53,344 nucleotides of DNA, taken from positions 1-53,344 of the forward strand of contig JARGFJ010000014.1 in the NCBI GenBank assembly GCA_029210875.1, given 5' to 3'. A program made the translations under genes and the position numbers. The notes under the pieces were generated by a model that did no database searches, was not told the DNA's origin, and saw nothing but the letters and a program-made list of their open reading frames with translations. The stretch comes from Gammaproteobacteria bacterium. Lineage in GTDB: Bacteria; Pseudomonadota; Gammaproteobacteria; Nitrosococcales; Methylophagaceae. This document shows positions 1-53,344 of this stretch, in pieces (the stretch's first letter is position 1; every line of letters begins with the position of its first letter).

Positions 1-1
1 A

Positions 2-64
2 GTGAAGTCGTTAGCATCTGGGTATCATGATCTCATTATGGAAATAATCAAGCATTTTCATTGA
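2..64 (+). CDS. possible 3' end of a gene entering from the left
   Basis: A plus-strand frame is open from base 2 to a TGA at 62-64 and ends in ...MEIIKHFH. Its end overlaps the last codon and stop of the convergent gloB. Only 20 codons are visible, so the open frame could be chance. Part of it (about 38-75) resembles a minus-strand segment near 7.6 kb, so it may be repeat-derived rather than a true C-terminus. No function can be given. Confidence 0.2.
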   Translation: MKSLASGYHDLIMEIIKHFH

Positions 65-879
65 TCACGGGTATAGAAGTTATCTTTCCATGTCCTAAGC
101 GCAGTAAAAACAGCGAGTGGTGAGCTTAATTTAGTACCGCTGTATCGTTCAGCAGATGCAATCACCTGCGGCTGTGTACAACGCAAGAAAGGATTGCATG
201 CCTGCTCTAGTGCAATGGTTGAGGGCAAGGTTATTTCATCGTTGTCTCGCATCGTTTTGATTTGCGAAAGACGTTGTTTGATTATGAGGTTATCAGGTTC
301 AACCGCAACGGCGAAATGCAAATTAGCTAAGGTGTATTCATGTGCACAATAAATATGTGTATCAGCAGGTAGATCATGCAAGCTAGATAAAGAACTATAA
401 AGCTGTTGTGCCGCATTAGCTCTTAAGTTATCAGGTATCGGGCGTGCGTTTTGATCTAGCAGCCGACCACAACCAGCAGAAAATAATGTATCGCCACAGA
501 ATAAATTACCTTCAACCAAGTAGCTAAGATGAACAGGTGTATGGCCAGGTGTATTTATAACCGTAATCTTAGGAAAGCTTGCATTGATGGCAAGTTGTTT
601 TTGATCTGATATATCGTCAGTGATGACATCATTTAGACGGGTTTTCTGCCCAAATACTGGCACAGAAAACTGCTCGACCAGCTGCTTAACTCCGTTAATA
701 TGGTCATAATGTTGGTGGGTAATCAAGATCGCTATTGGAATAACATTATAATGGTTAATAGCATTAATGACGGGCGTTGCACCGCCGGGGTCAACAATAA
801 CAACCTGTTTCGATGCGCTGTGTTCTATCAGCCAGATATAATTGTCGTTAAAAGCGCGGATCGCACGAACATTCAGCAT
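58..879 (-). CDS. gloB: hydroxyacylglutathione hydrolase (glyoxalase II)
   Basis: This enzyme hydrolyses S-lactoylglutathione to D-lactate and glutathione, the second step of cytosolic methylglyoxal detoxification. The 273-residue protein starts MLNVRAIRAFNDNYIW, typical of proteobacterial GloB, and carries the metallo-beta-lactamase metal motif THQHYDH near residue 54. Further metal ligands are visible in NTPGHTPVH and CGDTLFSAGCGR. The C-terminal substrate domain shows NPFLRCTQP. GloB normally ends at about WKD-F; here five extra residues (YTRDQ) follow, and they are encoded in a stretch resembling DNA near 7.6 kb. The gene is divergent from the yafS-type methyltransferase with only 26 bp between start codons, as in the E. 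coli gloB/yafS arrangement. Confidence 0.95.
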   Translation of the reverse strand: MLNVRAIRAFNDNYIWLIEHSASKQVVIVDPGGATPVINAINHYNVIPIAILITHQHYDHINGVKQLVEQFSVPVFGQKTRLNDVITDDISDQKQLAINASFPKITVINTPGHTPVHLSYLVEGNLFCGDTLFSAGCGRLLDQNARPIPDNLRANAAQQLYSSLSSLHDLPADTHIYCAHEYTLANLHFAVAVEPDNLIIKQRLSQIKTMRDNDEITLPSTIALEQACNPFLRCTQPQVIASAERYSGTKLSSPLAVFTALRTWKDNFYTRDQ

Positions 880-905
880 GTTTTATTCCAAGGTTAAGGT
901 CAACA

Positions 906-1640
906 ATGACTGATTATAAAACGGATCACAGAAAAAAAATGGCTGACTGGTGGCAAAGTCCATTAGCGGGCAATGTTTTGGATGCTGAACGTGGTCTATT
1001 GCAGTCAAATGCCCATCTTTTCTTTGGTTATATGCAATTGCAGCTCGGTGTCACAGCTGTATTATTGCCTGATGTGTCACGACCGACTATCAAGAAGGTG
1101 ATGGCAGATCAGGCTGACATTGACGGCTGCTATGAATCCTTACCGATTAAGTGGCATAGTATTGATACCTTATTACTTAGTCATACCCTGGAGTTTTCTC
1201 CAGACCCACACCAAATATTACGAGAGGCAGAGCGGGTGTTAGTTGCCGATGGCACCTTGGTGTTATGTTGTTTTAATCCGTGGAGTTTGTGGGGAATAAG
1301 ACGTTTGTTTTCTTGGCAAGAGTGTCCACCTTGGCAAGGACACTTCTTCAGTTTGGCGAGAATAAAAGACTGGTTAGCATTATTGAATTTTGATGTAATC
1401 GTGGTTGAGCGTACACTGTTTCGCCCTCCGATTAGATCGGCTAAATGGTTTGAAAGATGTGCATTCTTGGAGCGATGGGGTAAGCGTTTATGGCCCGTAT
1501 TGTCTGGAGTGACCATTGTTGTTGCAACCAAGCGCACAATTCCTCTCACCCCGATTACATCTCGCTGGCAAACCAAACAATTATTTCCGCCAAGGCCTTT
1601 AGTTAATAAACCAGTTACACGAGAAAAAAGTGATGGATGA
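906..1640 (+). CDS. SAM-dependent methyltransferase, YafS-like
   Basis: A 244-residue class I methyltransferase-like protein of unknown substrate. The SAM-binding motif I is poorly conserved; the clearest parts are [23 protein letters not shown] and the following strand [14 protein letters not shown], which match the central part of Methyltransf_11 domains. It occupies the position of yafS in E. coli, between gloB and rnhA. It overlaps the start of rnhA by 8 bp, so the two are probably co-transcribed. Family assignment is fairly secure; activity is not. Confidence 0.8.
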
Positions 1641-2076
1641 AGTAAAAATTTTTAGTGATGGTGCTTGTAGTGGTAATCCTGGCCCCGGTGGCTGGGGAGC
1701 GATCTTGCAAGCCAAGGGAACTGAAAAAGAATTATCTGGCGGTGAAAAAAACTCGACTAATAACCGCATGGAAATGATGGCCGTGATCGCAGCGTTAGAA
1801 GCCATTAAACGACCTTGTCATGTTACGGTGACAACAGACTCTCAATATGTCATGAAAGGTATGCTGGAATGGCTACCGGGTTGGAAAAAACGAGGTTGGA
1901 AAACAGCAAGTAAACAACCCGTAAAGAATGTTGATTTATGGCAACGACTGGAACAAGCAGCCTTACCACACAAATTGGAGTGGGAATGGGTGCGAGGGCA
2001 TCAAGGTCATCCTGAAAATGAACGAGCAGACGAGCTTGCTGTTGCTGCGCGTGAACGTATTGCACAAAAAGGCTGA
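1633..2076 (+). CDS. rnhA: ribonuclease HI
   Basis: Degrades the RNA strand of RNA-DNA hybrids. The 147-residue protein has the RNase H fold signature: [17 protein letters not shown] near the N-terminus, the conserved Glu in [15 protein letters not shown], the third Asp in [12 protein letters not shown], and the histidine-containing [18 protein letters not shown] near the C-terminus. All catalytic acidic residues are present. The ATG at 1633 was chosen over a GTG one codon earlier because it gives the usual MxxVxIFSDG start. It overlaps the upstream methyltransferase by 8 bp, and dnaQ follows after 7 bp. Confidence 0.97.
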
Positions 2077-2083
2077 GACAAAC

Positions 2084-2818
2084 ATGGCTGAACAACAATT
2101 GAAACGTCAGGTGGTACTTGATACGGAAACAACCGGTTTAAGTACAGCGGATGGTAACCGGATTATTGAAATTGGCTGTGTTGAGCTCATTAATCGTCGC
2201 CTGACAGGAGAAACATTTCACCAATACATCAATCCTGAGCGGGAAAGTGAAGCCGGTGCCTTGGAAGTACATGGCATTACTACTGAATTTTTGGCAGATA
2301 AACCCAAGTTTGAAGATATAGTTGGGGACTTTATAACGTTTATCGAAGGTGCTGAGCTGATTATTCACAATGCATCATTTGATATTGGCTTTTTAGATTT
2401 TGAATTGAGTAAGCTCAAAACTGAAAAGCGTTGCATCAAAGATATATGTCCCGTTTTAGACACGCTTAAACTCGCTAAAGAAAAACATCCTGGCCAAAAA
2501 AATAACCTGGATGCCTTATGTCGTCGTTATGATGTTGATAACTCGAACCGTGAATTGCATGGTGCCTTATTAGACTCGGAGATATTAGCCGATGTTTATT
2601 TAGCGATGACCGGTGGTCAAGTGAGTCTATCCTTGATGGCTGAACAGATCGATAACGCTGATGCAACGTCAACCCTACAAGATGAGCATTCATCTAAACG
2701 AATCCACGGACCGTTGCGAGTCATATTCGCTGATACTGATGAGCTTGAAGCACATAATGCAACACTACAACGCCTTGATAAGGTCAGTGGCGGCAACTGT
2801 GTCTGGTTGCATAAATAG
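2084..2818 (+). CDS. dnaQ: DNA polymerase III epsilon subunit (3'-5' proofreading exonuclease)
   Basis: Proofreading exonuclease of the replicative polymerase core. The DEDDh motifs are all visible: ExoI VLDTETTGL, ExoII HNASFDIGFLDFE, and ExoIII HGALLDSEILADVYL with the catalytic His. The 244-residue length is typical of gammaproteobacteria (243 in E. coli). The same frame is open further upstream, but the ATG at 2084, seven bases after the rnhA stop and preceded by a GAG-containing site, gives the family's normal N-terminus. The C-terminal part after the exonuclease domain should bind the polymerase alpha subunit. Confidence 0.96.
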   Translation: MAEQQLKRQVVLDTETTGLSTADGNRIIEIGCVELINRRLTGETFHQYINPERESEAGALEVHGITTEFLADKPKFEDIVGDFITFIEGAELIIHNASFDIGFLDFELSKLKTEKRCIKDICPVLDTLKLAKEKHPGQKNNLDALCRRYDVDNSNRELHGALLDSEILADVYLAMTGGQVSLSLMAEQIDNADATSTLQDEHSSKRIHGPLRVIFADTDELEAHNATLQRLDKVSGGNCVWLHK

Positions 2819-2866
2819 CAGCGTCAGAATAAACGGACTCTAATCTCGATAATTACCACTTTTAGA

Positions 2867-2894
2867 CTTGAAATTAATTTTTTCATCCCCATTT
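2867..2894 (+). promoter_or_regulatory. sigma-32 (heat-shock) promoter of grpE
   Basis: CTTGAAA at 2867-2873 is followed after 13 bp by CCCCATTT at 2887-2894, an essentially perfect match to the RpoH consensus (CTTGAAA, 11-15 bp, CCCCATnT). It lies about 40 bp before grpE. A GCGGTT/AACCGC inverted repeat sits between promoter and start (2897-2902 and 2914-2919). Confidence 0.85.
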
Positions 2895-2932
2895 CAGCGG
2901 TTTAAGTATTTATAACCGCGGAACTTGGAATT

Positions 2933-3475
2933 ATGAGTAACGAAGAAATTAATAACACAGAATCGGAAAATCTGGACGCAGAAACGATAAATAATCCTGA
3001 AGTAGACATTACTGAAGATCCAGCAGCATTGTTGGAAGATGCCCGCAATAAAGCAGATCAACATTGGAACGAACTGCTTCGCGCCAAGGCGGATATGGAA
3101 AATTTACGTCGTCGTCAGGCACGTGATCTCGAAAATGCACATAAACACGCCTTAGATAAGTTCGTCACCGAATTATTGCCTATTTATGACAGCATGGAAT
3201 TAGGTCTTAAAGCGGCAAGTGCTGAAGAAGCGTCATTGGAAGCGGTACGCGAAGGTCTCGAAATGACGATGAAAATGTTCTTATCGTCAATCAGCAAATT
3301 TGGCCTGGAACAAGTTGATCCGGAAGGCCAAGCCTTTGATCCGGAATTACATCAAGCCGTAGCAATGCAGCCAGCAGATGGCGTAGAAGCAAACCAGGTT
3401 CTGAATGTGATGCAAAAAGGCTATCAATTTAATGGTCGTTTATTGCGCCCTGCGATTGTTGTCGTATCTCAGTAG
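2933..3475 (+). CDS. grpE: nucleotide exchange factor GrpE
   Basis: Releases ADP from DnaK in the Hsp70 cycle. The 180-residue protein has an acidic, disordered N-terminus, a long helical coiled coil (ALLEDARNKADQHWNELLRAKADMENLRRR), and the C-terminal beta-domain with the family signature ending in GYQFNGRLLRPAIVVV. Length and order match bacterial GrpE. It is immediately upstream of dnaK and carries its own heat-shock promoter, so it can be induced with or independently of dnaK. Confidence 0.96.
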   Translation: MSNEEINNTESENLDAETINNPEVDITEDPAALLEDARNKADQHWNELLRAKADMENLRRRQARDLENAHKHALDKFVTELLPIYDSMELGLKAASAEEASLEAVREGLEMTMKMFLSSISKFGLEQVDPEGQAFDPELHQAVAMQPADGVEANQVLNVMQKGYQFNGRLLRPAIVVVSQ

Positions 3476-3521
3476 CAAAAACATTAAATCGTATAGAAAA
3501 CAAAGAAGTGGTGAATAAGGA

Positions 3522-3549
3522 CTTGAAATTAATTTTTCGTCCCCCACTT
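3522..3549 (+). promoter_or_regulatory. sigma-32 (heat-shock) promoter of dnaK
   Basis: CTTGAAA at 3522-3528 and CCCCACTT at 3542-3549 with 13 bp between them fit the RpoH consensus, with one deviation in the -10 element. The element and its spacer are almost identical to the grpE promoter (shared GACTTGAAATTAATTTTT core). It gives dnaK-dnaJ a start site separate from grpE and leaves an untranslated leader of roughly 50 bases. Confidence 0.8.
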
Positions 3550-3604
3550 AAGTTAACAACAGCGGGTGTAACCGGCAAAAATTTAAGAATGATGGAGAAT
3601 AACA

Positions 3605-5515
3605 ATGGGTAGAATTATTGGTATTGACTTAGGAACGACTAACTCCTGTGTCGCAGTATTAGAAGATGGAAAAGCGCGCGTTATCGAAAACAGTGAAGGC
3701 GATCGTACTACGCCATCAATTGTTGCGTTTAACAAAGATGACGAAGTAATGGTTGGTCAATCTGCAAAACGTCAAGCAGTCACCAACCCTAAAAACACCT
3801 TATTTGCGATCAAGCGTCTAATTGGTCGTAAATTTAAAGATGATGTTGTACAACGTGATATCGACATGGTGCCATATAAAATTATCGAAGCTGATAATGG
3901 TGACGCATGGGTTGATATTAACGGTAAAAAAATGGCACCACCTGAAATTTCAGCTCGTGTTTTGATGAAAATGAAAAAAACAGCGGAAGAATTTTTGGGT
4001 GAACCAGTGACAGAAGCAGTTGTAACTGTGCCTGCTTACTTTAACGACTCGCAACGTCAAGCAACAAAAGACGCCGGTAAAATCGCCGGTCTCGATGTTA
4101 AACGTATTATCAACGAACCAACTGCTGCGGCTTTGGCTTATGGTATGGATAAAAAACGTGGTGATTCTACGATTGTTGTTTATGACTTGGGTGGTGGTAC
4201 ATTCGACGTATCAGTAATCGAAATTGCTGACATCGAAGGCGAACATCAATTTGAAGTATTAGCGACAAATGGTGATACATTCCTGGGTGGTGAAGACTTT
4301 GATCAACGTATTATCGATTATTTGGTGACTGAATTCAAAAAAGACCAAGGTATCGATTTATCAAACGATCCTTTAGCGTTGCAACGTCTAAAAGATGCGG
4401 CTGAAAAAGCAAAAATCGAATTATCATCAAGCTCACAAACTGATATCAACTTACCTTATGTGACTGCAGATGCAAGCGGTCCTAAACATATGGAAATTCG
4501 TTTAACACGTGCCAAGTTGGAATCATTGGTTGAAGACTTAATTAAACGTAGTATGGAACCATGTAAAGTAGCACTTAAAGATGCTGGTTTATCTATTTCA
4601 GATATCAACGATGTTATCTTGGTTGGTGGTCAAACACGTATGCCTAAGGTACAAGAAGCAGTTAAAGAATTATTTGGCAAAGAACCACGTAAAGATGTTA
4701 ACCCTGATGAAGCAGTAGCGGCTGGTGCGGCTATTCAAGCGGCAGTATTAGCAGGTGATGTCAAAGATGTATTGCTATTAGATGTCACACCATTAAGCCT
4801 GGGTATTGAAACCATGGGTGGTGTAATGACTAAACTAGTTGAGAAAAATACCACTATCCCAACTAAAGCAAACCAAACGTTCTCAACAGCCGATGATAAT
4901 CAACCTGCAGTAACGATTCACGTATTACAAGGTGAACGTGAAGTGGCATCAGCGAATAAATCATTAGGTCGTTTTGACTTGGCGGATATTCCTCCTGCAC
5001 CACGTGGTCAACCACAAATCGAAGTAACATTTGATATTGATGCCAACGGTATCTTGAATGTTTCTGCAAAAGATAAAGCAACTGGAAAAGAGCAATCTAT
5101 CGTCATTAAAGCGTCTAGCGGTTTGTCTGATGAAGAAGTTGAAAAAATGGTTAAAGATGCAGAAGCTCACGCTGATGAAGATCGTAAATTCCACGAACTT
5201 GTTTCAGTACGCAACCAGGCTGATGCATTGATTCATTCAACTGAAAAAGCAATCAAAGACTTGGGTGACAAATTAGCAGAAGATGAAAAAACACCGATCG
5301 ATGCAGCCATAGACGCATTGAAAACAGCAGTTAAAGGTGAAGATAAAGATGATATCGAAGCTAAAACAACTGCTCTAAGTGAAGCTGCAGCTAAAATCTC
5401 TGAACGTGCTTATGCTGAAAATGCAGAAGCAGGAAGTTCAACAGAAGAAGCGAAACCAGCATCTGATGATGTCGTTGATGCTGAATTTGAAGAAGTAGAT
5501 GACGATAAAAAATAA
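3605..5515 (+). CDS. dnaK: molecular chaperone DnaK (Hsp70)
   Basis: ATP-driven cytosolic chaperone working with DnaJ and GrpE. The 636-residue protein starts [18 protein letters not shown] and shows the ATPase-domain signatures [13 protein letters not shown] and [10 protein letters not shown]. The linker [18 protein letters not shown] leads into the substrate-binding domain, and the acidic C-terminal tail is rich in Asp and Glu, ending EVDDDKK. Length is normal for proteobacterial DnaK (638 in E. coli). A ribosome-binding site (GGAG) precedes the ATG. A strong terminator follows the gene, so dnaJ transcription depends on partial read-through or a further promoter. Confidence 0.99.
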
Positions 5516-5539
5516 TCGTTAAGTTTTAAAGCATGTCAC

Positions 5540-5573
5540 AAACAGGCGCAGGTAACTCCTACGCCTGTTTTGT
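5540..5573 (+). terminator. intrinsic terminator after dnaK
   Basis: AAACAGGCG (5540-5548) pairs with CGCCTGTTT (5562-5570), with an additional AGG/CCT pairing inside the loop, and the right arm runs into a T-rich stretch. It lies between dnaK and dnaJ, so it probably lowers dnaJ expression relative to dnaK. Confidence 0.8.
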
Positions 5574-5603
5574 TGTTTATAACGTTCAGGTAGAAAAACG
5601 CTA

Positions 5604-6713
5604 ATGGCCAAACGAGATTTTTACGAAATTCTGGGTATTTCACGAACCGCGACCGAAGCAGAAATAAAAAAAGCCTATCGTCGTATGGCGATGAAGTTTC
5701 ACCCCGATCGTAATTCTGATGATCCTCAATCGGAAGAGAAATTCAAAGAAGCTAAAGAAGCGTATGAAATTTTATCAGATGCTCAAAAACGTGCCGCCTA
5801 TGATCAGTTTGGTCATGCAGGCGTAGATAGTTCTGCTGGTGGTGGTCATCGTGGTGGTGGCGGTTTTAGTGATGTTTTTGGTGATGTCTTTAACGATATT
5901 TTTGGTGCATCAGGCGGCGGCAGACAAAGTTATCGCGGTGCTGATTTACGCTATCACCTTGAGTTATCATTAGAAGATGCCGTATTTGGTACCACTGAAA
6001 AAATTCGTATCCCAGTTAATGTAACGTGTAAAACCTGTGATGGTAGTGGTGCTAAAAAAGGCACACAACCAGTCATTTGTACTACCTGTGGTGGTCACGG
6101 TCAGGTACGGATGCAACAAGGATTTTTCTCGGTACAACAGCCATGTCCGCATTGTCGTGGTACTGGTCAAATGATCAAAGAACCTTGTACAGATTGTCAT
6201 GGTAATGGTCAAATTCAAGAACATAAAACCTTATCAGTTAAAGTACCAGCAGGTGTTGATACCGGTGATCGCATTCGCTTGTCAGGTGAAGGTGAAGCTG
6301 GCACAGGTGGTGCAGGACCGGGTGATTTATACGTTGAAATTCAAGTTAAAAGCCATGATGTGTTCACACGAGATGGTAGTAATTTATATTGTGACGTCCC
6401 AATCAGCTTTGTTACGGCATCGTTGGGCGGTGATTTAGAAGTCCCTACCTTAGAAGGCAAGGCAAGTTTGAAAGTGCCGGAAGGCACTCAAACCGGACAA
6501 CAATTCAGATTACGCGGTAAAGGTGTTAAATCGGTTCGCGGTGGTGCCGTCGGTGATCTCGTTTGCCGAGTTATTTTAGAAACGCCGGTAAACTTATCGA
6601 AAAAACAAAAAGACTTGTTACAACAATTTGATGACAGCATGCAAGGCAGTCATAGCAAGCACAGTCCAAAACATAGTTCATGGTTAGATGCGGTTAAACA
6701 GTTTTTTGATTAA
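5604..6713 (+). CDS. dnaJ: chaperone DnaJ (Hsp40)
   Basis: Co-chaperone that delivers substrates to DnaK and stimulates its ATPase. The 369-residue protein contains the J domain with the HPD tripeptide (KFHPDRN), a Gly/Phe-rich region with [12 protein letters not shown] repeats, four CxxCxGxG zinc-binding repeats ([32 protein letters not shown]) and the C-terminal substrate-binding beta-domains. It is full length (E. coli 376). It follows dnaK after about 90 bp containing a terminator. Confidence 0.98.
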
Positions 6714-6739
6714 GATACGTTAAACATCAGCAAAATTAA

Positions 6740-7557
<818 letters not shown>

Positions 7558-7558
<1 letters not shown>

Positions 7559-7818
7559 GCTTGTTGAATAAGGCTCGAATATATGCCCGTGCTCAATGAA
7601 TTTGCATAAAAGCTTGATTATTTCATTCGAACTATATCACTCAACTTTTTGTATCCATAGTTCACTGGAGAAAAAGAGCTGTTATTCGAGACGTATTGCC
7701 CAACTTGTCCTAAGTGATACCAACCATCATCTTCAACAGTTTGCTCAACAGCAGTTCTAAGTAGTTTTACAAGCGCAGCATCTTTTTTTCTTTTTCGATA
7801 ATTTATTCAACCCTTGCC
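7558..7818. repeat. imperfect inverted repeats resembling IS903-type ends, bracketing a gene relic
   Basis: GGCTTGTTGAATAA at 7558-7571, overlapping the last base of the dapB stop, is matched in inverted orientation at 7803-7818. On the minus strand the latter reads GGCAAGGGTTGAATAA. The shared core GTTGAATAA, with GGC at the outer edge, resembles the terminal inverted repeat of IS903 (family knowledge, from memory). No transposase frame lies between. I read it as a decayed IS or MITE-like remnant, but a 9-bp core leaves room for chance. Confidence 0.35.
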
Positions 7819-7952
7819 TACTATGATTCACAAATCTCTAGCTTGTTATTAACAGGAATAACCAGTCCCTTGTAATTTGATAATTTTAAGATGCAAAGCA
7901 GCAGTTCATTTCCAGAAATTTTATTTTTGTACATGACATTAACACACGCATT
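7559..7952. other. 394-bp interval without an intact gene
   Basis: Between dapB and the end of radC. It holds the OST-HTH relic (7618-7806), the inverted repeats (7558-7571 and 7803-7818), and on the minus strand a short frame with ATG around 7920 (MYKNKISGNELLL..., about 37 codons) with no recognisable domain or convincing ribosome-binding site. No clear terminator for dapB was found. The interval looks like decaying accessory DNA. Confidence 0.6.
7618..7806 (-). pseudogene. relic of an OST-HTH/LOTUS-domain protein (C-terminal part of a NYN-type protein)
   Basis: Reading leftward from 7806 to a TAA at 7618-7620 gives about 62 residues with no start codon. They contain LVKLLRTAVEQTVEDDGWYHLG and FSPVNYGYKKLSDIVR, split here by QVGQYVSNNSS. 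The pattern of W/LG followed by NYGYKKLSDL is characteristic of the OST-HTH (LOTUS) RNA-binding domain that ends many bacterial NYN-domain nucleases. A stop (TGA at 7807-7809) closes the frame upstream, no NYN catalytic domain is readable, and the usual last ~10 residues are missing. The minus-strand phrase RFVNHSRQG in another frame just upstream could be a frameshifted trace of the NYN part. Confidence 0.65.
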
Positions 7953-8627
7953 CTAGATCACTCCTATCTCTGCAAACGAAACCGTTTCACCATCGCCAAC
8001 CACAATATGATCCAACACTCGAATATCAATGGTATTCAGTGCCGTTTTCAAACGTTCGGTAATCGCATAATCAGCTTGACTCGGTTCAGCAACACCGGAA
8101 GGGTGGTTGTGAGCAAAAATAACAGCAGCGGCATTATGTGCCAACGCCTGTTTGATGACTTCACGCGGATAAACACTGGCACCATCAATTGTACCCCGGA
8201 ATAATTCTTCAAATGCGATCATGCGATGTTTATTGTCGAGGAACAAACAAGCAAAGACTTCGTGGCTGTAATGGCGTAAACGTTGTTGTAAATACTGTTT
8301 GGTGCTGGTGACATCACTGAGTGCATCACCGCGAGTCAGGGTAGATTCAAGATGACGTCGACTCATTTCAAGTACGGCTTGCAGTTGCACGTATTTGGCT
8401 GGACCTAGACCATGTTGCAGACAGAACTGTGTTTGGTTTGCTTCAAGTAGGGCGCGAAGGCTGCCGAAGTTGGATAATAGTTGTCGTGCTAATTCAACAG
8501 CGGATAATCCAGTGACACCTGTTCGCAAAAAAATGGCTAATAATTCAGCATCGGTTAAGGTGGGAGCGCCATGGCGTAGCAGTTTTTCTCGTGGTCGATC
8601 TTCTGAGGGCCAATCCTTTATTGCCAT
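7953..8627 (-). CDS. radC: RadC/YicR family JAB-domain protein
   Basis: A 224-residue protein with an N-terminal UPF0758 helix-hairpin-helix region ([38 protein letters not shown]) and a C-terminal JAB/MPN-type metal-binding domain. The latter has conserved [35 protein letters not shown] and DHIVVGDG. Historically linked to DNA repair, but the true role is unsettled. The start ATG is preceded by AAAGGA. It is divergent from miaB across 140 bp. Length matches E. coli RadC (222). Confidence 0.93.
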
Positions 8628-8709
8628 TGTATTGATTCCTTTCAGTATGTGGCGTTAGTAAATTTTATTCTAATTTACCGGCTGTTTTTAATAAAAACAA
8701 TAACTTGTT

Positions 8710-8738
8710 TTGAATTAAACATGGAATAATAGTATTCT
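8710..8738 (+). promoter_or_regulatory. possible sigma-70 promoter of the miaB operon
   Basis: TTGAAT (8710-8715), a 17-bp spacer and TATTCT (8733-8738) lie 29 bp before the miaB start, in the AT-rich divergent region with radC. Each hexamer matches four of six consensus positions, so this is only a candidate. Confidence 0.35.
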
Positions 8739-8767
8739 ATCGAACCTTTTTTTACGAATACCCTTTC

Positions 8768-10108
8768 ATGGCCGGAAAACTTTTTATCAGAACCTTTGGT
8801 TGCCAGATGAATGAATATGATTCATCCAAGATGGCAGAAGTACTTGCAGAATCACACCAGTTAGAAGTAACGGATATTGCTGAAGATGCTGATGTGTTAT
8901 TACTGAATACCTGTTCAATACGCGAGAAAGCACAAGAGAAAGTGTTTCATCAACTTGGACGTTGGAAAAAGTGGAAAGACACTAAACCGGAATTAGTGAT
9001 TGGTGTCGGTGGTTGTGTTGCCAGTCAGGAAGGTGATGCTATTCGCCGTCGTGCGCCCTATGTTGATCTCGTTTTTGGTCCTCAAACATTGCACCGTTTG
9101 CCGGCAATGTTAGATGAAGTCCGTCAAAATCATAAGCCAAGCATTGATATTTCATTCCCTGAAATTGAAAAGTTCGATAATTTGCCTGCGGCAAAAGCCG
9201 AAGGACCAACCGCCTTTGTTTCTATTATGGAAGGCTGTAGCAAGTACTGTACATTCTGTGTTGTGCCTTATACCCGTGGCGAAGAAGTCAGTCGTCCAGT
9301 CGGTGGTGTTCTGCGTGAAATTCGCGCATTAGCTGCGCAAGGTGTGCGTGAAGTTAATTTATTGGGTCAAAACGTTAATGCCTATCAAGGTGAAATTGAA
9401 GATGGCGATTATGCCGATCTGGCCGAGTTGATTCATTATGTGGCTGCGATTGATGGTATTGATCGTATTCGTTTTACGACATCTCATCCGGTTGAATTCT
9501 CAGAGAGCTTGATCCAGGCTTATGCTGAAGTGCCAGAGCTGGTGGATCACTTACATTTACCAATTCAATCAGGTTCAGATCGTATTTTGGCGATGATGAA
9601 ACGTGGTCATACTGTTTTGGAATATAAAGCCAAGATCAAACGCGTAAAAGAAATTCGACCAAATTTAAGTATGTCGAGCGACTTTATTATTGGTTTCCCT
9701 GATGAAAGCGATGCTGATTTTGACGCGACGATGAAGATAATCAACGACATTGAATTCGATCATTCATTTAGTTTTATTTATAGTGCGCGTCCTGGTACAC
9801 CGGCATCGGCCTTTGTTGATTCAGTATCGGATGATGTTAAAAAACAACGTCTGCAAACTGTTCAAACACGGTTATTACAGTTAGAGCGCCAGCACAGTGA
9901 AGCGATGCTCAATACACGGCAACGTGTGTTAGTTGAACGTATTGGTGAGCGTGATGAGGGCGAAATGGTTGGTCGTACCGAAAATAACCGCACGGTTATG
10001 TTTGTTGGCGACCAATCATTGTTAGGCAAGTTTGTTGATGTCAACATAACCGAAGCTTATAGCAATTCACTACGCGGTGAATTATATGCTGATAGTGTTA
10101 TCAGCTAA
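8768..10108 (+). CDS. miaB: tRNA-2-methylthio-N6-dimethylallyladenosine synthase
   Basis: Radical-SAM methylthiotransferase converting i6A37 to ms2i6A37 in tRNAs reading UNN codons. The 446-residue protein has the N-terminal UPF0004 domain with three cluster cysteines ([28 protein letters not shown]), the radical-SAM CxxxCxxC motif in [17 protein letters not shown], and a C-terminal TRAM domain ([22 protein letters not shown]). It heads the run miaB-phoH-ybeY-corC-lnt, a well-known gammaproteobacterial order. Confidence 0.98.
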
Positions 10109-10132
10109 CTTAAATTTAGGAATTTATCCTTA

Positions 10133-11113
10133 GTGACAATATCTGCTCCTATCCTTGATAGCATTAGTTTCGAATTAAGCCCTTCTGATAACGAACGATT
10201 AGCTAATTTATGTGGTCATCTTGATGAACATCTTCGTATGATGGAACGTGGCTTTGGCGTTGAAATCAATAATCGTGGCGGCAAGTTCCAAATAATTGGC
10301 GAAGCGGCAACCTTGACTCATGTTCAGGATGTCATTCATGAACTATATGCTGAGACATCGCAAACAGTATTAGCGCCAGAACAAGTGCATTTAGCTATTC
10401 GACAAGTTGGTGGTGAAGCCACGCTTGTTACTAAAGAAGACAACGAAATAGTTATTAAAACCAAGCGTGGCTTGGTCAAAGCACGCGGTGAAAATCAGCA
10501 AGCCTATTTGCAACGCGTTATGACACACGATATCAACTTTGGTGTTGGACCAGCAGGTACGGGTAAAACCTATTTAGCGGTTGCTTGTGCAGTTGAAGCA
10601 TTAGAACGTGATTTTGCAAGACGAATTGTGTTGGTGCGTCCTGCTGTTGAAGCAGGTGAAAAATTAGGTTTCTTGCCAGGTGATTTAACTCAAAAAGTCG
10701 ATCCTTATTTACGTCCTTTATACGATGCACTCTACGAAATGTTGGGTTTTGAGCGTGTGGCAAAATTGATCGAACGTAATGTGATTGAGGTCGCACCGTT
10801 AGCCTATATGCGTGGTCGTACCTTGAATGAATCATTCATCATTTTGGATGAAGCGCAAAATACGACGACTGAACAAATGAAGATGTTTTTGACACGATTG
10901 GGTTATAACTCGACTGCCGTTATTACCGGCGATATTACTCAAATCGACTTACCAAGTGCGCAGAAATCAGGCTTACGCCATGCGATTGAAGTGCTGAAAG
11001 AGGTTGAAGGCATTGGTTTTACCTTTTTCCAAGCGAAAGATGTGGTGCGCCATTCATTAGTTCAAAAGGTAATTTTGGCTTATGAGAAAGCAGATCGGAA
11101 TGCCGAAAAATGA
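10133..11113 (+). CDS. ybeZ: PhoH-like ATPase (YbeZ)
   Basis: A 326-residue P-loop ATPase of the PhoH family, thought to work with the endoribonuclease YbeY in RNA processing. After an N-terminal KH-like region ([20 protein letters not shown]), it shows Walker [12 protein letters not shown] and Walker [12 protein letters not shown], followed by the sensor segment [12 protein letters not shown]. It starts at GTG 10133, with TAGGA shortly upstream. The end overlaps the ybeY start by 4 bp (ATGA type), supporting translational coupling with its partner. Confidence 0.95.
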
Positions 11114-11571
11114 GTGTAACACTGGATCTACAAATCGCCTGCGACGGTGATGTACCTGGTCAGCAACAATTTCAACAGTGGGTTGATGTTGCTTTACAGC
11201 AGGTAACAGAAGATTGTGAATTAAGTATTCGCCTGGTTGATGAAGCTGAATCTGCTGAATTAAATGGCACCTATCGCGGTAAAAACTATGCAACTAATGT
11301 GTTGTCATTTCCTTTTGAAGCGCCAGTGGAAATTGAGCCTGTTTTATTAGGCGATTTAGTTGTGTGCGTGCCTATTGTGCACAAAGAAGCAATAGAACAA
11401 AATAAGCCTGTAGAACATCATTGGGCTCATATGATCGTGCATGGTTGTTTGCACCTTTTGGGTTATGATCATATCGACGATGATGAGGCACAAGAAATGG
11501 AATCCATAGAAACAACACTCTTACAATCATTAGCTATTAGCGATCCTTACCAAGAGCAAGGTGATATATAA
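11110..11571 (+). CDS. ybeY: endoribonuclease YbeY (rRNA maturation factor)
   Basis: Single-strand RNA endonuclease involved in 16S rRNA 3'-end processing and ribosome quality control. The zinc-binding motif [11 protein letters not shown] is intact, as are [18 protein letters not shown] and NVLSFPFE. At 153 residues it has the normal length. It is tightly coupled to ybeZ upstream (4-bp overlap) and directly abuts corC. Confidence 0.97.
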
Positions 11572-12435
11572 ATGAACGAAGGCCGACAGACTCAAACTAA
11601 AAGTCAGTCATGGATAAAAAGGCTCAGCAAATTATTTGTTGAACCGCAAGATCAGGAACAGCTTATTGAGCTACTCCGATCTGCCTCGCAACGCCACATC
11701 ATGGATGCTGAAGCGTTATCAATTGTAGAAGGAGCATTGAGTGTGTCGCAGATGCAGGCACGCGATATTATGATTCCTCGGTCACAAGTTGTGATGGTGT
11801 CACGCAATGCCAGTGCAGCAGACATGTTGCAAGTAATGGCGGAAACGGCACATTCTCGTTTCCCGGTTGTTGATGATGATCGTGATGATGTCATTGGTAT
11901 TTTGTTAGCAAAAGATGTGTTGTCTGCCGTTGTCGCTAATGAAAAGTTTGAATTTGATCTGCGTGAGATTCTGCGACCAGCAGTATTTATTCCTGAAAGC
12001 AAGCGTTTGAATGTGTTGTTACGCGAGTTTCGTGCTCGTCGTAATCATATGGCGATTGTGGTTGATGAATATGGCGGTGTAGCAGGTATTGTCACCATAG
12101 AAAATGTATTGGAACAAATCGTTGGTGAGATTGAAGATGAGCATGATGTTGATGACGATGCTCCGATCCTCAAGCGCGATGACACGACTTATATGGTTAA
12201 AGCGCTAACGGAAGTTGAAGATTTCAATGAGCATTTTGATCTTGGCTGGAGTGATGATGACTTTGATACGGTTGGAGGCTATGTTGTTAATCAGTTCGGG
12301 CATTTACCCAAACGTGGTGAAACCATAACAATCGATCGCTTGCAATTCACCGTCGTTCGAGCAGATAACCGTCGAGTACATCTGCTTGAGATGGTTATTT
12401 TGCCGGAACAAGAACAGGATTCTGAAGCAGAATAA
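11572..12435 (+). CDS. corC: CorC/HlyC-type CBS-domain protein
   Basis: A 287-residue cytosolic protein with two CBS domains (MIPRSQVVMV...SRFPVVDDD and ILRPAVFIPESKRLNVLLREF...VVDEYGGVAGIVTIE) and a C-terminal CorC_HlyC domain (GYVVNQFGHLPKRGETI). CorC was linked to magnesium and cobalt efflux. In this operon it most likely supports the neighbouring apolipoprotein N-acyltransferase or ion homeostasis; the exact role is unresolved. The stop overlaps the start of lnt by one base. Confidence 0.93.
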   Translation: MNEGRQTQTKSQSWIKRLSKLFVEPQDQEQLIELLRSASQRHIMDAEALSIVEGALSVSQMQARDIMIPRSQVVMVSRNASAADMLQVMAETAHSRFPVVDDDRDDVIGILLAKDVLSAVVANEKFEFDLREILRPAVFIPESKRLNVLLREFRARRNHMAIVVDEYGGVAGIVTIENVLEQIVGEIEDEHDVDDDAPILKRDDTTYMVKALTEVEDFNEHFDLGWSDDDFDTVGGYVVNQFGHLPKRGETITIDRLQFTVVRADNRRVHLLEMVILPEQEQDSEAE

Positions 12436-13946
12436 TGTTTGCTGGCGTTGAGCAATTGTTTGCTGGATGGCGCGGTCATGTCTTAGCCTTGTTAGCGGGT
12501 ATGGTGTTACCGCTATCGTTTTCGCCCTTTCATTTTTATCCTATTGCCGTAGTTAGTCTTACCCTACTGTTTTTAACGTGGCAGGCCGATGAGCTGCGTT
12601 ATGCCATAGTGCGAGGGTTTTTATTTGGTTTAGGATTATTTGGTGTTGGTGTGTCATGGGTATATGTTGCCATCCATGATTTTGGCAGTGCCAGTTTACC
12701 CTTGGCTACATTTTTAACCGCATTATTTGTTAGTTTTTTAGCCTTATATCTGGCTGCGATGGGCTGGCTTTTAAAACGGTTTGCAAATTATTCATCTGCC
12801 CACCTGAATTACGTCTTATTGTTTCCTGTTAGTTGGTTGGCATTTGAATTATTTAAAGGCTGGTTTCTTACAGGTTTTTCGTGGTTAAACCTTGGTGTTG
12901 GTCAAATTGATGGCCCATTGCGAGGTTATACCCCGATAATTGGCGTAGTAGGTGTGTCTTTATTAACCGCGCTTTCAGCAGGCCTGGTTGCAAGCACGAT
13001 AATGACCAAACGCTGGTGGACGTTAATGTTAGTCGTTGTTATCTGGGGTGGTGGTGATTTACTGAGCGATAAAAGCTGGACCGAAGCTAAGGATGGTTCA
13101 ATTAAAGTCAGTTTAATTCAGGGTAATATTCCACAAGAGATAAAGTGGAACAAAGCACAACTCTACAAAACATTAGCGCTCTACCAGCAGCGAACACAAC
13201 AAAACTGGGCCAGCGATGTAATTGTTTGGCCAGAAAATGCAGTGACCGTTTTTTATCATCAGGCAAAAGAGTTTTATCTCGATCCTCTTGCCGAACAAGC
13301 ACGAGCCAACAATACTGATATTTTGCTAGGCTTGCCTTATATGGATTTGGACTCAAAAAAATACTTTAACAGTATGATGAGTTTAGGCAGTCATGACGGT
13401 TTTTATCACAAAAAACATCTGGTGCCTTTTGGTGATTATGTTCCATTTGCCTGGCTTAGAGGTTTGATCGCTTTTTTTGACTTGCCGATGTCCAGTTTTG
13501 AACCAGGGCCACAACAACAGCCGCTATTAAAAGCAGCAGGGCAGAATATCGGTGTTTCAATTTGTTATGAGGATGTTTTTTCAACAGAAGTGCTTGAGAC
13601 AGTGCCAGAGGCAAGTGTTTTAGTTAATGCGACCAATAATGCGTGGTATGGCGATTCATTTGCACCACATCAACATTTACAAATTTCACAAAATCGCGCT
13701 TTGGAAACAGGCCGTCCCATTATTCGCGCAACCACGAATGGTATCTCAGCACTTATTGATTCGCATGGACATTTACAGGCTGTGACCAAGCAATTTGAAG
13801 AAGCTGTATTGACAGGAAACATACAGCCACAACAAGGTTCAACACCCTATGTTCAGTGGCGGCAGTGGCCGGTAATGTTATTGTCACTGTTCATGTTTAT
13901 GGTGTGGGCGTATTATCGTCGCATTGTTATCTACAAGAAGTCGTAA
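12435..13946 (+). CDS. lnt: apolipoprotein N-acyltransferase
   Basis: Inner-membrane enzyme adding the third acyl chain to lipoproteins before LolCDE export. The 503-residue protein has about six N-terminal membrane segments, then a periplasmic carbon-nitrogen hydrolase domain with the Glu-Lys-Cys triad visible in VIVWPENAVTVF, KKHLVPFGDYVPF and VSICYEDVF, and a final membrane helix near the C-terminus. Length is close to E. coli Lnt (512). The TAATG junction with trkH shares one base. Confidence 0.96.
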   Translation: MFAGVEQLFAGWRGHVLALLAGMVLPLSFSPFHFYPIAVVSLTLLFLTWQADELRYAIVRGFLFGLGLFGVGVSWVYVAIHDFGSASLPLATFLTALFVSFLALYLAAMGWLLKRFANYSSAHLNYVLLFPVSWLAFELFKGWFLTGFSWLNLGVGQIDGPLRGYTPIIGVVGVSLLTALSAGLVASTIMTKRWWTLMLVVVIWGGGDLLSDKSWTEAKDGSIKVSLIQGNIPQEIKWNKAQLYKTLALYQQRTQQNWASDVIVWPENAVTVFYHQAKEFYLDPLAEQARANNTDILLGLPYMDLDSKKYFNSMMSLGSHDGFYHKKHLVPFGDYVPFAWLRGLIAFFDLPMSSFEPGPQQQPLLKAAGQNIGVSICYEDVFSTEVLETVPEASVLVNATNNAWYGDSFAPHQHLQISQNRALETGRPIIRATTNGISALIDSHGHLQAVTKQFEEAVLTGNIQPQQGSTPYVQWRQWPVMLLSLFMFMVWAYYRRIVIYKKS

Positions 13947-15397
13947 TGCAGTTTTTAACTATACAACGTATCTTAGGTATTTTATTAGGCCTGTTTAGTT
14001 TCACGTTATTACCACCGATTGCTGTGTCTTTGTTTTATAACGATGGTGCAACGCAGGCATTTATTAACGCATTTTTATTGCTATTAGTGCTTGGCTTGTT
14101 ATTTTGGTTTCCAGTACGCAAACATCGTAAAGAACTAAAAATTCGTGATGGTTTTTTAGTTGTTGTTATGTTTTGGGTTGCGCTTGGCCTATCTGGGGCT
14201 ATTCCCTTTTTTATGACGCAAGTACCTGCAATGTCATTTACCGACGCTGTATTTGAGTCGATGTCTGGCCTGACAACGACCGGAGCGACGGTACTCACTG
14301 GCTTGGATGATTTACCTGAATCAGTGTTGTTTTACCGCCAATTTTTGCAATGGTTGGGTGGAATGGGGATCGTGGTATTGGCTGTCGCTATCTTACCTTT
14401 ATTGGGTATTGGGGGGATGCAGTTATATCGAGCTGAAACTCCCGGGCCCATCAAGGATTCGAAGCTAACCCCACGTATTGCCGAAACAGCCAAAGCACTT
14501 TGGTATATCTATTTATCACTTACGATTGCATGTGCAGTGGCATTTTATTGGGCGGGAATGTCTTGGTTTGATGCAATTGGCCATAGTTTTTCGACGGTGG
14601 CAATTGGCGGATTTTCAACCCATGATGCCAGCATGGGTTTTTTTGATAGCGCATTGATAGAAATGATTACCGTCGTATTTATGCTTATTTCAGGTATGAA
14701 TTTCTCATTACATTTTTTAGCGTGGCGACATCGTTCGATTAAAAATTACTGGGCAGATGCCGAATTACGTACCTATGTCTGGATTCTGCTCCTGATCTCT
14801 GCTGTTACGTCTGGCTATTTATTTTTTACGCATACTTTTGATGATCCGTGGACAGCAATTCATCAAGGGATATTCCAGGCTGTATCAATTGGCACAACAA
14901 CCGGATTTACCACTACAGACTATTCTTTATGGCCGGGGTTTTTGCCGATTTTATTATTGATGGCAAGTTATGTTGGTGGCTGTGCTGGTTCTACTGGTGG
15001 TGGCATTAAGGTAATCAGGGTCATGCTATTGTTTAAACAGGGATACCGCGAAGTACTGCGTTTGATTCACCCGAATGCCATTTTTTCTATCAAAGTGAAT
15101 AATAAAGCCTTACCGCCTAAAGTTGTTGGCGCTGTTTGGGGGTTCTTTGCATTATATGTATTTTGTTTTAGTGTAATGCATCTCATGTTGATGTCTACCG
15201 GATTAGATATTGTGACCTCTTTTTCTGCCGTAACAGCGTGTTTGAATAACTTGGGTCCGGGCTTAGGTGATGTTGGCGCTAATTTTAGTAGTATCAATGC
15301 GCCATCGAAATGGGTATTGTGTGTCGCCATGTTGCTTGGGCGCTTGGAAATATTCACCTTGTTGGTGGTGTTGACACCTGCATTTTGGAGACGCTGA
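13946..15397 (+). CDS. trkH: Trk potassium uptake system, channel subunit TrkH
   Basis: Membrane subunit of the low-affinity K+ uptake system gated by TrkA. I place the start at ATG 13946, giving 483 residues like E. coli TrkH; the same frame is open upstream inside lnt but that extension is not family-like. The four selectivity-filter regions of the M1-P-M2 repeats are visible: GLTTTGATV, VAIGGFSTHD, IGTTTGFTTTD and ACLNNLGPGLGD. At least eight hydrophobic helices are present. No trkA is seen in the window. Confidence 0.94.
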   Translation: MQFLTIQRILGILLGLFSFTLLPPIAVSLFYNDGATQAFINAFLLLLVLGLLFWFPVRKHRKELKIRDGFLVVVMFWVALGLSGAIPFFMTQVPAMSFTDAVFESMSGLTTTGATVLTGLDDLPESVLFYRQFLQWLGGMGIVVLAVAILPLLGIGGMQLYRAETPGPIKDSKLTPRIAETAKALWYIYLSLTIACAVAFYWAGMSWFDAIGHSFSTVAIGGFSTHDASMGFFDSALIEMITVVFMLISGMNFSLHFLAWRHRSIKNYWADAELRTYVWILLLISAVTSGYLFFTHTFDDPWTAIHQGIFQAVSIGTTTGFTTTDYSLWPGFLPILLLMASYVGGCAGSTGGGIKVIRVMLLFKQGYREVLRLIHPNAIFSIKVNNKALPPKVVGAVWGFFALYVFCFSVMHLMLMSTGLDIVTSFSAVTACLNNLGPGLGDVGANFSSINAPSKWVLCVAMLLGRLEIFTLLVVLTPAFWRR

Positions 15398-15398
15398 G

Positions 15399-15974
15399 TT
15401 GCAATCAGGTCAAATAAAATGGGATCGCATTTACAAAGATCGTCCGATTTTAGCATCGGCATCGCTAGTGTTACAGCAAAATAAACACTTACTGCCGAGG
15501 TCTGGAACGGCCTTGGATATCGCATGTGGTCAGGGTGGAAATGCAGTATTACTTGCTGAATCCGGTTTGACTGTGGATGCATGGGATCTATCACCAGTAG
15601 CGATTGAACAGCTTGATTTGATTGCAATGCAAAAAGGTTTAACGATAGATACTAAGGTTATTGATGTGATGGCGCATCCACTTGAGATCAGTAAATTTGA
15701 TGTTATCACCGTAAGTTATTTTCTTGAACGGACTTTATGTTCATCAATTATTGCAGCGCTTAAACCTAGTGGTGTGCTGTTTTATCAGACGTATTGTCAA
15801 CAAAAAGTATTTGAACAGGGGCCAACAAACCCAGATTATTTATTGACAGACAATGAACTGCTGACATTGTTTTCAGGTTTAAATATACGGGTTTATCGTG
15901 AAGAAGCGCTATTAGGACAGCACGATCAAGGGTGGCGGAATCAGGCGATGTTGGTTGCACAAAAGCCTGGGTAG
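15399..15974 (+). CDS. class I SAM-dependent methyltransferase (TehB-like)
   Basis: A 191-residue methyltransferase with a clear motif I (TALDIACGQGGNAVLL) followed by the acidic loop VDAWDLSPVAIEQL and FDVITVSYFL. The substrate is unknown; the domain resembles TehB/UbiE-like small-molecule methyltransferases. The frame can begin at TTG 15399, one base after the trkH stop, which suggests translational coupling; a later start is possible. A hairpin terminator follows before rpmE. Confidence 0.8.
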   Translation: MQSGQIKWDRIYKDRPILASASLVLQQNKHLLPRSGTALDIACGQGGNAVLLAESGLTVDAWDLSPVAIEQLDLIAMQKGLTIDTKVIDVMAHPLEISKFDVITVSYFLERTLCSSIIAALKPSGVLFYQTYCQQKVFEQGPTNPDYLLTDNELLTLFSGLNIRVYREEALLGQHDQGWRNQAMLVAQKPG

Positions 15975-16048
15975 ACTGTAACTGTAAGTTAAATTAAAGA
16001 AAAACTTGATGTGAACAAGTTTGATCAGTAAAATTACTCGGTTCTAAG

Positions 16049-16079
16049 AGCCCTCATGTTGAGATGAAGGGCTATTTTT
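16049..16079 (+). terminator. terminator / leader hairpin before rpmE
   Basis: AGCCCT (16049-16054) pairs with AGGGCT (16068-16073), extended by CAT/ATG with one bulged A, and is followed by ATTTTTA. It ends the upstream operon and lies about 30 bp before rpmE. Because L31 mRNAs are known to be autoregulated through leader structures in some gammaproteobacteria, it could instead be part of an rpmE leader. Confidence 0.6.
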
Positions 16080-16107
16080 AGCCAAACACTAATTGATGAG
16101 TACAGAT

Positions 16108-16308
16108 ATGAAAGCGGATATCCATCCAGAATACAACGAGATTGATGTTACCTGCAGTTGTGGTAATTCATTTAAAACACGCTCTACACGCAGTAGTGCT
16201 TTGACTTTAGATGTCTGTGCAGAATGTCACCCGTTCTACACTGGCAAGCAAAAAATGCTTGATACTGCTGGTCGTGTTGATAAATTCCGTCAAAAATACG
16301 GTAAATAA
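16108..16308 (+). CDS. rpmE: 50S ribosomal protein L31, zinc-binding type
   Basis: Ribosomal large-subunit protein. I start at ATG 16108, giving [16 protein letters not shown], which aligns with known L31 N-termini; in-frame ATG 16096 and TTG 16093 are less likely. The 66-residue protein has the four metal-ligand cysteines (CSC and CAEC) that define the zinc-containing C+ form, and the terminal HPFYTGKQ...[11 protein letters not shown] signature. It sits alone between two hairpins, consistent with a monocistronic ribosomal-protein gene. Confidence 0.96.
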
Positions 16309-16312
16309 TCAC

Positions 16313-16332
16313 GCCAGACGAGTTAGTCTGGC
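16313..16332 (+). terminator. hairpin after rpmE
   Basis: GCCAGAC (16313-16319) and GTCTGGC (16326-16332) form a perfect 7-bp stem with a 6-base loop, directly after the rpmE stop. The downstream tract (ACTGATTTTAT) is only moderately T-rich, so termination may be partial. Confidence 0.55.
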
Positions 16333-16365
16333 ACTGATTTTATAACTAACGAGCTTGTGCTGCTT

Positions 16366-17841
16366 ATGAGTACATATCGCACTAGACTGAATAGCCTCTG
16401 CTTAATGGCAGGGGCTTTTTTGTTTTTTATTGTGGCGGGTTGTGCACAAAATCCTGTTACCGGTACTAGCGATTTTGTGATGTTGAGCGAAGATAGTGAA
16501 ATCGCAATTGGTCGCACCAATCATCCTAAAATCATTGCGCAGTATGGGCGATATGAAGATGAAGCCTTACAAAGTTATGTTCAATCGGTGGGAGAGCGGC
16601 TGGCGGCAGTGAGTCATCGTAGCGATTTACATTACCGCTTTACCGTGTTGGATTCTCCGGTTATCAATGCCTTTGCCTTACCTGGCGGCTATATATACAT
16701 AACACGTGGCCTTATGGCTTATCTTAATTCTGAAGCAGAATTAGCCGCGGTGTTAGGTCATGAAATTGGTCATGTCACTGCGCGTCATGGCGTACGTCAA
16801 CAAAGTGCTGCACAGGCAGCAGGCCTTGGTTATACGCTCGGCGCTATTTTGTTCCCTGAATTACGTGCAGCACCTTCACAGGATTTATTTAATATTTTAG
16901 GCGGAGCTTTATTAAGTGGTTATGGTCGTGAACATGAACTGGAATCTGATGGTTTAGGTGCGGAATATTTAGCACGATCAGGTTACAATCCTAATGCGAT
17001 GATTGATGTTATTAAGGTATTGAAAGATCAAGAGCTATTTGCTGCAGCACAAGCTAAAAAACTTGGGCAAGAAAGCCAGAGTAGCTATCATGGCTTGTTT
17101 GCTAGTCACCCTGACAATGATACGCGGCTAAAACAAGTTGTTGCAGCTGCAGCCAAATATAAAACAACAAAAGATACGCTGATAAACCATGATATTTATC
17201 TAACTAAAATAGATGGAATGACCTTTGGTGATAGTGAGAAACAAGGCATTCGTTCGGGTAGAAACTTTTATCATTTAGCAATGCAGTTCGCGTTGACTTT
17301 CCCACAAAACTGGCATGTGAATAATAAACCCGATAGTTTGCAAGCTATTGCCAATCAAAGCAAAGCACTGATTGAGGTTGGCGCTGCTGATATCAACCGT
17401 AAAATTGGGCCGCAAGCGTTCATAAAACAACGTTTAAAAATCGATAATTTACGTAATGGTCAGCCCTTGAATCCAAATGGACTAACTGGCTATACCGGAT
17501 TATTCGAAGTACAGGGCAAACCTGCACGCATTTCAGTTGTGTATCTAATGGATCGAGCATTTATCTTTTTCGGAAGTGTCAAAGATAAGTCACAATTTGA
17601 CCAATTTGACCAAGAATTTGTTGATTGTGCAAATAGTTTACATCGCTTGCGAGAGGATGAAATAGCCTTGGCAAAGGCACAAAAAATTGAAGTAGTTGAC
17701 ATCCAAAAGACTGATAACTACACATCATGGGCAAAAGGTTCTCGTATTACAAACAGCCCGCTAACTCAGCTCAAACTACTTAATGGTGATTATCCAAATG
17801 GAGAGCTCGTTTTGGGGCAACGTGCAAAACGAGTTCGATAG
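16366..17841 (+). CDS. M48 family metalloprotease lipoprotein (BepA-like)
   Basis: A 491-residue predicted periplasmic or outer-membrane-attached zinc protease. The N-terminus is a lipoprotein signal (LCLMAGAFLFFIVAGC) with a lipobox ending in Cys. The M48 motif HEIGHVTARHG is followed by the third zinc ligand in ELESDGLGAEYLARSGYNP. The C-terminal half is less conserved and ends with a LysM-like segment (SWAKGSRI...LKLLNGDYPNGELVLGQ). By analogy with BepA it may help quality control of outer-membrane proteins. The ATG at 16366 is preferred to a GTG three codons upstream. Confidence 0.88.
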   Translation: MSTYRTRLNSLCLMAGAFLFFIVAGCAQNPVTGTSDFVMLSEDSEIAIGRTNHPKIIAQYGRYEDEALQSYVQSVGERLAAVSHRSDLHYRFTVLDSPVINAFALPGGYIYITRGLMAYLNSEAELAAVLGHEIGHVTARHGVRQQSAAQAAGLGYTLGAILFPELRAAPSQDLFNILGGALLSGYGREHELESDGLGAEYLARSGYNPNAMIDVIKVLKDQELFAAAQAKKLGQESQSSYHGLFASHPDNDTRLKQVVAAAAKYKTTKDTLINHDIYLTKIDGMTFGDSEKQGIRSGRNFYHLAMQFALTFPQNWHVNNKPDSLQAIANQSKALIEVGAADINRKIGPQAFIKQRLKIDNLRNGQPLNPNGLTGYTGLFEVQGKPARISVVYLMDRAFIFFGSVKDKSQFDQFDQEFVDCANSLHRLREDEIALAKAQKIEVVDIQKTDNYTSWAKGSRITNSPLTQLKLLNGDYPNGELVLGQRAKRVR

Positions 17842-17862
17842 TTGAGAGCTTAGGCTGCTTAG

Positions 17863-20277
17863 TTAGAACAATTCAATCAATGACGATGTCTCTGGCACAC
17901 TTTCTGTTTCGTTAGCATCAGAATTAATCGGTGTTAATTCTGATGGAACATACTCTTTACGAAAGGTTTCATAGATTGCATCTACGGTTTCCGGACGAGC
18001 AAGTAAGCCAGTTTTAGGATCTATACGGACTGTTACCATATCTACCGGTACTTTTAGCGGTTCTTCAGGGACATCTTGTAGTGCGACTTTCATAAAATCA
18101 ATCCACATAGGTAAGGCTGCTCGCCCACCGGTTTCATAACGGCCCAAAGTACGAGGTGAATCAAAGCCTACCCATGCAATAGCAACTAATTCCGGGTTGA
18201 AGCCATTAAACCAGGCATCGACCTGGTCATTGGTTGTCCCCGTTTTCCCGGCTAAATCATTTCGGCCTAAGCTCAGTGCTTTTCTACCCGTACCAAATTT
18301 AACAACATCTCTTAACAGGCTATTCATTATGTAGTTGTTTTGCGGTGTCATTATACGTTTCGCTGCATTGAAGTGTATTTCACTATCGTTTGATTCTTGT
18401 TCTATTTCAGGTGTGTTTTCACTCAGGATACAGGTTTCACATACAGTTGCAGGTTGTGCTTGGTAAAGAATTGAACCAAAGGCATCTTCGATATGATGAA
18501 TAATATAGGGTTCGACTCGATAACCGCCATTGGCAAGTGCTGAATAGGCACGAGCCATATCCCAAGGAGCTGCACTACCACTTCCTAATGCGAGTGATAA
18601 GTTTCGTGGCATCTGACTGATGTCAAAACCAAAACGAGCTGCATAATCGATAGCATAGTTAGGAGTGATATCTCTTAATAATCTAATAGAAACAAGGTTT
18701 CTTGAGTGAGTGAGTGCGTCTCTTAACCTGGTTGGGCCAAAAAATTTACCACTGTAGTTTTCTGGTCGCCACACATTTTCTAATCCGGGATCATCAAATA
18801 CGACAGGCGCATCATTTATAATACTGGCAGCCGTATAACCTTTTTCTAGTGCGGCAGAATAGATATAAGGTTTGAAACCAGATCCAGGTTGGCGACGTGA
18901 TTGAGTGACACGATTGAATTTGTTTTGGAAGTATTCAAAGCCACCATTAAGCGCTGTTACCGCACCATCATAAGGTGAAACGGCAACCAGAGCTCCTTCA
19001 GCTTTAGGGAGTTGGGCTAGTTGCCATTGGTCATCATTATCAGTACGCAGATAGACGACATCGCCTTTAGCTAAAACATCGCTAATTGTTTTAGGTGTTT
19101 TACCTCGGCTATTGGTTGAAATATAGTTTCTAGCCCAAGATAAGGATTTTATATCAAGTTCAATAAAACCAGATCTTTTGATGTAGACTTTAGCTGTTGT
19201 TTCAGTCGAATCAATGACTAAAGATGGGTGTAAGGGACCAATTTTATCGAATTTAGATAGAGCCTGTTCCAGAGCTTCGGTTGTTGAATCAGTATCGGCT
19301 AAAGTGACTGTGTCGATAGGGCCTCGGTAACCGTGACGTTGGTCATAGTCTATTAACGCGGTTTGTAGTGCTTTGTTAGCGGCTCGCTGGTGATTGGCGC
19401 GGATGGTTGTGTAGACATTTAGCCCCATATTATAAGCTTCTTCACCATATTGGCTGACGAGTTCATTTCTTACCATTTCAGCGACAAAAGGTGCGTACAC
19501 TTCAACGTCACGGCTATGATATTCAGCGGTATTGGGTTGCTGAGATGCAAGCTGATAATCTTGCTCAGAAATGTAGCCAACCTCCCACATTCTGTGTAAT
19601 ACGTAATTTCGGCGTTGGATTGCCCGTTCTGGATTGATGATTGGATTATATTTGGATGGTGCCTTTGGAAGACCTGCGATCATCGCAAATTCTGCAAGTG
19701 TTAACTCTTGCAATGGGCGACCATAATAAACCACAGCGGCTGCACCAACACCATATGCGCGATTACCTAAATAAATTTTATTTAAATAAAGTGTGAGAAT
19801 TTCTTCTTTCGTAAGAACTTGTTCGATCTGAAACGCTAATATAATTTCGTTTAGCTTTCGAAGGTAGGTTTTTTCACTGCTAAGGTAAAAATTACGAGCT
19901 ACCTGCATTGTGATGGTGCTGCCACCCTGAGCTTTGTGGCCTGTAGTCACTAATGAATAAACTGCCCGAAGCAGACCTTGATAATCAACACCATGATGCT
20001 GAAAAAAACGATCATCTTCTGAGGCAAGGAAAGCCTGTATTAGTAATGGCGGTACATCATTGTATTCAACAGGAACACGTCTTTTTTCACCAAATTCAGC
20101 GATAAGTAATTTTTCAGCGCTGAAAATTCGTAGTGGGACTTGAAGTTGAATCTCTTTTAATTGCGCAGTCGAAGGTAGCTTTGGAGCCAACAGTAAATAC
20201 ACTGTGCTGGCGGAGATTATAAGTAATATGGTTACAATCAAGCTTAAAGTTAGAATATACTTTGTGATACGCAGCAT
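17863..20277 (-). CDS. mrcA: penicillin-binding protein 1A (bifunctional peptidoglycan synthase)
   Basis: Class A PBP. I choose the start at 20277 (MLRITKYILTLSLIV, a single N-terminal membrane anchor), giving 804 residues; the frame remains open 36 codons upstream. The glycosyltransferase domain shows EDDRFFQHHGVDYQGLLRA and GGSTITMQVARNFYL, then KEEILTLYLNKIYLG. The transpeptidase motifs are SGFK (active Ser), SRN and KTGTTND. An OB-like insert lies between the domains. It is divergent from pilMNOPQ, the same order as ponA-pilM in Pseudomonas. Confidence 0.95.
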   Translation of the reverse strand: MLRITKYILTLSLIVTILLIISASTVYLLLAPKLPSTAQLKEIQLQVPLRIFSAEKLLIAEFGEKRRVPVEYNDVPPLLIQAFLASEDDRFFQHHGVDYQGLLRAVYSLVTTGHKAQGGSTITMQVARNFYLSSEKTYLRKLNEIILAFQIEQVLTKEEILTLYLNKIYLGNRAYGVGAAAVVYYGRPLQELTLAEFAMIAGLPKAPSKYNPIINPERAIQRRNYVLHRMWEVGYISEQDYQLASQQPNTAEYHSRDVEVYAPFVAEMVRNELVSQYGEEAYNMGLNVYTTIRANHQRAANKALQTALIDYDQRHGYRGPIDTVTLADTDSTTEALEQALSKFDKIGPLHPSLVIDSTETTAKVYIKRSGFIELDIKSLSWARNYISTNSRGKTPKTISDVLAKGDVVYLRTDNDDQWQLAQLPKAEGALVAVSPYDGAVTALNGGFEYFQNKFNRVTQSRRQPGSGFKPYIYSAALEKGYTAASIINDAPVVFDDPGLENVWRPENYSGKFFGPTRLRDALTHSRNLVSIRLLRDITPNYAIDYAARFGFDISQMPRNLSLALGSGSAAPWDMARAYSALANGGYRVEPYIIHHIEDAFGSILYQAQPATVCETCILSENTPEIEQESNDSEIHFNAAKRIMTPQNNYIMNSLLRDVVKFGTGRKALSLGRNDLAGKTGTTNDQVDAWFNGFNPELVAIAWVGFDSPRTLGRYETGGRAALPMWIDFMKVALQDVPEEPLKVPVDMVTVRIDPKTGLLARPETVDAIYETFRKEYVPSELTPINSDANETESVPETSSLIELF

Positions 20278-20401
20278 AAGTTTTGTAAAATTTAAGTAGG
20301 TTAAAAAAACAACAAGCCAAGTATAGTAATTCTGGGCTGAATTAAACAGAACTAAATTACGCTGTTTAATATTGTGTTTTTGCAAAGCTTGATCTATAGT
20401 C

Positions 20402-20429
20402 TTGAGAAACTACTTTAAGTTGATATGCT
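20402..20429 (+). promoter_or_regulatory. possible sigma-70 promoter of pilMNOPQ
   Basis: TTGAGA (20402-20407), a 16-bp spacer and TATGCT (20424-20429) sit 45 bp before the pilM ATG in the divergent region with mrcA. The -35 is good and the -10 matches four of six positions, so it is a candidate only. Confidence 0.4.
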
Positions 20430-20474
20430 AAGTAGTGATTGAGAGATTGCATTTAACTGGAATTGAGGCAATAC

Positions 20475-21533
20475 ATGTTTGGACGAAAAAAATCCCCCCT
20501 TTTAGGGATCGATATTAGTTCATCAGTGGTGAAAGTGCTTGAGCTTAGCCATAAAAATGGCAAGTATAGTGTTGAGGCATATTCTGTTGAACCCCTGCCT
20601 CTAAATTCTGTCATTGAAGGCCGAATTGAAAATGTAGAAGAAGTTGCTGGCGCATTGAAAAGGGCGATAAAGCGTTCTAACACTAAAGCAAAAGAAGCAG
20701 CTGTTGCTGTTTCAGCCAATTCTGCCATCACTAAAATCATATCTTTTCCAGCTGATCTGTCTGAACGTGAAATGGAAGAGCAGATCATGCTGGAAGCTGA
20801 TAACTATATTCCCTATCCTCTTGAAGAGGTGAGATTGGATTTTGAAGTACTTGGTTCTTCGGCAGCAGATATTGATGCCGTTGATGTATTGTTAGCTGCC
20901 TCTAGAAGTGAAAATGTTGATGCGCGAACAGATGTTATTGAGCAAGCTGGCTTAAAAGCTAAACTGGTTGATGTCGAGGCCTATACCATTGAAAATGCGT
21001 TTAGCTTAATTGCAGAGCAAATGCCTAATCATGGACAGGGCCTAACTGTTGCTGTCGTTGATATGGGTGCAACAGTAACTACGTTACATGTTTTGGTTGA
21101 TGGCAAAATTGTTTTTACTCGTGAACAAACCTTTGGTGGTCGTATGTTAACCGAGGATATTGAACGCCATTATGGCATGTCCTACCAGGAAGCTGGCAGG
21201 GCCAAAAAAGAGAATAATCTACCGGATGACTATGGTCCCAAAGTATTAGAGCCTTTTAAGCGATCAATGACTACAACGGTTACGCGTGCGTTACAGTTTT
21301 TCTTTTCGGCATCAACGCAATATCAATCGATAGACCATATAGTTTTGTCAGGAGGTTGTGCATCTATAAATGGTGTCGATGCAATGATTGAAGAAGATAC
21401 GGGTACATCAACGTCAATTGCCAATCCCTTTTCAGATATGATTTTGGGACCTAAGGTTAAAAAACAGGCTTTGAGTAACGATGCACCCTCAATGTTAATT
21501 GCATGTGGTTTGGCAATGAGGAGTTTTGATTAA
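20475..21533 (+). CDS. pilM: type IV pilus inner-membrane platform protein PilM
   Basis: Cytoplasmic actin-like ATP-binding protein that binds the N-terminus of PilN and links the pilus motor to the alignment complex. The ATG at 20475 has GAGG six bases upstream and gives MFGRKKSPLLGIDISSS, the normal PilM start; 352 residues. ASKHA features are visible in GIDISSSVVKVLEL, VVDMGATVTTLHVL and VLSGGCASINGV. It is the first gene of pilMNOPQ and overlaps pilN by one base. Confidence 0.97.
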   Translation: MFGRKKSPLLGIDISSSVVKVLELSHKNGKYSVEAYSVEPLPLNSVIEGRIENVEEVAGALKRAIKRSNTKAKEAAVAVSANSAITKIISFPADLSEREMEEQIMLEADNYIPYPLEEVRLDFEVLGSSAADIDAVDVLLAASRSENVDARTDVIEQAGLKAKLVDVEAYTIENAFSLIAEQMPNHGQGLTVAVVDMGATVTTLHVLVDGKIVFTREQTFGGRMLTEDIERHYGMSYQEAGRAKKENNLPDDYGPKVLEPFKRSMTTTVTRALQFFFSASTQYQSIDHIVLSGGCASINGVDAMIEEDTGTSTSIANPFSDMILGPKVKKQALSNDAPSMLIACGLAMRSFD

Positions 21534-22096
21534 TGGCACATATCAATTTACTCCCTTGGCGAGAAGAAAAACGACAAGAGCGACAACAGCAATTTTATGT
21601 TGTGTTGGTATGTGGCGTTATCTTTGCCGCTTTAGTTCTATATAGTGTTCTTTTGTTTGTAAATGGTTTGATTTCTGAGCAGACTAATCGGAATGTATTC
21701 TTGCAGAATGAGATTGCGCTGTTGGATGTAAAAATAAAAGAAATCAGTAAATTGGACGAGGAGCGTGCACGATTATTAGCCCGTATGCAAGTTATTCAGG
21801 AGCTACAAGCCAGTAGACCTAAAGTGGTTAAGGTGTTTGACTCATTGGTTCGGACTGTGCCAGATGGCGTCTATTTAGAGAAGGTTGATCGACAGGGTAC
21901 AGCATTAACGTTGAATGGCGTTGCCCAATCAAATGCACGAGTGTCTGTTTTTATGCGGCAATTAGATGATGATGTGGAATTTGAAGAATCAAAATTACAA
22001 GTAATACAACGAACATCCACTAGTCCAGATGCAATTAGAAAGTTTGCACTAGCAGTGTCAGAATCAAAACCCAAAACAGAAGAAGGAGACCAATAA
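21533..22096 (+). CDS. pilN: type IV pilus assembly protein PilN
   Basis: Bitopic inner-membrane protein of the alignment subcomplex. The 187-residue protein begins MAHINLLPWREEKRQERQ; the INLLPWR segment is the PilM-binding peptide. A single membrane helix follows (about residues 24-47), then a periplasmic coiled coil (LDVKIKEISKLDEERARLL) and a ferredoxin-like fold. It should pair with PilO encoded directly downstream. Confidence 0.97.
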   Translation: MAHINLLPWREEKRQERQQQFYVVLVCGVIFAALVLYSVLLFVNGLISEQTNRNVFLQNEIALLDVKIKEISKLDEERARLLARMQVIQELQASRPKVVKVFDSLVRTVPDGVYLEKVDRQGTALTLNGVAQSNARVSVFMRQLDDDVEFEESKLQVIQRTSTSPDAIRKFALAVSESKPKTEEGDQ

Positions 22097-22684
22097 ATGG
22101 AATTCCCTTCACTAAGTGAGTTGGATTTTAACGAAAGTGGCGAATGGCCAGCTTTAATTAAAACAATAGCAATTGTGTTGCTGTGTCTGGTGATTTGGGG
22201 CGCTGGCTACTATTTTGTGATAAGTGACAAAAAGATAGAACTGGAAAGTCTGGAACAAAAAGAAATACAGTTAAAAAGCAGTTTTGAAATAAAACAAGCC
22301 AAGGCAGCAAATCTGGATGCGTATAAAGAGCAAATGGAAGAGATGAAAGTGGTATTTTCTGGGATGTTGCAACAGTTACCTCGTAAAAGTGAGGTGGCAG
22401 ATCTTTTAATTGATATATCTCGCACCGGATTAGTGAATGGTTTGGAGTTTGAATTATTTAAGCCTGAACAAGAGCGCCCGATAGACTTCTATGCAGAACT
22501 ACCAATATCAATGAATGTAAGTGGTACATACCATCAATTTGGCGAATTTGTCAGCGCTATTGCCGCCTTGCCAAGGATTGTTACGTTGCATAATTTTACA
22601 TTAACGCCACAGGGTGATTCAGGTAAGATATCAATGGTGATTACTGCAAAAACATACCGTTATTTTGATGAACAAGAACAATAG
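22097..22684 (+). CDS. pilO: type IV pilus assembly protein PilO
   Basis: Partner of PilN in the inner-membrane alignment complex. The 195-residue protein has one membrane helix near residues 22-43 (IAIVLLCLVIWGAGYYFVI), a coiled coil (LESLEQKEIQLKSSFEIKQ) and a periplasmic domain containing LPRKSEVADLLIDISRTG. The start follows the pilN stop without a gap. Confidence 0.97.
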   Translation: MEFPSLSELDFNESGEWPALIKTIAIVLLCLVIWGAGYYFVISDKKIELESLEQKEIQLKSSFEIKQAKAANLDAYKEQMEEMKVVFSGMLQQLPRKSEVADLLIDISRTGLVNGLEFELFKPEQERPIDFYAELPISMNVSGTYHQFGEFVSAIAALPRIVTLHNFTLTPQGDSGKISMVITAKTYRYFDEQEQ

Positions 22685-22729
22685 AGCTCCTAATTTAAAG
22701 ACACCAATGAAAACTAAAGGTAATACTGT

Positions 22730-23260
22730 ATGACAAATTTAATTAAGGCTTCACTGTTGATAATAGTGAGCTTGCTAGTTGGTTGTCAGCAAGAAAAACA
22801 AGATTTGGCGTCATATGTTGCGAGTGTAAAAGCCCAACAACGACCTGATATTGAACCTATGCCTGTTATGAAGGCATATGAAAAATTTAGCTATTCTGCA
22901 TCGGATTTGCGTAGCCCATTTGTCAAAACAGTGGTTGAAGCGCCAACTGACGAACAAACGACTCCCATCGTTGATAATGGCATTCATCCAGATAAAAACA
23001 GATTAAAAGAAGCATTAGAGTCTTATTCATTATCAGAGCTCCAATTTGTTGGAACTTTGGGTAGAGATGTTTCATGGGCGTTAATAAGAGCATCTGATGG
23101 CGTAATACATCGCGTCAAGGTAGGTAATTATATGGGACAAAATCATGGGCAGATCCTTTCAGTGACGGAGTCTGAATTAACATTAAAAGAAATTGTTTCT
23201 GATGGACGTGGGGCTTATATAGAACGTGAATCATCCCTGACGATAGCTGATGTGAACTAA
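22730..23260 (+). CDS. pilP: type IV pilus lipoprotein PilP
   Basis: Lipoprotein bridging PilN/PilO to the secretin PilQ. The 176-residue protein has a lipobox LLVGC near residue 19, an extended disordered periplasmic stretch, and the C-terminal beta-domain with LSELQFVGTLGRDVSWALIR and VGNYMGQNHGQI, typical of the PilQ-N0-binding fold. It is separated from pilO by 45 bp. Confidence 0.96.
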   Translation: MTNLIKASLLIIVSLLVGCQQEKQDLASYVASVKAQQRPDIEPMPVMKAYEKFSYSASDLRSPFVKTVVEAPTDEQTTPIVDNGIHPDKNRLKEALESYSLSELQFVGTLGRDVSWALIRASDGVIHRVKVGNYMGQNHGQILSVTESELTLKEIVSDGRGAYIERESSLTIADVN

Positions 23261-23276
23261 AGGCAAATAAATAGTT

Positions 23277-25418
23277 ATGACTAACAAAGATGGAATTACA
23301 ATGAAAAATCAACCGTTAGCTGCAGTAAAATATTACATCGCAACGTTGTCAGTTAGACATGTGTCATTGATTATAGCTTTATTCGGACTGCAACTACTGA
23401 CATTGGCCTCTGTTAAGGCTGCAGATCTTCAATCTTTAGGGTATTCATCGCTTCCAGGCGATAAGACCCAGCTAATTTTGACATTTTCAGAACCAGTTGA
23501 AGCCCCAAATAGTTTTGCAATAGATGATCCTGCTCGAGTTGTAGTTGATTTTCCTGGTGTTTCAAACAAATTAGACAAAAAAACACAGCAGATAAATGTT
23601 GGAATGACTCGAAGTGTTTCTGCAGTTGAAGCGGGTGATCGAACACGAGTCGTTGTTAATTTAGTGTCCAAGTCTTCATACACAATCAGTCATGAAGCTA
23701 ATGTTGTTATGATTACTATTAGTGGTGGTGTAACGGCCAGCAATACCGATAAAAACACAGCAAATAATCACGTTACAGATGTTGATTTTAGAAGAGGCAA
23801 AGAAGGTGAAGCTCAACTTACAATAACGCTAAGTAATGACAGTATGGTTTTGGATGTACAACAGCAACGTGAAAATATCATTGTTGATTTGATCGATGTT
23901 ACATTGCCTGAAAAATTTCGTCGCCGTTTGGATGTGATTGATTTTGCTACACCTGTCCAGATCATCGATAGTGAATCAAAAGGCAGTAATACACGATTAA
24001 CGTTATCAACAGATGGAAAGTTCGAACATTTGGCTTATCAATCTGAAAATACAGTAGTTATTGAGGTTAAACCGATATCAAAAGAGGTTCAGGAAGCAAG
24101 TAAAAAAGATCAATTCGGATACAAAGGTGAGAAATTATCTTTGAATTTCCAAAATATTGAAGTGAGAGCTGTGTTGCAATTGTTAGCAGATTTCACCAAA
24201 TTAAACCTGGTTACAAGTGATACTGTTCAGGGTAGCGTAACACTACGTTTGCAGAATGTGCCATGGGATCAAGCCTTGGATATCATTCTAAAAACCAAAG
24301 GGTTGGGGATGCGACAAAATGGTAACGTCATGCTGATCGCGCCGGCTGCTGAACTCGCAGCCCAAGAAAAACAAGAGTTAGAAGCAACAAAACAACTCAA
24401 GGAGTTGGAACCACTTTACTCTGAAGTATTTGAAATTAACTTTGCCAAAGCAACTGACTTAGAAAAAATACTAAATAAAAATACGGGTTCTACTAGTTCT
24501 AATTCATCAAACAATGAAGAAGAAGGTTTTATTTCAGAGAGAGGAAGTGTCACAGTCGATCTTCGCACAAATTCATTATTGATACGTGATACCGCAAAAC
24601 AATTAGATGAAGTTAGAGCGTTGATTGCCCAGTTAGACAAACCTGTTCGCCAGGTGTTGATAGAGTCACGTATTGTTATTGCAAATGATAACTTTGCGAA
24701 AGAGTTAGGGGTTAGATTTGGTGCCTCCAAATCTAAAACATCAAACAATAAATTTGTTACAAATGCGGCTACGTCAGGAACGTTAAATGGTACTACCCAG
24801 ATACTTAATGGCGATACTCTGGAACAAGCAGATCGATTAAATGTTGATTTACCTGTTACTAATCCTGCTGGTTCGATTGCCTTAGCGTTGGCAAAACTTC
24901 CTTTAGGCGCGGTATTAGAACTTGAGCTGTCAGCAATGCAAGAAGAAAATGAAGGTGAAATTGTATCCAGTCCGAGGATAATTACATCAAATCAACAACA
25001 AGCAGTTATAGAGCAAGGTACAGAAATACCTTTTCAGGAAGCAAGTTCCAGTGGCGCAACATCAGTGTCATTTAAATCAGCGACACTTAAACTGGGTGTA
25101 ACACCTCAAATTACACCCGATGATCACATCATTATGGATCTGGAAGTCACAAAGGATGAAGTTGGCACCATTTTTAACGGTGTGCCTAGTATCGATACAC
25201 GATCTGTTCAAACACAAGTCCTGGTTGATAATGGTGAAACGGTTGTTTTAGGCGGTATTTATGAACAAAGAACGATCAATGGTTCAACGCGTGTTCCATT
25301 TTTCGGTGACTTACCTTATGTCGGCTTTTTGTTCAAAACAACCAATAAAACAAATGATAAGACTGAGTTACTCGTTTTCGTCACACCGAAGATTATCAAA
25401 GACAACATTAGTTTTTAG
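23277..25418 (+). CDS. pilQ: type IV pilus secretin PilQ
   Basis: Outer-membrane multimeric channel through which the pilus passes. The 713-residue protein has a signal peptide (cleavage likely after SVKA), two peptidoglycan-binding AMIN domains (about residues 50-260), a secretin N0/STN domain (LSLNFQNIEVRAVLQLLADF), an N1 domain, and the C-terminal secretin core with EGEIVSSPRIITSNQQQAVIEQG and VLGGIYEQ. It may begin at 23301 (MKNQPLAAV), which gives a cleaner signal peptide. A 13-bp palindrome spans the stop codon and a strong terminator follows. Confidence 0.97.
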   Translation: MTNKDGITMKNQPLAAVKYYIATLSVRHVSLIIALFGLQLLTLASVKAADLQSLGYSSLPGDKTQLILTFSEPVEAPNSFAIDDPARVVVDFPGVSNKLDKKTQQINVGMTRSVSAVEAGDRTRVVVNLVSKSSYTISHEANVVMITISGGVTASNTDKNTANNHVTDVDFRRGKEGEAQLTITLSNDSMVLDVQQQRENIIVDLIDVTLPEKFRRRLDVIDFATPVQIIDSESKGSNTRLTLSTDGKFEHLAYQSENTVVIEVKPISKEVQEASKKDQFGYKGEKLSLNFQNIEVRAVLQLLADFTKLNLVTSDTVQGSVTLRLQNVPWDQALDIILKTKGLGMRQNGNVMLIAPAAELAAQEKQELEATKQLKELEPLYSEVFEINFAKATDLEKILNKNTGSTSSNSSNNEEEGFISERGSVTVDLRTNSLLIRDTAKQLDEVRALIAQLDKPVRQVLIESRIVIANDNFAKELGVRFGASKSKTSNNKFVTNAATSGTLNGTTQILNGDTLEQADRLNVDLPVTNPAGSIALALAKLPLGAVLELELSAMQEENEGEIVSSPRIITSNQQQAVIEQGTEIPFQEASSSGATSVSFKSATLKLGVTPQITPDDHIIMDLEVTKDEVGTIFNGVPSIDTRSVQTQVLVDNGETVVLGGIYEQRTINGSTRVPFFGDLPYVGFLFKTTNKTNDKTELLVFVTPKIIKDNISF

Positions 25419-25433
25419 TTAAAACTAATGTTG
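25403..25433. repeat. 13-bp perfect inverted repeat across the pilQ stop codon
   Basis: CAACATTAGTTTT (25403-25415) is exactly matched by AAAACTAATGTTG (25421-25433), with a 5-base loop that contains the pilQ stop. It lies just upstream of the GC-rich terminator and has no T-tract of its own. It may protect the mRNA 3' end or be a second termination signal. Confidence 0.7.
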
Positions 25434-25444
25434 AAAGACAGACT

Positions 25445-25472
25445 AAGCCGGATCCCATGATCCGGCTTTTTT
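25445..25472 (+). terminator. intrinsic terminator after pilQ
   Basis: AAGCCGGATC (25445-25454) pairs perfectly with GATCCGGCTT (25459-25468) around a CCAT loop, and the right arm continues into TTTTTT. It separates pilMNOPQ from aroK-aroB-damX. Confidence 0.9.
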
Positions 25473-25509
25473 ATCGCAACATTAATCAGAGAAAAGAGAT
25501 AATTATCAC

Positions 25510-26031
25510 GTGATATCGGGCAATATTTTTTTAGTTGGACCAATGGGCGCTGGCAAGTCGACCGTTGGTAAACAACTGGCCAAATCACTAGGTCGAGATT
25601 TTTATGACAGTGATAAAGAATTGGAAAAGCGAACTGGCGTTTCAATTTCATGGATATTTGAGATGGAAGGTGAGCAAGGGTTTCGGATCCGCGAACAGAA
25701 AATTATTGATGAGTTAACAGGACTCAAAGATATTGTTTTGGCCACAGGTGGTGGCGTCGTTCTTGCCGAAGAAAATCGCCGTATATTACGTTCGCGTGGC
25801 CATGTTGTTTATTTGTCAGCATCGGTAGAACAATTATTGAAAAGAACGGCCAAGGATAAATCCAGACCTTTATTACAAACAGATAATCCCAGGCAACGTA
25901 TTAAAGAAATTATCTCTCAGCGTGATCCCCTGTATCGAGATGTTGCAGATATTGAGCTTAGGACTGGCGATCAATCAATTCAACATGTAGTATCCGGCTT
26001 AATCAAGCAATTAGAACAACTAGGTCAATAA
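25510..26031 (+). CDS. aroK: shikimate kinase
   Basis: Phosphorylates shikimate at the 3-OH in chorismate synthesis. The 173-residue NMP-kinase-like protein has Walker [12 protein letters not shown], the shikimate-binding [13 protein letters not shown] and GGGVVL segments, and the lid region with [13 protein letters not shown]. It uses a GTG start at 25510. It sits downstream of the pilQ terminator and 10 bp before aroB, a standard pairing next to pil genes in gammaproteobacteria. Its product chorismate also feeds PabB encoded nearby. Confidence 0.97.
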
Positions 26032-26041
26032 GACAAAAATA

Positions 26042-27127
26042 ATGAATACATTACAGGTTTCACTGGCAGATCGCAGTTACCCTATCTACATTGGTGATGC
26101 GCTGCTTTCAGATGGAGAATTACTGTGTCAGCACATTAAGAGTAAAGAAGTGCTTGTTGTAACCAATACAACTATCGCACCCCTTTATTTAGAAACTGTA
26201 TTAGCTAATTTGACAGAGTATCGTTGCGATTCAGTGATATTGCCCGATGGTGAACAATTTAAAACGCTTGATGTTCTAAATCAAATTTTTGATGCATTAT
26301 TACAAAACCATTTTTCACGACAAGTTACATTGATTGCACTTGGAGGTGGAGTGATTGGAGACATGACTGGCTTTGCAGCCGCATGCTATCAACGTGGTGT
26401 TCCTTTTATACAGATCCCAACAACATTACTTTCACAAGTAGATTCTTCTGTCGGTGGCAAAACTGCTGTTAATCATCCTCTTGGCAAAAATATGATTGGT
26501 GCATTTTACCAACCACAATGTGTGATTGCTGACACCGCAACCTTAAATACACTTGAACAACGCCAGTTATCATCGGGTTTAGCGGAAGTTATTAAATACG
26601 GCATTATTAACGATCCTGAGTTCTTTAGCTGGCTTGAAAAAAATATTGATGACTTAGTGGCTAGAAAAACATCTGCCTTAATAGAAGCCGTTGAACGCTC
26701 ATGCCAAGACAAGGCCGATATTGTGGCAAGCGATGAGTTAGAGCATGGTGTCAGAGCCTTATTAAATTTAGGTCATACCTTTGGGCATGCGATTGAAACA
26801 GGTATGGGTTACGGTAGTTGGCTACACGGTGAGGCAATTGCGGTCGGTATGATTATGGCTGCTGAATTATCATGTCGGATGGGATGGGTAAGTCGTGAGC
26901 AAGTCGATCGAATTACTCGGTTGATCCAGGCTGCTGGCTTACCTGATAAATCTCCAACAACTATGTCAACGCAGCAATTTATGGATTTGATGGCAGTAGA
27001 TAAGAAAGTACAAGATGGTCGTATTCGCCTTGTCTTACTTACAGATATTGGTAAAGCGATTGTCACTGATGATTATGATGCTGAGGCATTACAGGTTACT
27101 TTAGACTACTTCCAATCTCAGAGCTGA
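26042..27127 (+). CDS. aroB: 3-dehydroquinate synthase
   Basis: NAD- and metal-dependent cyclisation of DAHP to 3-dehydroquinate, the second step of the shikimate pathway. The 361-residue protein shows the NAD-binding [19 protein letters not shown], the [19 protein letters not shown] signature, and metal-ligand histidines in [10 protein letters not shown] and [11 protein letters not shown]. Length equals that of E. coli AroB (362). Confidence 0.98.
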
Positions 27128-27136
27128 GGCTATGCG

Positions 27137-28597
27137 ATGAGTGAATTATCGACATCTTTTGCTGAACCAGCCTATGTTTCCAGGCTAGCACTAAGGTGTG
27201 CCCCCTTTAGCAACAGTATCGATAATACGCTTTACTATAGTGGTGGACAATTAGAGCATCGACTTAATCTGCTACTTCACCTTGTTAGGGCCAGTAATAA
27301 AATTGGTCTAATAATAGCCGAACATGGTCTTGGTAAAACAACATTACTCACACAGTTAGCATCACGGGCTGGTGACGAATTACGGTTATGTATGATTGAT
27401 GCCAAACAGCATCAAACGATAGAAACTATATTAATCAAATGCCTGCAAGATCTTGGCGTTGAACAGAATGATCTTGATGCAAATGTAAGTCAGACTGACA
27501 ATTTTCGTAATCGACTTAAACAACTACGAAAACTTAATATTCGCCCAATTCTCGTGCTTGATGATGCACAGACTTTATCTGCCTCGATCATCGCTGAAAT
27601 ATCACACTGGCTTAGCTGGCAGGACAACGATCAATTTCTGCTACAAGCCATTATTGCAACAACGCATCCATTGCCACTGTCAGAGTTAGTTCTGGCACGA
27701 ATTCAGCACATTGATCTGCCCGCATTAGCTCAAGATGAGCTTGCATCTTATTTAACAGACCGGATGTCAAAAGCTGGCTACATCGGTGATTTTATTTTCA
27801 CTGATAAAGAGTTGAATAAATTCTACAAACGCTCTCGTGGCAACCCTGCTTTAGTAAATCAATTGGCGCATCAAAAACTATTAGGAATAAAATCTGGATT
27901 AACAGATATAAAGGCTTTTAACGTAAGTTCGTTATTGAATTTTCGCTGGCTTGGTGTCGCTACTGTTATTGCATTTTTAGTGTTATTACTTGTTTACCAA
28001 GATGACGTTAATACCTTTTTTAAAATTGATACAACTAGCCAAATCAATAATGATATTACGCTGGTTCAACCAGAAGACGATGTTGCCACCATTAATGTTG
28101 AACACGATAAAGTAATGTCACATCAGGACGCTGTTCGACAAGAATTGGTCGAGCTTGTCGAACAATTACCACCGCCAGAAGATGACATTACACCGGTAGA
28201 GAATATAGAGAAAAATGATAAGCCTATAATCGAAAACATTCCTAATGCTGAACCGACTCCGCCATTGGAGGTTGACGTTGCAAAGGTGCCTTTACCAGAA
28301 CTGTATCGAGAACCATGGGTATTGCAACAACAGGGTACGGATTATACGTTTCAATTAATGGGATCATGGCAACAGCAAGAAGTATATGACTTCGTCAATA
28401 AATATGCACTTACTGGCGATGTTGCCATGTTGGAAAGCATGCGAAATGGTCGGCCTTGGTATGCACTTATTTATGGTGTGTTTAATAATAAAGATGAAGC
28501 CTTGGCAGCAAGTAAACAATGGCCAGCGCCATTAAATACCTTACCATCCTGGTTACGACGTTTTGACAGTGTACAAAAGCAGATTAAAGGTTCTTAG
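27137..28597 (+). CDS. damX: DamX-like AAA and SPOR-domain protein
   Basis: A 486-residue membrane protein at the usual position after aroB. The N-terminal cytoplasmic part is an ExeA-type ATPase domain (Walker A AEHGLGKTTLL near residue 60; Walker B PILVLDDAQ). One membrane helix lies near residues 272-292 (LGVATVIAFLVLLLVY), followed by an acidic, proline-containing periplasmic linker and a C-terminal SPOR domain (YTFQLMGSWQQQEVYDFV) expected to bind denuded peptidoglycan at the septum. It likely acts in cell division. Its last 14 bp overlap the convergent decarboxylase gene. Confidence 0.85.
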   Translation: MSELSTSFAEPAYVSRLALRCAPFSNSIDNTLYYSGGQLEHRLNLLLHLVRASNKIGLIIAEHGLGKTTLLTQLASRAGDELRLCMIDAKQHQTIETILIKCLQDLGVEQNDLDANVSQTDNFRNRLKQLRKLNIRPILVLDDAQTLSASIIAEISHWLSWQDNDQFLLQAIIATTHPLPLSELVLARIQHIDLPALAQDELASYLTDRMSKAGYIGDFIFTDKELNKFYKRSRGNPALVNQLAHQKLLGIKSGLTDIKAFNVSSLLNFRWLGVATVIAFLVLLLVYQDDVNTFFKIDTTSQINNDITLVQPEDDVATINVEHDKVMSHQDAVRQELVELVEQLPPPEDDITPVENIEKNDKPIIENIPNAEPTPPLEVDVAKVPLPELYREPWVLQQQGTDYTFQLMGSWQQQEVYDFVNKYALTGDVAMLESMRNGRPWYALIYGVFNNKDEALAASKQWPAPLNTLPSWLRRFDSVQKQIKGS

Positions 28598-29780
28598 CAA
28601 TTTCATTCATTAAAGATTCTGCCTGAACATAGTGATGGGAAAACACGGTTCTATACACTGGCTTCCCGGCAATTTTAGCTTTTGAAATCATGCCTTGATC
28701 AACTAGCGTATTTAAGGCTGACATTGGTTTTAGGCTAAAACACACAATGCCCGTCTCTGATCGATACAGTTCAAACTCCATTGTGACAGCAAGCATGTCA
28801 GAAAAAGCATTAGCTTGTTCCAAACGTTGTTTAAGCCGCGAACTTAGTGCATCAACACCATTGATGATCAGATCAAACCACAAGGCTAAAAATAGCTCGC
28901 CACCATGTGAGCCAACCAAGCTGTTCAACGGCGTAGTTTCAAGATAATTAGTGTCAAAAGACAGCATTGGTTCAATATTTTTTTTGTAGAGTAAGACACC
29001 TGCAGGTTTAGGTTGTTGCCAGCCTTTATGAGGATCGAAACAGATCGAATCAGCTTGCCCACACAACGCAAATAAAGACTGATATTCAGGTAAGATTGCT
29101 AAGGCACCGCCCCATGCCGCGTCAATATGACACCAAGCATTGACACGTTTAGCAATGTCACAACATGCTGCAATTGGATCGATTACACCCGCAGCTGACG
29201 TGCCTAGCGTTGCAATAATCGCGAGTGGTGTTTGGATACGACAGGCTGCTTCCAAAGCACTTGGGATGAGTTGATCATGATCATTTGTTTCGATCAGTCT
29301 AAGTTCAAGATCGAGTATTTGGCAGGCCTTAGCAATTGAATAATGTGCTGCTGTTGATGCATAAACGATACGTGATGTTGTTGAGTGCTTTTTGGCTTGC
29401 CACAGTGCTTCTAAATTACCATAAGTACTGCCAGAGGTGAAATGACCATAGGGCTGATGAAATAACTGGCTAAACCATGATAATAGCTGTTTCTCGATAG
29501 TGGCAAGGACAGGATAGAGCGATGCTGATAACAGGTTACCATTGTGTAAGCTTGCCACGAGTTGACCAAACATACTGGCAGCAGAGATTGGTGCAGTCAT
29601 GTGTGCTGCCCAGGTTTGACTATGATGTTTGTTACCTTCAGATACGACACTGTTGATTAGATTTTCAAGCGACTCTGAATCTATGGGCTGATCATGTATA
29701 GCTATATTAAATGGTTGTGCTTGAACGATATTATTCAAACTACGCTCTAGTTCAGAGATAACAGTAAAGAATGGGTTCAT
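28584..29780 (-). CDS. mfnA: PLP-dependent decarboxylase, MfnA-like (putative tyrosine decarboxylase)
   Basis: A 398-residue group II PLP decarboxylase. Visible features are the cofactor-contact HIDAAWGGA, the PLP-lysine motif FDPHKGWQQPKPAGVLL, and TSGSTYGNLEAL for phosphate binding. In methanogens MfnA makes tyramine, the first building block of methanofuran. Here the gene overlaps the amino-acid kinase upstream by 4 bp and closes a run containing MfnD-, MfnF- and MfnE-like proteins, so a role in the furan cofactor is the best reading. Related enzymes decarboxylate aspartate or glutamate, so specificity is inferred from context. The symbol follows the archaeal name. Confidence 0.75.
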   Translation of the reverse strand: MNPFFTVISELERSLNNIVQAQPFNIAIHDQPIDSESLENLINSVVSEGNKHHSQTWAAHMTAPISAASMFGQLVASLHNGNLLSASLYPVLATIEKQLLSWFSQLFHQPYGHFTSGSTYGNLEALWQAKKHSTTSRIVYASTAAHYSIAKACQILDLELRLIETNDHDQLIPSALEAACRIQTPLAIIATLGTSAAGVIDPIAACCDIAKRVNAWCHIDAAWGGALAILPEYQSLFALCGQADSICFDPHKGWQQPKPAGVLLYKKNIEPMLSFDTNYLETTPLNSLVGSHGGELFLALWFDLIINGVDALSSRLKQRLEQANAFSDMLAVTMEFELYRSETGIVCFSLKPMSALNTLVDQGMISKAKIAGKPVYRTVFSHHYVQAESLMNEIAKNL

Positions 29781-30376
29781 GACAAATCGATTCTGGTCGT
29801 GTTGCTGGTGTGGAGTGACTGTTCAAGCAGATGATGATTTGCTGCATTTATCAGCTGAAGTTTTACTGGTGATGTTTGGTAAAGTTGCTCAAAGCCAGCA
29901 TCAATAATACCGTTTTTAGTTAAGAATGGAATGCTGACATCATTTGGAATATCACACGATTTAACTAATATCAGTTGTTCAGCATTGCGTTTGTTTGCTA
30001 ACCACAATGCCAAGCTATCAGAAGTAATATCCCAACTGTGGACAAGTTCCGTTTCGGCTAATAATGTCTCGTCAGGTAGCCATATAGAAAGAGAATTTGC
30101 TGCTATTGGTGAATCTGTATATCGGAAACTCTGACAATCAGATGAAATTCCGGTTAGTAACAGACCAAATTGGGCCATCGCCAGTAGTGCCATATGATGC
30201 GCTGTACTATCATCAAAGTGATAATTATCTTGAGCTTTGCGCACATTGTCAGCAAATGGGCCGCCACCAGGCACGATAATAATCGAACTTTGTTTTGCCA
30301 AGTTGGTTAATGCCTTTAGCCAGTGTTTTAGGTGTGAACTTTGATAAAGGCTGCCACCCAATTTGACGATGATCAT
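29777..30376 (-). CDS. amino-acid kinase family protein, MfnE-like
   Basis: A 199-residue kinase-fold protein with the nucleotide-binding start MIIVKLGGSLYQS and IIIVPGGGPFADNVRKA. The family includes archaeal MfnE, which phosphorylates 5-(aminomethyl)-3-furanmethanol phosphate during methanofuran synthesis, and the Orf9-type proteins of methylotrophs. It lies between pabB (1 bp upstream) and the MfnA-like decarboxylase (4-bp overlap). Assignment to the cofactor pathway rests on family and context together. Confidence 0.75.
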   Translation of the reverse strand: MIIVKLGGSLYQSSHLKHWLKALTNLAKQSSIIIVPGGGPFADNVRKAQDNYHFDDSTAHHMALLAMAQFGLLLTGISSDCQSFRYTDSPIAANSLSIWLPDETLLAETELVHSWDITSDSLALWLANKRNAEQLILVKSCDIPNDVSIPFLTKNGIIDAGFEQLYQTSPVKLQLINAANHHLLEQSLHTSNTTRIDLS

Positions 30377-30377
30377 A

Positions 30378-31769
30378 TCAACGTAATTGTTTAATTAATG
30401 AGAACATCGCTGCGGCTTTGTCATGTACTTCCTGATATTCTGCATCTGCAGTTGAATCAGATACAATACCACCACCAGCCCAAAACCTAAGTCGATTATC
30501 ACTATAAACAAGTGTGCGAATTAAAATATTGCTGTCCATTTCACCATCAAAACCAATATAGGCAATGGAACCACAATAGGCACCACGCCGATCAGGTTCT
30601 AGTTGTTCAATAATTTCCATGGCGCGTAATTTGGGGGCACCGGTAATTGAGCCACCCGGAAAACAGGCACGAAGTAGTGAAACAGCATCCTGATCAGATG
30701 CTAAGGTGCCAGTAATGGTACTCACTAAATGATGAACAGTAGCAAAAGATTCAAGTGCAAAGGGTTTGGGCACTTTGATGCTACCCGGTGTGCAAACTTT
30801 ACCTAAATCATTACGCAGTAAATCAACAATCATTAAGTTTTCAGCACGATCTTTAATACTATTAACTAACTCATCAGCAAGCGCTTTATCTTGCTCGGGA
30901 TTGTTTAATGCTCGGCGGCGAGTTCCTTTTATAGGTTTTGTTTCAACATAATTATCTTTAACTTGTAACAGGCGTTCGGGCGATGAGCTTAATAAGGTCA
31001 CACCTGCAAAGGATAAAAAGGCTGAAAAGGGTGCTGCGTTAGCCTGACGTAACTGTTTATAGGCAAACCAGGGATCGCCTTGCGCTGAAATTTCAAAACG
31101 TTTAGCAAGATTGACCTGATAGCAATCGCCTTCATGAATGTAATCTTGGATTTTATCGAAGGCACGTTGATAATTATGTCGGTTTAGATTACATCTGAGA
31201 TCACCACTGACGGTAAATTTTTCTTCATCATAAGACCGTGTTTTTGTGAGTCGGTCTATCAGTACTTGCCATTGTTTATGAGTATGTTCATCTAAGCCAA
31301 AGCTACCAAGCCAGCAGCGTTGTTCCTGATGATCGACCGTAACAGCCCAATCATAGATCGCAACGGCCATATCTGGGATCTGTTCATGGTTTCGTGCGAT
31401 AACGGGCACGGTTTCAATATAGCGACCTAAATCATATGAGAAGTAACCTATTGCACCACCATTAAAAGGGTGATCGCTCGGTGTTTGGCGTGGATAGTGT
31501 GCAAGCTGTTGGCGTAACACTAGGAAAGGATCATCTTGAGATAGCGTCTGCTCGCCAAGTCGATTAGTAATAACCGTACCGAGTTCAGTTGTAGTTATGT
31601 TAACTAATGGATCGGCAGCAATTATGTCGTAACGACCTTGTTGATTTTTTTTAGTGTGGCTACTATCAAGAAAGACCGGCCAAGGCATGTTACGTAATAG
31701 TTCAAAATAATGACTACTGTCGGCTAAATAGGGCAGTTCATAATAGAGTGGTGGCTGTGATGATGGCAT
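30378..31769 (-). CDS. pabB: aminodeoxychorismate synthase component I
   Basis: Converts chorismate to 4-amino-4-deoxychorismate, leading to p-aminobenzoate. The 463-residue protein belongs to the chorismate-utilising family (GGSITGAPKLRAMEIIEQLEP; AYCGSIAYIGFDG). The segment VETKPIKGTRRR contains PIKGT, whose Lys is the PabB nucleophile; anthranilate synthase has PIAGT here, so trpE is unlikely. It sits inside the C1-cofactor run, fitting supply of p-aminobenzoate for tetrahydromethanopterin as well as folate. The glutaminase PabA is not in the window. Confidence 0.92.
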   Translation of the reverse strand: MPSSQPPLYYELPYLADSSHYFELLRNMPWPVFLDSSHTKKNQQGRYDIIAADPLVNITTTELGTVITNRLGEQTLSQDDPFLVLRQQLAHYPRQTPSDHPFNGGAIGYFSYDLGRYIETVPVIARNHEQIPDMAVAIYDWAVTVDHQEQRCWLGSFGLDEHTHKQWQVLIDRLTKTRSYDEEKFTVSGDLRCNLNRHNYQRAFDKIQDYIHEGDCYQVNLAKRFEISAQGDPWFAYKQLRQANAAPFSAFLSFAGVTLLSSSPERLLQVKDNYVETKPIKGTRRRALNNPEQDKALADELVNSIKDRAENLMIVDLLRNDLGKVCTPGSIKVPKPFALESFATVHHLVSTITGTLASDQDAVSLLRACFPGGSITGAPKLRAMEIIEQLEPDRRGAYCGSIAYIGFDGEMDSNILIRTLVYSDNRLRFWAGGGIVSDSTADAEYQEVHDKAAAMFSLIKQLR

Positions 31770-31778
31770 GGCAGTATT

Positions 31779-32822
31779 TTACGTTAACTCTTGCCATGCT
31801 AAAAGCGCAACTGCTACCGCTGGGGCATGATCTGCGGCAGCTGTTAACTCTGGTTGGCAAAGTGTTGCAAAATCAATGTAGTCATAACCCAGTTGCGCTG
31901 CACATTGCTTAATAATAAAGCGACCAATACCCGCGCCAACAATAGTGTGATTTTGTTGGTGTGGGTGACCAGATAATACTTGCAAGATAGCGTTAGTAAT
32001 TTGGTGGATCTGTTGTTGAGCAAACCATTTAGCCAAGAGTTGCCACGAGGCTGACTCAACATCATGAGCATCAGTACCTAATAAACGGGCTAACCGGCAC
32101 ACGCAATTAGCCTTATTCCATGGCTTGTCATCTGCTGAATTGTCTAAAATCTCACTCGGATTTAATTGATCTAATATCATCCAGACATCACCAGTGGTAG
32201 CAAATACTTCCGCAGCAAGGCTCATTAGTTGGCCATTAAAGGGCGCAACGGACGTTAACGCGATTAGAGGTGTTCGTATCGTACCTGTATAAAGTAATTC
32301 ACGGCTAATTTGGCGATGATGATCATCATAACCTGAGGCAACAACCTGATTTGAGATAATGGGGATGATGTCACAGGTAGTACTACCAAGATCGATAAAG
32401 ACACTATTTGTAATCTTGGATGCAACGAAGTTAGCACTTGCTTGCCAATTGCGTGATGCTACTTGATACCATTCTTGTTTAGCATCATCAAAAGATAACC
32501 AACCTTGTTGACCAGCGTAGACTTGACAGTGTTGTTGTGGAATTAAACGACTAACACAATCCAAAATCTCGGCAACACCGGTTTCACGATTTGCAAATAG
32601 ATCAACTAATTCTCCAGTCATAGTAATGGCTGTTAGATCATTGTGATTATTTAATTCAGTTTGTACTGCTTTAATTGCATTCTCTAATTGATCGAGCCCT
32701 TGCCATAAAGGACACAAAAATTGTTTGACTTCTATTAGCTGGCCTTCATGATCGCAACGCGCGACTTTTAGGTGAGCACCACCAATATCCCAGCCCGACA
32801 CATAGGATGACTGTTTGCTCAT
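31779..32822 (-). CDS. H4MPT-linked C1 transfer pathway protein, MfnF-like (ASKHA fold)
   Basis: A 347-residue protein of the hydantoinase/oxoprolinase-related family found with tetrahydromethanopterin genes. ASKHA nucleotide-binding motifs are visible: YVSGWDIGGAHLKVA at the N-terminus, VFIDLGSTTCDIIPI in the middle, and TIVGAGIGRFI near the C-terminus. Archaeal MfnF joins the aminomethylfuran to tyramine-glutamate. The start overlaps the end of the ATP-grasp gene by 4 bp, so the two are translationally coupled. The function is inferred from family and neighbours. Confidence 0.75.
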   Translation of the reverse strand: MSKQSSYVSGWDIGGAHLKVARCDHEGQLIEVKQFLCPLWQGLDQLENAIKAVQTELNNHNDLTAITMTGELVDLFANRETGVAEILDCVSRLIPQQHCQVYAGQQGWLSFDDAKQEWYQVASRNWQASANFVASKITNSVFIDLGSTTCDIIPIISNQVVASGYDDHHRQISRELLYTGTIRTPLIALTSVAPFNGQLMSLAAEVFATTGDVWMILDQLNPSEILDNSADDKPWNKANCVCRLARLLGTDAHDVESASWQLLAKWFAQQQIHQITNAILQVLSGHPHQQNHTIVGAGIGRFIIKQCAAQLGYDYIDFATLCQPELTAAADHAPAVAVALLAWQELT

Positions 32823-33841
32823 AATTGAATATGAACCTTATTTCTATGAGTAATAGCTGATGGTGGCATTGAACCAGTATTTTGCATAGTAAAAAAACGT
32901 TCCATCGGATTTAGTTGGAGAGACGCTCTCAAACCCGTATAAGATGTGGTTAAACGAGGGTTGATATCCACAACCACGAGCTGATCCGGCGTCAGTATAA
33001 TATCAATGCCAATAAAGCCAGATAAGCCTTCTATGGCACAATGTATCGATGATGCTAGCTGATAGGCCTGTTCAAGTGACAAGGTTGTACTATCTATCTC
33101 ATTGACGATGCAGCCATGAAACTCAAGTTTATTATTGATCGAGATCAATTGTTGGTTTATCGCAAGCACTTCTATCTCATCATTTGATAGTAATACAGAT
33201 AAGCTAGCTGCAATACCCTTAACATAGGCTTGTACCAGATAAGATTGGCGTTGCGCTACCGATAATGAGCTTAAATAGTATTCAAGTTCCTGAATGGAAT
33301 TAAACAGGAAGGTATCAATGCAGCCTGCACCATCAATCGGCTTAACAATATAACCAGATTCTGAGATAAAGCGGTGTTGAGGCCATTCTTTAGCGATACA
33401 GCTATATGTTGTGGCAATGTTATTTGCTGTTAATATTTGTTCACATGTGTATTTATTGCTTGTAAGCCTAATCGCTTCTGGAGAACAACCTAAAATGACT
33501 TTTCCTGTTTGCAAAGCCTGTTGTTGAAGTTGGGCTAATATATCGTCTGTTTCAGGTGCGATAATAAAAATAGTATCGGCATTATCTAGACATTGTTGCC
33601 ATAATCGACTGTAATCACTGTATGTAAAAATGAGATGGCGGCAGTGACGCTCAGGTTTTATCAGCTGGTCATGATTTGATAGTCTTGCATCACATAAAGT
33701 GATCAGCTCTATGTCAGTTAACTCGTGACAATCAGTCAAAACAGCAGACAACATTTCAGTACCTTCAAGCGCGAGACTTGTCGGTAACTCCTGCTCGGCA
33801 AAAGCACCACTGGTAATGTGTTCGTAAGCAAATAATTTCAT
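32819..33841 (-). CDS. ATP-grasp ligase, MfnD-like (putative tyramine/tyrosine-glutamate ligase)
   Basis: A 340-residue ATP-grasp protein. The N-terminus (MKLFAYEHITSGAFAEQELP...SLALEGTEML) resembles archaeal MfnD proteins; the ATP-grasp core shows the Lys in YIVKPIDGAGCIDTFLF and the metal-binding VVVDINPRLTTSYTGLR. MfnD forms a gamma-glutamyl bond to tyramine. It is the first gene of the minus-strand run ligase-MfnF-pabB-MfnE-MfnA. No good ribosome-binding site precedes the ATG, and only 23 bp separate it from the divergent HisA-like gene, so its promoter must lie within that gene. Confidence 0.7.
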   Translation of the reverse strand: MKLFAYEHITSGAFAEQELPTSLALEGTEMLSAVLTDCHELTDIELITLCDARLSNHDQLIKPERHCRHLIFTYSDYSRLWQQCLDNADTIFIIAPETDDILAQLQQQALQTGKVILGCSPEAIRLTSNKYTCEQILTANNIATTYSCIAKEWPQHRFISESGYIVKPIDGAGCIDTFLFNSIQELEYYLSSLSVAQRQSYLVQAYVKGIAASLSVLLSNDEIEVLAINQQLISINNKLEFHGCIVNEIDSTTLSLEQAYQLASSIHCAIEGLSGFIGIDIILTPDQLVVVDINPRLTTSYTGLRASLQLNPMERFFTMQNTGSMPPSAITHRNKVHIQL

Positions 33842-33864
33842 GAGTTAGGCAGAAAGGAATTTAA

Positions 33865-34527
33865 GTGGAAATTATACCGGTGATTGATTTAATGGGGGGA
33901 ATAGTTGTGCGAGCTGGTGGCGGCAATCGCACACAGTATCCGCCTTTATCATCATTAATAACGCAATATATCAATCCAATTGACGTTATTGCAGATATGT
34001 TGGCTCTGTATAATTTCAAAAAGATATATATCGCAGATCTCGATGCGATATTTCATCAGCAACCGAGGTGGGATATTTATCAGGCGTTACGATCCCGTTT
34101 TCCTGCGGTTACTTTTTTGATAGATGCTGGCATTCAAGATCAAAATCGTCTGTCTCAAATTACTGAACTGGGTGTTATTCCTATCATTGGGAGTGAGACG
34201 CTATCAGACCTGTCATTATTGAAAGATCTCAAACGAGGCATATTATCACTCGATTTTCAAAAAGGAACTTTGTTGGGGGATCAAACTTTGTTAGCACATC
34301 CTGAGATTTGGCCAGACACAGTTATCGCAATGAATATTGATTATATTGGCGCTAACAAAGGCGTGGATCTTGCGCTGTTGGATACAATTAGAAACTTAAG
34401 ATCTGACTGTGAGCTTATTGCTGCCGGGGGCGTGAGAAATCAGCAGGATATCGAACTATTAAAACAAATGGGAATATCGGGAGCGCTTGTTGCCAGTGCG
34501 TTACATGACAAAAGATTAAGCTTTTAA
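33865..34527 (+). CDS. HisA/HisF-related TIM-barrel protein of C1-cofactor clusters
   Basis: A 220-residue half-barrel-duplicated protein with MEIIPVIDLMGGIVVRA at the start, ILSLDFQKG in the middle and IAAGGVRNQQDIELLKQMG at the phosphate-binding end. The two catalytic Asp positions of HisA appear retained. Related proteins of unknown function occur with tetrahydromethanopterin genes in methanogens and methylotrophs. There are no his genes nearby, so a histidine role is unlikely. It uses a GTG start with AAAGGA seven bases upstream, and ends at a bidirectional terminator shared with fae. Confidence 0.75.
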   Translation: MEIIPVIDLMGGIVVRAGGGNRTQYPPLSSLITQYINPIDVIADMLALYNFKKIYIADLDAIFHQQPRWDIYQALRSRFPAVTFLIDAGIQDQNRLSQITELGVIPIIGSETLSDLSLLKDLKRGILSLDFQKGTLLGDQTLLAHPEIWPDTVIAMNIDYIGANKGVDLALLDTIRNLRSDCELIAAGGVRNQQDIELLKQMGISGALVASALHDKRLSF

Positions 34528-34531
34528 AATA

Positions 34532-34567
34532 AAACATCACTCCTCCATTGCTGGAGGAGTGATGTTT
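34532..34567. terminator. bidirectional terminator between the HisA-like gene and fae
   Basis: A 16-bp perfect stem (AAACATCACTCCTCCA at 34532-34547 with its complement at 34552-34567) encloses a TTGC loop. The left flank is A-rich, giving a T-tract for minus-strand fae transcripts; for the plus strand the T-run is shorter. It separates two convergent genes. Confidence 0.88.
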
Positions 34568-34580
34568 ATCAGAGTATTAC

Positions 34581-35102
34581 TTACTCAGCTGCCGCAAAAG
34601 GATGCGAGCTAGTTTTGTATTGTGCTACTACATCAGCTGCTTTTGGTTCGCGAGCTACTGCACGTTTGATTGATTCTTTAGTTGCACGGTAGTTCCAATC
34701 CTGGATTTTTGCATCGCTGTCAGCTGTTGGTGAAATGAATACACCAACACAGATGAAGCAATCATCAGCTTCAGCAGCCGGGATTGTGCCATCTTCAACA
34801 CATTCAGCAACAGCGACAGCTACGCCACGTTGTGCTGGGCCAAACATTTGAACAGCTTGTTTCATGTTTTTGATTGTAACTTTGTTGAACATAACTGTTG
34901 CAGGTTTAACCATAAGGTTAGGAGCAACTACAGCCAAAAGGCCGTTAACGCCTTGTTTTTGGTCTGTTAGAGTACGGCAGAAAGCATCTTCTGCAGCTGA
35001 GCCACGTGGGCCCATGATTAAGTCAATGTGAGCAACGTTGTCTAAGTCACCATCTTCAATGACTAAAGATTCACCTACAAGTACGCGATCGATAACTGGC
35101 AT
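34581..35102 (-). CDS. fae: formaldehyde-activating enzyme
   Basis: Condenses formaldehyde with tetrahydromethanopterin to methylene-H4MPT, the entry point of the archaeal-type formaldehyde oxidation pathway. The 173-residue protein matches Fae throughout: [13 protein letters not shown] with the proposed catalytic His, [48 protein letters not shown] and the C-terminal HPFA. It is a stand-alone unit with AGGAC before the ATG and a strong terminator behind, consistent with high, independent expression. Confidence 0.98.
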
Positions 35103-35248
35103 GTTATTTGTCCTGTTTAAAAATTAATAAAAAAGCTCAATTCCTAACCATACACTGTATAGCAAGGTTATATACGTATTAAAGGACCGTATACCCTGCT
35201 CAGAACCCCGATTTGCAAAAAAACGCACGTTGGTACTGAAATTCTATG

Positions 35249-36097
35249 TTAAGAAAGCGCCTGACGGAATGCGTGAACTAACAGCGTTGCAGCGGTTAAA
35301 TCAGCGGTTGTTCCTGGGTTTATCGCTTCCTTTTTTAATTCTATATCCCATTTGATAATATCGCGTTCTATCCGGTTTATCCCTTTGAATTGCAAGGGTT
35401 CTCGTAGTAATTGTTTCGCAAATTTCATCACTTCATGGGCGCGTTCAAGACCATATTTACGATATACAAGAGAGTCAGGAACGTTACTTAGAAGGTTAAG
35501 ATACGCGAAAGTGGTGGCCCATTCAATACTTTCTCCACAATTTAATGATTCTGTCAACTTCACCAGCCCAATTGAATATATTTCATGGTAATTATTCAGG
35601 TATTGTGCGGCAATAGCATCGTGATTCTGAGCAATTGCCATTGCTTGTCTGAGGGTGACGGTTGGTGTGTTATTAATGTCTTGTTCATCACTGTGGCCTA
35701 AGCCACCAGCCTGAGCTGATCGAATGGCCTGATAGGTATTTATTGCATCTTCAATCGTTAAGTTGTTGAGGACATGATCGAGTTTCTGCGGCAATTGCTC
35801 AAAAGAATCACAGCTTTGAATGGCGCGGCATAAAGGCGCGAATAATAGCACTATGCCAAGATTAGTGTTGCAATCGACAACGGTTCGCGTGGCAGTAATT
35901 GCGTCCAGGATCATCTGACCAACATTACTATTGGGCGCCGATAAAGCAGGTGCAATAGCATGGGCACTATTGATGAAGTCTTGTAGCTGCATATTATGTG
36001 CATCACTAAAACAATTTACATTACCCGGTTTAGGCGCTGCAACTTCATGCTCACAAGCCCAAATGACACAGTCATGAATTTGTTCAGTTGAGAGCAT
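35249..36097 (-). CDS. triphosphoribosyl-dephospho-CoA synthase-like protein of C1 clusters
   Basis: A 282-residue CitG/MdcB-family protein. Family motifs are VAAPKPGNVNCFSDAHNM near the N-terminus, GGLGHSDEQDI in the middle and AINPGTTADLTAATLL near the C-terminus. True CitG moves a triphosphoribosyl group from ATP to dephospho-CoA for citrate lyase, but no citrate or malonate lyase genes are here. Members of this subgroup travel with mch and fae in methylotrophs (as I recall, the orf7 position of the Methylobacterium mch cluster) and are thought to act in cofactor synthesis. It overlaps the RimK-like gene by 14 bp. Confidence 0.78.
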   Translation of the reverse strand: MLSTEQIHDCVIWACEHEVAAPKPGNVNCFSDAHNMQLQDFINSAHAIAPALSAPNSNVGQMILDAITATRTVVDCNTNLGIVLLFAPLCRAIQSCDSFEQLPQKLDHVLNNLTIEDAINTYQAIRSAQAGGLGHSDEQDINNTPTVTLRQAMAIAQNHDAIAAQYLNNYHEIYSIGLVKLTESLNCGESIEWATTFAYLNLLSNVPDSLVYRKYGLERAHEVMKFAKQLLREPLQFKGINRIERDIIKWDIELKKEAINPGTTADLTAATLLVHAFRQALS

Positions 36098-37043
36098 GTT
36101 CAGATGTATCGATCGGTGCCGCGTTAATTTTATTAACTAATGCTTGCGCCAAGGTGCCTGCGACATCAATTCCCGTAGCCTGATAGAGTCCTTTCCAGGC
36201 TGGAACACTATTCACCTCTAGCACGGTATAGTGACCATCCTGATGTCTGATTAGATCAACACCGGCATAATCAGCTTCTACTGCTTTGGTGGCCGAGATC
36301 GCAAGCTGTGTCATTTCATCGGTAATGGTTGTGGCGGAACACATTGCACCTTGAGCGAAATTAGTTATCCAATGATTTGAATGACGTGACATTGCTGCAC
36401 AGACTTTGCCTTCAATGACCATTAATCGCCAGTCTTGCCATTGTTTCTGTTCATGAGGAGCAACATATTCTTGAAGATATAAGGCATCTCCAATGGCATC
36501 ATAGCGATCAAATTCTTTGATTGTGCTGACTTTAGCCAGTCCCTTGCCTTGGCAACCAAATAAAGGTTTTAAAATTAAGGTTTTATTCTGTCTAAATTGC
36601 TCAATAGCGATATCACGCGCAACCGCTCTATTTTCACAGGCCCAAGTGGTTGGTGTCTTTATTCCAGCAAGGTGAAGTCGAAGTGACGTGCGCGCTTTAT
36701 CGACAGTGTGTTCTATGGCCTTGGCTGGATTAAATACCGGTACATTCAGTTCGGCAAGTGTATGTAAGACATCCATACGAAGGGTGATTTGTTCTAGCGT
36801 GCCGGGAGCAATGCCGCGTACCAGGGCTGCGGCAGGTAGCTTATTTTCAAAGCCGGGAATATGTAGTCCTGTTGGATGTGTTAGATCGATGCAGCAGTCA
36901 GCAAGATCACTCAACACAACGGAGATGTTGTATTTGGCAAAGGCATCAACCAATTGCTGACTATGCCAGCCATGTGTGTCATTAAATATTACGATTTTAG
37001 GTGAAGGCATAATAGTCGATTTGGTGTTAGGGAGTAGTGACAT
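36084..37043 (-). CDS. RimK/MptN-like ATP-grasp ligase of C1 clusters
   Basis: A 319-residue RimK-type ligase (ATP-dependent amino-acid ligase). Visible are TLILKPLFGCQGKGLAKV for ATP binding, LQEYVAPHEQKQWQDWRLMVI and the metal-binding YTVLEVNSVPAWKGLYQ. Archaeal MptN adds glutamate to tetrahydromethanopterin; other members glutamylate different cofactors. The ATG at 37043 has GGGGAG at optimal spacing; a GTG one codon earlier is also in frame, and a later ATG (37010) lacks a ribosome-binding site. The site and start lie inside an 11-bp inverted repeat. It is downstream of mch and upstream of the CitG-like gene. Confidence 0.78.
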   Translation of the reverse strand: MSLLPNTKSTIMPSPKIVIFNDTHGWHSQQLVDAFAKYNISVVLSDLADCCIDLTHPTGLHIPGFENKLPAAALVRGIAPGTLEQITLRMDVLHTLAELNVPVFNPAKAIEHTVDKARTSLRLHLAGIKTPTTWACENRAVARDIAIEQFRQNKTLILKPLFGCQGKGLAKVSTIKEFDRYDAIGDALYLQEYVAPHEQKQWQDWRLMVIEGKVCAAMSRHSNHWITNFAQGAMCSATTITDEMTQLAISATKAVEADYAGVDLIRHQDGHYTVLEVNSVPAWKGLYQATGIDVAGTLAQALVNKINAAPIDTSEHALN

Positions 37044-37053
37044 CACTACTCCC
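37030..37053 (-). promoter_or_regulatory. inverted repeat that can hide the start site of the RimK-like gene
   Basis: GGGAGTAGTGA (37030-37040) and TCACTACTCCC (37043-37053) are perfect complements separated by 2 bases. In the mRNA the arm containing GGGGAG and the start codon would be paired. There is no T-tract after it, so it is not a classical terminator for mch. It may set translation of the downstream gene or block exonuclease decay of the mch message. Confidence 0.6.
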
Positions 37054-37064
37054 CAGTTGAATCA

Positions 37065-38048
37065 TTATAGTCCGAACGACAATGTGAGTAATTCTTGATT
37101 CAAGGTTCCAGCTGTGAAGCTTTTACCAGTATTGGTATTGGTCACAATAACTTTTGCTGGGCTAAACAACATCGGATCAATTTTAAAGAAGTCGTATTCA
37201 TAAGACTTAAAAATCTCACCAAATGGACGACCATAATCTGATGATGAATTACTCGGCATTTTTTCAGCCAGGTCTTTGGCTTCATCGTCAGTTGCATCAA
37301 CAAATAAATGCACCATACCACCATACAAAATCGCATCATTGGTGCGACCCATACCTGTCATAAAGTCACCACCTGGTGGTGCTACAGGTGTTACACCAAA
37401 ACCATCAACAATTTTTTCCATAGGAAAATGAACGGTGTGGGCTTTGTGCATGGCAACTTCAAGTACACGAATTGCAATTTGCATCACACCAGCAAGGCTT
37501 GATGTCGGTGTCAAAATGAACGTTAAGTTTTCAGGTTTAATGCCACAGTTGTTTGCGACTTTTTCTGCCACTTCAATCGGTGGAAATGAATCAACTTCTA
37601 ATACGATGCAGGTTGATTCTGCTTCGTCTTTGTAAGCAAATTCTTTTAATACTTCTTCACGACCAGCCAAGGCGCGACCTGGGCCTGAACCTAAAGCAAA
37701 GAATTTTGTATTTTCGTCTTTATGAGAAAGACTCCAGCCAGCATATTGACTGCCTAGACAGCTTAAAACGGGGGTTTTAGCATGCACATTGACCGACCAG
37801 GGCCAGTTGTCAAAACCACTATTTGTGCCCAGCGTAGCCGTGCCTAAACCGCCCATACAAATTTCACCGATACGGCGTCCGGCCTCAAGGCCACCGACAC
37901 AGTTAATGCCTGCGTCTACAATACGTGTACCGTTTTCAAGGGTACTGATTTCGAGTTGGAGTGCTTGTGCGTCAGCAACAAGGCTCTCTACTAAAGGTTG
38001 GCATGCAGCGTTAACGCTGGTCCAATTGGCAGAAATGTTACTGCTCAT
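37065..38048 (-). CDS. mch: methenyltetrahydromethanopterin cyclohydrolase
   Basis: Hydrolyses methenyl-H4MPT to formyl-H4MPT in formaldehyde oxidation. I start at ATG 38048 (MSSNISANWTSVN, with GGGAAC eight bases upstream), giving 327 residues; the frame stays open eight codons further. Typical Mch segments include NCVGGLEAGRRIGEICMGGLG, WSVNVHAKTPVLSCLGSQYAGW, VTPVAPPGGDFMTGMGRTND and RPFGEIFKSYEYDFFKIDP. It heads the minus-strand run mch-RimK-like-CitG-like, followed by fae. Confidence 0.97.
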   Translation of the reverse strand: MSSNISANWTSVNAACQPLVESLVADAQALQLEISTLENGTRIVDAGINCVGGLEAGRRIGEICMGGLGTATLGTNSGFDNWPWSVNVHAKTPVLSCLGSQYAGWSLSHKDENTKFFALGSGPGRALAGREEVLKEFAYKDEAESTCIVLEVDSFPPIEVAEKVANNCGIKPENLTFILTPTSSLAGVMQIAIRVLEVAMHKAHTVHFPMEKIVDGFGVTPVAPPGGDFMTGMGRTNDAILYGGMVHLFVDATDDEAKDLAEKMPSNSSSDYGRPFGEIFKSYEYDFFKIDPMLFSPAKVIVTNTNTGKSFTAGTLNQELLTLSFGL

Positions 38049-38079
38049 GGTAAAGTTCCCGTGTGTAATCAAATAGATA

Positions 38080-38108
38080 ATTATACGTTATGTGTGTTTA
38101 ACTGTAAT
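38080..38108 (-). promoter_or_regulatory. sigma-70 promoter of mch
   Basis: Read on the minus strand, ATTACA (38103-38108), a 17-bp spacer and a perfect TATAAT (38080-38085) lie 31 bp before the mch ATG. This is the best sigma-70 match seen near the C1 genes. Confidence 0.65.
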
Positions 38109-38118
38109 CTACTGGCAC

Positions 38119-39345
38119 TTATTTATTTTGTTTAGCGATTTCAGTATATTGTTTGATGATCTCAATTCGTTGCTTTCTGATCGCTTCTGAAATGGCTGGA
38201 CCAGTTAATCCTGAGTCTATAAAAGGTTTTGCTGTGACCATCTGAATCGCATCAAAATAATCTTGAAACAATCTGATTGCTGGCATTGGTAAGTCTTCAT
38301 AACCAGGTCGGCCACGAAAATCAGCTTCACAGGCCAATAAAAATTGTTTAAGCCGATGGGGTTTACGAAAGGCATCAATCGCTTCAAAAACCTTGAGAAT
38401 GGTTGCTGGGCGAAGTTCATTTAATAAATGGATATGAGTATGAAATTCTGCTACTTTCATTGCCAAAGCCTGAATATCGCTAGGCACGCGTAAGCGTTGA
38501 CACAATGCTTTTGTCAGTCCGATGCTACGATGTTCATGGCCGATATGTTGCGGTAAAATATCCGATGGAGTGGTGCCTTTGCCGAGATCATGACATAAAG
38601 CAGCAAAGCGTACAGCGATATCATCAGTTAGTCGTGCCGCTTGATCGATCACCATCATTACATGGATGCCGGTATCAATTTCTGGGTGCCATTTGGGAAC
38701 TTGCGGTATACCAAATAAGCGGTCAACTTCAGGAAATAATATAGCGAGAGCTTGTACGTGTTTTAATGTCGTAAAAAATAGCGATGGTTGATTGGTTTTT
38801 AGTGCCTTTTCCAGTTCCTGCCATACACGCTCTGGTACCAAATGGTCTAATTCACCGGCATGAATCATCTCAAGAATAAGTATTTTGGTTTCATCGGCTA
38901 CCGTGAAATTAAATCTGGCAGCAAAGCGGGCAAGGCGTAGTACACGAACAGGATCTTCAGCAAAAGCCGGTGAGACATGGCGAAGTATTTTATTTTTAAG
39001 ATCATTTTGACCGTTAAATGGATCGATCAAAGTGCCATCGCTACACTGGGCAATCGCATTAATAGTGAGATCGCGTCGAGCCAGATCTTGCTCCAAGGTT
39101 ACATCGGGGGCTGCATGAACGACAAAACCTCGATAGCCAGGACCTGTTTTGCGCTCTGTTCTTGCTAACGCATATTCTTCATGAGTTTTGGGGTGTAAAA
39201 ACACAGGGAAATCTTTGCCAACAGCTTGGTAGCCTTGATCAATCATCTGTTCCGGCGTACTGCCGACCACGACCCAATCTCGGTCCTTCACTGGTATTCC
39301 AAGTAATTTATCGCGAACACTGCCGCCTACAAGATACGTTTCCAT
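38119..39345 (-). CDS. cca: multifunctional CCA tRNA nucleotidyltransferase
   Basis: Adds and repairs the 3'-CCA end of tRNAs. The 408-residue protein starts METYLVGGSVRDKLLGIPVKDRDWVVVG, with the nucleotidyltransferase Asp pair, then RRDLTINAIAQ and the RNA-binding head and neck. A C-terminal HD phosphohydrolase domain (AALCHDLGKGTTP; HEHRSIGLTKALCQRLRVP) matches the longer gammaproteobacterial type (E. coli 412). The start is 3 bp after the slt stop, so the two are co-transcribed. Confidence 0.97.
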   Translation of the reverse strand: METYLVGGSVRDKLLGIPVKDRDWVVVGSTPEQMIDQGYQAVGKDFPVFLHPKTHEEYALARTERKTGPGYRGFVVHAAPDVTLEQDLARRDLTINAIAQCSDGTLIDPFNGQNDLKNKILRHVSPAFAEDPVRVLRLARFAARFNFTVADETKILILEMIHAGELDHLVPERVWQELEKALKTNQPSLFFTTLKHVQALAILFPEVDRLFGIPQVPKWHPEIDTGIHVMMVIDQAARLTDDIAVRFAALCHDLGKGTTPSDILPQHIGHEHRSIGLTKALCQRLRVPSDIQALAMKVAEFHTHIHLLNELRPATILKVFEAIDAFRKPHRLKQFLLACEADFRGRPGYEDLPMPAIRLFQDYFDAIQMVTAKPFIDSGLTGPAISEAIRKQRIEIIKQYTEIAKQNK

Positions 39346-39348
39346 AAG

Positions 39349-41298
39349 CTATTTAGATTTGTCAGGGTTTACTTTAGGCATACGTTCTATCATTGGCTTG
39401 ATAGTCTGTTTGCGTTGATAGTCAAATATTGCAGCATAACTGAGTACATTTCGTGTGTAACGGCGCGTTTCAGTAAAGGGAATATTTTCAATCCAAATGT
39501 CAGCGTCAATCGTTTTGTTTGGAAGCCAGTTACTCACGCGATGAGGTCCGGCATTATAGGATGCTGTAGCGAGTACCGGGTTTTGCTGATGTTGGTCATA
39601 GACACGGCGTAAATAGGCACTACCTAATTCAATATTTCTATCAGGGTTTAATAACTCAGAGGTGTTTTTAAGTGGTCGATTAATAAGCTTGGCTATTAGT
39701 TTGCCTGTTTCAGGCATAAGTTGCATAAGCCCCGTCGCACCGACACGGGAACGGGCTTCAGGATTGAACGCACTTTCTTGGCGGGCGATACCAAATAACC
39801 ATGATGGATCGACGCCTTGTTTCTTGCTCGCTTTTAAAATCGCAGTGTCATATACCACCGGAAAGCGGATATCTAATGCATCCCAATACTGAGCAGTACC
39901 TAATAAAGCGATACTTTGGTTATGCCATCCCCATTGATGGGTTAGGGTTGCGAGTAATTGCAATTGACGCGACGTATAGTTTTGGCGTTGTTGATAGGCT
40001 TCACGACGTGCTTCTAAATTCATATTAAGCGCATAAAACTCATGTAAACGTAATACCTCGGGGCGTTGACGGAACTCCTCCAGCTCAGCCGCTGTGACCA
40101 CGATAGGATTATGATTCATTTGGTACGACAGTCCGAGTTTATCGGCAGCTAAAAAGGCATAATAATCTCGATCCATTATTAGGCCTTGGTATGTTTGAGT
40201 TGCAGTTGTTTTATCTCCTAGTTCTGCCTGACTTCTGCCCAACCAATACTGCCAAACGGGTGTTTTTTGCTCTTGTGAATCCAGATTAAGAATGGCTTTT
40301 TGTGCTGTTTTCCAATCTTGCTGCCAAAGTGCCGCTCGGACATGCCAAGGCTCATTGACCAAGTCACCAAAATAGGTGAGGGTGTTATCATCTCTATTTA
40401 AGGCAGCACGATTTGCTATTGAACTTTGAATATCGTGTTTTTCCTGTTCACTAAATTGGTAGGCAGGTTTGATCCGTAGCCATGTTTGGAAAGCCTGTTC
40501 AAGAGATTTTCTTGCCAAGCGTTCAATACCATGTGCAATGATAGCGCGAGATAGCGGTGTATCTTGAGTTAGGCTGACAGACTTGCTTGACGTGTTGTTA
40601 GAAGGCAAGTGCTTTAGCGATGCAAATGGATTATCGTGTGTACTTTTCCATAAATTTATCCATGCATTTGCTTGTTCATGCTCTTGCAGTGATTTGGCCA
40701 AATAGCGGGCAAGGTTATATTGGTTGTATTCAAGGGCAAGCTCAATTCGTTGCCAGTGCATGGCATCTGTTAATAAGCCTTTTTGCTGGTAAATCTTAAA
40801 CACTGGGTCGCAGGCTTTATCTTGTGACTTAGGCACTAACCAAAGTTCTGGAACACGCTCAAAGGCCTGTTGTTGATTGCCGGTATTAATCAAGGCTTGT
40901 AGTTGTTGGCATTGCAGGCTAGCTGACGGAGATGGTTGGTAAAACTGGATAAAAAGAGACCAGTTCTTGTTTTTAGCCAGTTTATTTAACCAAGCATTAC
41001 GAAGTCGTTCAGCGAAAAATGTACCCTGATATTGTGTAATAAAATTGTTGATCACATGCTTATCAGTGTGATCAAGGCGATGCCTTAAATACAGGTAATC
41101 AAGATAGGGTTGTAACGGATAGCCATCAAGTTGTTGCTTAAGTTTGTTGAATTGACGGATTTGATTGGTTTCAAGGGCTTTTTTGGCTTGTTGAAATAAC
41201 TGTCTCTGTTTATTTAATAACGCATGACTATCCGCATAACCAGCTAAGGGCAAAAGTAAGCAACAAAAAGCAATAATCAGATATTTAATGTTATTCAT
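39349..41298 (-). CDS. slt: soluble lytic murein transglycosylase
   Basis: Periplasmic enzyme cleaving peptidoglycan with 1,6-anhydro product formation. With the start at 41298 the 649-residue protein has a signal peptide (MNNIKYLIIAFCCLLLPLAGYA), a long superhelical alpha domain, and the C-terminal SLT domain: IARQESAFNPEARSRVGATG with the catalytic Glu, LMQLMPETGKLIAKL, and NIELGSAYLRRVYD / ASYNAGPHRV. An in-frame start six codons upstream is possible. Length agrees with Slt70. Confidence 0.95.
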   Translation of the reverse strand: MNNIKYLIIAFCCLLLPLAGYADSHALLNKQRQLFQQAKKALETNQIRQFNKLKQQLDGYPLQPYLDYLYLRHRLDHTDKHVINNFITQYQGTFFAERLRNAWLNKLAKNKNWSLFIQFYQPSPSASLQCQQLQALINTGNQQQAFERVPELWLVPKSQDKACDPVFKIYQQKGLLTDAMHWQRIELALEYNQYNLARYLAKSLQEHEQANAWINLWKSTHDNPFASLKHLPSNNTSSKSVSLTQDTPLSRAIIAHGIERLARKSLEQAFQTWLRIKPAYQFSEQEKHDIQSSIANRAALNRDDNTLTYFGDLVNEPWHVRAALWQQDWKTAQKAILNLDSQEQKTPVWQYWLGRSQAELGDKTTATQTYQGLIMDRDYYAFLAADKLGLSYQMNHNPIVVTAAELEEFRQRPEVLRLHEFYALNMNLEARREAYQQRQNYTSRQLQLLATLTHQWGWHNQSIALLGTAQYWDALDIRFPVVYDTAILKASKKQGVDPSWLFGIARQESAFNPEARSRVGATGLMQLMPETGKLIAKLINRPLKNTSELLNPDRNIELGSAYLRRVYDQHQQNPVLATASYNAGPHRVSNWLPNKTIDADIWIENIPFTETRRYTRNVLSYAAIFDYQRKQTIKPMIERMPKVNPDKSK

Positions 41299-41345
41299 CG
41301 CACTATCATAAACCAAATGAGTGCGAGTTATGAGGGGGTGACAGA

Positions 41346-41804
41346 CTATTTTTGTCTGGAAACTACGATTTCAATTGCATCCAAATTTGGAATATAAGCA
41401 ATTTTGTTACCTATTTGTAGTTGGCAGTGTATGTAGTCAGATTGCTCAGGTGTGTCAATAACTTTAAGTGCCGATTCAGTTAAATGAATTAATTGCGGTG
41501 CGCCATAGCATGGAAAGGCGTAACTAGTGACAGCTGCTTCAGTATTAATGCCTCGAACAATACACAATTTATTGGCATCATCACAAGCAGACGGTTTGTC
41601 TTCAATTAAACTGTCTAAATCTATGACTGCCAGGGTGTTATCTTGCCAATCATATTGCCCCAGCCAAAATGGTGCATTCATGTTTGACGATTTAAGTTTT
41701 GGTAAAGGAATGACTTCGGCAATAGTAGTGTTGGGCAGTATTAAATAATGCAATTTTAATGGAATCAACACACATGGAATAAAGTCAAAGGAAATATCAG
41801 CCAT
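41346..41804 (-). CDS. chpC: CheW-like protein, ChpC-type
   Basis: A 152-residue CheW-fold protein at the end of the Pil-Chp operon. It retains the core pattern of CheW domains (LIPLKLHYLILPNTTIAEVIPLPKL; FWLGQYDWQDNTLAVIDLDSLI) and lies 14 bp after chpA. In Pseudomonas, ChpC is an accessory CheW at this operon's 3' end, which is the basis for the name. The domain call is good; the specific orthology is inferred from position. Confidence 0.75.
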   Translation of the reverse strand: MADISFDFIPCVLIPLKLHYLILPNTTIAEVIPLPKLKSSNMNAPFWLGQYDWQDNTLAVIDLDSLIEDKPSACDDANKLCIVRGINTEAAVTSYAFPCYGAPQLIHLTESALKVIDTPEQSDYIHCQLQIGNKIAYIPNLDAIEIVVSRQK

Positions 41805-41818
41805 ACAGTAATCCTGGG

Positions 41819-44800
41819 TTAATTTTGAGTGTTAGGGTAAATATCACCTAACAACTCTTGTAAGGTCTGAACAAGTTCATTTTCCTGATAGGGCTTGCCC
41901 AGATAAGCATTTACACCGATGGTTGATGCTCTTTCACGATGTTTATCACCCGTGCGAGAGGTAATCATAATAATGGGCAATGACTTTGTTTCAGGGTTAT
42001 TCCTAACTACAGATGCAAATTCAAACCCATCCATCCGGGGCATCTCGACATCAAGCAAAATAATATCGGGTATTTGTTCATTTATGAGTGCAACCGCATC
42101 GATACCATCACGTGCCGTTATGACATCAAAGCCATGACGTTTAAGTAAATTTCCAGATGCTTTACGCATAGTGATTGAATCATCTACTACCATTGCCACA
42201 GGGGTACGTACCTCAACTTGTTCGGGTTCGACCAACACTGAATTTTTTGATCGTTGTTTGTCAGCTTGTCCGGAAATAGTGGCATCTTCAATTAAAGTTG
42301 GAATATCTAAAACAAATGTGACCTGTCCATCACCCATGATCGTAGCACCATTGATCGCGTGAATCTGGCCTAATTGCGGACCAACAGATTTCAGCACTAT
42401 TTCACGGTTACTATTGATAGAATCAACTAATAATGCGACATGTTTATCACCATAGCGGAATAACAATAGTGGTAATTGTGTGCTGGGATCTTCGGGTAAG
42501 TTGACAGGGTAGTCGAGTAGTTGTGCTAGAGCAATAAAGTGGTAATAAGTGCCATTAAACTCATAGCGAGGACCATCTTCTTGAGCTAATAAGGCTCTTA
42601 CTTTGGCAACGGTAATACGTTCGCCAGCATGGACGGCTGCTAGAGGAATAGCATATTGGTGGTCATAACTACTGACTAATAAGGCTTGCATGATCGATAG
42701 GGTTAATGGCAAGCGAATACTAAAGGTTGTGCCTTGTCCAAATACAGAGTGGATAGATAATCGGCCTTTTAATGCTCGGATTTCATTACTGACTACATCC
42801 ATGCCTACACCCCGACCAGCAAGTTGTGAGACATCGTCGGCTGTAGTGAAGCCTGAGGTCAGAATCAATTGGATTAATTCTTCATCACTCGGCATGTTGT
42901 CGGGATTAATCAGGTTCTGACTTAATGCTTTTTGTCTTATCTTTTCAACATCTATACCGCGCCCATCATCGGCAAGCGTAATCAGAATTTCGGAACCATC
43001 CCGGGTGATGGTTAAACTCAGTTGCCCGAATGGTTTTTTACCTGCATTAATTCGTTGTTCCGGTGTTTCAATACCATGACCAATTGCATTTCTTAAGATA
43101 TGTTCAATCGGGGCAATAATATGATCAAGGATGGAGCGATCCAACTCACGATCAGCACCATAAACAGTAAGTTCAGACACTTTACCCAAGGTTTCATTTG
43201 TTTGGCGAACAATACGTTCTAAACGCGGTACAAGACCACTAAAAGGTAATAAACGGGTGTTCATCAAACCTTGCTGAATATCCGTGCTCAGACGAGATTG
43301 TTGTAATAAAATGGCATCGGAATCACGAACCAAACTATTAAGTGACTGTGTGATGTCATTTAGATCGCTGACACTCTCCGTTAAGCCACGAGATAATTGC
43401 TGAATCATCGAGAATCGATCTAGTTCAAGTGGATCAAATTCAGATTGTCTGGTTAACTCACCCTCGTAACGGAATAAAATTTGTGTTTCCGTTTCAATTT
43501 CAAGATTACGTAGTTGATCTTGTAGACGCTCAACAGTGGCTTCCATTTCACTGAGTTGTTGGCGAATTGCAGTGTTATGTTGGCTGACGCGATCGCGCGA
43601 AATATTGACTTCGCCAGCGAAATTGGTCAAGAAATCGAGTAAGTCAGAACGCACCCTGACTTGTTCTACATGGGCGGACTGTTGTGGTGTTGCTGGTGCC
43701 TCAACGGGTGCTGTATTTGGTAACTTTGTGACATAGTCATTGCTGACATCTGACGATTTATCAGCTTTCGGTTCACTCAATTCAGATTCTTGGCCTGAGA
43801 ATGCCGCGATCTCTGTCAGCAAATCATCAGCAAAAGGAATGGAGGCCTGTTGTGCTAATAAATCTTGCATATCTGCCATACGATCTTGGCAGCGCTGTAG
43901 AAGATTGAAAAATGCATCATTAGCATCACATTTATGATCTATCGCTAACAGCACTAATGATTCTGTCTGATGAGTTAAGTCAGCAATTGGCGTGATACCG
44001 GTTAAACGCGAACCACCTTTTAAAGTATGAAGATCGCGTTGAAGTTGCATTGCAGCATCAACATCATTTGAAGCGTGTTGCCAATGTTTAATTGCATTGC
44101 CACTCGATTCCAGTAACTCGGCACACTCTTCAGTGAATGCTTCAAGTAGTTCCTCGTCACCAGTTGGAATTGCGAATAATGTAGCCGGTGTAACATCTGG
44201 CTCAACCATCGAAGATGCCTGTTGAGCAATGTACTGCTCGACATCAGATTGAAACGTTCCAATATCAGTAGCAGCCTGATTTTGAATGACACGATCAATT
44301 TGAACGTTGATATGTTCGAATCCCTGTTCGAGTAGTTTGAAGCCATGTTGATTATCAGATGAGTTGGTATGAGTGATAATTTGACCAAGCAACTCATACA
44401 GCTTGGCAATGGTTGTTAATTTTGCATTACGTGAACTGTCAGCAAGCTGGATTAAGGTGTCATTAACTGGCTGTTTGTACGCTAGATTGCCTGGATCGGT
44501 TTGATAATTAGCAAGCTGTTGACTGTATTGCTCCAATAATTCATCGGTTTCTTCCAAATAGACAAGCAGGAATTCTGGGTCGATGATCAAAGGTTCTACG
44601 TTATTTTGTCTAGGCGTGATCTTGAATAAATGTTCAGATAGAACACGTAAATTTGGCTCTTCGATTTCCGGGTTATTTTGATGCTCTACGATTTGATAGA
44701 TAGCCTCAATTGTTTGTTGTAATAACAAAAATTCGTCGATATCTAAACGGTGATCGTGTTCGTAAATTGTCCGTAGAGAGTGATCGAGTTCAGTTGCGAT

Positions 44801-47764
44801 CAAGGCTACGGGAGTAACTTGAGCGATATTCGCACAGCCTTTTAAAGAATGGGCTGCACGTAATAAGGTTTTATTTAATGCAAATGGAAATTGTGCATGT
44901 TCGAAGGCATGTTTAAAGGTGGCTAGATGTTGCTGAGCTTCAGCATGAAATATTTGCAGCAACTCATCGTGTTCAGATATCTCTGGTTCTGTGACGTCAA
45001 AAGAGTCTGTCAATTCCGGCCCAGAAAAATCATTATCGAGCTCTAATGTATCGCCGATGGCGGCAAGTTCTTGTAAGAGCGTTGTGTCGGTCTTGTCATT
45101 ACTTAGTGCATCGATATAACGTTGGACTGAAGTCGCTTGACGTTCAGAAACAGGTGCTGATTCAGGCTCTGATTCAACAGCGTCGAGTGTTAAATCCAGA
45201 GATGCATCATCGCGTTCTAGCGGTTGCTGTTCAGTGCTATCAAATACTGGTTCAACATTGTCTTGCTTGGTTGCAAGTGCATCAATATACCGCTGAACAG
45301 ACGTTGGTCGAGGTTCAGAGACAGGTATAAATTCAGGCTCAGATTCAATCGCGTCGAGCGTTGAATCAAGTGCTGTGTCATCAATTTCAAGTACGTGTTC
45401 CGGGAGAAGTAATGCATTTACTCTAGCTAAAATAGTGTCGAGTTCAATGGTCGATGACCTATCTGCATGGATAAAGCGTGTTAACAAGTCGGGAATGATT
45501 TCAAAGCCATTGAGTACAAGCTGAACAATATCGGTTGAAATCGTACTGTTTTTTTCTATAACTTGATTTAATAACGATTCAATAGACCATGCCAGTTGCC
45601 CTATAACGTCAGCACCAGCCATACGCCCGCTACCTTTAAGGGTATGGAAATGTCTTCTTATTACAGCTAACACATCAGCATCATGCTGTTTCTGCCATTC
45701 AGGAATGAGTGTTGCTAATTCATCTAAAACCTCATTGGCTTCTTCAATAAAGACCGCTGCTATCTCGGGGTCAATATCTTGTGCAAACGATGGCGTTGAT
45801 TCAGCCTCTAGTTCCGTTGACGCTTGATAGACAGGTTCTAATGTTACGGTGTGTTGCTGGTTTTCAACAGCATCAATATAGCGTTGTACACCTGTTAATT
45901 GAAGCTTAGTAGGTTCTACATGATTAACATCGGAGTCATTATCTACGACAGTAAGATCTCGCGATTTTTGATCTGGCGTGATTGAAGTGGACTCCAAGCC
46001 AATATCGAAGGGTGTTTTATCAACGTTTAGAGTATAAGTTTCTGAGATATTAAATTGTTGGCCAATATCTTCATTTTGCATGTTAATGTAATCTTGAACA
46101 GAGCTGGTTTGTTTGTCCTCAATTTCAGATAATGTAGTCTTAGTGATAGTTGGAGTTGGCTGATCCAGTTTGTTTTGTGCTTGTTGCAATAAGTGTAATT
46201 GCTGTTGGCCGTGCTTAGTAACGCCATCCAGGTAAAGTTCAATGGCTGCGATGATTTCTGCAAAAATAGACAACAGCTCAAGAGTGATAGTTTGAGGTTC
46301 ACGCATTCGAGCAGCAGTGTTTTCCAATAAAGAGGCCGCTTCTGTCATGTTCAACATGGTTAAACTTCCAGCAATCAATTCCACCTGAATTGCTGTTTCC
46401 GGTAATATTTCTTGAGCGGTGTCAAGATGGTTTTCTAACTGTGTTAACGCTTCTTTTATAGTGATCAAGTCTGTCAGACATTCATTAATCACAATAGGTT
46501 GAAGCTGGGCAGTTTCATTGCCATTATCACCCGTGTTAGTACTGCCTCTTTGCAGTAAACTCTCAACAGTTAATACGTCATCTGCCAATAACAATAATTG
46601 CTCATCACTAGGTAATGTTTCATTGTTGTAGATAGCTGCAAGTTGTTGAGCCTGCTGACGCAATATGTTGCTTGCGGTCGATTCGCTTAATAAATCAAGC
46701 GTATCTGCAACCGTATTAAAATGGCCAGAGAGTATGTCTACTGCTTGTTGAGAATCAACAGCATGACGATCAAACTGGTCAATTTGTTCTTTAATTTCTT
46801 GTAATTGTTCTAATAGTGCCGAATGCACTTCTGCCAAGGCATTATCACTGAAGCTATAGAGTTTTTGATGTTTTTGCACATTATAAAAATCTAGCTTAAA
46901 TACGTGCTTTAACAAACTAACATGTTTACCAGAACTGCTTGAACGAGCAATTAACAGAAGGAGGTTTTTGACTAAATCAGTTGGATATTTAGCCATCAAT
47001 TGTTGAATGTCATGTTGACCAAATAACTTGATCGAATGATTTAAATTACCCAAGGTTAATTTGGTTTCAGTAGTTATTGGTAAGCCATTATCAAGTAGTG
47101 CTTCAATAAAGCCTTCTGCTACCCACCATAAAATAACCAGGCGATCATGAGTTGATTTTGCTCTCAAATAATGCACAATCTGACTAATTTTGTTCAGACT
47201 GGATCTATCCTGAGTTTTGATCCATTGCAACAATGAAATTTGAAAAGCATAGTTTGCTTTATCAAGCGATAAACCAGTTACTGATCCTGGCTGTGAGGGC
47301 AAGGTAATGTCATCAGGTAAAACGATTGATAAGTTTGGGTTGAATAAGCTTGTAGGAGAAAGTGGCGTGTCTGCCCGAGCTGTTCTGAGTTCATTGATAG
47401 TTTCAATCAGGCGTAAGGGATGATCGTCGAAGTCATGTCCAATTAACTTAAGATAATTAGGCAGTAGTAACAACCCTTTCAATACACTATCGGCAATGCT
47501 TTCTGAGTTAGTGCTGCTCTGTTTTGTTAGCATTGAAATTGAGCTTAACATCTCTCTTACCAGCACGTCTGCACCCGCAAGCCCCAGCATATCGATTACG
47601 CCATGGATTTGACCTAATTGGTTTATGCAGGGAACTAATTTGCTTGTATCATTGGGTGATTCGATGAAGTGAGTTACTATGGTTAGTGCATCAGCCAGCG
47701 ATTGCTGAATGTCATCTTGAACCCAGACAAGGGCGTCATAATTACCACTATTTGTCTGTGCCAT
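41819..47764 (-). CDS. chpA: hybrid CheA-type histidine kinase ChpA/PilL with multiple Hpt domains
   Basis: Central kinase of the twitching chemosensory system. The 1981 residues hold an N-terminal helical region with degenerate Hpt-like repeats (about 1-560). Three Hpt domains keep their phospho-acceptor: His707 (FHTLKG), His972 (HSLKG) and His1246 (HTLKG), with a further degenerate one near 1100. Then come dimerisation, a HATPase domain (HILRNAIGHGIETPEQR, DDGRGID, GRGVGMDVV; about 1540-1700), CheW and a C-terminal receiver (IILLDVEMPRMDGFE). Linkers around the Hpt domains repeat a VQRYIDA motif. P. aeruginosa ChpA (about 2470 residues) is longer and has more Hpt modules. Confidence 0.95.
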   Translation of the reverse strand: MAQTNSGNYDALVWVQDDIQQSLADALTIVTHFIESPNDTSKLVPCINQLGQIHGVIDMLGLAGADVLVREMLSSISMLTKQSSTNSESIADSVLKGLLLLPNYLKLIGHDFDDHPLRLIETINELRTARADTPLSPTSLFNPNLSIVLPDDITLPSQPGSVTGLSLDKANYAFQISLLQWIKTQDRSSLNKISQIVHYLRAKSTHDRLVILWWVAEGFIEALLDNGLPITTETKLTLGNLNHSIKLFGQHDIQQLMAKYPTDLVKNLLLLIARSSSSGKHVSLLKHVFKLDFYNVQKHQKLYSFSDNALAEVHSALLEQLQEIKEQIDQFDRHAVDSQQAVDILSGHFNTVADTLDLLSESTASNILRQQAQQLAAIYNNETLPSDEQLLLLADDVLTVESLLQRGSTNTGDNGNETAQLQPIVINECLTDLITIKEALTQLENHLDTAQEILPETAIQVELIAGSLTMLNMTEAASLLENTAARMREPQTITLELLSIFAEIIAAIELYLDGVTKHGQQQLHLLQQAQNKLDQPTPTITKTTLSEIEDKQTSSVQDYINMQNEDIGQQFNISETYTLNVDKTPFDIGLESTSITPDQKSRDLTVVDNDSDVNHVEPTKLQLTGVQRYIDAVENQQHTVTLEPVYQASTELEAESTPSFAQDIDPEIAAVFIEEANEVLDELATLIPEWQKQHDADVLAVIRRHFHTLKGSGRMAGADVIGQLAWSIESLLNQVIEKNSTISTDIVQLVLNGFEIIPDLLTRFIHADRSSTIELDTILARVNALLLPEHVLEIDDTALDSTLDAIESEPEFIPVSEPRPTSVQRYIDALATKQDNVEPVFDSTEQQPLERDDASLDLTLDAVESEPESAPVSERQATSVQRYIDALSNDKTDTTLLQELAAIGDTLELDNDFSGPELTDSFDVTEPEISEHDELLQIFHAEAQQHLATFKHAFEHAQFPFALNKTLLRAAHSLKGCANIAQVTPVALIATELDHSLRTIYEHDHRLDIDEFLLLQQTIEAIYQIVEHQNNPEIEEPNLRVLSEHLFKITPRQNNVEPLIIDPEFLLVYLEETDELLEQYSQQLANYQTDPGNLAYKQPVNDTLIQLADSSRNAKLTTIAKLYELLGQIITHTNSSDNQHGFKLLEQGFEHINVQIDRVIQNQAATDIGTFQSDVEQYIAQQASSMVEPDVTPATLFAIPTGDEELLEAFTEECAELLESSGNAIKHWQHASNDVDAAMQLQRDLHTLKGGSRLTGITPIADLTHQTESLVLLAIDHKCDANDAFFNLLQRCQDRMADMQDLLAQQASIPFADDLLTEIAAFSGQESELSEPKADKSSDVSNDYVTKLPNTAPVEAPATPQQSAHVEQVRVRSDLLDFLTNFAGEVNISRDRVSQHNTAIRQQLSEMEATVERLQDQLRNLEIETETQILFRYEGELTRQSEFDPLELDRFSMIQQLSRGLTESVSDLNDITQSLNSLVRDSDAILLQQSRLSTDIQQGLMNTRLLPFSGLVPRLERIVRQTNETLGKVSELTVYGADRELDRSILDHIIAPIEHILRNAIGHGIETPEQRINAGKKPFGQLSLTITRDGSEILITLADDGRGIDVEKIRQKALSQNLINPDNMPSDEELIQLILTSGFTTADDVSQLAGRGVGMDVVSNEIRALKGRLSIHSVFGQGTTFSIRLPLTLSIMQALLVSSYDHQYAIPLAAVHAGERITVAKVRALLAQEDGPRYEFNGTYYHFIALAQLLDYPVNLPEDPSTQLPLLLFRYGDKHVALLVDSINSNREIVLKSVGPQLGQIHAINGATIMGDGQVTFVLDIPTLIEDATISGQADKQRSKNSVLVEPEQVEVRTPVAMVVDDSITMRKASGNLLKRHGFDVITARDGIDAVALINEQIPDIILLDVEMPRMDGFEFASVVRNNPETKSLPIIMITSRTGDKHRERASTIGVNAYLGKPYQENELVQTLQELLGDIYPNTQN
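45102..45382 (-). repeat. 171-bp-offset imperfect tandem duplication in chpA
   Basis: Two copies encode DDxxLDxTLDA(I/V)ESEPE..PVSE....TSVQRYIDAL, starting at 45382 and 45211 on the minus strand. Both DNA and protein are recognisably duplicated. The duplicated unit carries the VQRYIDA motif found also at 45869-45895 and, in weaker form, at 46076-46108. Confidence 0.85.
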
Positions 47765-47832
47765 CAGCTACTCCGAATTGAGTGATGTTGAATTGTAATA
47801 TCAAATGTCTCACCATGTTGTTGCAATTTAGA

Positions 47833-49098
47833 TTAAGGTAATTTGAAGCCAGACACAGATGTACGTAATTCATTGGCTAATTCCAATAAACGCCCGATAG
47901 ATGCCGCGCTTTCATTGGTGCCCGTCGATGTTTGCATGGTTATTTCCTGAATAACATTCATGCTATCAGACGTACTGATCGCTGCTTGTGCCTGTTGTTT
48001 AGCGGCATCACTAATGTTGGTGATGAGATCAGCTAATTGATGTGATACCGTTTCAATTTGCTCCAAGGATGTACCGGCATCTTGAGATAGCTTTGCACCA
48101 GAAACAACTTCTGTGGTGCTACGCTCCATTGAGCTGATAGCCTCATTAGTATCGCTTTGAATCGTTTTTACAAGTGCATCAATTTGCTTGGTGGCATTAC
48201 TTGAACGTTCTGCCAGACGTTGCACCTCATCGGCAACCACGGCAAAGCCGCGACCTGCTTCACCCGCCATTGCAGCTTGAATGGCCGCGTTTAATGACAA
48301 AATATTGGTTTGCTCAGCGATGTCATTGATAAGTTCGACAATATCACCGATTTGTTGCGAACTTTCACCTAGACGTTTGATGCGTTTAGATGTTTCTTGA
48401 ATTTGTTCACGAATGGTATCCATTCCGTTAATGGCTTTTTTAACCGCTTCGTTACCTTGAGCGGCTAAGGTTACAGATTGAGCGGCAACGTTAGATGATT
48501 GACTGGCATTTTGTGATACTTGTTCGATAGAGCCGGCCATTTGAGTGATCGCACTACTCACGTCACTTATTTGTTGTGATTGATGATCACTGGCATCTGT
48601 TAAATGTAATGCTGTGGCTTGTGTTTCTTGTGCAGCAGATGCTACTTGTAGCGTGGTGGTATTAATTTGTTGTACCAGATTACGCAAGGCATCAATGGTG
48701 TAGTTTACGGAATCAGCAATCGCACCAGTAATATCTTCTGTCACTGTTGCTGACACGGTGAGGTCACCATCAGCCAGATCGCCCATTTCATCCAATAAAC
48801 GCAAGATGGCATCTTGATTATGGCGGTTTTGTAATTCCATGTTATCAAGTGAACTTTTTAGATGTTTGAATGGTATGTAACTTAGGCGCAGTACAAATAT
48901 GATAGTAAGTGCCAACCCGGAAAAAATGACCCCTGAAAATAACATGATGTCGTTTAGGTAAATTTGGTATTGGCCTGTCGCTATAAGCCAAAGTCCAAAT
49001 GATGTTCCTATTGCAAATATGATTGTCAGTAATAGGTTAACGTTATTACCTTTCGATACCAGTGAAGAAAGAAAAAGTTTAGTTACATTCATGGTCAT
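47833..49098 (-). CDS. pilJ: methyl-accepting chemotaxis-type transducer PilJ (short form)
   Basis: A 421-residue transducer. Two membrane helices (about residues 22-40 and 52-71) are separated by only about 10 residues, then HAMP-like segments ([18 protein letters not shown]) and the cytoplasmic signalling domain with the hairpin tip [23 protein letters not shown]...[19 protein letters not shown]. aeruginosa PilJ is about 680 residues with a large periplasmic sensor domain, which is missing here. It sits between pilI and chpA. Confidence 0.92.
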
Positions 49099-49116
49099 TA
49101 TCCTGAAATCAAAATA

Positions 49117-49653
49117 TCATGCGGCTGCATTTAAAAAGCGTATGTCGGAAGCCAGTTTTTCGAAACTAAAGACTTTCCATTGGGTATCTTGTTGGGTAAC
49201 GCAGCCGTCAACAAAGGGCATAATGTCATTATCTTGCTCCTGAAGTTGGTCGGGTTGTTGTTGAACATGTTTTAAGCCAAACACTTCATCGATCAGCAAA
49301 CCTGAATAGATATCGGGATGATTGATAACCATGATGCGACTGTGTTTATTTACTTTAGTTGGTTTGCTATATAAAAAGTACTTCAAGTCAAATAACGGTA
49401 GTAATTCACCTCTCAGGTTGGCAATGCCAAACACCCAAGGTTCTGATTTTGGTACAGACGTTATTTGAGCGGGAAGGGGGAACACTTCACGCGTTTGTTC
49501 GAGCGGAACCAAAAAAAGTTCATTTGCAATGCGAAAGCCAATTGCTGTCCACACACTGTGTTGATTGTTATGTTGCGAGGAATCTTGATGACTACGTTGT
49601 TCAATATCCCGAAGCAGGCTAAAAATTTGAGATGATGAAAGCGTTGATGTCAT
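49117..49653 (-). CDS. pilI: CheW-type coupling protein PilI
   Basis: Couples PilJ to ChpA. The 178-residue CheW-domain protein shows GFRIANELFLVPLEQTREVFPLP, WVFGIANLRGELLPLFDLK and the C-terminal FVDGCVTQQDTQWKVFSFEKL. The start overlaps pilH by 4 bp; pilJ follows after 18 bp. Function is assigned by domain and operon position. Confidence 0.94.
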   Translation of the reverse strand: MTSTLSSSQIFSLLRDIEQRSHQDSSQHNNQHSVWTAIGFRIANELFLVPLEQTREVFPLPAQITSVPKSEPWVFGIANLRGELLPLFDLKYFLYSKPTKVNKHSRIMVINHPDIYSGLLIDEVFGLKHVQQQPDQLQEQDNDIMPFVDGCVTQQDTQWKVFSFEKLASDIRFLNAAA

Positions 49654-50021
49654 GCTGAAAGTCCTAACAGGATATTCATTTCTTGAATCAGTTGCACTTC
49701 ATCTACGGGTTTACTCAAATAACCTTTGGCTCCCTGACGTAAGCCCCATTGTCGATCAGTTTCCTGATTTTTAGATGAGACAATAATAACGGGAATGGAG
49801 CTGGTGTCAGGATCTTTACTTAAACGCCGTGTTGCCTGAAAGCCATTAAGTTTAGGCATGACAACATCCATTAAGATCAAAGCAGGTCGCTTGGTTTGAG
49901 CGAGCTCCATCGCCTGTTCACCATCTTCGGCAATAAGCACTTGATGATTATGTTTTTCCAGAATCTTTTTTAGAACATACACCTCGGTTGGTGAGTCATC
50001 AGCAATCAGGATCAGTGCCAT
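49650..50021 (-). CDS. pilH: twitching-motility response regulator PilH
   Basis: A 123-residue stand-alone receiver domain: LIADDSPTEVYVLKKIL, phospho-Asp in LILMDVVMPKLNGFQATR, conserved Ser/Thr in VIIVSSKNQETD and Lys in GYLSKPV. In Pseudomonas PilH opposes PilG or acts as phosphate sink for retraction control. Second gene of the operon, 5 bp after pilG. Confidence 0.95.
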   Translation of the reverse strand: MALILIADDSPTEVYVLKKILEKHNHQVLIAEDGEQAMELAQTKRPALILMDVVMPKLNGFQATRRLSKDPDTSSIPVIIVSSKNQETDRQWGLRQGAKGYLSKPVDEVQLIQEMNILLGLSA

Positions 50022-50026
50022 TTTAG

Positions 50027-50434
50027 TTAAGTATCCTTGTTTTTATCTAACAAATGAGTCCGGATAGCACCAAGGAGATCTTCGCGCGTAAATGGTTTGG
50101 TCAGGTATTGTTCTGCACCAACTACGCGCCCTTTAGCACGGTCAAAAAGACCATCCTTACTTGATAACATGACTATCGGCGTATCATGGAATTTAGCGTT
50201 ATTTTTGACTAAAGAACAGGTTTGATAGCCATCCAGGCGAGGCATCATAATATCAATGAATAAAATATCTGGATGCTGAGCATTGATGATAGGCAACGCT
50301 TCGAATCCATTTTCAGCCGTTATAACGTCACAGCCAGCTCGTGTTAGCAGTGTTTCAGCGGTACGACGAATCGTTTTGCTATCATCAATTACCATTACCT
50401 TTAGACCAGAAAATTCAGTTTGATTCTCACTCAC
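50027..50434 (-). CDS. pilG: twitching-motility response regulator PilG
   Basis: A 135-residue receiver domain and the first gene of the Pil-Chp operon. It shows KVMVIDDSKTIRRTAETLL, phospho-Asp in ILFIDIMMPRLDGYQTC, VMLSSKDGLFDRAKG and QYLTKPF. PilG is phosphorylated by ChpA and promotes pilus extension, in Pseudomonas also through the CyaB/cAMP axis. It is divergent from gshA over 230 bp that must hold both promoters; no promoter there could be assigned with confidence. Confidence 0.95.
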   Translation of the reverse strand: MSENQTEFSGLKVMVIDDSKTIRRTAETLLTRAGCDVITAENGFEALPIINAQHPDILFIDIMMPRLDGYQTCSLVKNNAKFHDTPIVMLSSKDGLFDRAKGRVVGAEQYLTKPFTREDLLGAIRTHLLDKNKDT

Positions 50435-50664
50435 GCTAAAACATTACCTTAAAAACTTAACTGTATTGGATGGGACATATAAAATACGAAGATACCCTAT
50501 TTTTCAACGTCAAGCTAGTCAATATCAAATAAAAGTTCTTCTTGCTAAACTCCGACCGTCATAAGAAAATGCAGTATGAATGAGACGGAAAACATAAACT
50601 GTGTTCTGGTTCACATGACTACATTAAGCGCGACGCTTTTAACCCAATCTTTAAGGTAAAAACT

Positions 50665-51942
50665 ATGATATCTGGTGTCCCACATTTGACAACGGCATTG
50701 ACTGGTCCGCTATTGAAACTGGAAGGCCATTTATTAGAACATCAAATCAGTGTAGAGACATGGTTACGGCAACAATGGTTGTTGACGCCAGCACCATTTT
50801 ATACCTCTGTAGATTTGAGAAATGCCGGTTTTAAGTTGGCTCCAGTGGATACAAATTTATTTCCAGCAGGCTTTAATAATCTCAATGCTGCATTTATGCC
50901 GCTATGTATAAATGCAGTACAATCAGCGGTTGAAAGGCATTGCCCTCATGCACGAAGAGTGTTGATTATTGCTGAGAATCATACTCGAAACCTATTTTAT
51001 CTTGAAAGTTTGGAAACATTACGTCAGATATTTGAACAAGCCGGTTTGGAGGCCAGAATCGGTAGTATGCGTGATGATATTACCGAGCTAACAACAATCG
51101 AATTACCATCAGGCAAAATCAGTCAATTGGAACCCTTAATACGTAAGGGAAATAGAGTGATGGTCGCTGATTTTTCACCCTGTTTGGTGTTGTTAAACAA
51201 TGATCTGTCAGCTGGACGACCAGCGATATTAGAAGATCTGGAACAACAGCTTGTACCGCCATTATCTGCGGGTTGGTCAGATCGTAAAAAATCGGACCAT
51301 TTCAGACATTATCATGCCGTCGCTCAAGAATTTGCCGAGCAAATAGGCATCGATCCCTGGCTAATCTCACCGCTGTCGCTGCAATGTGGTGAGGTTAACT
51401 TTATGGAACGCACTGGCACCGAGTGTCTGGCAAAAAATGTTGAATTCGCGTTAACCTCAATTCAGAAGAAATACGACGAATATGGCATTGATAAACAGCC
51501 ATTTGTTGTTGTCAAAGCGGATTCTGGTACCTATGGCATGGGCATTATGATGGTAAAAAGTGCCGATGAAATTTCCAGTCTAAACCGAAAACAACGTACA
51601 AAAATGGCATCGGCTAAAGAAGGAATGACGGTAGAAAATGTGTTAATTCAAGAAGGGGTTTATACCTTTGAAACAATTGGTCAGGATCATGCTGTTGCTG
51701 AACCTGTTGTGTATATGATGGATCACTTTGTTGTAGGTGGTTTTTATCGTGTTCATACCGGTCGTGGCGTCAATGAAAATTTGAATGCACCAGGCATGCA
51801 TTTTGAACCGTTAGCCTTTGCTCAATCGTGTATTACCTCAGATAAAACAGAGCAGCCAGATGCTGGACCAAATCGTTTTTATGCATATGGTGTTATTGCT
51901 CGATTGGCATTATTGGCAGCAGCGAGAGAATTGGCTGGTTAA
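50665..51942 (+). CDS. gshA: glutamate-cysteine ligase, ATP-grasp (A. ferrooxidans) type
   Basis: First step of glutathione synthesis. The 425-residue protein belongs to the GshA family typified by Acidithiobacillus ferrooxidans rather than the E. coli type. Recognisable segments are VETWLRQQWLLTPAPFYTSVDLRNAGFK split by family-typical positions, KVVVVKADSGTYGMGIM-like FVVVKADSGTYGMGIMMV, and VLIQEGVYTFETIGQDHAVAEPVVY. AAGG precedes the ATG by seven bases. Its stop overlaps that of the convergent FIST gene in a TTAA. Glutathione also serves GloB encoded at the left of the window. Confidence 0.9.
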   Translation: MISGVPHLTTALTGPLLKLEGHLLEHQISVETWLRQQWLLTPAPFYTSVDLRNAGFKLAPVDTNLFPAGFNNLNAAFMPLCINAVQSAVERHCPHARRVLIIAENHTRNLFYLESLETLRQIFEQAGLEARIGSMRDDITELTTIELPSGKISQLEPLIRKGNRVMVADFSPCLVLLNNDLSAGRPAILEDLEQQLVPPLSAGWSDRKKSDHFRHYHAVAQEFAEQIGIDPWLISPLSLQCGEVNFMERTGTECLAKNVEFALTSIQKKYDEYGIDKQPFVVVKADSGTYGMGIMMVKSADEISSLNRKQRTKMASAKEGMTVENVLIQEGVYTFETIGQDHAVAEPVVYMMDHFVVGGFYRVHTGRGVNENLNAPGMHFEPLAFAQSCITSDKTEQPDAGPNRFYAYGVIARLALLAAARELAG

Positions 51943-53084
51943 TCAGTATGTTCGCTTAAATAAGCGATAGTCATGGTTTGATTATGCAATTGACTATGGC
52001 TGTCATCATCACCAGAACAGATTTCTCCGTTTGAATAAAAACCAGTAATGCCGGTGTTGTTCCCAAGTAATTGCTTCACAGCGAGGACCTCATCAGAGAC
52101 TTGATCTGCCATAACCAATTTTCGACCAACACAACTGACACAGATAGCGAGACCACTATCATTTAAATTAACGTGTTTGTCGAGGATCTGTTGTGCAGCT
52201 GAGCTGGCACCATTAACCAAGCTATCATGATCAGACTTTAAAAAACGTATGGTTGAATTTTCAGCAACATTACCAGCAAAGGTCATACTGTTATCGTCTT
52301 CATTGACAGACAATAGGGTTCTAATAACTGAGATATTCTTGTCTTCGGTCATAATAGCAAAAGGAAAATTAAGTCCAGACGACGGTAAGGCATTGGCATA
52401 ATAGCCAAGATACATTTTATATAGTGGTAAGGCAGGTTTGTTATCCAGCTGATAAACCACATTTTTAATTGAGCTGCTAATTTTACGAGGGGGACCATAA
52501 GGTTTCCAACCACCCAAGGCACCGCTGGTGACTATCGCTTTATCGCCATAAATGCCTACTGCAACAACTATTTTATCTGTGACTTTGCTGTCATGAAGTA
52601 TTAAAGTTTGATTGAACTGAGCATTGTCACCTGCCAAGCCGCCTGTAATAGGAATGTTGGGCAAGGTCGCTTGCAGCCCTTGCACTAAATCGGAACCATT
52701 GATGTTGAGGCCATCACTTAATACAAAAATCCCTTTTAGATTTTCCTGATCAAGATCTTGCGCAATTTGTGTACCGATAGCATAAGACATGCCCATGCTG
52801 GCAATAGGTTTGGCAACAAACTTTAAGTGACTGTTTTCCCATTTCATTGCGGTTATTTGAAGGCTGTCATCATGCACACCATCAGGAGCAATTTCGCCCG
52901 AAGTAGTACAGCCAATTACTTCAGCTTTAGGATAACGTTTTTGGAGCAGTTGTCCGAGATTACGTTCTTTAAAAGCAGAAATAGAGCCAAACACTAACAC
53001 CCAATTGGCATCAGGCAACGGAGAAGGTGTCGCCAATTTATTTAATGTCATTTTAGATGTCAGGTGTTCTTGCTGAAACTTCAT
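51939..53084 (-). CDS. FIST-domain sensory protein
   Basis: A 381-residue protein made of the FIST N domain (WVLVFGSISAFKERNLGQLLQ; EVIGCTTSGEIAPDGVHDDSL; GIFVLSDGLNINGSDLVQGL; PITGGLAGD) and FIST C domain (LPLYKMYLGYYANALPSSG; ICVSCVGRKLVM; GFYSNGEICSG). FIST domains are thought to bind small ligands such as amino acids and usually accompany signalling modules. Here it stands alone, without a kinase, GGDEF or transducer domain. The Pil-Chp operon lies beyond gshA, so a functional link is only a guess. Confidence 0.88.
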   Translation of the reverse strand: MKFQQEHLTSKMTLNKLATPSPLPDANWVLVFGSISAFKERNLGQLLQKRYPKAEVIGCTTSGEIAPDGVHDDSLQITAMKWENSHLKFVAKPIASMGMSYAIGTQIAQDLDQENLKGIFVLSDGLNINGSDLVQGLQATLPNIPITGGLAGDNAQFNQTLILHDSKVTDKIVVAVGIYGDKAIVTSGALGGWKPYGPPRKISSSIKNVVYQLDNKPALPLYKMYLGYYANALPSSGLNFPFAIMTEDKNISVIRTLLSVNEDDNSMTFAGNVAENSTIRFLKSDHDSLVNGASSAAQQILDKHVNLNDSGLAICVSCVGRKLVMADQVSDEVLAVKQLLGNNTGITGFYSNGEICSGDDDSHSQLHNQTMTIAYLSEHTD

Positions 53085-53217
53085 GTATAAAGGGATCCTT
53101 TGCTTATTTTATCGATTATAGAACAATTAGTATTAAATAATAGCTCAATATGCCACTAATATAATGTGCATTAGTCGAGATAAATGTAAACATGAATCGT
53201 AAATTTACATATAAAAA

Positions 53218-53248
53218 AAGGCCATCATATGTGCAATGTGATGGCCTT
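53218..53248 (-). terminator. intrinsic terminator for a minus-strand gene at the right edge
   Basis: A 10-bp perfect stem (AAGGCCATCA at 53218-53227 with TGATGGCCTT at 53239-53248) has an A-rich left flank, giving CCTTTTTTTAT on the minus strand. It therefore ends transcription coming from the right edge, before the FIST gene. Confidence 0.85.
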
Positions 53249-53310
53249 AAGTGCTATTGAGTATTATCTAATTAACCTCAGCTCGGGATAAGAAGGGAAC
53301 TAAAAGCCTG

Positions 53311-53344
53311 TTAACCGATCAGATCTTTTACCACAAAAGATTTT
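53311..53344 (-). CDS. probable 3' end of a gene entering from the right
   Basis: On the minus strand the last visible codons read KSFVVKDLIG followed by TAA at 53311-53313. Only ten codons are inside the window. The terminator about 60 bp downstream supports a real gene end. I cannot identify the protein. Confidence 0.4.
   Translation of the reverse strand, partial: KSFVVKDLIG

Follow-up and report, generated by a model that had tools for sequence, protein, structure and literature searches.

A group II decarboxylase gene in the putative methylofuran gene run of a Methylophaga-like gammaproteobacterium, proposed to supply tyramine

Gene content of the locus

The window, by which we mean the whole 53,344-nucleotide stretch of DNA analyzed here, comes from a Methylophaga-like gammaproteobacterium. 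Between positions 28584 and 33841 on its minus strand lie genes resembling mfnD, mfnF, pabB, and mfnE, followed by one for a PLP decarboxylase of PF00282 (Table 1). We propose that this enzyme decarboxylates tyrosine for methylofuran synthesis, a role like that of MfnA. A sequence-only reading of this DNA had described a run in this order with two 4-bp overlaps, and the five ORFs confirm it: mfnD overlaps mfnF, the stop of mfnE overlaps the start of the decarboxylase gene, and pabB and mfnE are preceded by gaps of 9 nt and 1 nt, respectively. Translation of mfnE and the decarboxylase is probably coupled. A promoter and terminator scan returned 12 promoter-like sites, below the shuffled mean of 19.5.

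Table 1. Features of the locus, with profile scores where given
Feature	Position	Strand	Description
damX	27137-28597	+	convergent; 14-bp overlap with the decarboxylase gene
Group II PLP decarboxylase	28584-29780	-	398 aa; PF00282 136 bits, above cut-off of 27
mfnE stop/decarboxylase start overlap	29777-29780	-	ATGA, 4 bp
MfnE-like kinase, AA_kinase fold	29777-30376	-	199 aa; MfnE 92.9 bits, cut-off 300
PabB-like aminodeoxychorismate synthase component I	30378-31769	-	463 aa; TIGR00553 381.3 bits, above cut-off of 328.4
MfnF-like/Orf9 protein	31779-32822	-	347 aa; TIGR03123 335.6 bits, above cut-off of 244.1
mfnD/mfnF overlap	32819-32822	-	4 bp
MfnD-like ATP-grasp ligase	32819-33841	-	340 aa; best NCBIfam match MfnD_Meth 99.8 bits, cut-off 400
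Orf17-type HisA/HisF-like protein	33865-34527	+	divergent from mfnD; profile matches
Formaldehyde-activating enzyme Fae	34581-35102	-	profile matches
CitG-like protein	35249-36097	-	profile match; Orf7-type
MyfB/MptN-like RimK-type glutamate ligase	36084-37046	-	profile matches
Methenyl-H4MPT cyclohydrolase Mch	37065-38072	-	profile matches

The model matched by the MfnF-like protein, TIGR03123, is titled "probable H4MPT-linked C1 transfer pathway protein," and the PabB product, p-aminobenzoate, is presumably destined for H4MPT. The same genome also encodes MfnB, at another place, and H4MPT-type genes, and the bacterial methylofuran cluster set is present as homologues of MfnD/Orf1, MfnF/Orf9, MfnE/Orf21, MfnB/Orf22, Orf17, and MyfB. 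In M. extorquens, orf17 is necessary for methylofuran, and MyfB resembles MptN (Hemmann et al. 2021, PMC8141765, main text). The five genes, whose putative roles are read from their sequences, would best be explained as the part of the bacterial "archaeal-like" cluster for formaldehyde oxidation that makes methylofuran.

Conservation in the host family and distribution outside it

The decarboxylase gene is present in 53 of the 57 genomes of the host's family, and in 49 of the 50 that have both it and a strong MfnD match, the two lie on one contig and strand, with 3.06 to 3.41 kb between match edges. The five-gene order is identical in all 19 named related loci, whose decarboxylases share 46 to 94% identity with that of the window. 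Of 36 related loci, 29 retain the 4-bp overlap with mfnE. For this count the decarboxylase start was assigned by a mechanical rule, namely the first in-frame start codon lying at most 45 nt upstream of the mfnE stop, and the 132-nt gap of L012 was scored as non-overlapping. L012, which is missing its N-terminus, is outside alignment A1, yet is among the 29 sequences used for residues and tree; L009 and L060 are the same in sequence, so neither the 36 loci nor the 29 sequences are fully independent sets. aroK, aroB, and damX are also kept in the region among related loci, and since synteny is high here in general, the conservation of gene order carries less weight. Between the window and its nearest relative, L003, dN is 0.028 and dS 0.218 (dN/dS of about 0.13), and the decarboxylase is under purifying selection. 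Two family genomes, G003 (100% complete, 1.1 Mb) and G006 (86%), are without the decarboxylase and without MfnD alike. The family's cases trace to one gain rather than many.

No PF00282 gene lay within 5 kb of mfnF in 59 sampled non-family genomes with MfnF. This set comprises 19 plus 49 TIGR03123 matches, minus five family rows (G000, which was in both samples, G021, G027, and G049) and four weak matches (G426, G539, G790, and G795). At least four of these genomes (G514, G518, G576, and G738) have contigs that end less than 2.5 kb downstream of mfnF, so a decarboxylase just beyond could be missed; three of these four have a PF00282 match on another contig, and that of G576, also on another contig, is weak.

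Among 20 loci read from other genomes of the class, the mfnD-mfnF-pabB-mfnE order occurs in 12, and Mch, MyfB, CitG, and Fae are nearby in 13. tblastn searches with the decarboxylase (E up to 0.001) matched none of the 20, some of which stop short of mfnE or not far beyond it. We catalogued the ORFs of 19 non-family loci and of the family locus L048 of genome G042; 13 downstream ORFs from 10 of these loci, all without the gene, were judged by eye and included no shared alternative decarboxylase candidate. Downstream ORFs there encode phosphotransferase-, chemotaxis receptor-, pilus-assembly-, and mannose-phosphate guanylyltransferase-like proteins, among others.

The closest non-family relative in the class sample is a 406-aa protein of genome G658 (L067/L120) at 207.6 bits, and the second-best non-family match there scores 154 bits. 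G658 does not belong to the 49 sampled genomes that match TIGR03123, and the scanned neighbors of its gene (epimerase-like, the end of an RND permease, DinB, and glyoxalase) imply no function.

Residues, fold, and phylogeny of the decarboxylase

The HIDAAWGGA and FDPHKGW motifs that the sequence-only reading had noticed are both found in the translation. Residues H146, D220, K252, Y279, and R377 align with H132, D206, K245, Y273, and R371 of MfnA and are kept in all 29 family sequences. We take K252 to be the PLP lysine, D220 the aspartate, H146 the stacking histidine, and Y279 the loop tyrosine of group II decarboxylases. In plant and animal relatives, a change of the loop tyrosine to phenylalanine yields aldehyde synthases (PMC11308512), and Y279 is probably the same residue.

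Membership in PF00282 is backed by both score and fold. Against NCBIfam models, the decarboxylase scores 115.4 bits for MfnA (TIGR03812), 112 for histidine decarboxylase, 102 for diaminobutyrate decarboxylase, and 98.6 for PanP (TIGR03799), below the equivalog cut-offs of 299.4 for TIGR03812 and 606.1 for TIGR03799; two scored PanP rows reach 821 and 926 bits on the latter. Given that the MfnA, histidine, diaminobutyrate, and aspartate models score within 17 bits of each other, we dropped the assignment of a substrate by homology.

The predicted structure (mean pLDDT 78.9) resembles known group II enzymes, with a best listed Z of 37.3 (rmsd 3.5, 376 aligned). M. jannaschii MfnA, which the PDB lists as an L-tyrosine/L-aspartate decarboxylase, ranks 33rd among the best 50 entries listed, with a Z within 3 of the top (34.7; rmsd 3.1, 354 aligned), and is absent among the best 50 matches listed by Foldseek. 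The structure comparison separates nothing, and no sequence feature that we tested points to tyrosine specificity.

In a tree of 93 rows, the family decarboxylases form their own clade, outside archaeal MfnA. The tree omits copies of other rows or of the window (L064, L075, L078, L098, L106, L120, and L126), family rows L062 and L063, truncated L081, weak L129 and L138, and 9 of the 19 named loci; L082 and L132, which are one protein, were both kept. A clade with M. jannaschii MfnA appears to be weakly rejected (p-AU 0.028), in a data set where branches are long, composition is unusual, and MfnA is represented by one row. Together with a TIGR03812 score far below its cut-off and barely above that for histidine decarboxylase, this makes the name MfnA, used in the sequence-only reading, too specific. 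The clustering with aspartate decarboxylases that would have counted against the same reading is absent from the tree, but a clade with PanP is not rejected (p-AU 0.37). L121 (genome G416), whose neighbors are AAA/MoxR, DUF58, VWA, and Polyketide_cyc2 genes, is at a guess Mfla_2033, going by the matching description; it shares 26% identity with the window's enzyme and is placed elsewhere in the tree, though one clade with it is not rejected (p-AU 0.10).

Proposed role, alternatives, and known systems

We think it likely, judging specificity from genomic context, that this is a lineage-specific tyrosine decarboxylase that feeds MfnD, and we predict tyramine-methylofuran in the host family. The compact group II enzyme would most likely decarboxylate free L-tyrosine to tyramine, which MfnD would join to glutamate; MfnE with MfnB would supply activated aminomethylfuran, MfnF would couple this to the MfnD product, and MyfA/MyfB-type ligases would add the glutamate tail, all of these partner roles being assigned by homology. 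If the decarboxylase feeds the pathway, the host family should make a tyramine-type methylofuran; tyrosine as substrate, tyramine as product, and a tyramine-type cofactor are thus what we infer.

An enzyme acting on aspartate, as PanP does, or on another amino acid, yielding beta-alanine or another amine and merely housed in the operon, is an unlikely alternative. The topology test does not reject a PanP clade, the competing family models score close to MfnA's, and a DAAWGG motif with its tryptophan also occurs in PanP row L100. However, PanP replaces PanD in genomes without PanD, and the absence of PanD expected for a PanP-type enzyme is not seen: PanD is present in the host's own genome, in 55 of the 57 family genomes, and in 52 of the 53 that carry the decarboxylase, which makes aspartate decarboxylation for coenzyme A hardly the enzyme's role. 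The gene's place beside mfnD, its overlap with mfnE, and the far higher TIGR03799 scores of the PanP rows also speak against this alternative.

The decarboxylase could instead act after furan attachment, on an aminomethylfuran-O-tyrosine core with a free alpha-amine, and not on free tyrosine, which we regard as very unlikely. A myfA mutant contained a core lacking glutamate, and the authors allow furan to be joined to tyrosine or tyramine ahead of glutamate (PMC8141765, main text); moreover, the gene overlap is with mfnE and not mfnD, and the clade is separate from MfnA. Nevertheless, the pathway proposed in the same text adds glutamate before furan, as does the NCBIfam name of MfnF. Slightly less probable again is an independent recruitment, apart from both MfnA and the enzymes of other producers, that acts on furan-bound tyrosine with no free tyramine intermediate. 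Least probable of all, in our view, is a degenerate or accessory enzyme with no part in the cofactor. G042 (68% complete) keeps mfnD-mfnF-pabB-mfnE on a 4.4-kb contig with aroB in the decarboxylase position, which also weighs against the proposed tyramine role in that the enzyme may be dispensable, and the copy in G033 (L043) scores only 65.5 bits on PF00282; yet L043 retains its catalytic residues, as do all family sequences, and the gene's wide presence and purifying selection argue against decay.

The tyramine core suggested by the sequence-only reading therefore survives as the best prediction, since the carrier operon and the decarboxylase gene are conserved together, without its MfnA identity and without its novelty as a second bacterial variant, tyramine-methylofuran having been reported in 2021 from six of nine strains (PMC8141765, main text). 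Because such carriers are known in other bacteria, the novelty lies in the lineage of the enzyme and in how tightly it is coupled to the operon. The result lets cofactor type be predicted from genes for a methylotroph family on whose methylofuran we found no report, and the operon-coupled decarboxylase offers a clear case in which to examine what makes bacteria use tyramine rather than tyrosine.

M. album is a methanotroph of the class Gammaproteobacteria. It has an MfnD paralogue and yet makes the tyrosine form, so the presence of MfnD is no proof of tyramine; with three of the six tyramine producers having no MfnA homologue, neither gene tracks methylofuran type cleanly, as far as the main text of PMC8141765 goes. 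There, all Betaproteobacteria tested make the tyramine form, Alphaproteobacteria make either, and Methylophaga is unmentioned. Three of the strains combine tyramine-methylofuran with PF00282 candidates.

The closest systems are these three strains, in which the MfnA homologues Mfla_2033, Snov_0063, and VAPA_RS28950 were proposed as the tyramine source (PMC8141765). They share with the host the cofactor pathway, a PF00282 candidate, and an MfnD paralogue, but Mfla_2033 adjoins the mxa cluster, whereas the window's decarboxylase gene is last in the mfnD-mfnF-pabB-mfnE run. Archaeal MfnA (M. jannaschii; PDB 3f9t, 6jy1, 6ldr, and 6lds) is of similar length and has in common with the window's enzyme the short loop after the catalytic lysine, the catalytic residues, and a DPHK...PxP motif, with 28% identity over 237 columns, although other group II enzymes fit the predicted fold as well as MfnA or better. 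Of the archaeal methanofuran pathway MfnA-F, the window's genome has homologues of MfnD, MfnE, MfnF, and MfnB, and it differs in carrying a MyfB-type glutamate ligase gene within the cluster.

A conserved decarboxylase in the methylofuran run

We found MfnD-like, MfnF-like, PabB and MfnE-like genes and a PF00282 decarboxylase in one minus-strand run, and the sequence-only reading of 4-bp overlaps at two junctions was borne out (mfnD/mfnF and mfnE/decarboxylase, the latter reading ATGA). Together with its neighbors (Orf17-type HisA/HisF-like, Fae, CitG-like, MyfB/MptN-like glutamate ligase and Mch), the run is a bacterial "archaeal-like" H4MPT/methylofuran cluster, flanked by aroK, aroB or damX in named family loci. 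Elsewhere in the host genome, on another contig, there are a homologue of MfnB and genes of the H4MPT type (dihydropteroate synthase-like, AfpA/DmrA-like flavoprotein, DUF447).

Features of the window and of the compared loci
Feature	Position	Strand	Description
Five-gene run	28584-33841	-	mfnD, mfnF, pabB, mfnE, decarboxylase
Stem-loop	34532-34567	-	16 pairs, T-rich tail; between convergent fae (-) and Orf17-type gene (+); terminator-like 3' of fae
pil/aro region	20463-28597		PilM and PilQ, between them three ORFs without NCBIfam match; then aroK, aroB, DamX-like gene
Histidine kinase	41819-47764		1981-aa hybrid, chemotaxis-type (Hpt, HATPase, CheW, response regulator)
L048 (locus, G042:C75)	3246-4376		mfnD-mfnF-pabB-mfnE, then aroB ~110 bp on; no decarboxylase, no damX there
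L120 (protein, genome G658)	8816-10036		406 aa; decarboxylase's nearest relative outside the family
L121 (protein, genome G416, 3.0 Mb)	6424-7956		PF00282 decarboxylase adjoining AAA/MoxR, DUF58, VWA and Polyketide_cyc2 genes, matching the description of Mfla_2033

Among named genomes, those closest to the host are MAGs of gammaproteobacteria, several of which bear the label Methylophaga or Piscirickettsiaceae, and from these labels we took a family of 57 genomes as the Methylophaga family, presumably GTDB's Methylophagaceae. All 19 named related loci share the order of the five genes. PF00282 matched in 53 of the 57 genomes and MfnD strongly in 52 (55 at E <=0.001, three of these weak). Decarboxylase and strong MfnD occurred together in 50 genomes, in 49 of them on the same contig and strand with 3.06-3.41 kb between match edges; the exception, G011, had the two matches on separate contigs. 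Contig ends cut the run in G024, G032, G039 and G051, and neither gene was found in G003 and G006, save a weak MfnD match in G006. The mfnE/decarboxylase overlap is kept in 29 of 36 loci, the remaining seven junctions measuring -16, -1, 6, 6, 6, 36 and 132 nt. Isolate Kmv26, the closest of the named relatives, has a decarboxylase 94% identical to the window's (dN 0.028, dS 0.218; third positions account for 54 of the 76 changes). We conclude that the methylofuran operon of this Methylophaga-type bacterium contains a real and conserved decarboxylase, which is probably functional.

In G042 (1.1 Mb, 68% complete), either the decarboxylase is truly missing or the 4.4-kb contig is misassembled; a natural loss is possible, and it may leave tyrosine-type methylofuran. 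G003 (1.1 Mb, 100% complete) keeps the aspartate decarboxylase PanD and lacks both MfnD and the decarboxylase, which suggests that it has lost the methylofuran pathway.

Methylofuran clusters outside the family

For comparison, we used 59 non-family genomes in which TIGR03123 (MfnF/Orf9) scored at least 197 bits, out of 398 genomes sampled from the phylum and 369 from the class; the sampled class may include betaproteobacteria, as GTDB's does. MfnD matched strongly in 44 of the 59 (45 at E <=0.001) and PF00282 above cut-off in 24, and none of the 59 had a PF00282 match within 5 kb of mfnF (coordinates compared by eye, with the place after mfnE hidden by contig ends in at least four). The nearest strong match among them lay 8.5 kb away, in G680. 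No PF00282 match above cut-off was present in 27 of the 44 MfnD-bearing genomes. From the set of 59, 20 loci were read in detail: 12 have the order mfnD-mfnF-pabB-mfnE, three have mfnE straight after mfnF, the rest end early or without an mfnE match, and none of the 20 contains a match to the decarboxylase. Within the sampled genomes, a decarboxylase at the 3' end of the operon thus characterizes the Methylophaga-type family.

L120 has a best identity of 33% to a family row, and TIGR03123 was not found in its genome. The genes beside L121 are of kinds that go by mxa names.

Enzyme type and predicted substrate

The last gene of the run is a compact group II decarboxylase. Residues H132, D206, K245, Y273 and R371 of M. 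jannaschii MfnA (PDB titles mention mutations of K245 and R371) align with H146, D220, K252, Y279 and R377, none of which varies among the 29 family sequences, and MfnA and the family proteins have in common a short loop and a PxP motif after the lysine. Y279 appears to be the counterpart of the catalytic-loop tyrosine whose change to Phe yields aldehyde synthases in plant and animal relatives (PMC11308512). NCBIfam scores (MfnA 115.4 bits, histidine decarboxylase 111.8, diaminobutyrate decarboxylase 102.5, PanP 98.6) are so close together that MfnA is not singled out. The predicted structure resembles many group II enzymes, with MfnA among the matches (Z 34.7, rmsd 3.1, 354 aligned) though not the best; the model's mean pLDDT is 78.9, dropping under 50 in stretches that include residues 1-32, 51-61 and 274-293.

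A quick maximum-likelihood tree with 93 rows placed the family enzymes in one clade of their own (29 rows, SH-aLRT 100). Support for the next branches was limited (L068 at 85, L067 at 81), and M. jannaschii MfnA grouped with two rows (97), one of them, L125, a glutamate decarboxylase by profile. Holding the family enzymes with MfnA gave a p-AU of 0.028, with the aspartate decarboxylase PanP 0.372 and with the Mfla_2033-like L121 0.101, values that are weak evidence because the tree has long branches, MfnA's included, and one MfnA row. Identity as MfnA itself missed the profile cut-off and is doubtful by the tree.

We nevertheless consider it likely that the decarboxylase works like MfnA. Since a PLP decarboxylase requires a free alpha-amine, it must, on chemical reasoning, act before glutamate joins that amine, on free tyrosine or, conceivably, furan-bound tyrosine. 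Tyrosine is the putative substrate because archaeal MfnD takes only tyramine in vitro (cited in PMC8141765) and a homologue of MfnD accompanies the conserved decarboxylase. Aspartate decarboxylation to supply coenzyme A, the chief alternative, is unlikely, as PanD is present in the host genome and was found in all but two of the 57 genomes of the family (55 of 57); the exceptions are G045 (55% complete) and G032 (93% complete, about 350 contigs).

Comparison with known methylofurans

The tyramine carrier had been proposed as a second bacterial variant; it was already published by Hemmann et al. (2021; PMC8141765), who report tyramine-methylofuran in six of nine strains and draw the MfnA step into the pathway. 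For three of these six strains they name PF00282 candidates, and for the other three they found none. The same article describes M. album as having an MfnD paralogue and yet methylofuran of the tyrosine form, so the methylofuran type is not fixed by MfnD alone. The word Methylophaga is absent from that article's main text, and among the open-licence PubMed Central papers listed by our searches no other describes this operon in its title or abstract opening. The predicted cofactor variant is therefore known; the novelty lies in the lineage of the enzyme, in the overlap of its gene with mfnE and in its restriction to the family among the genomes sampled.
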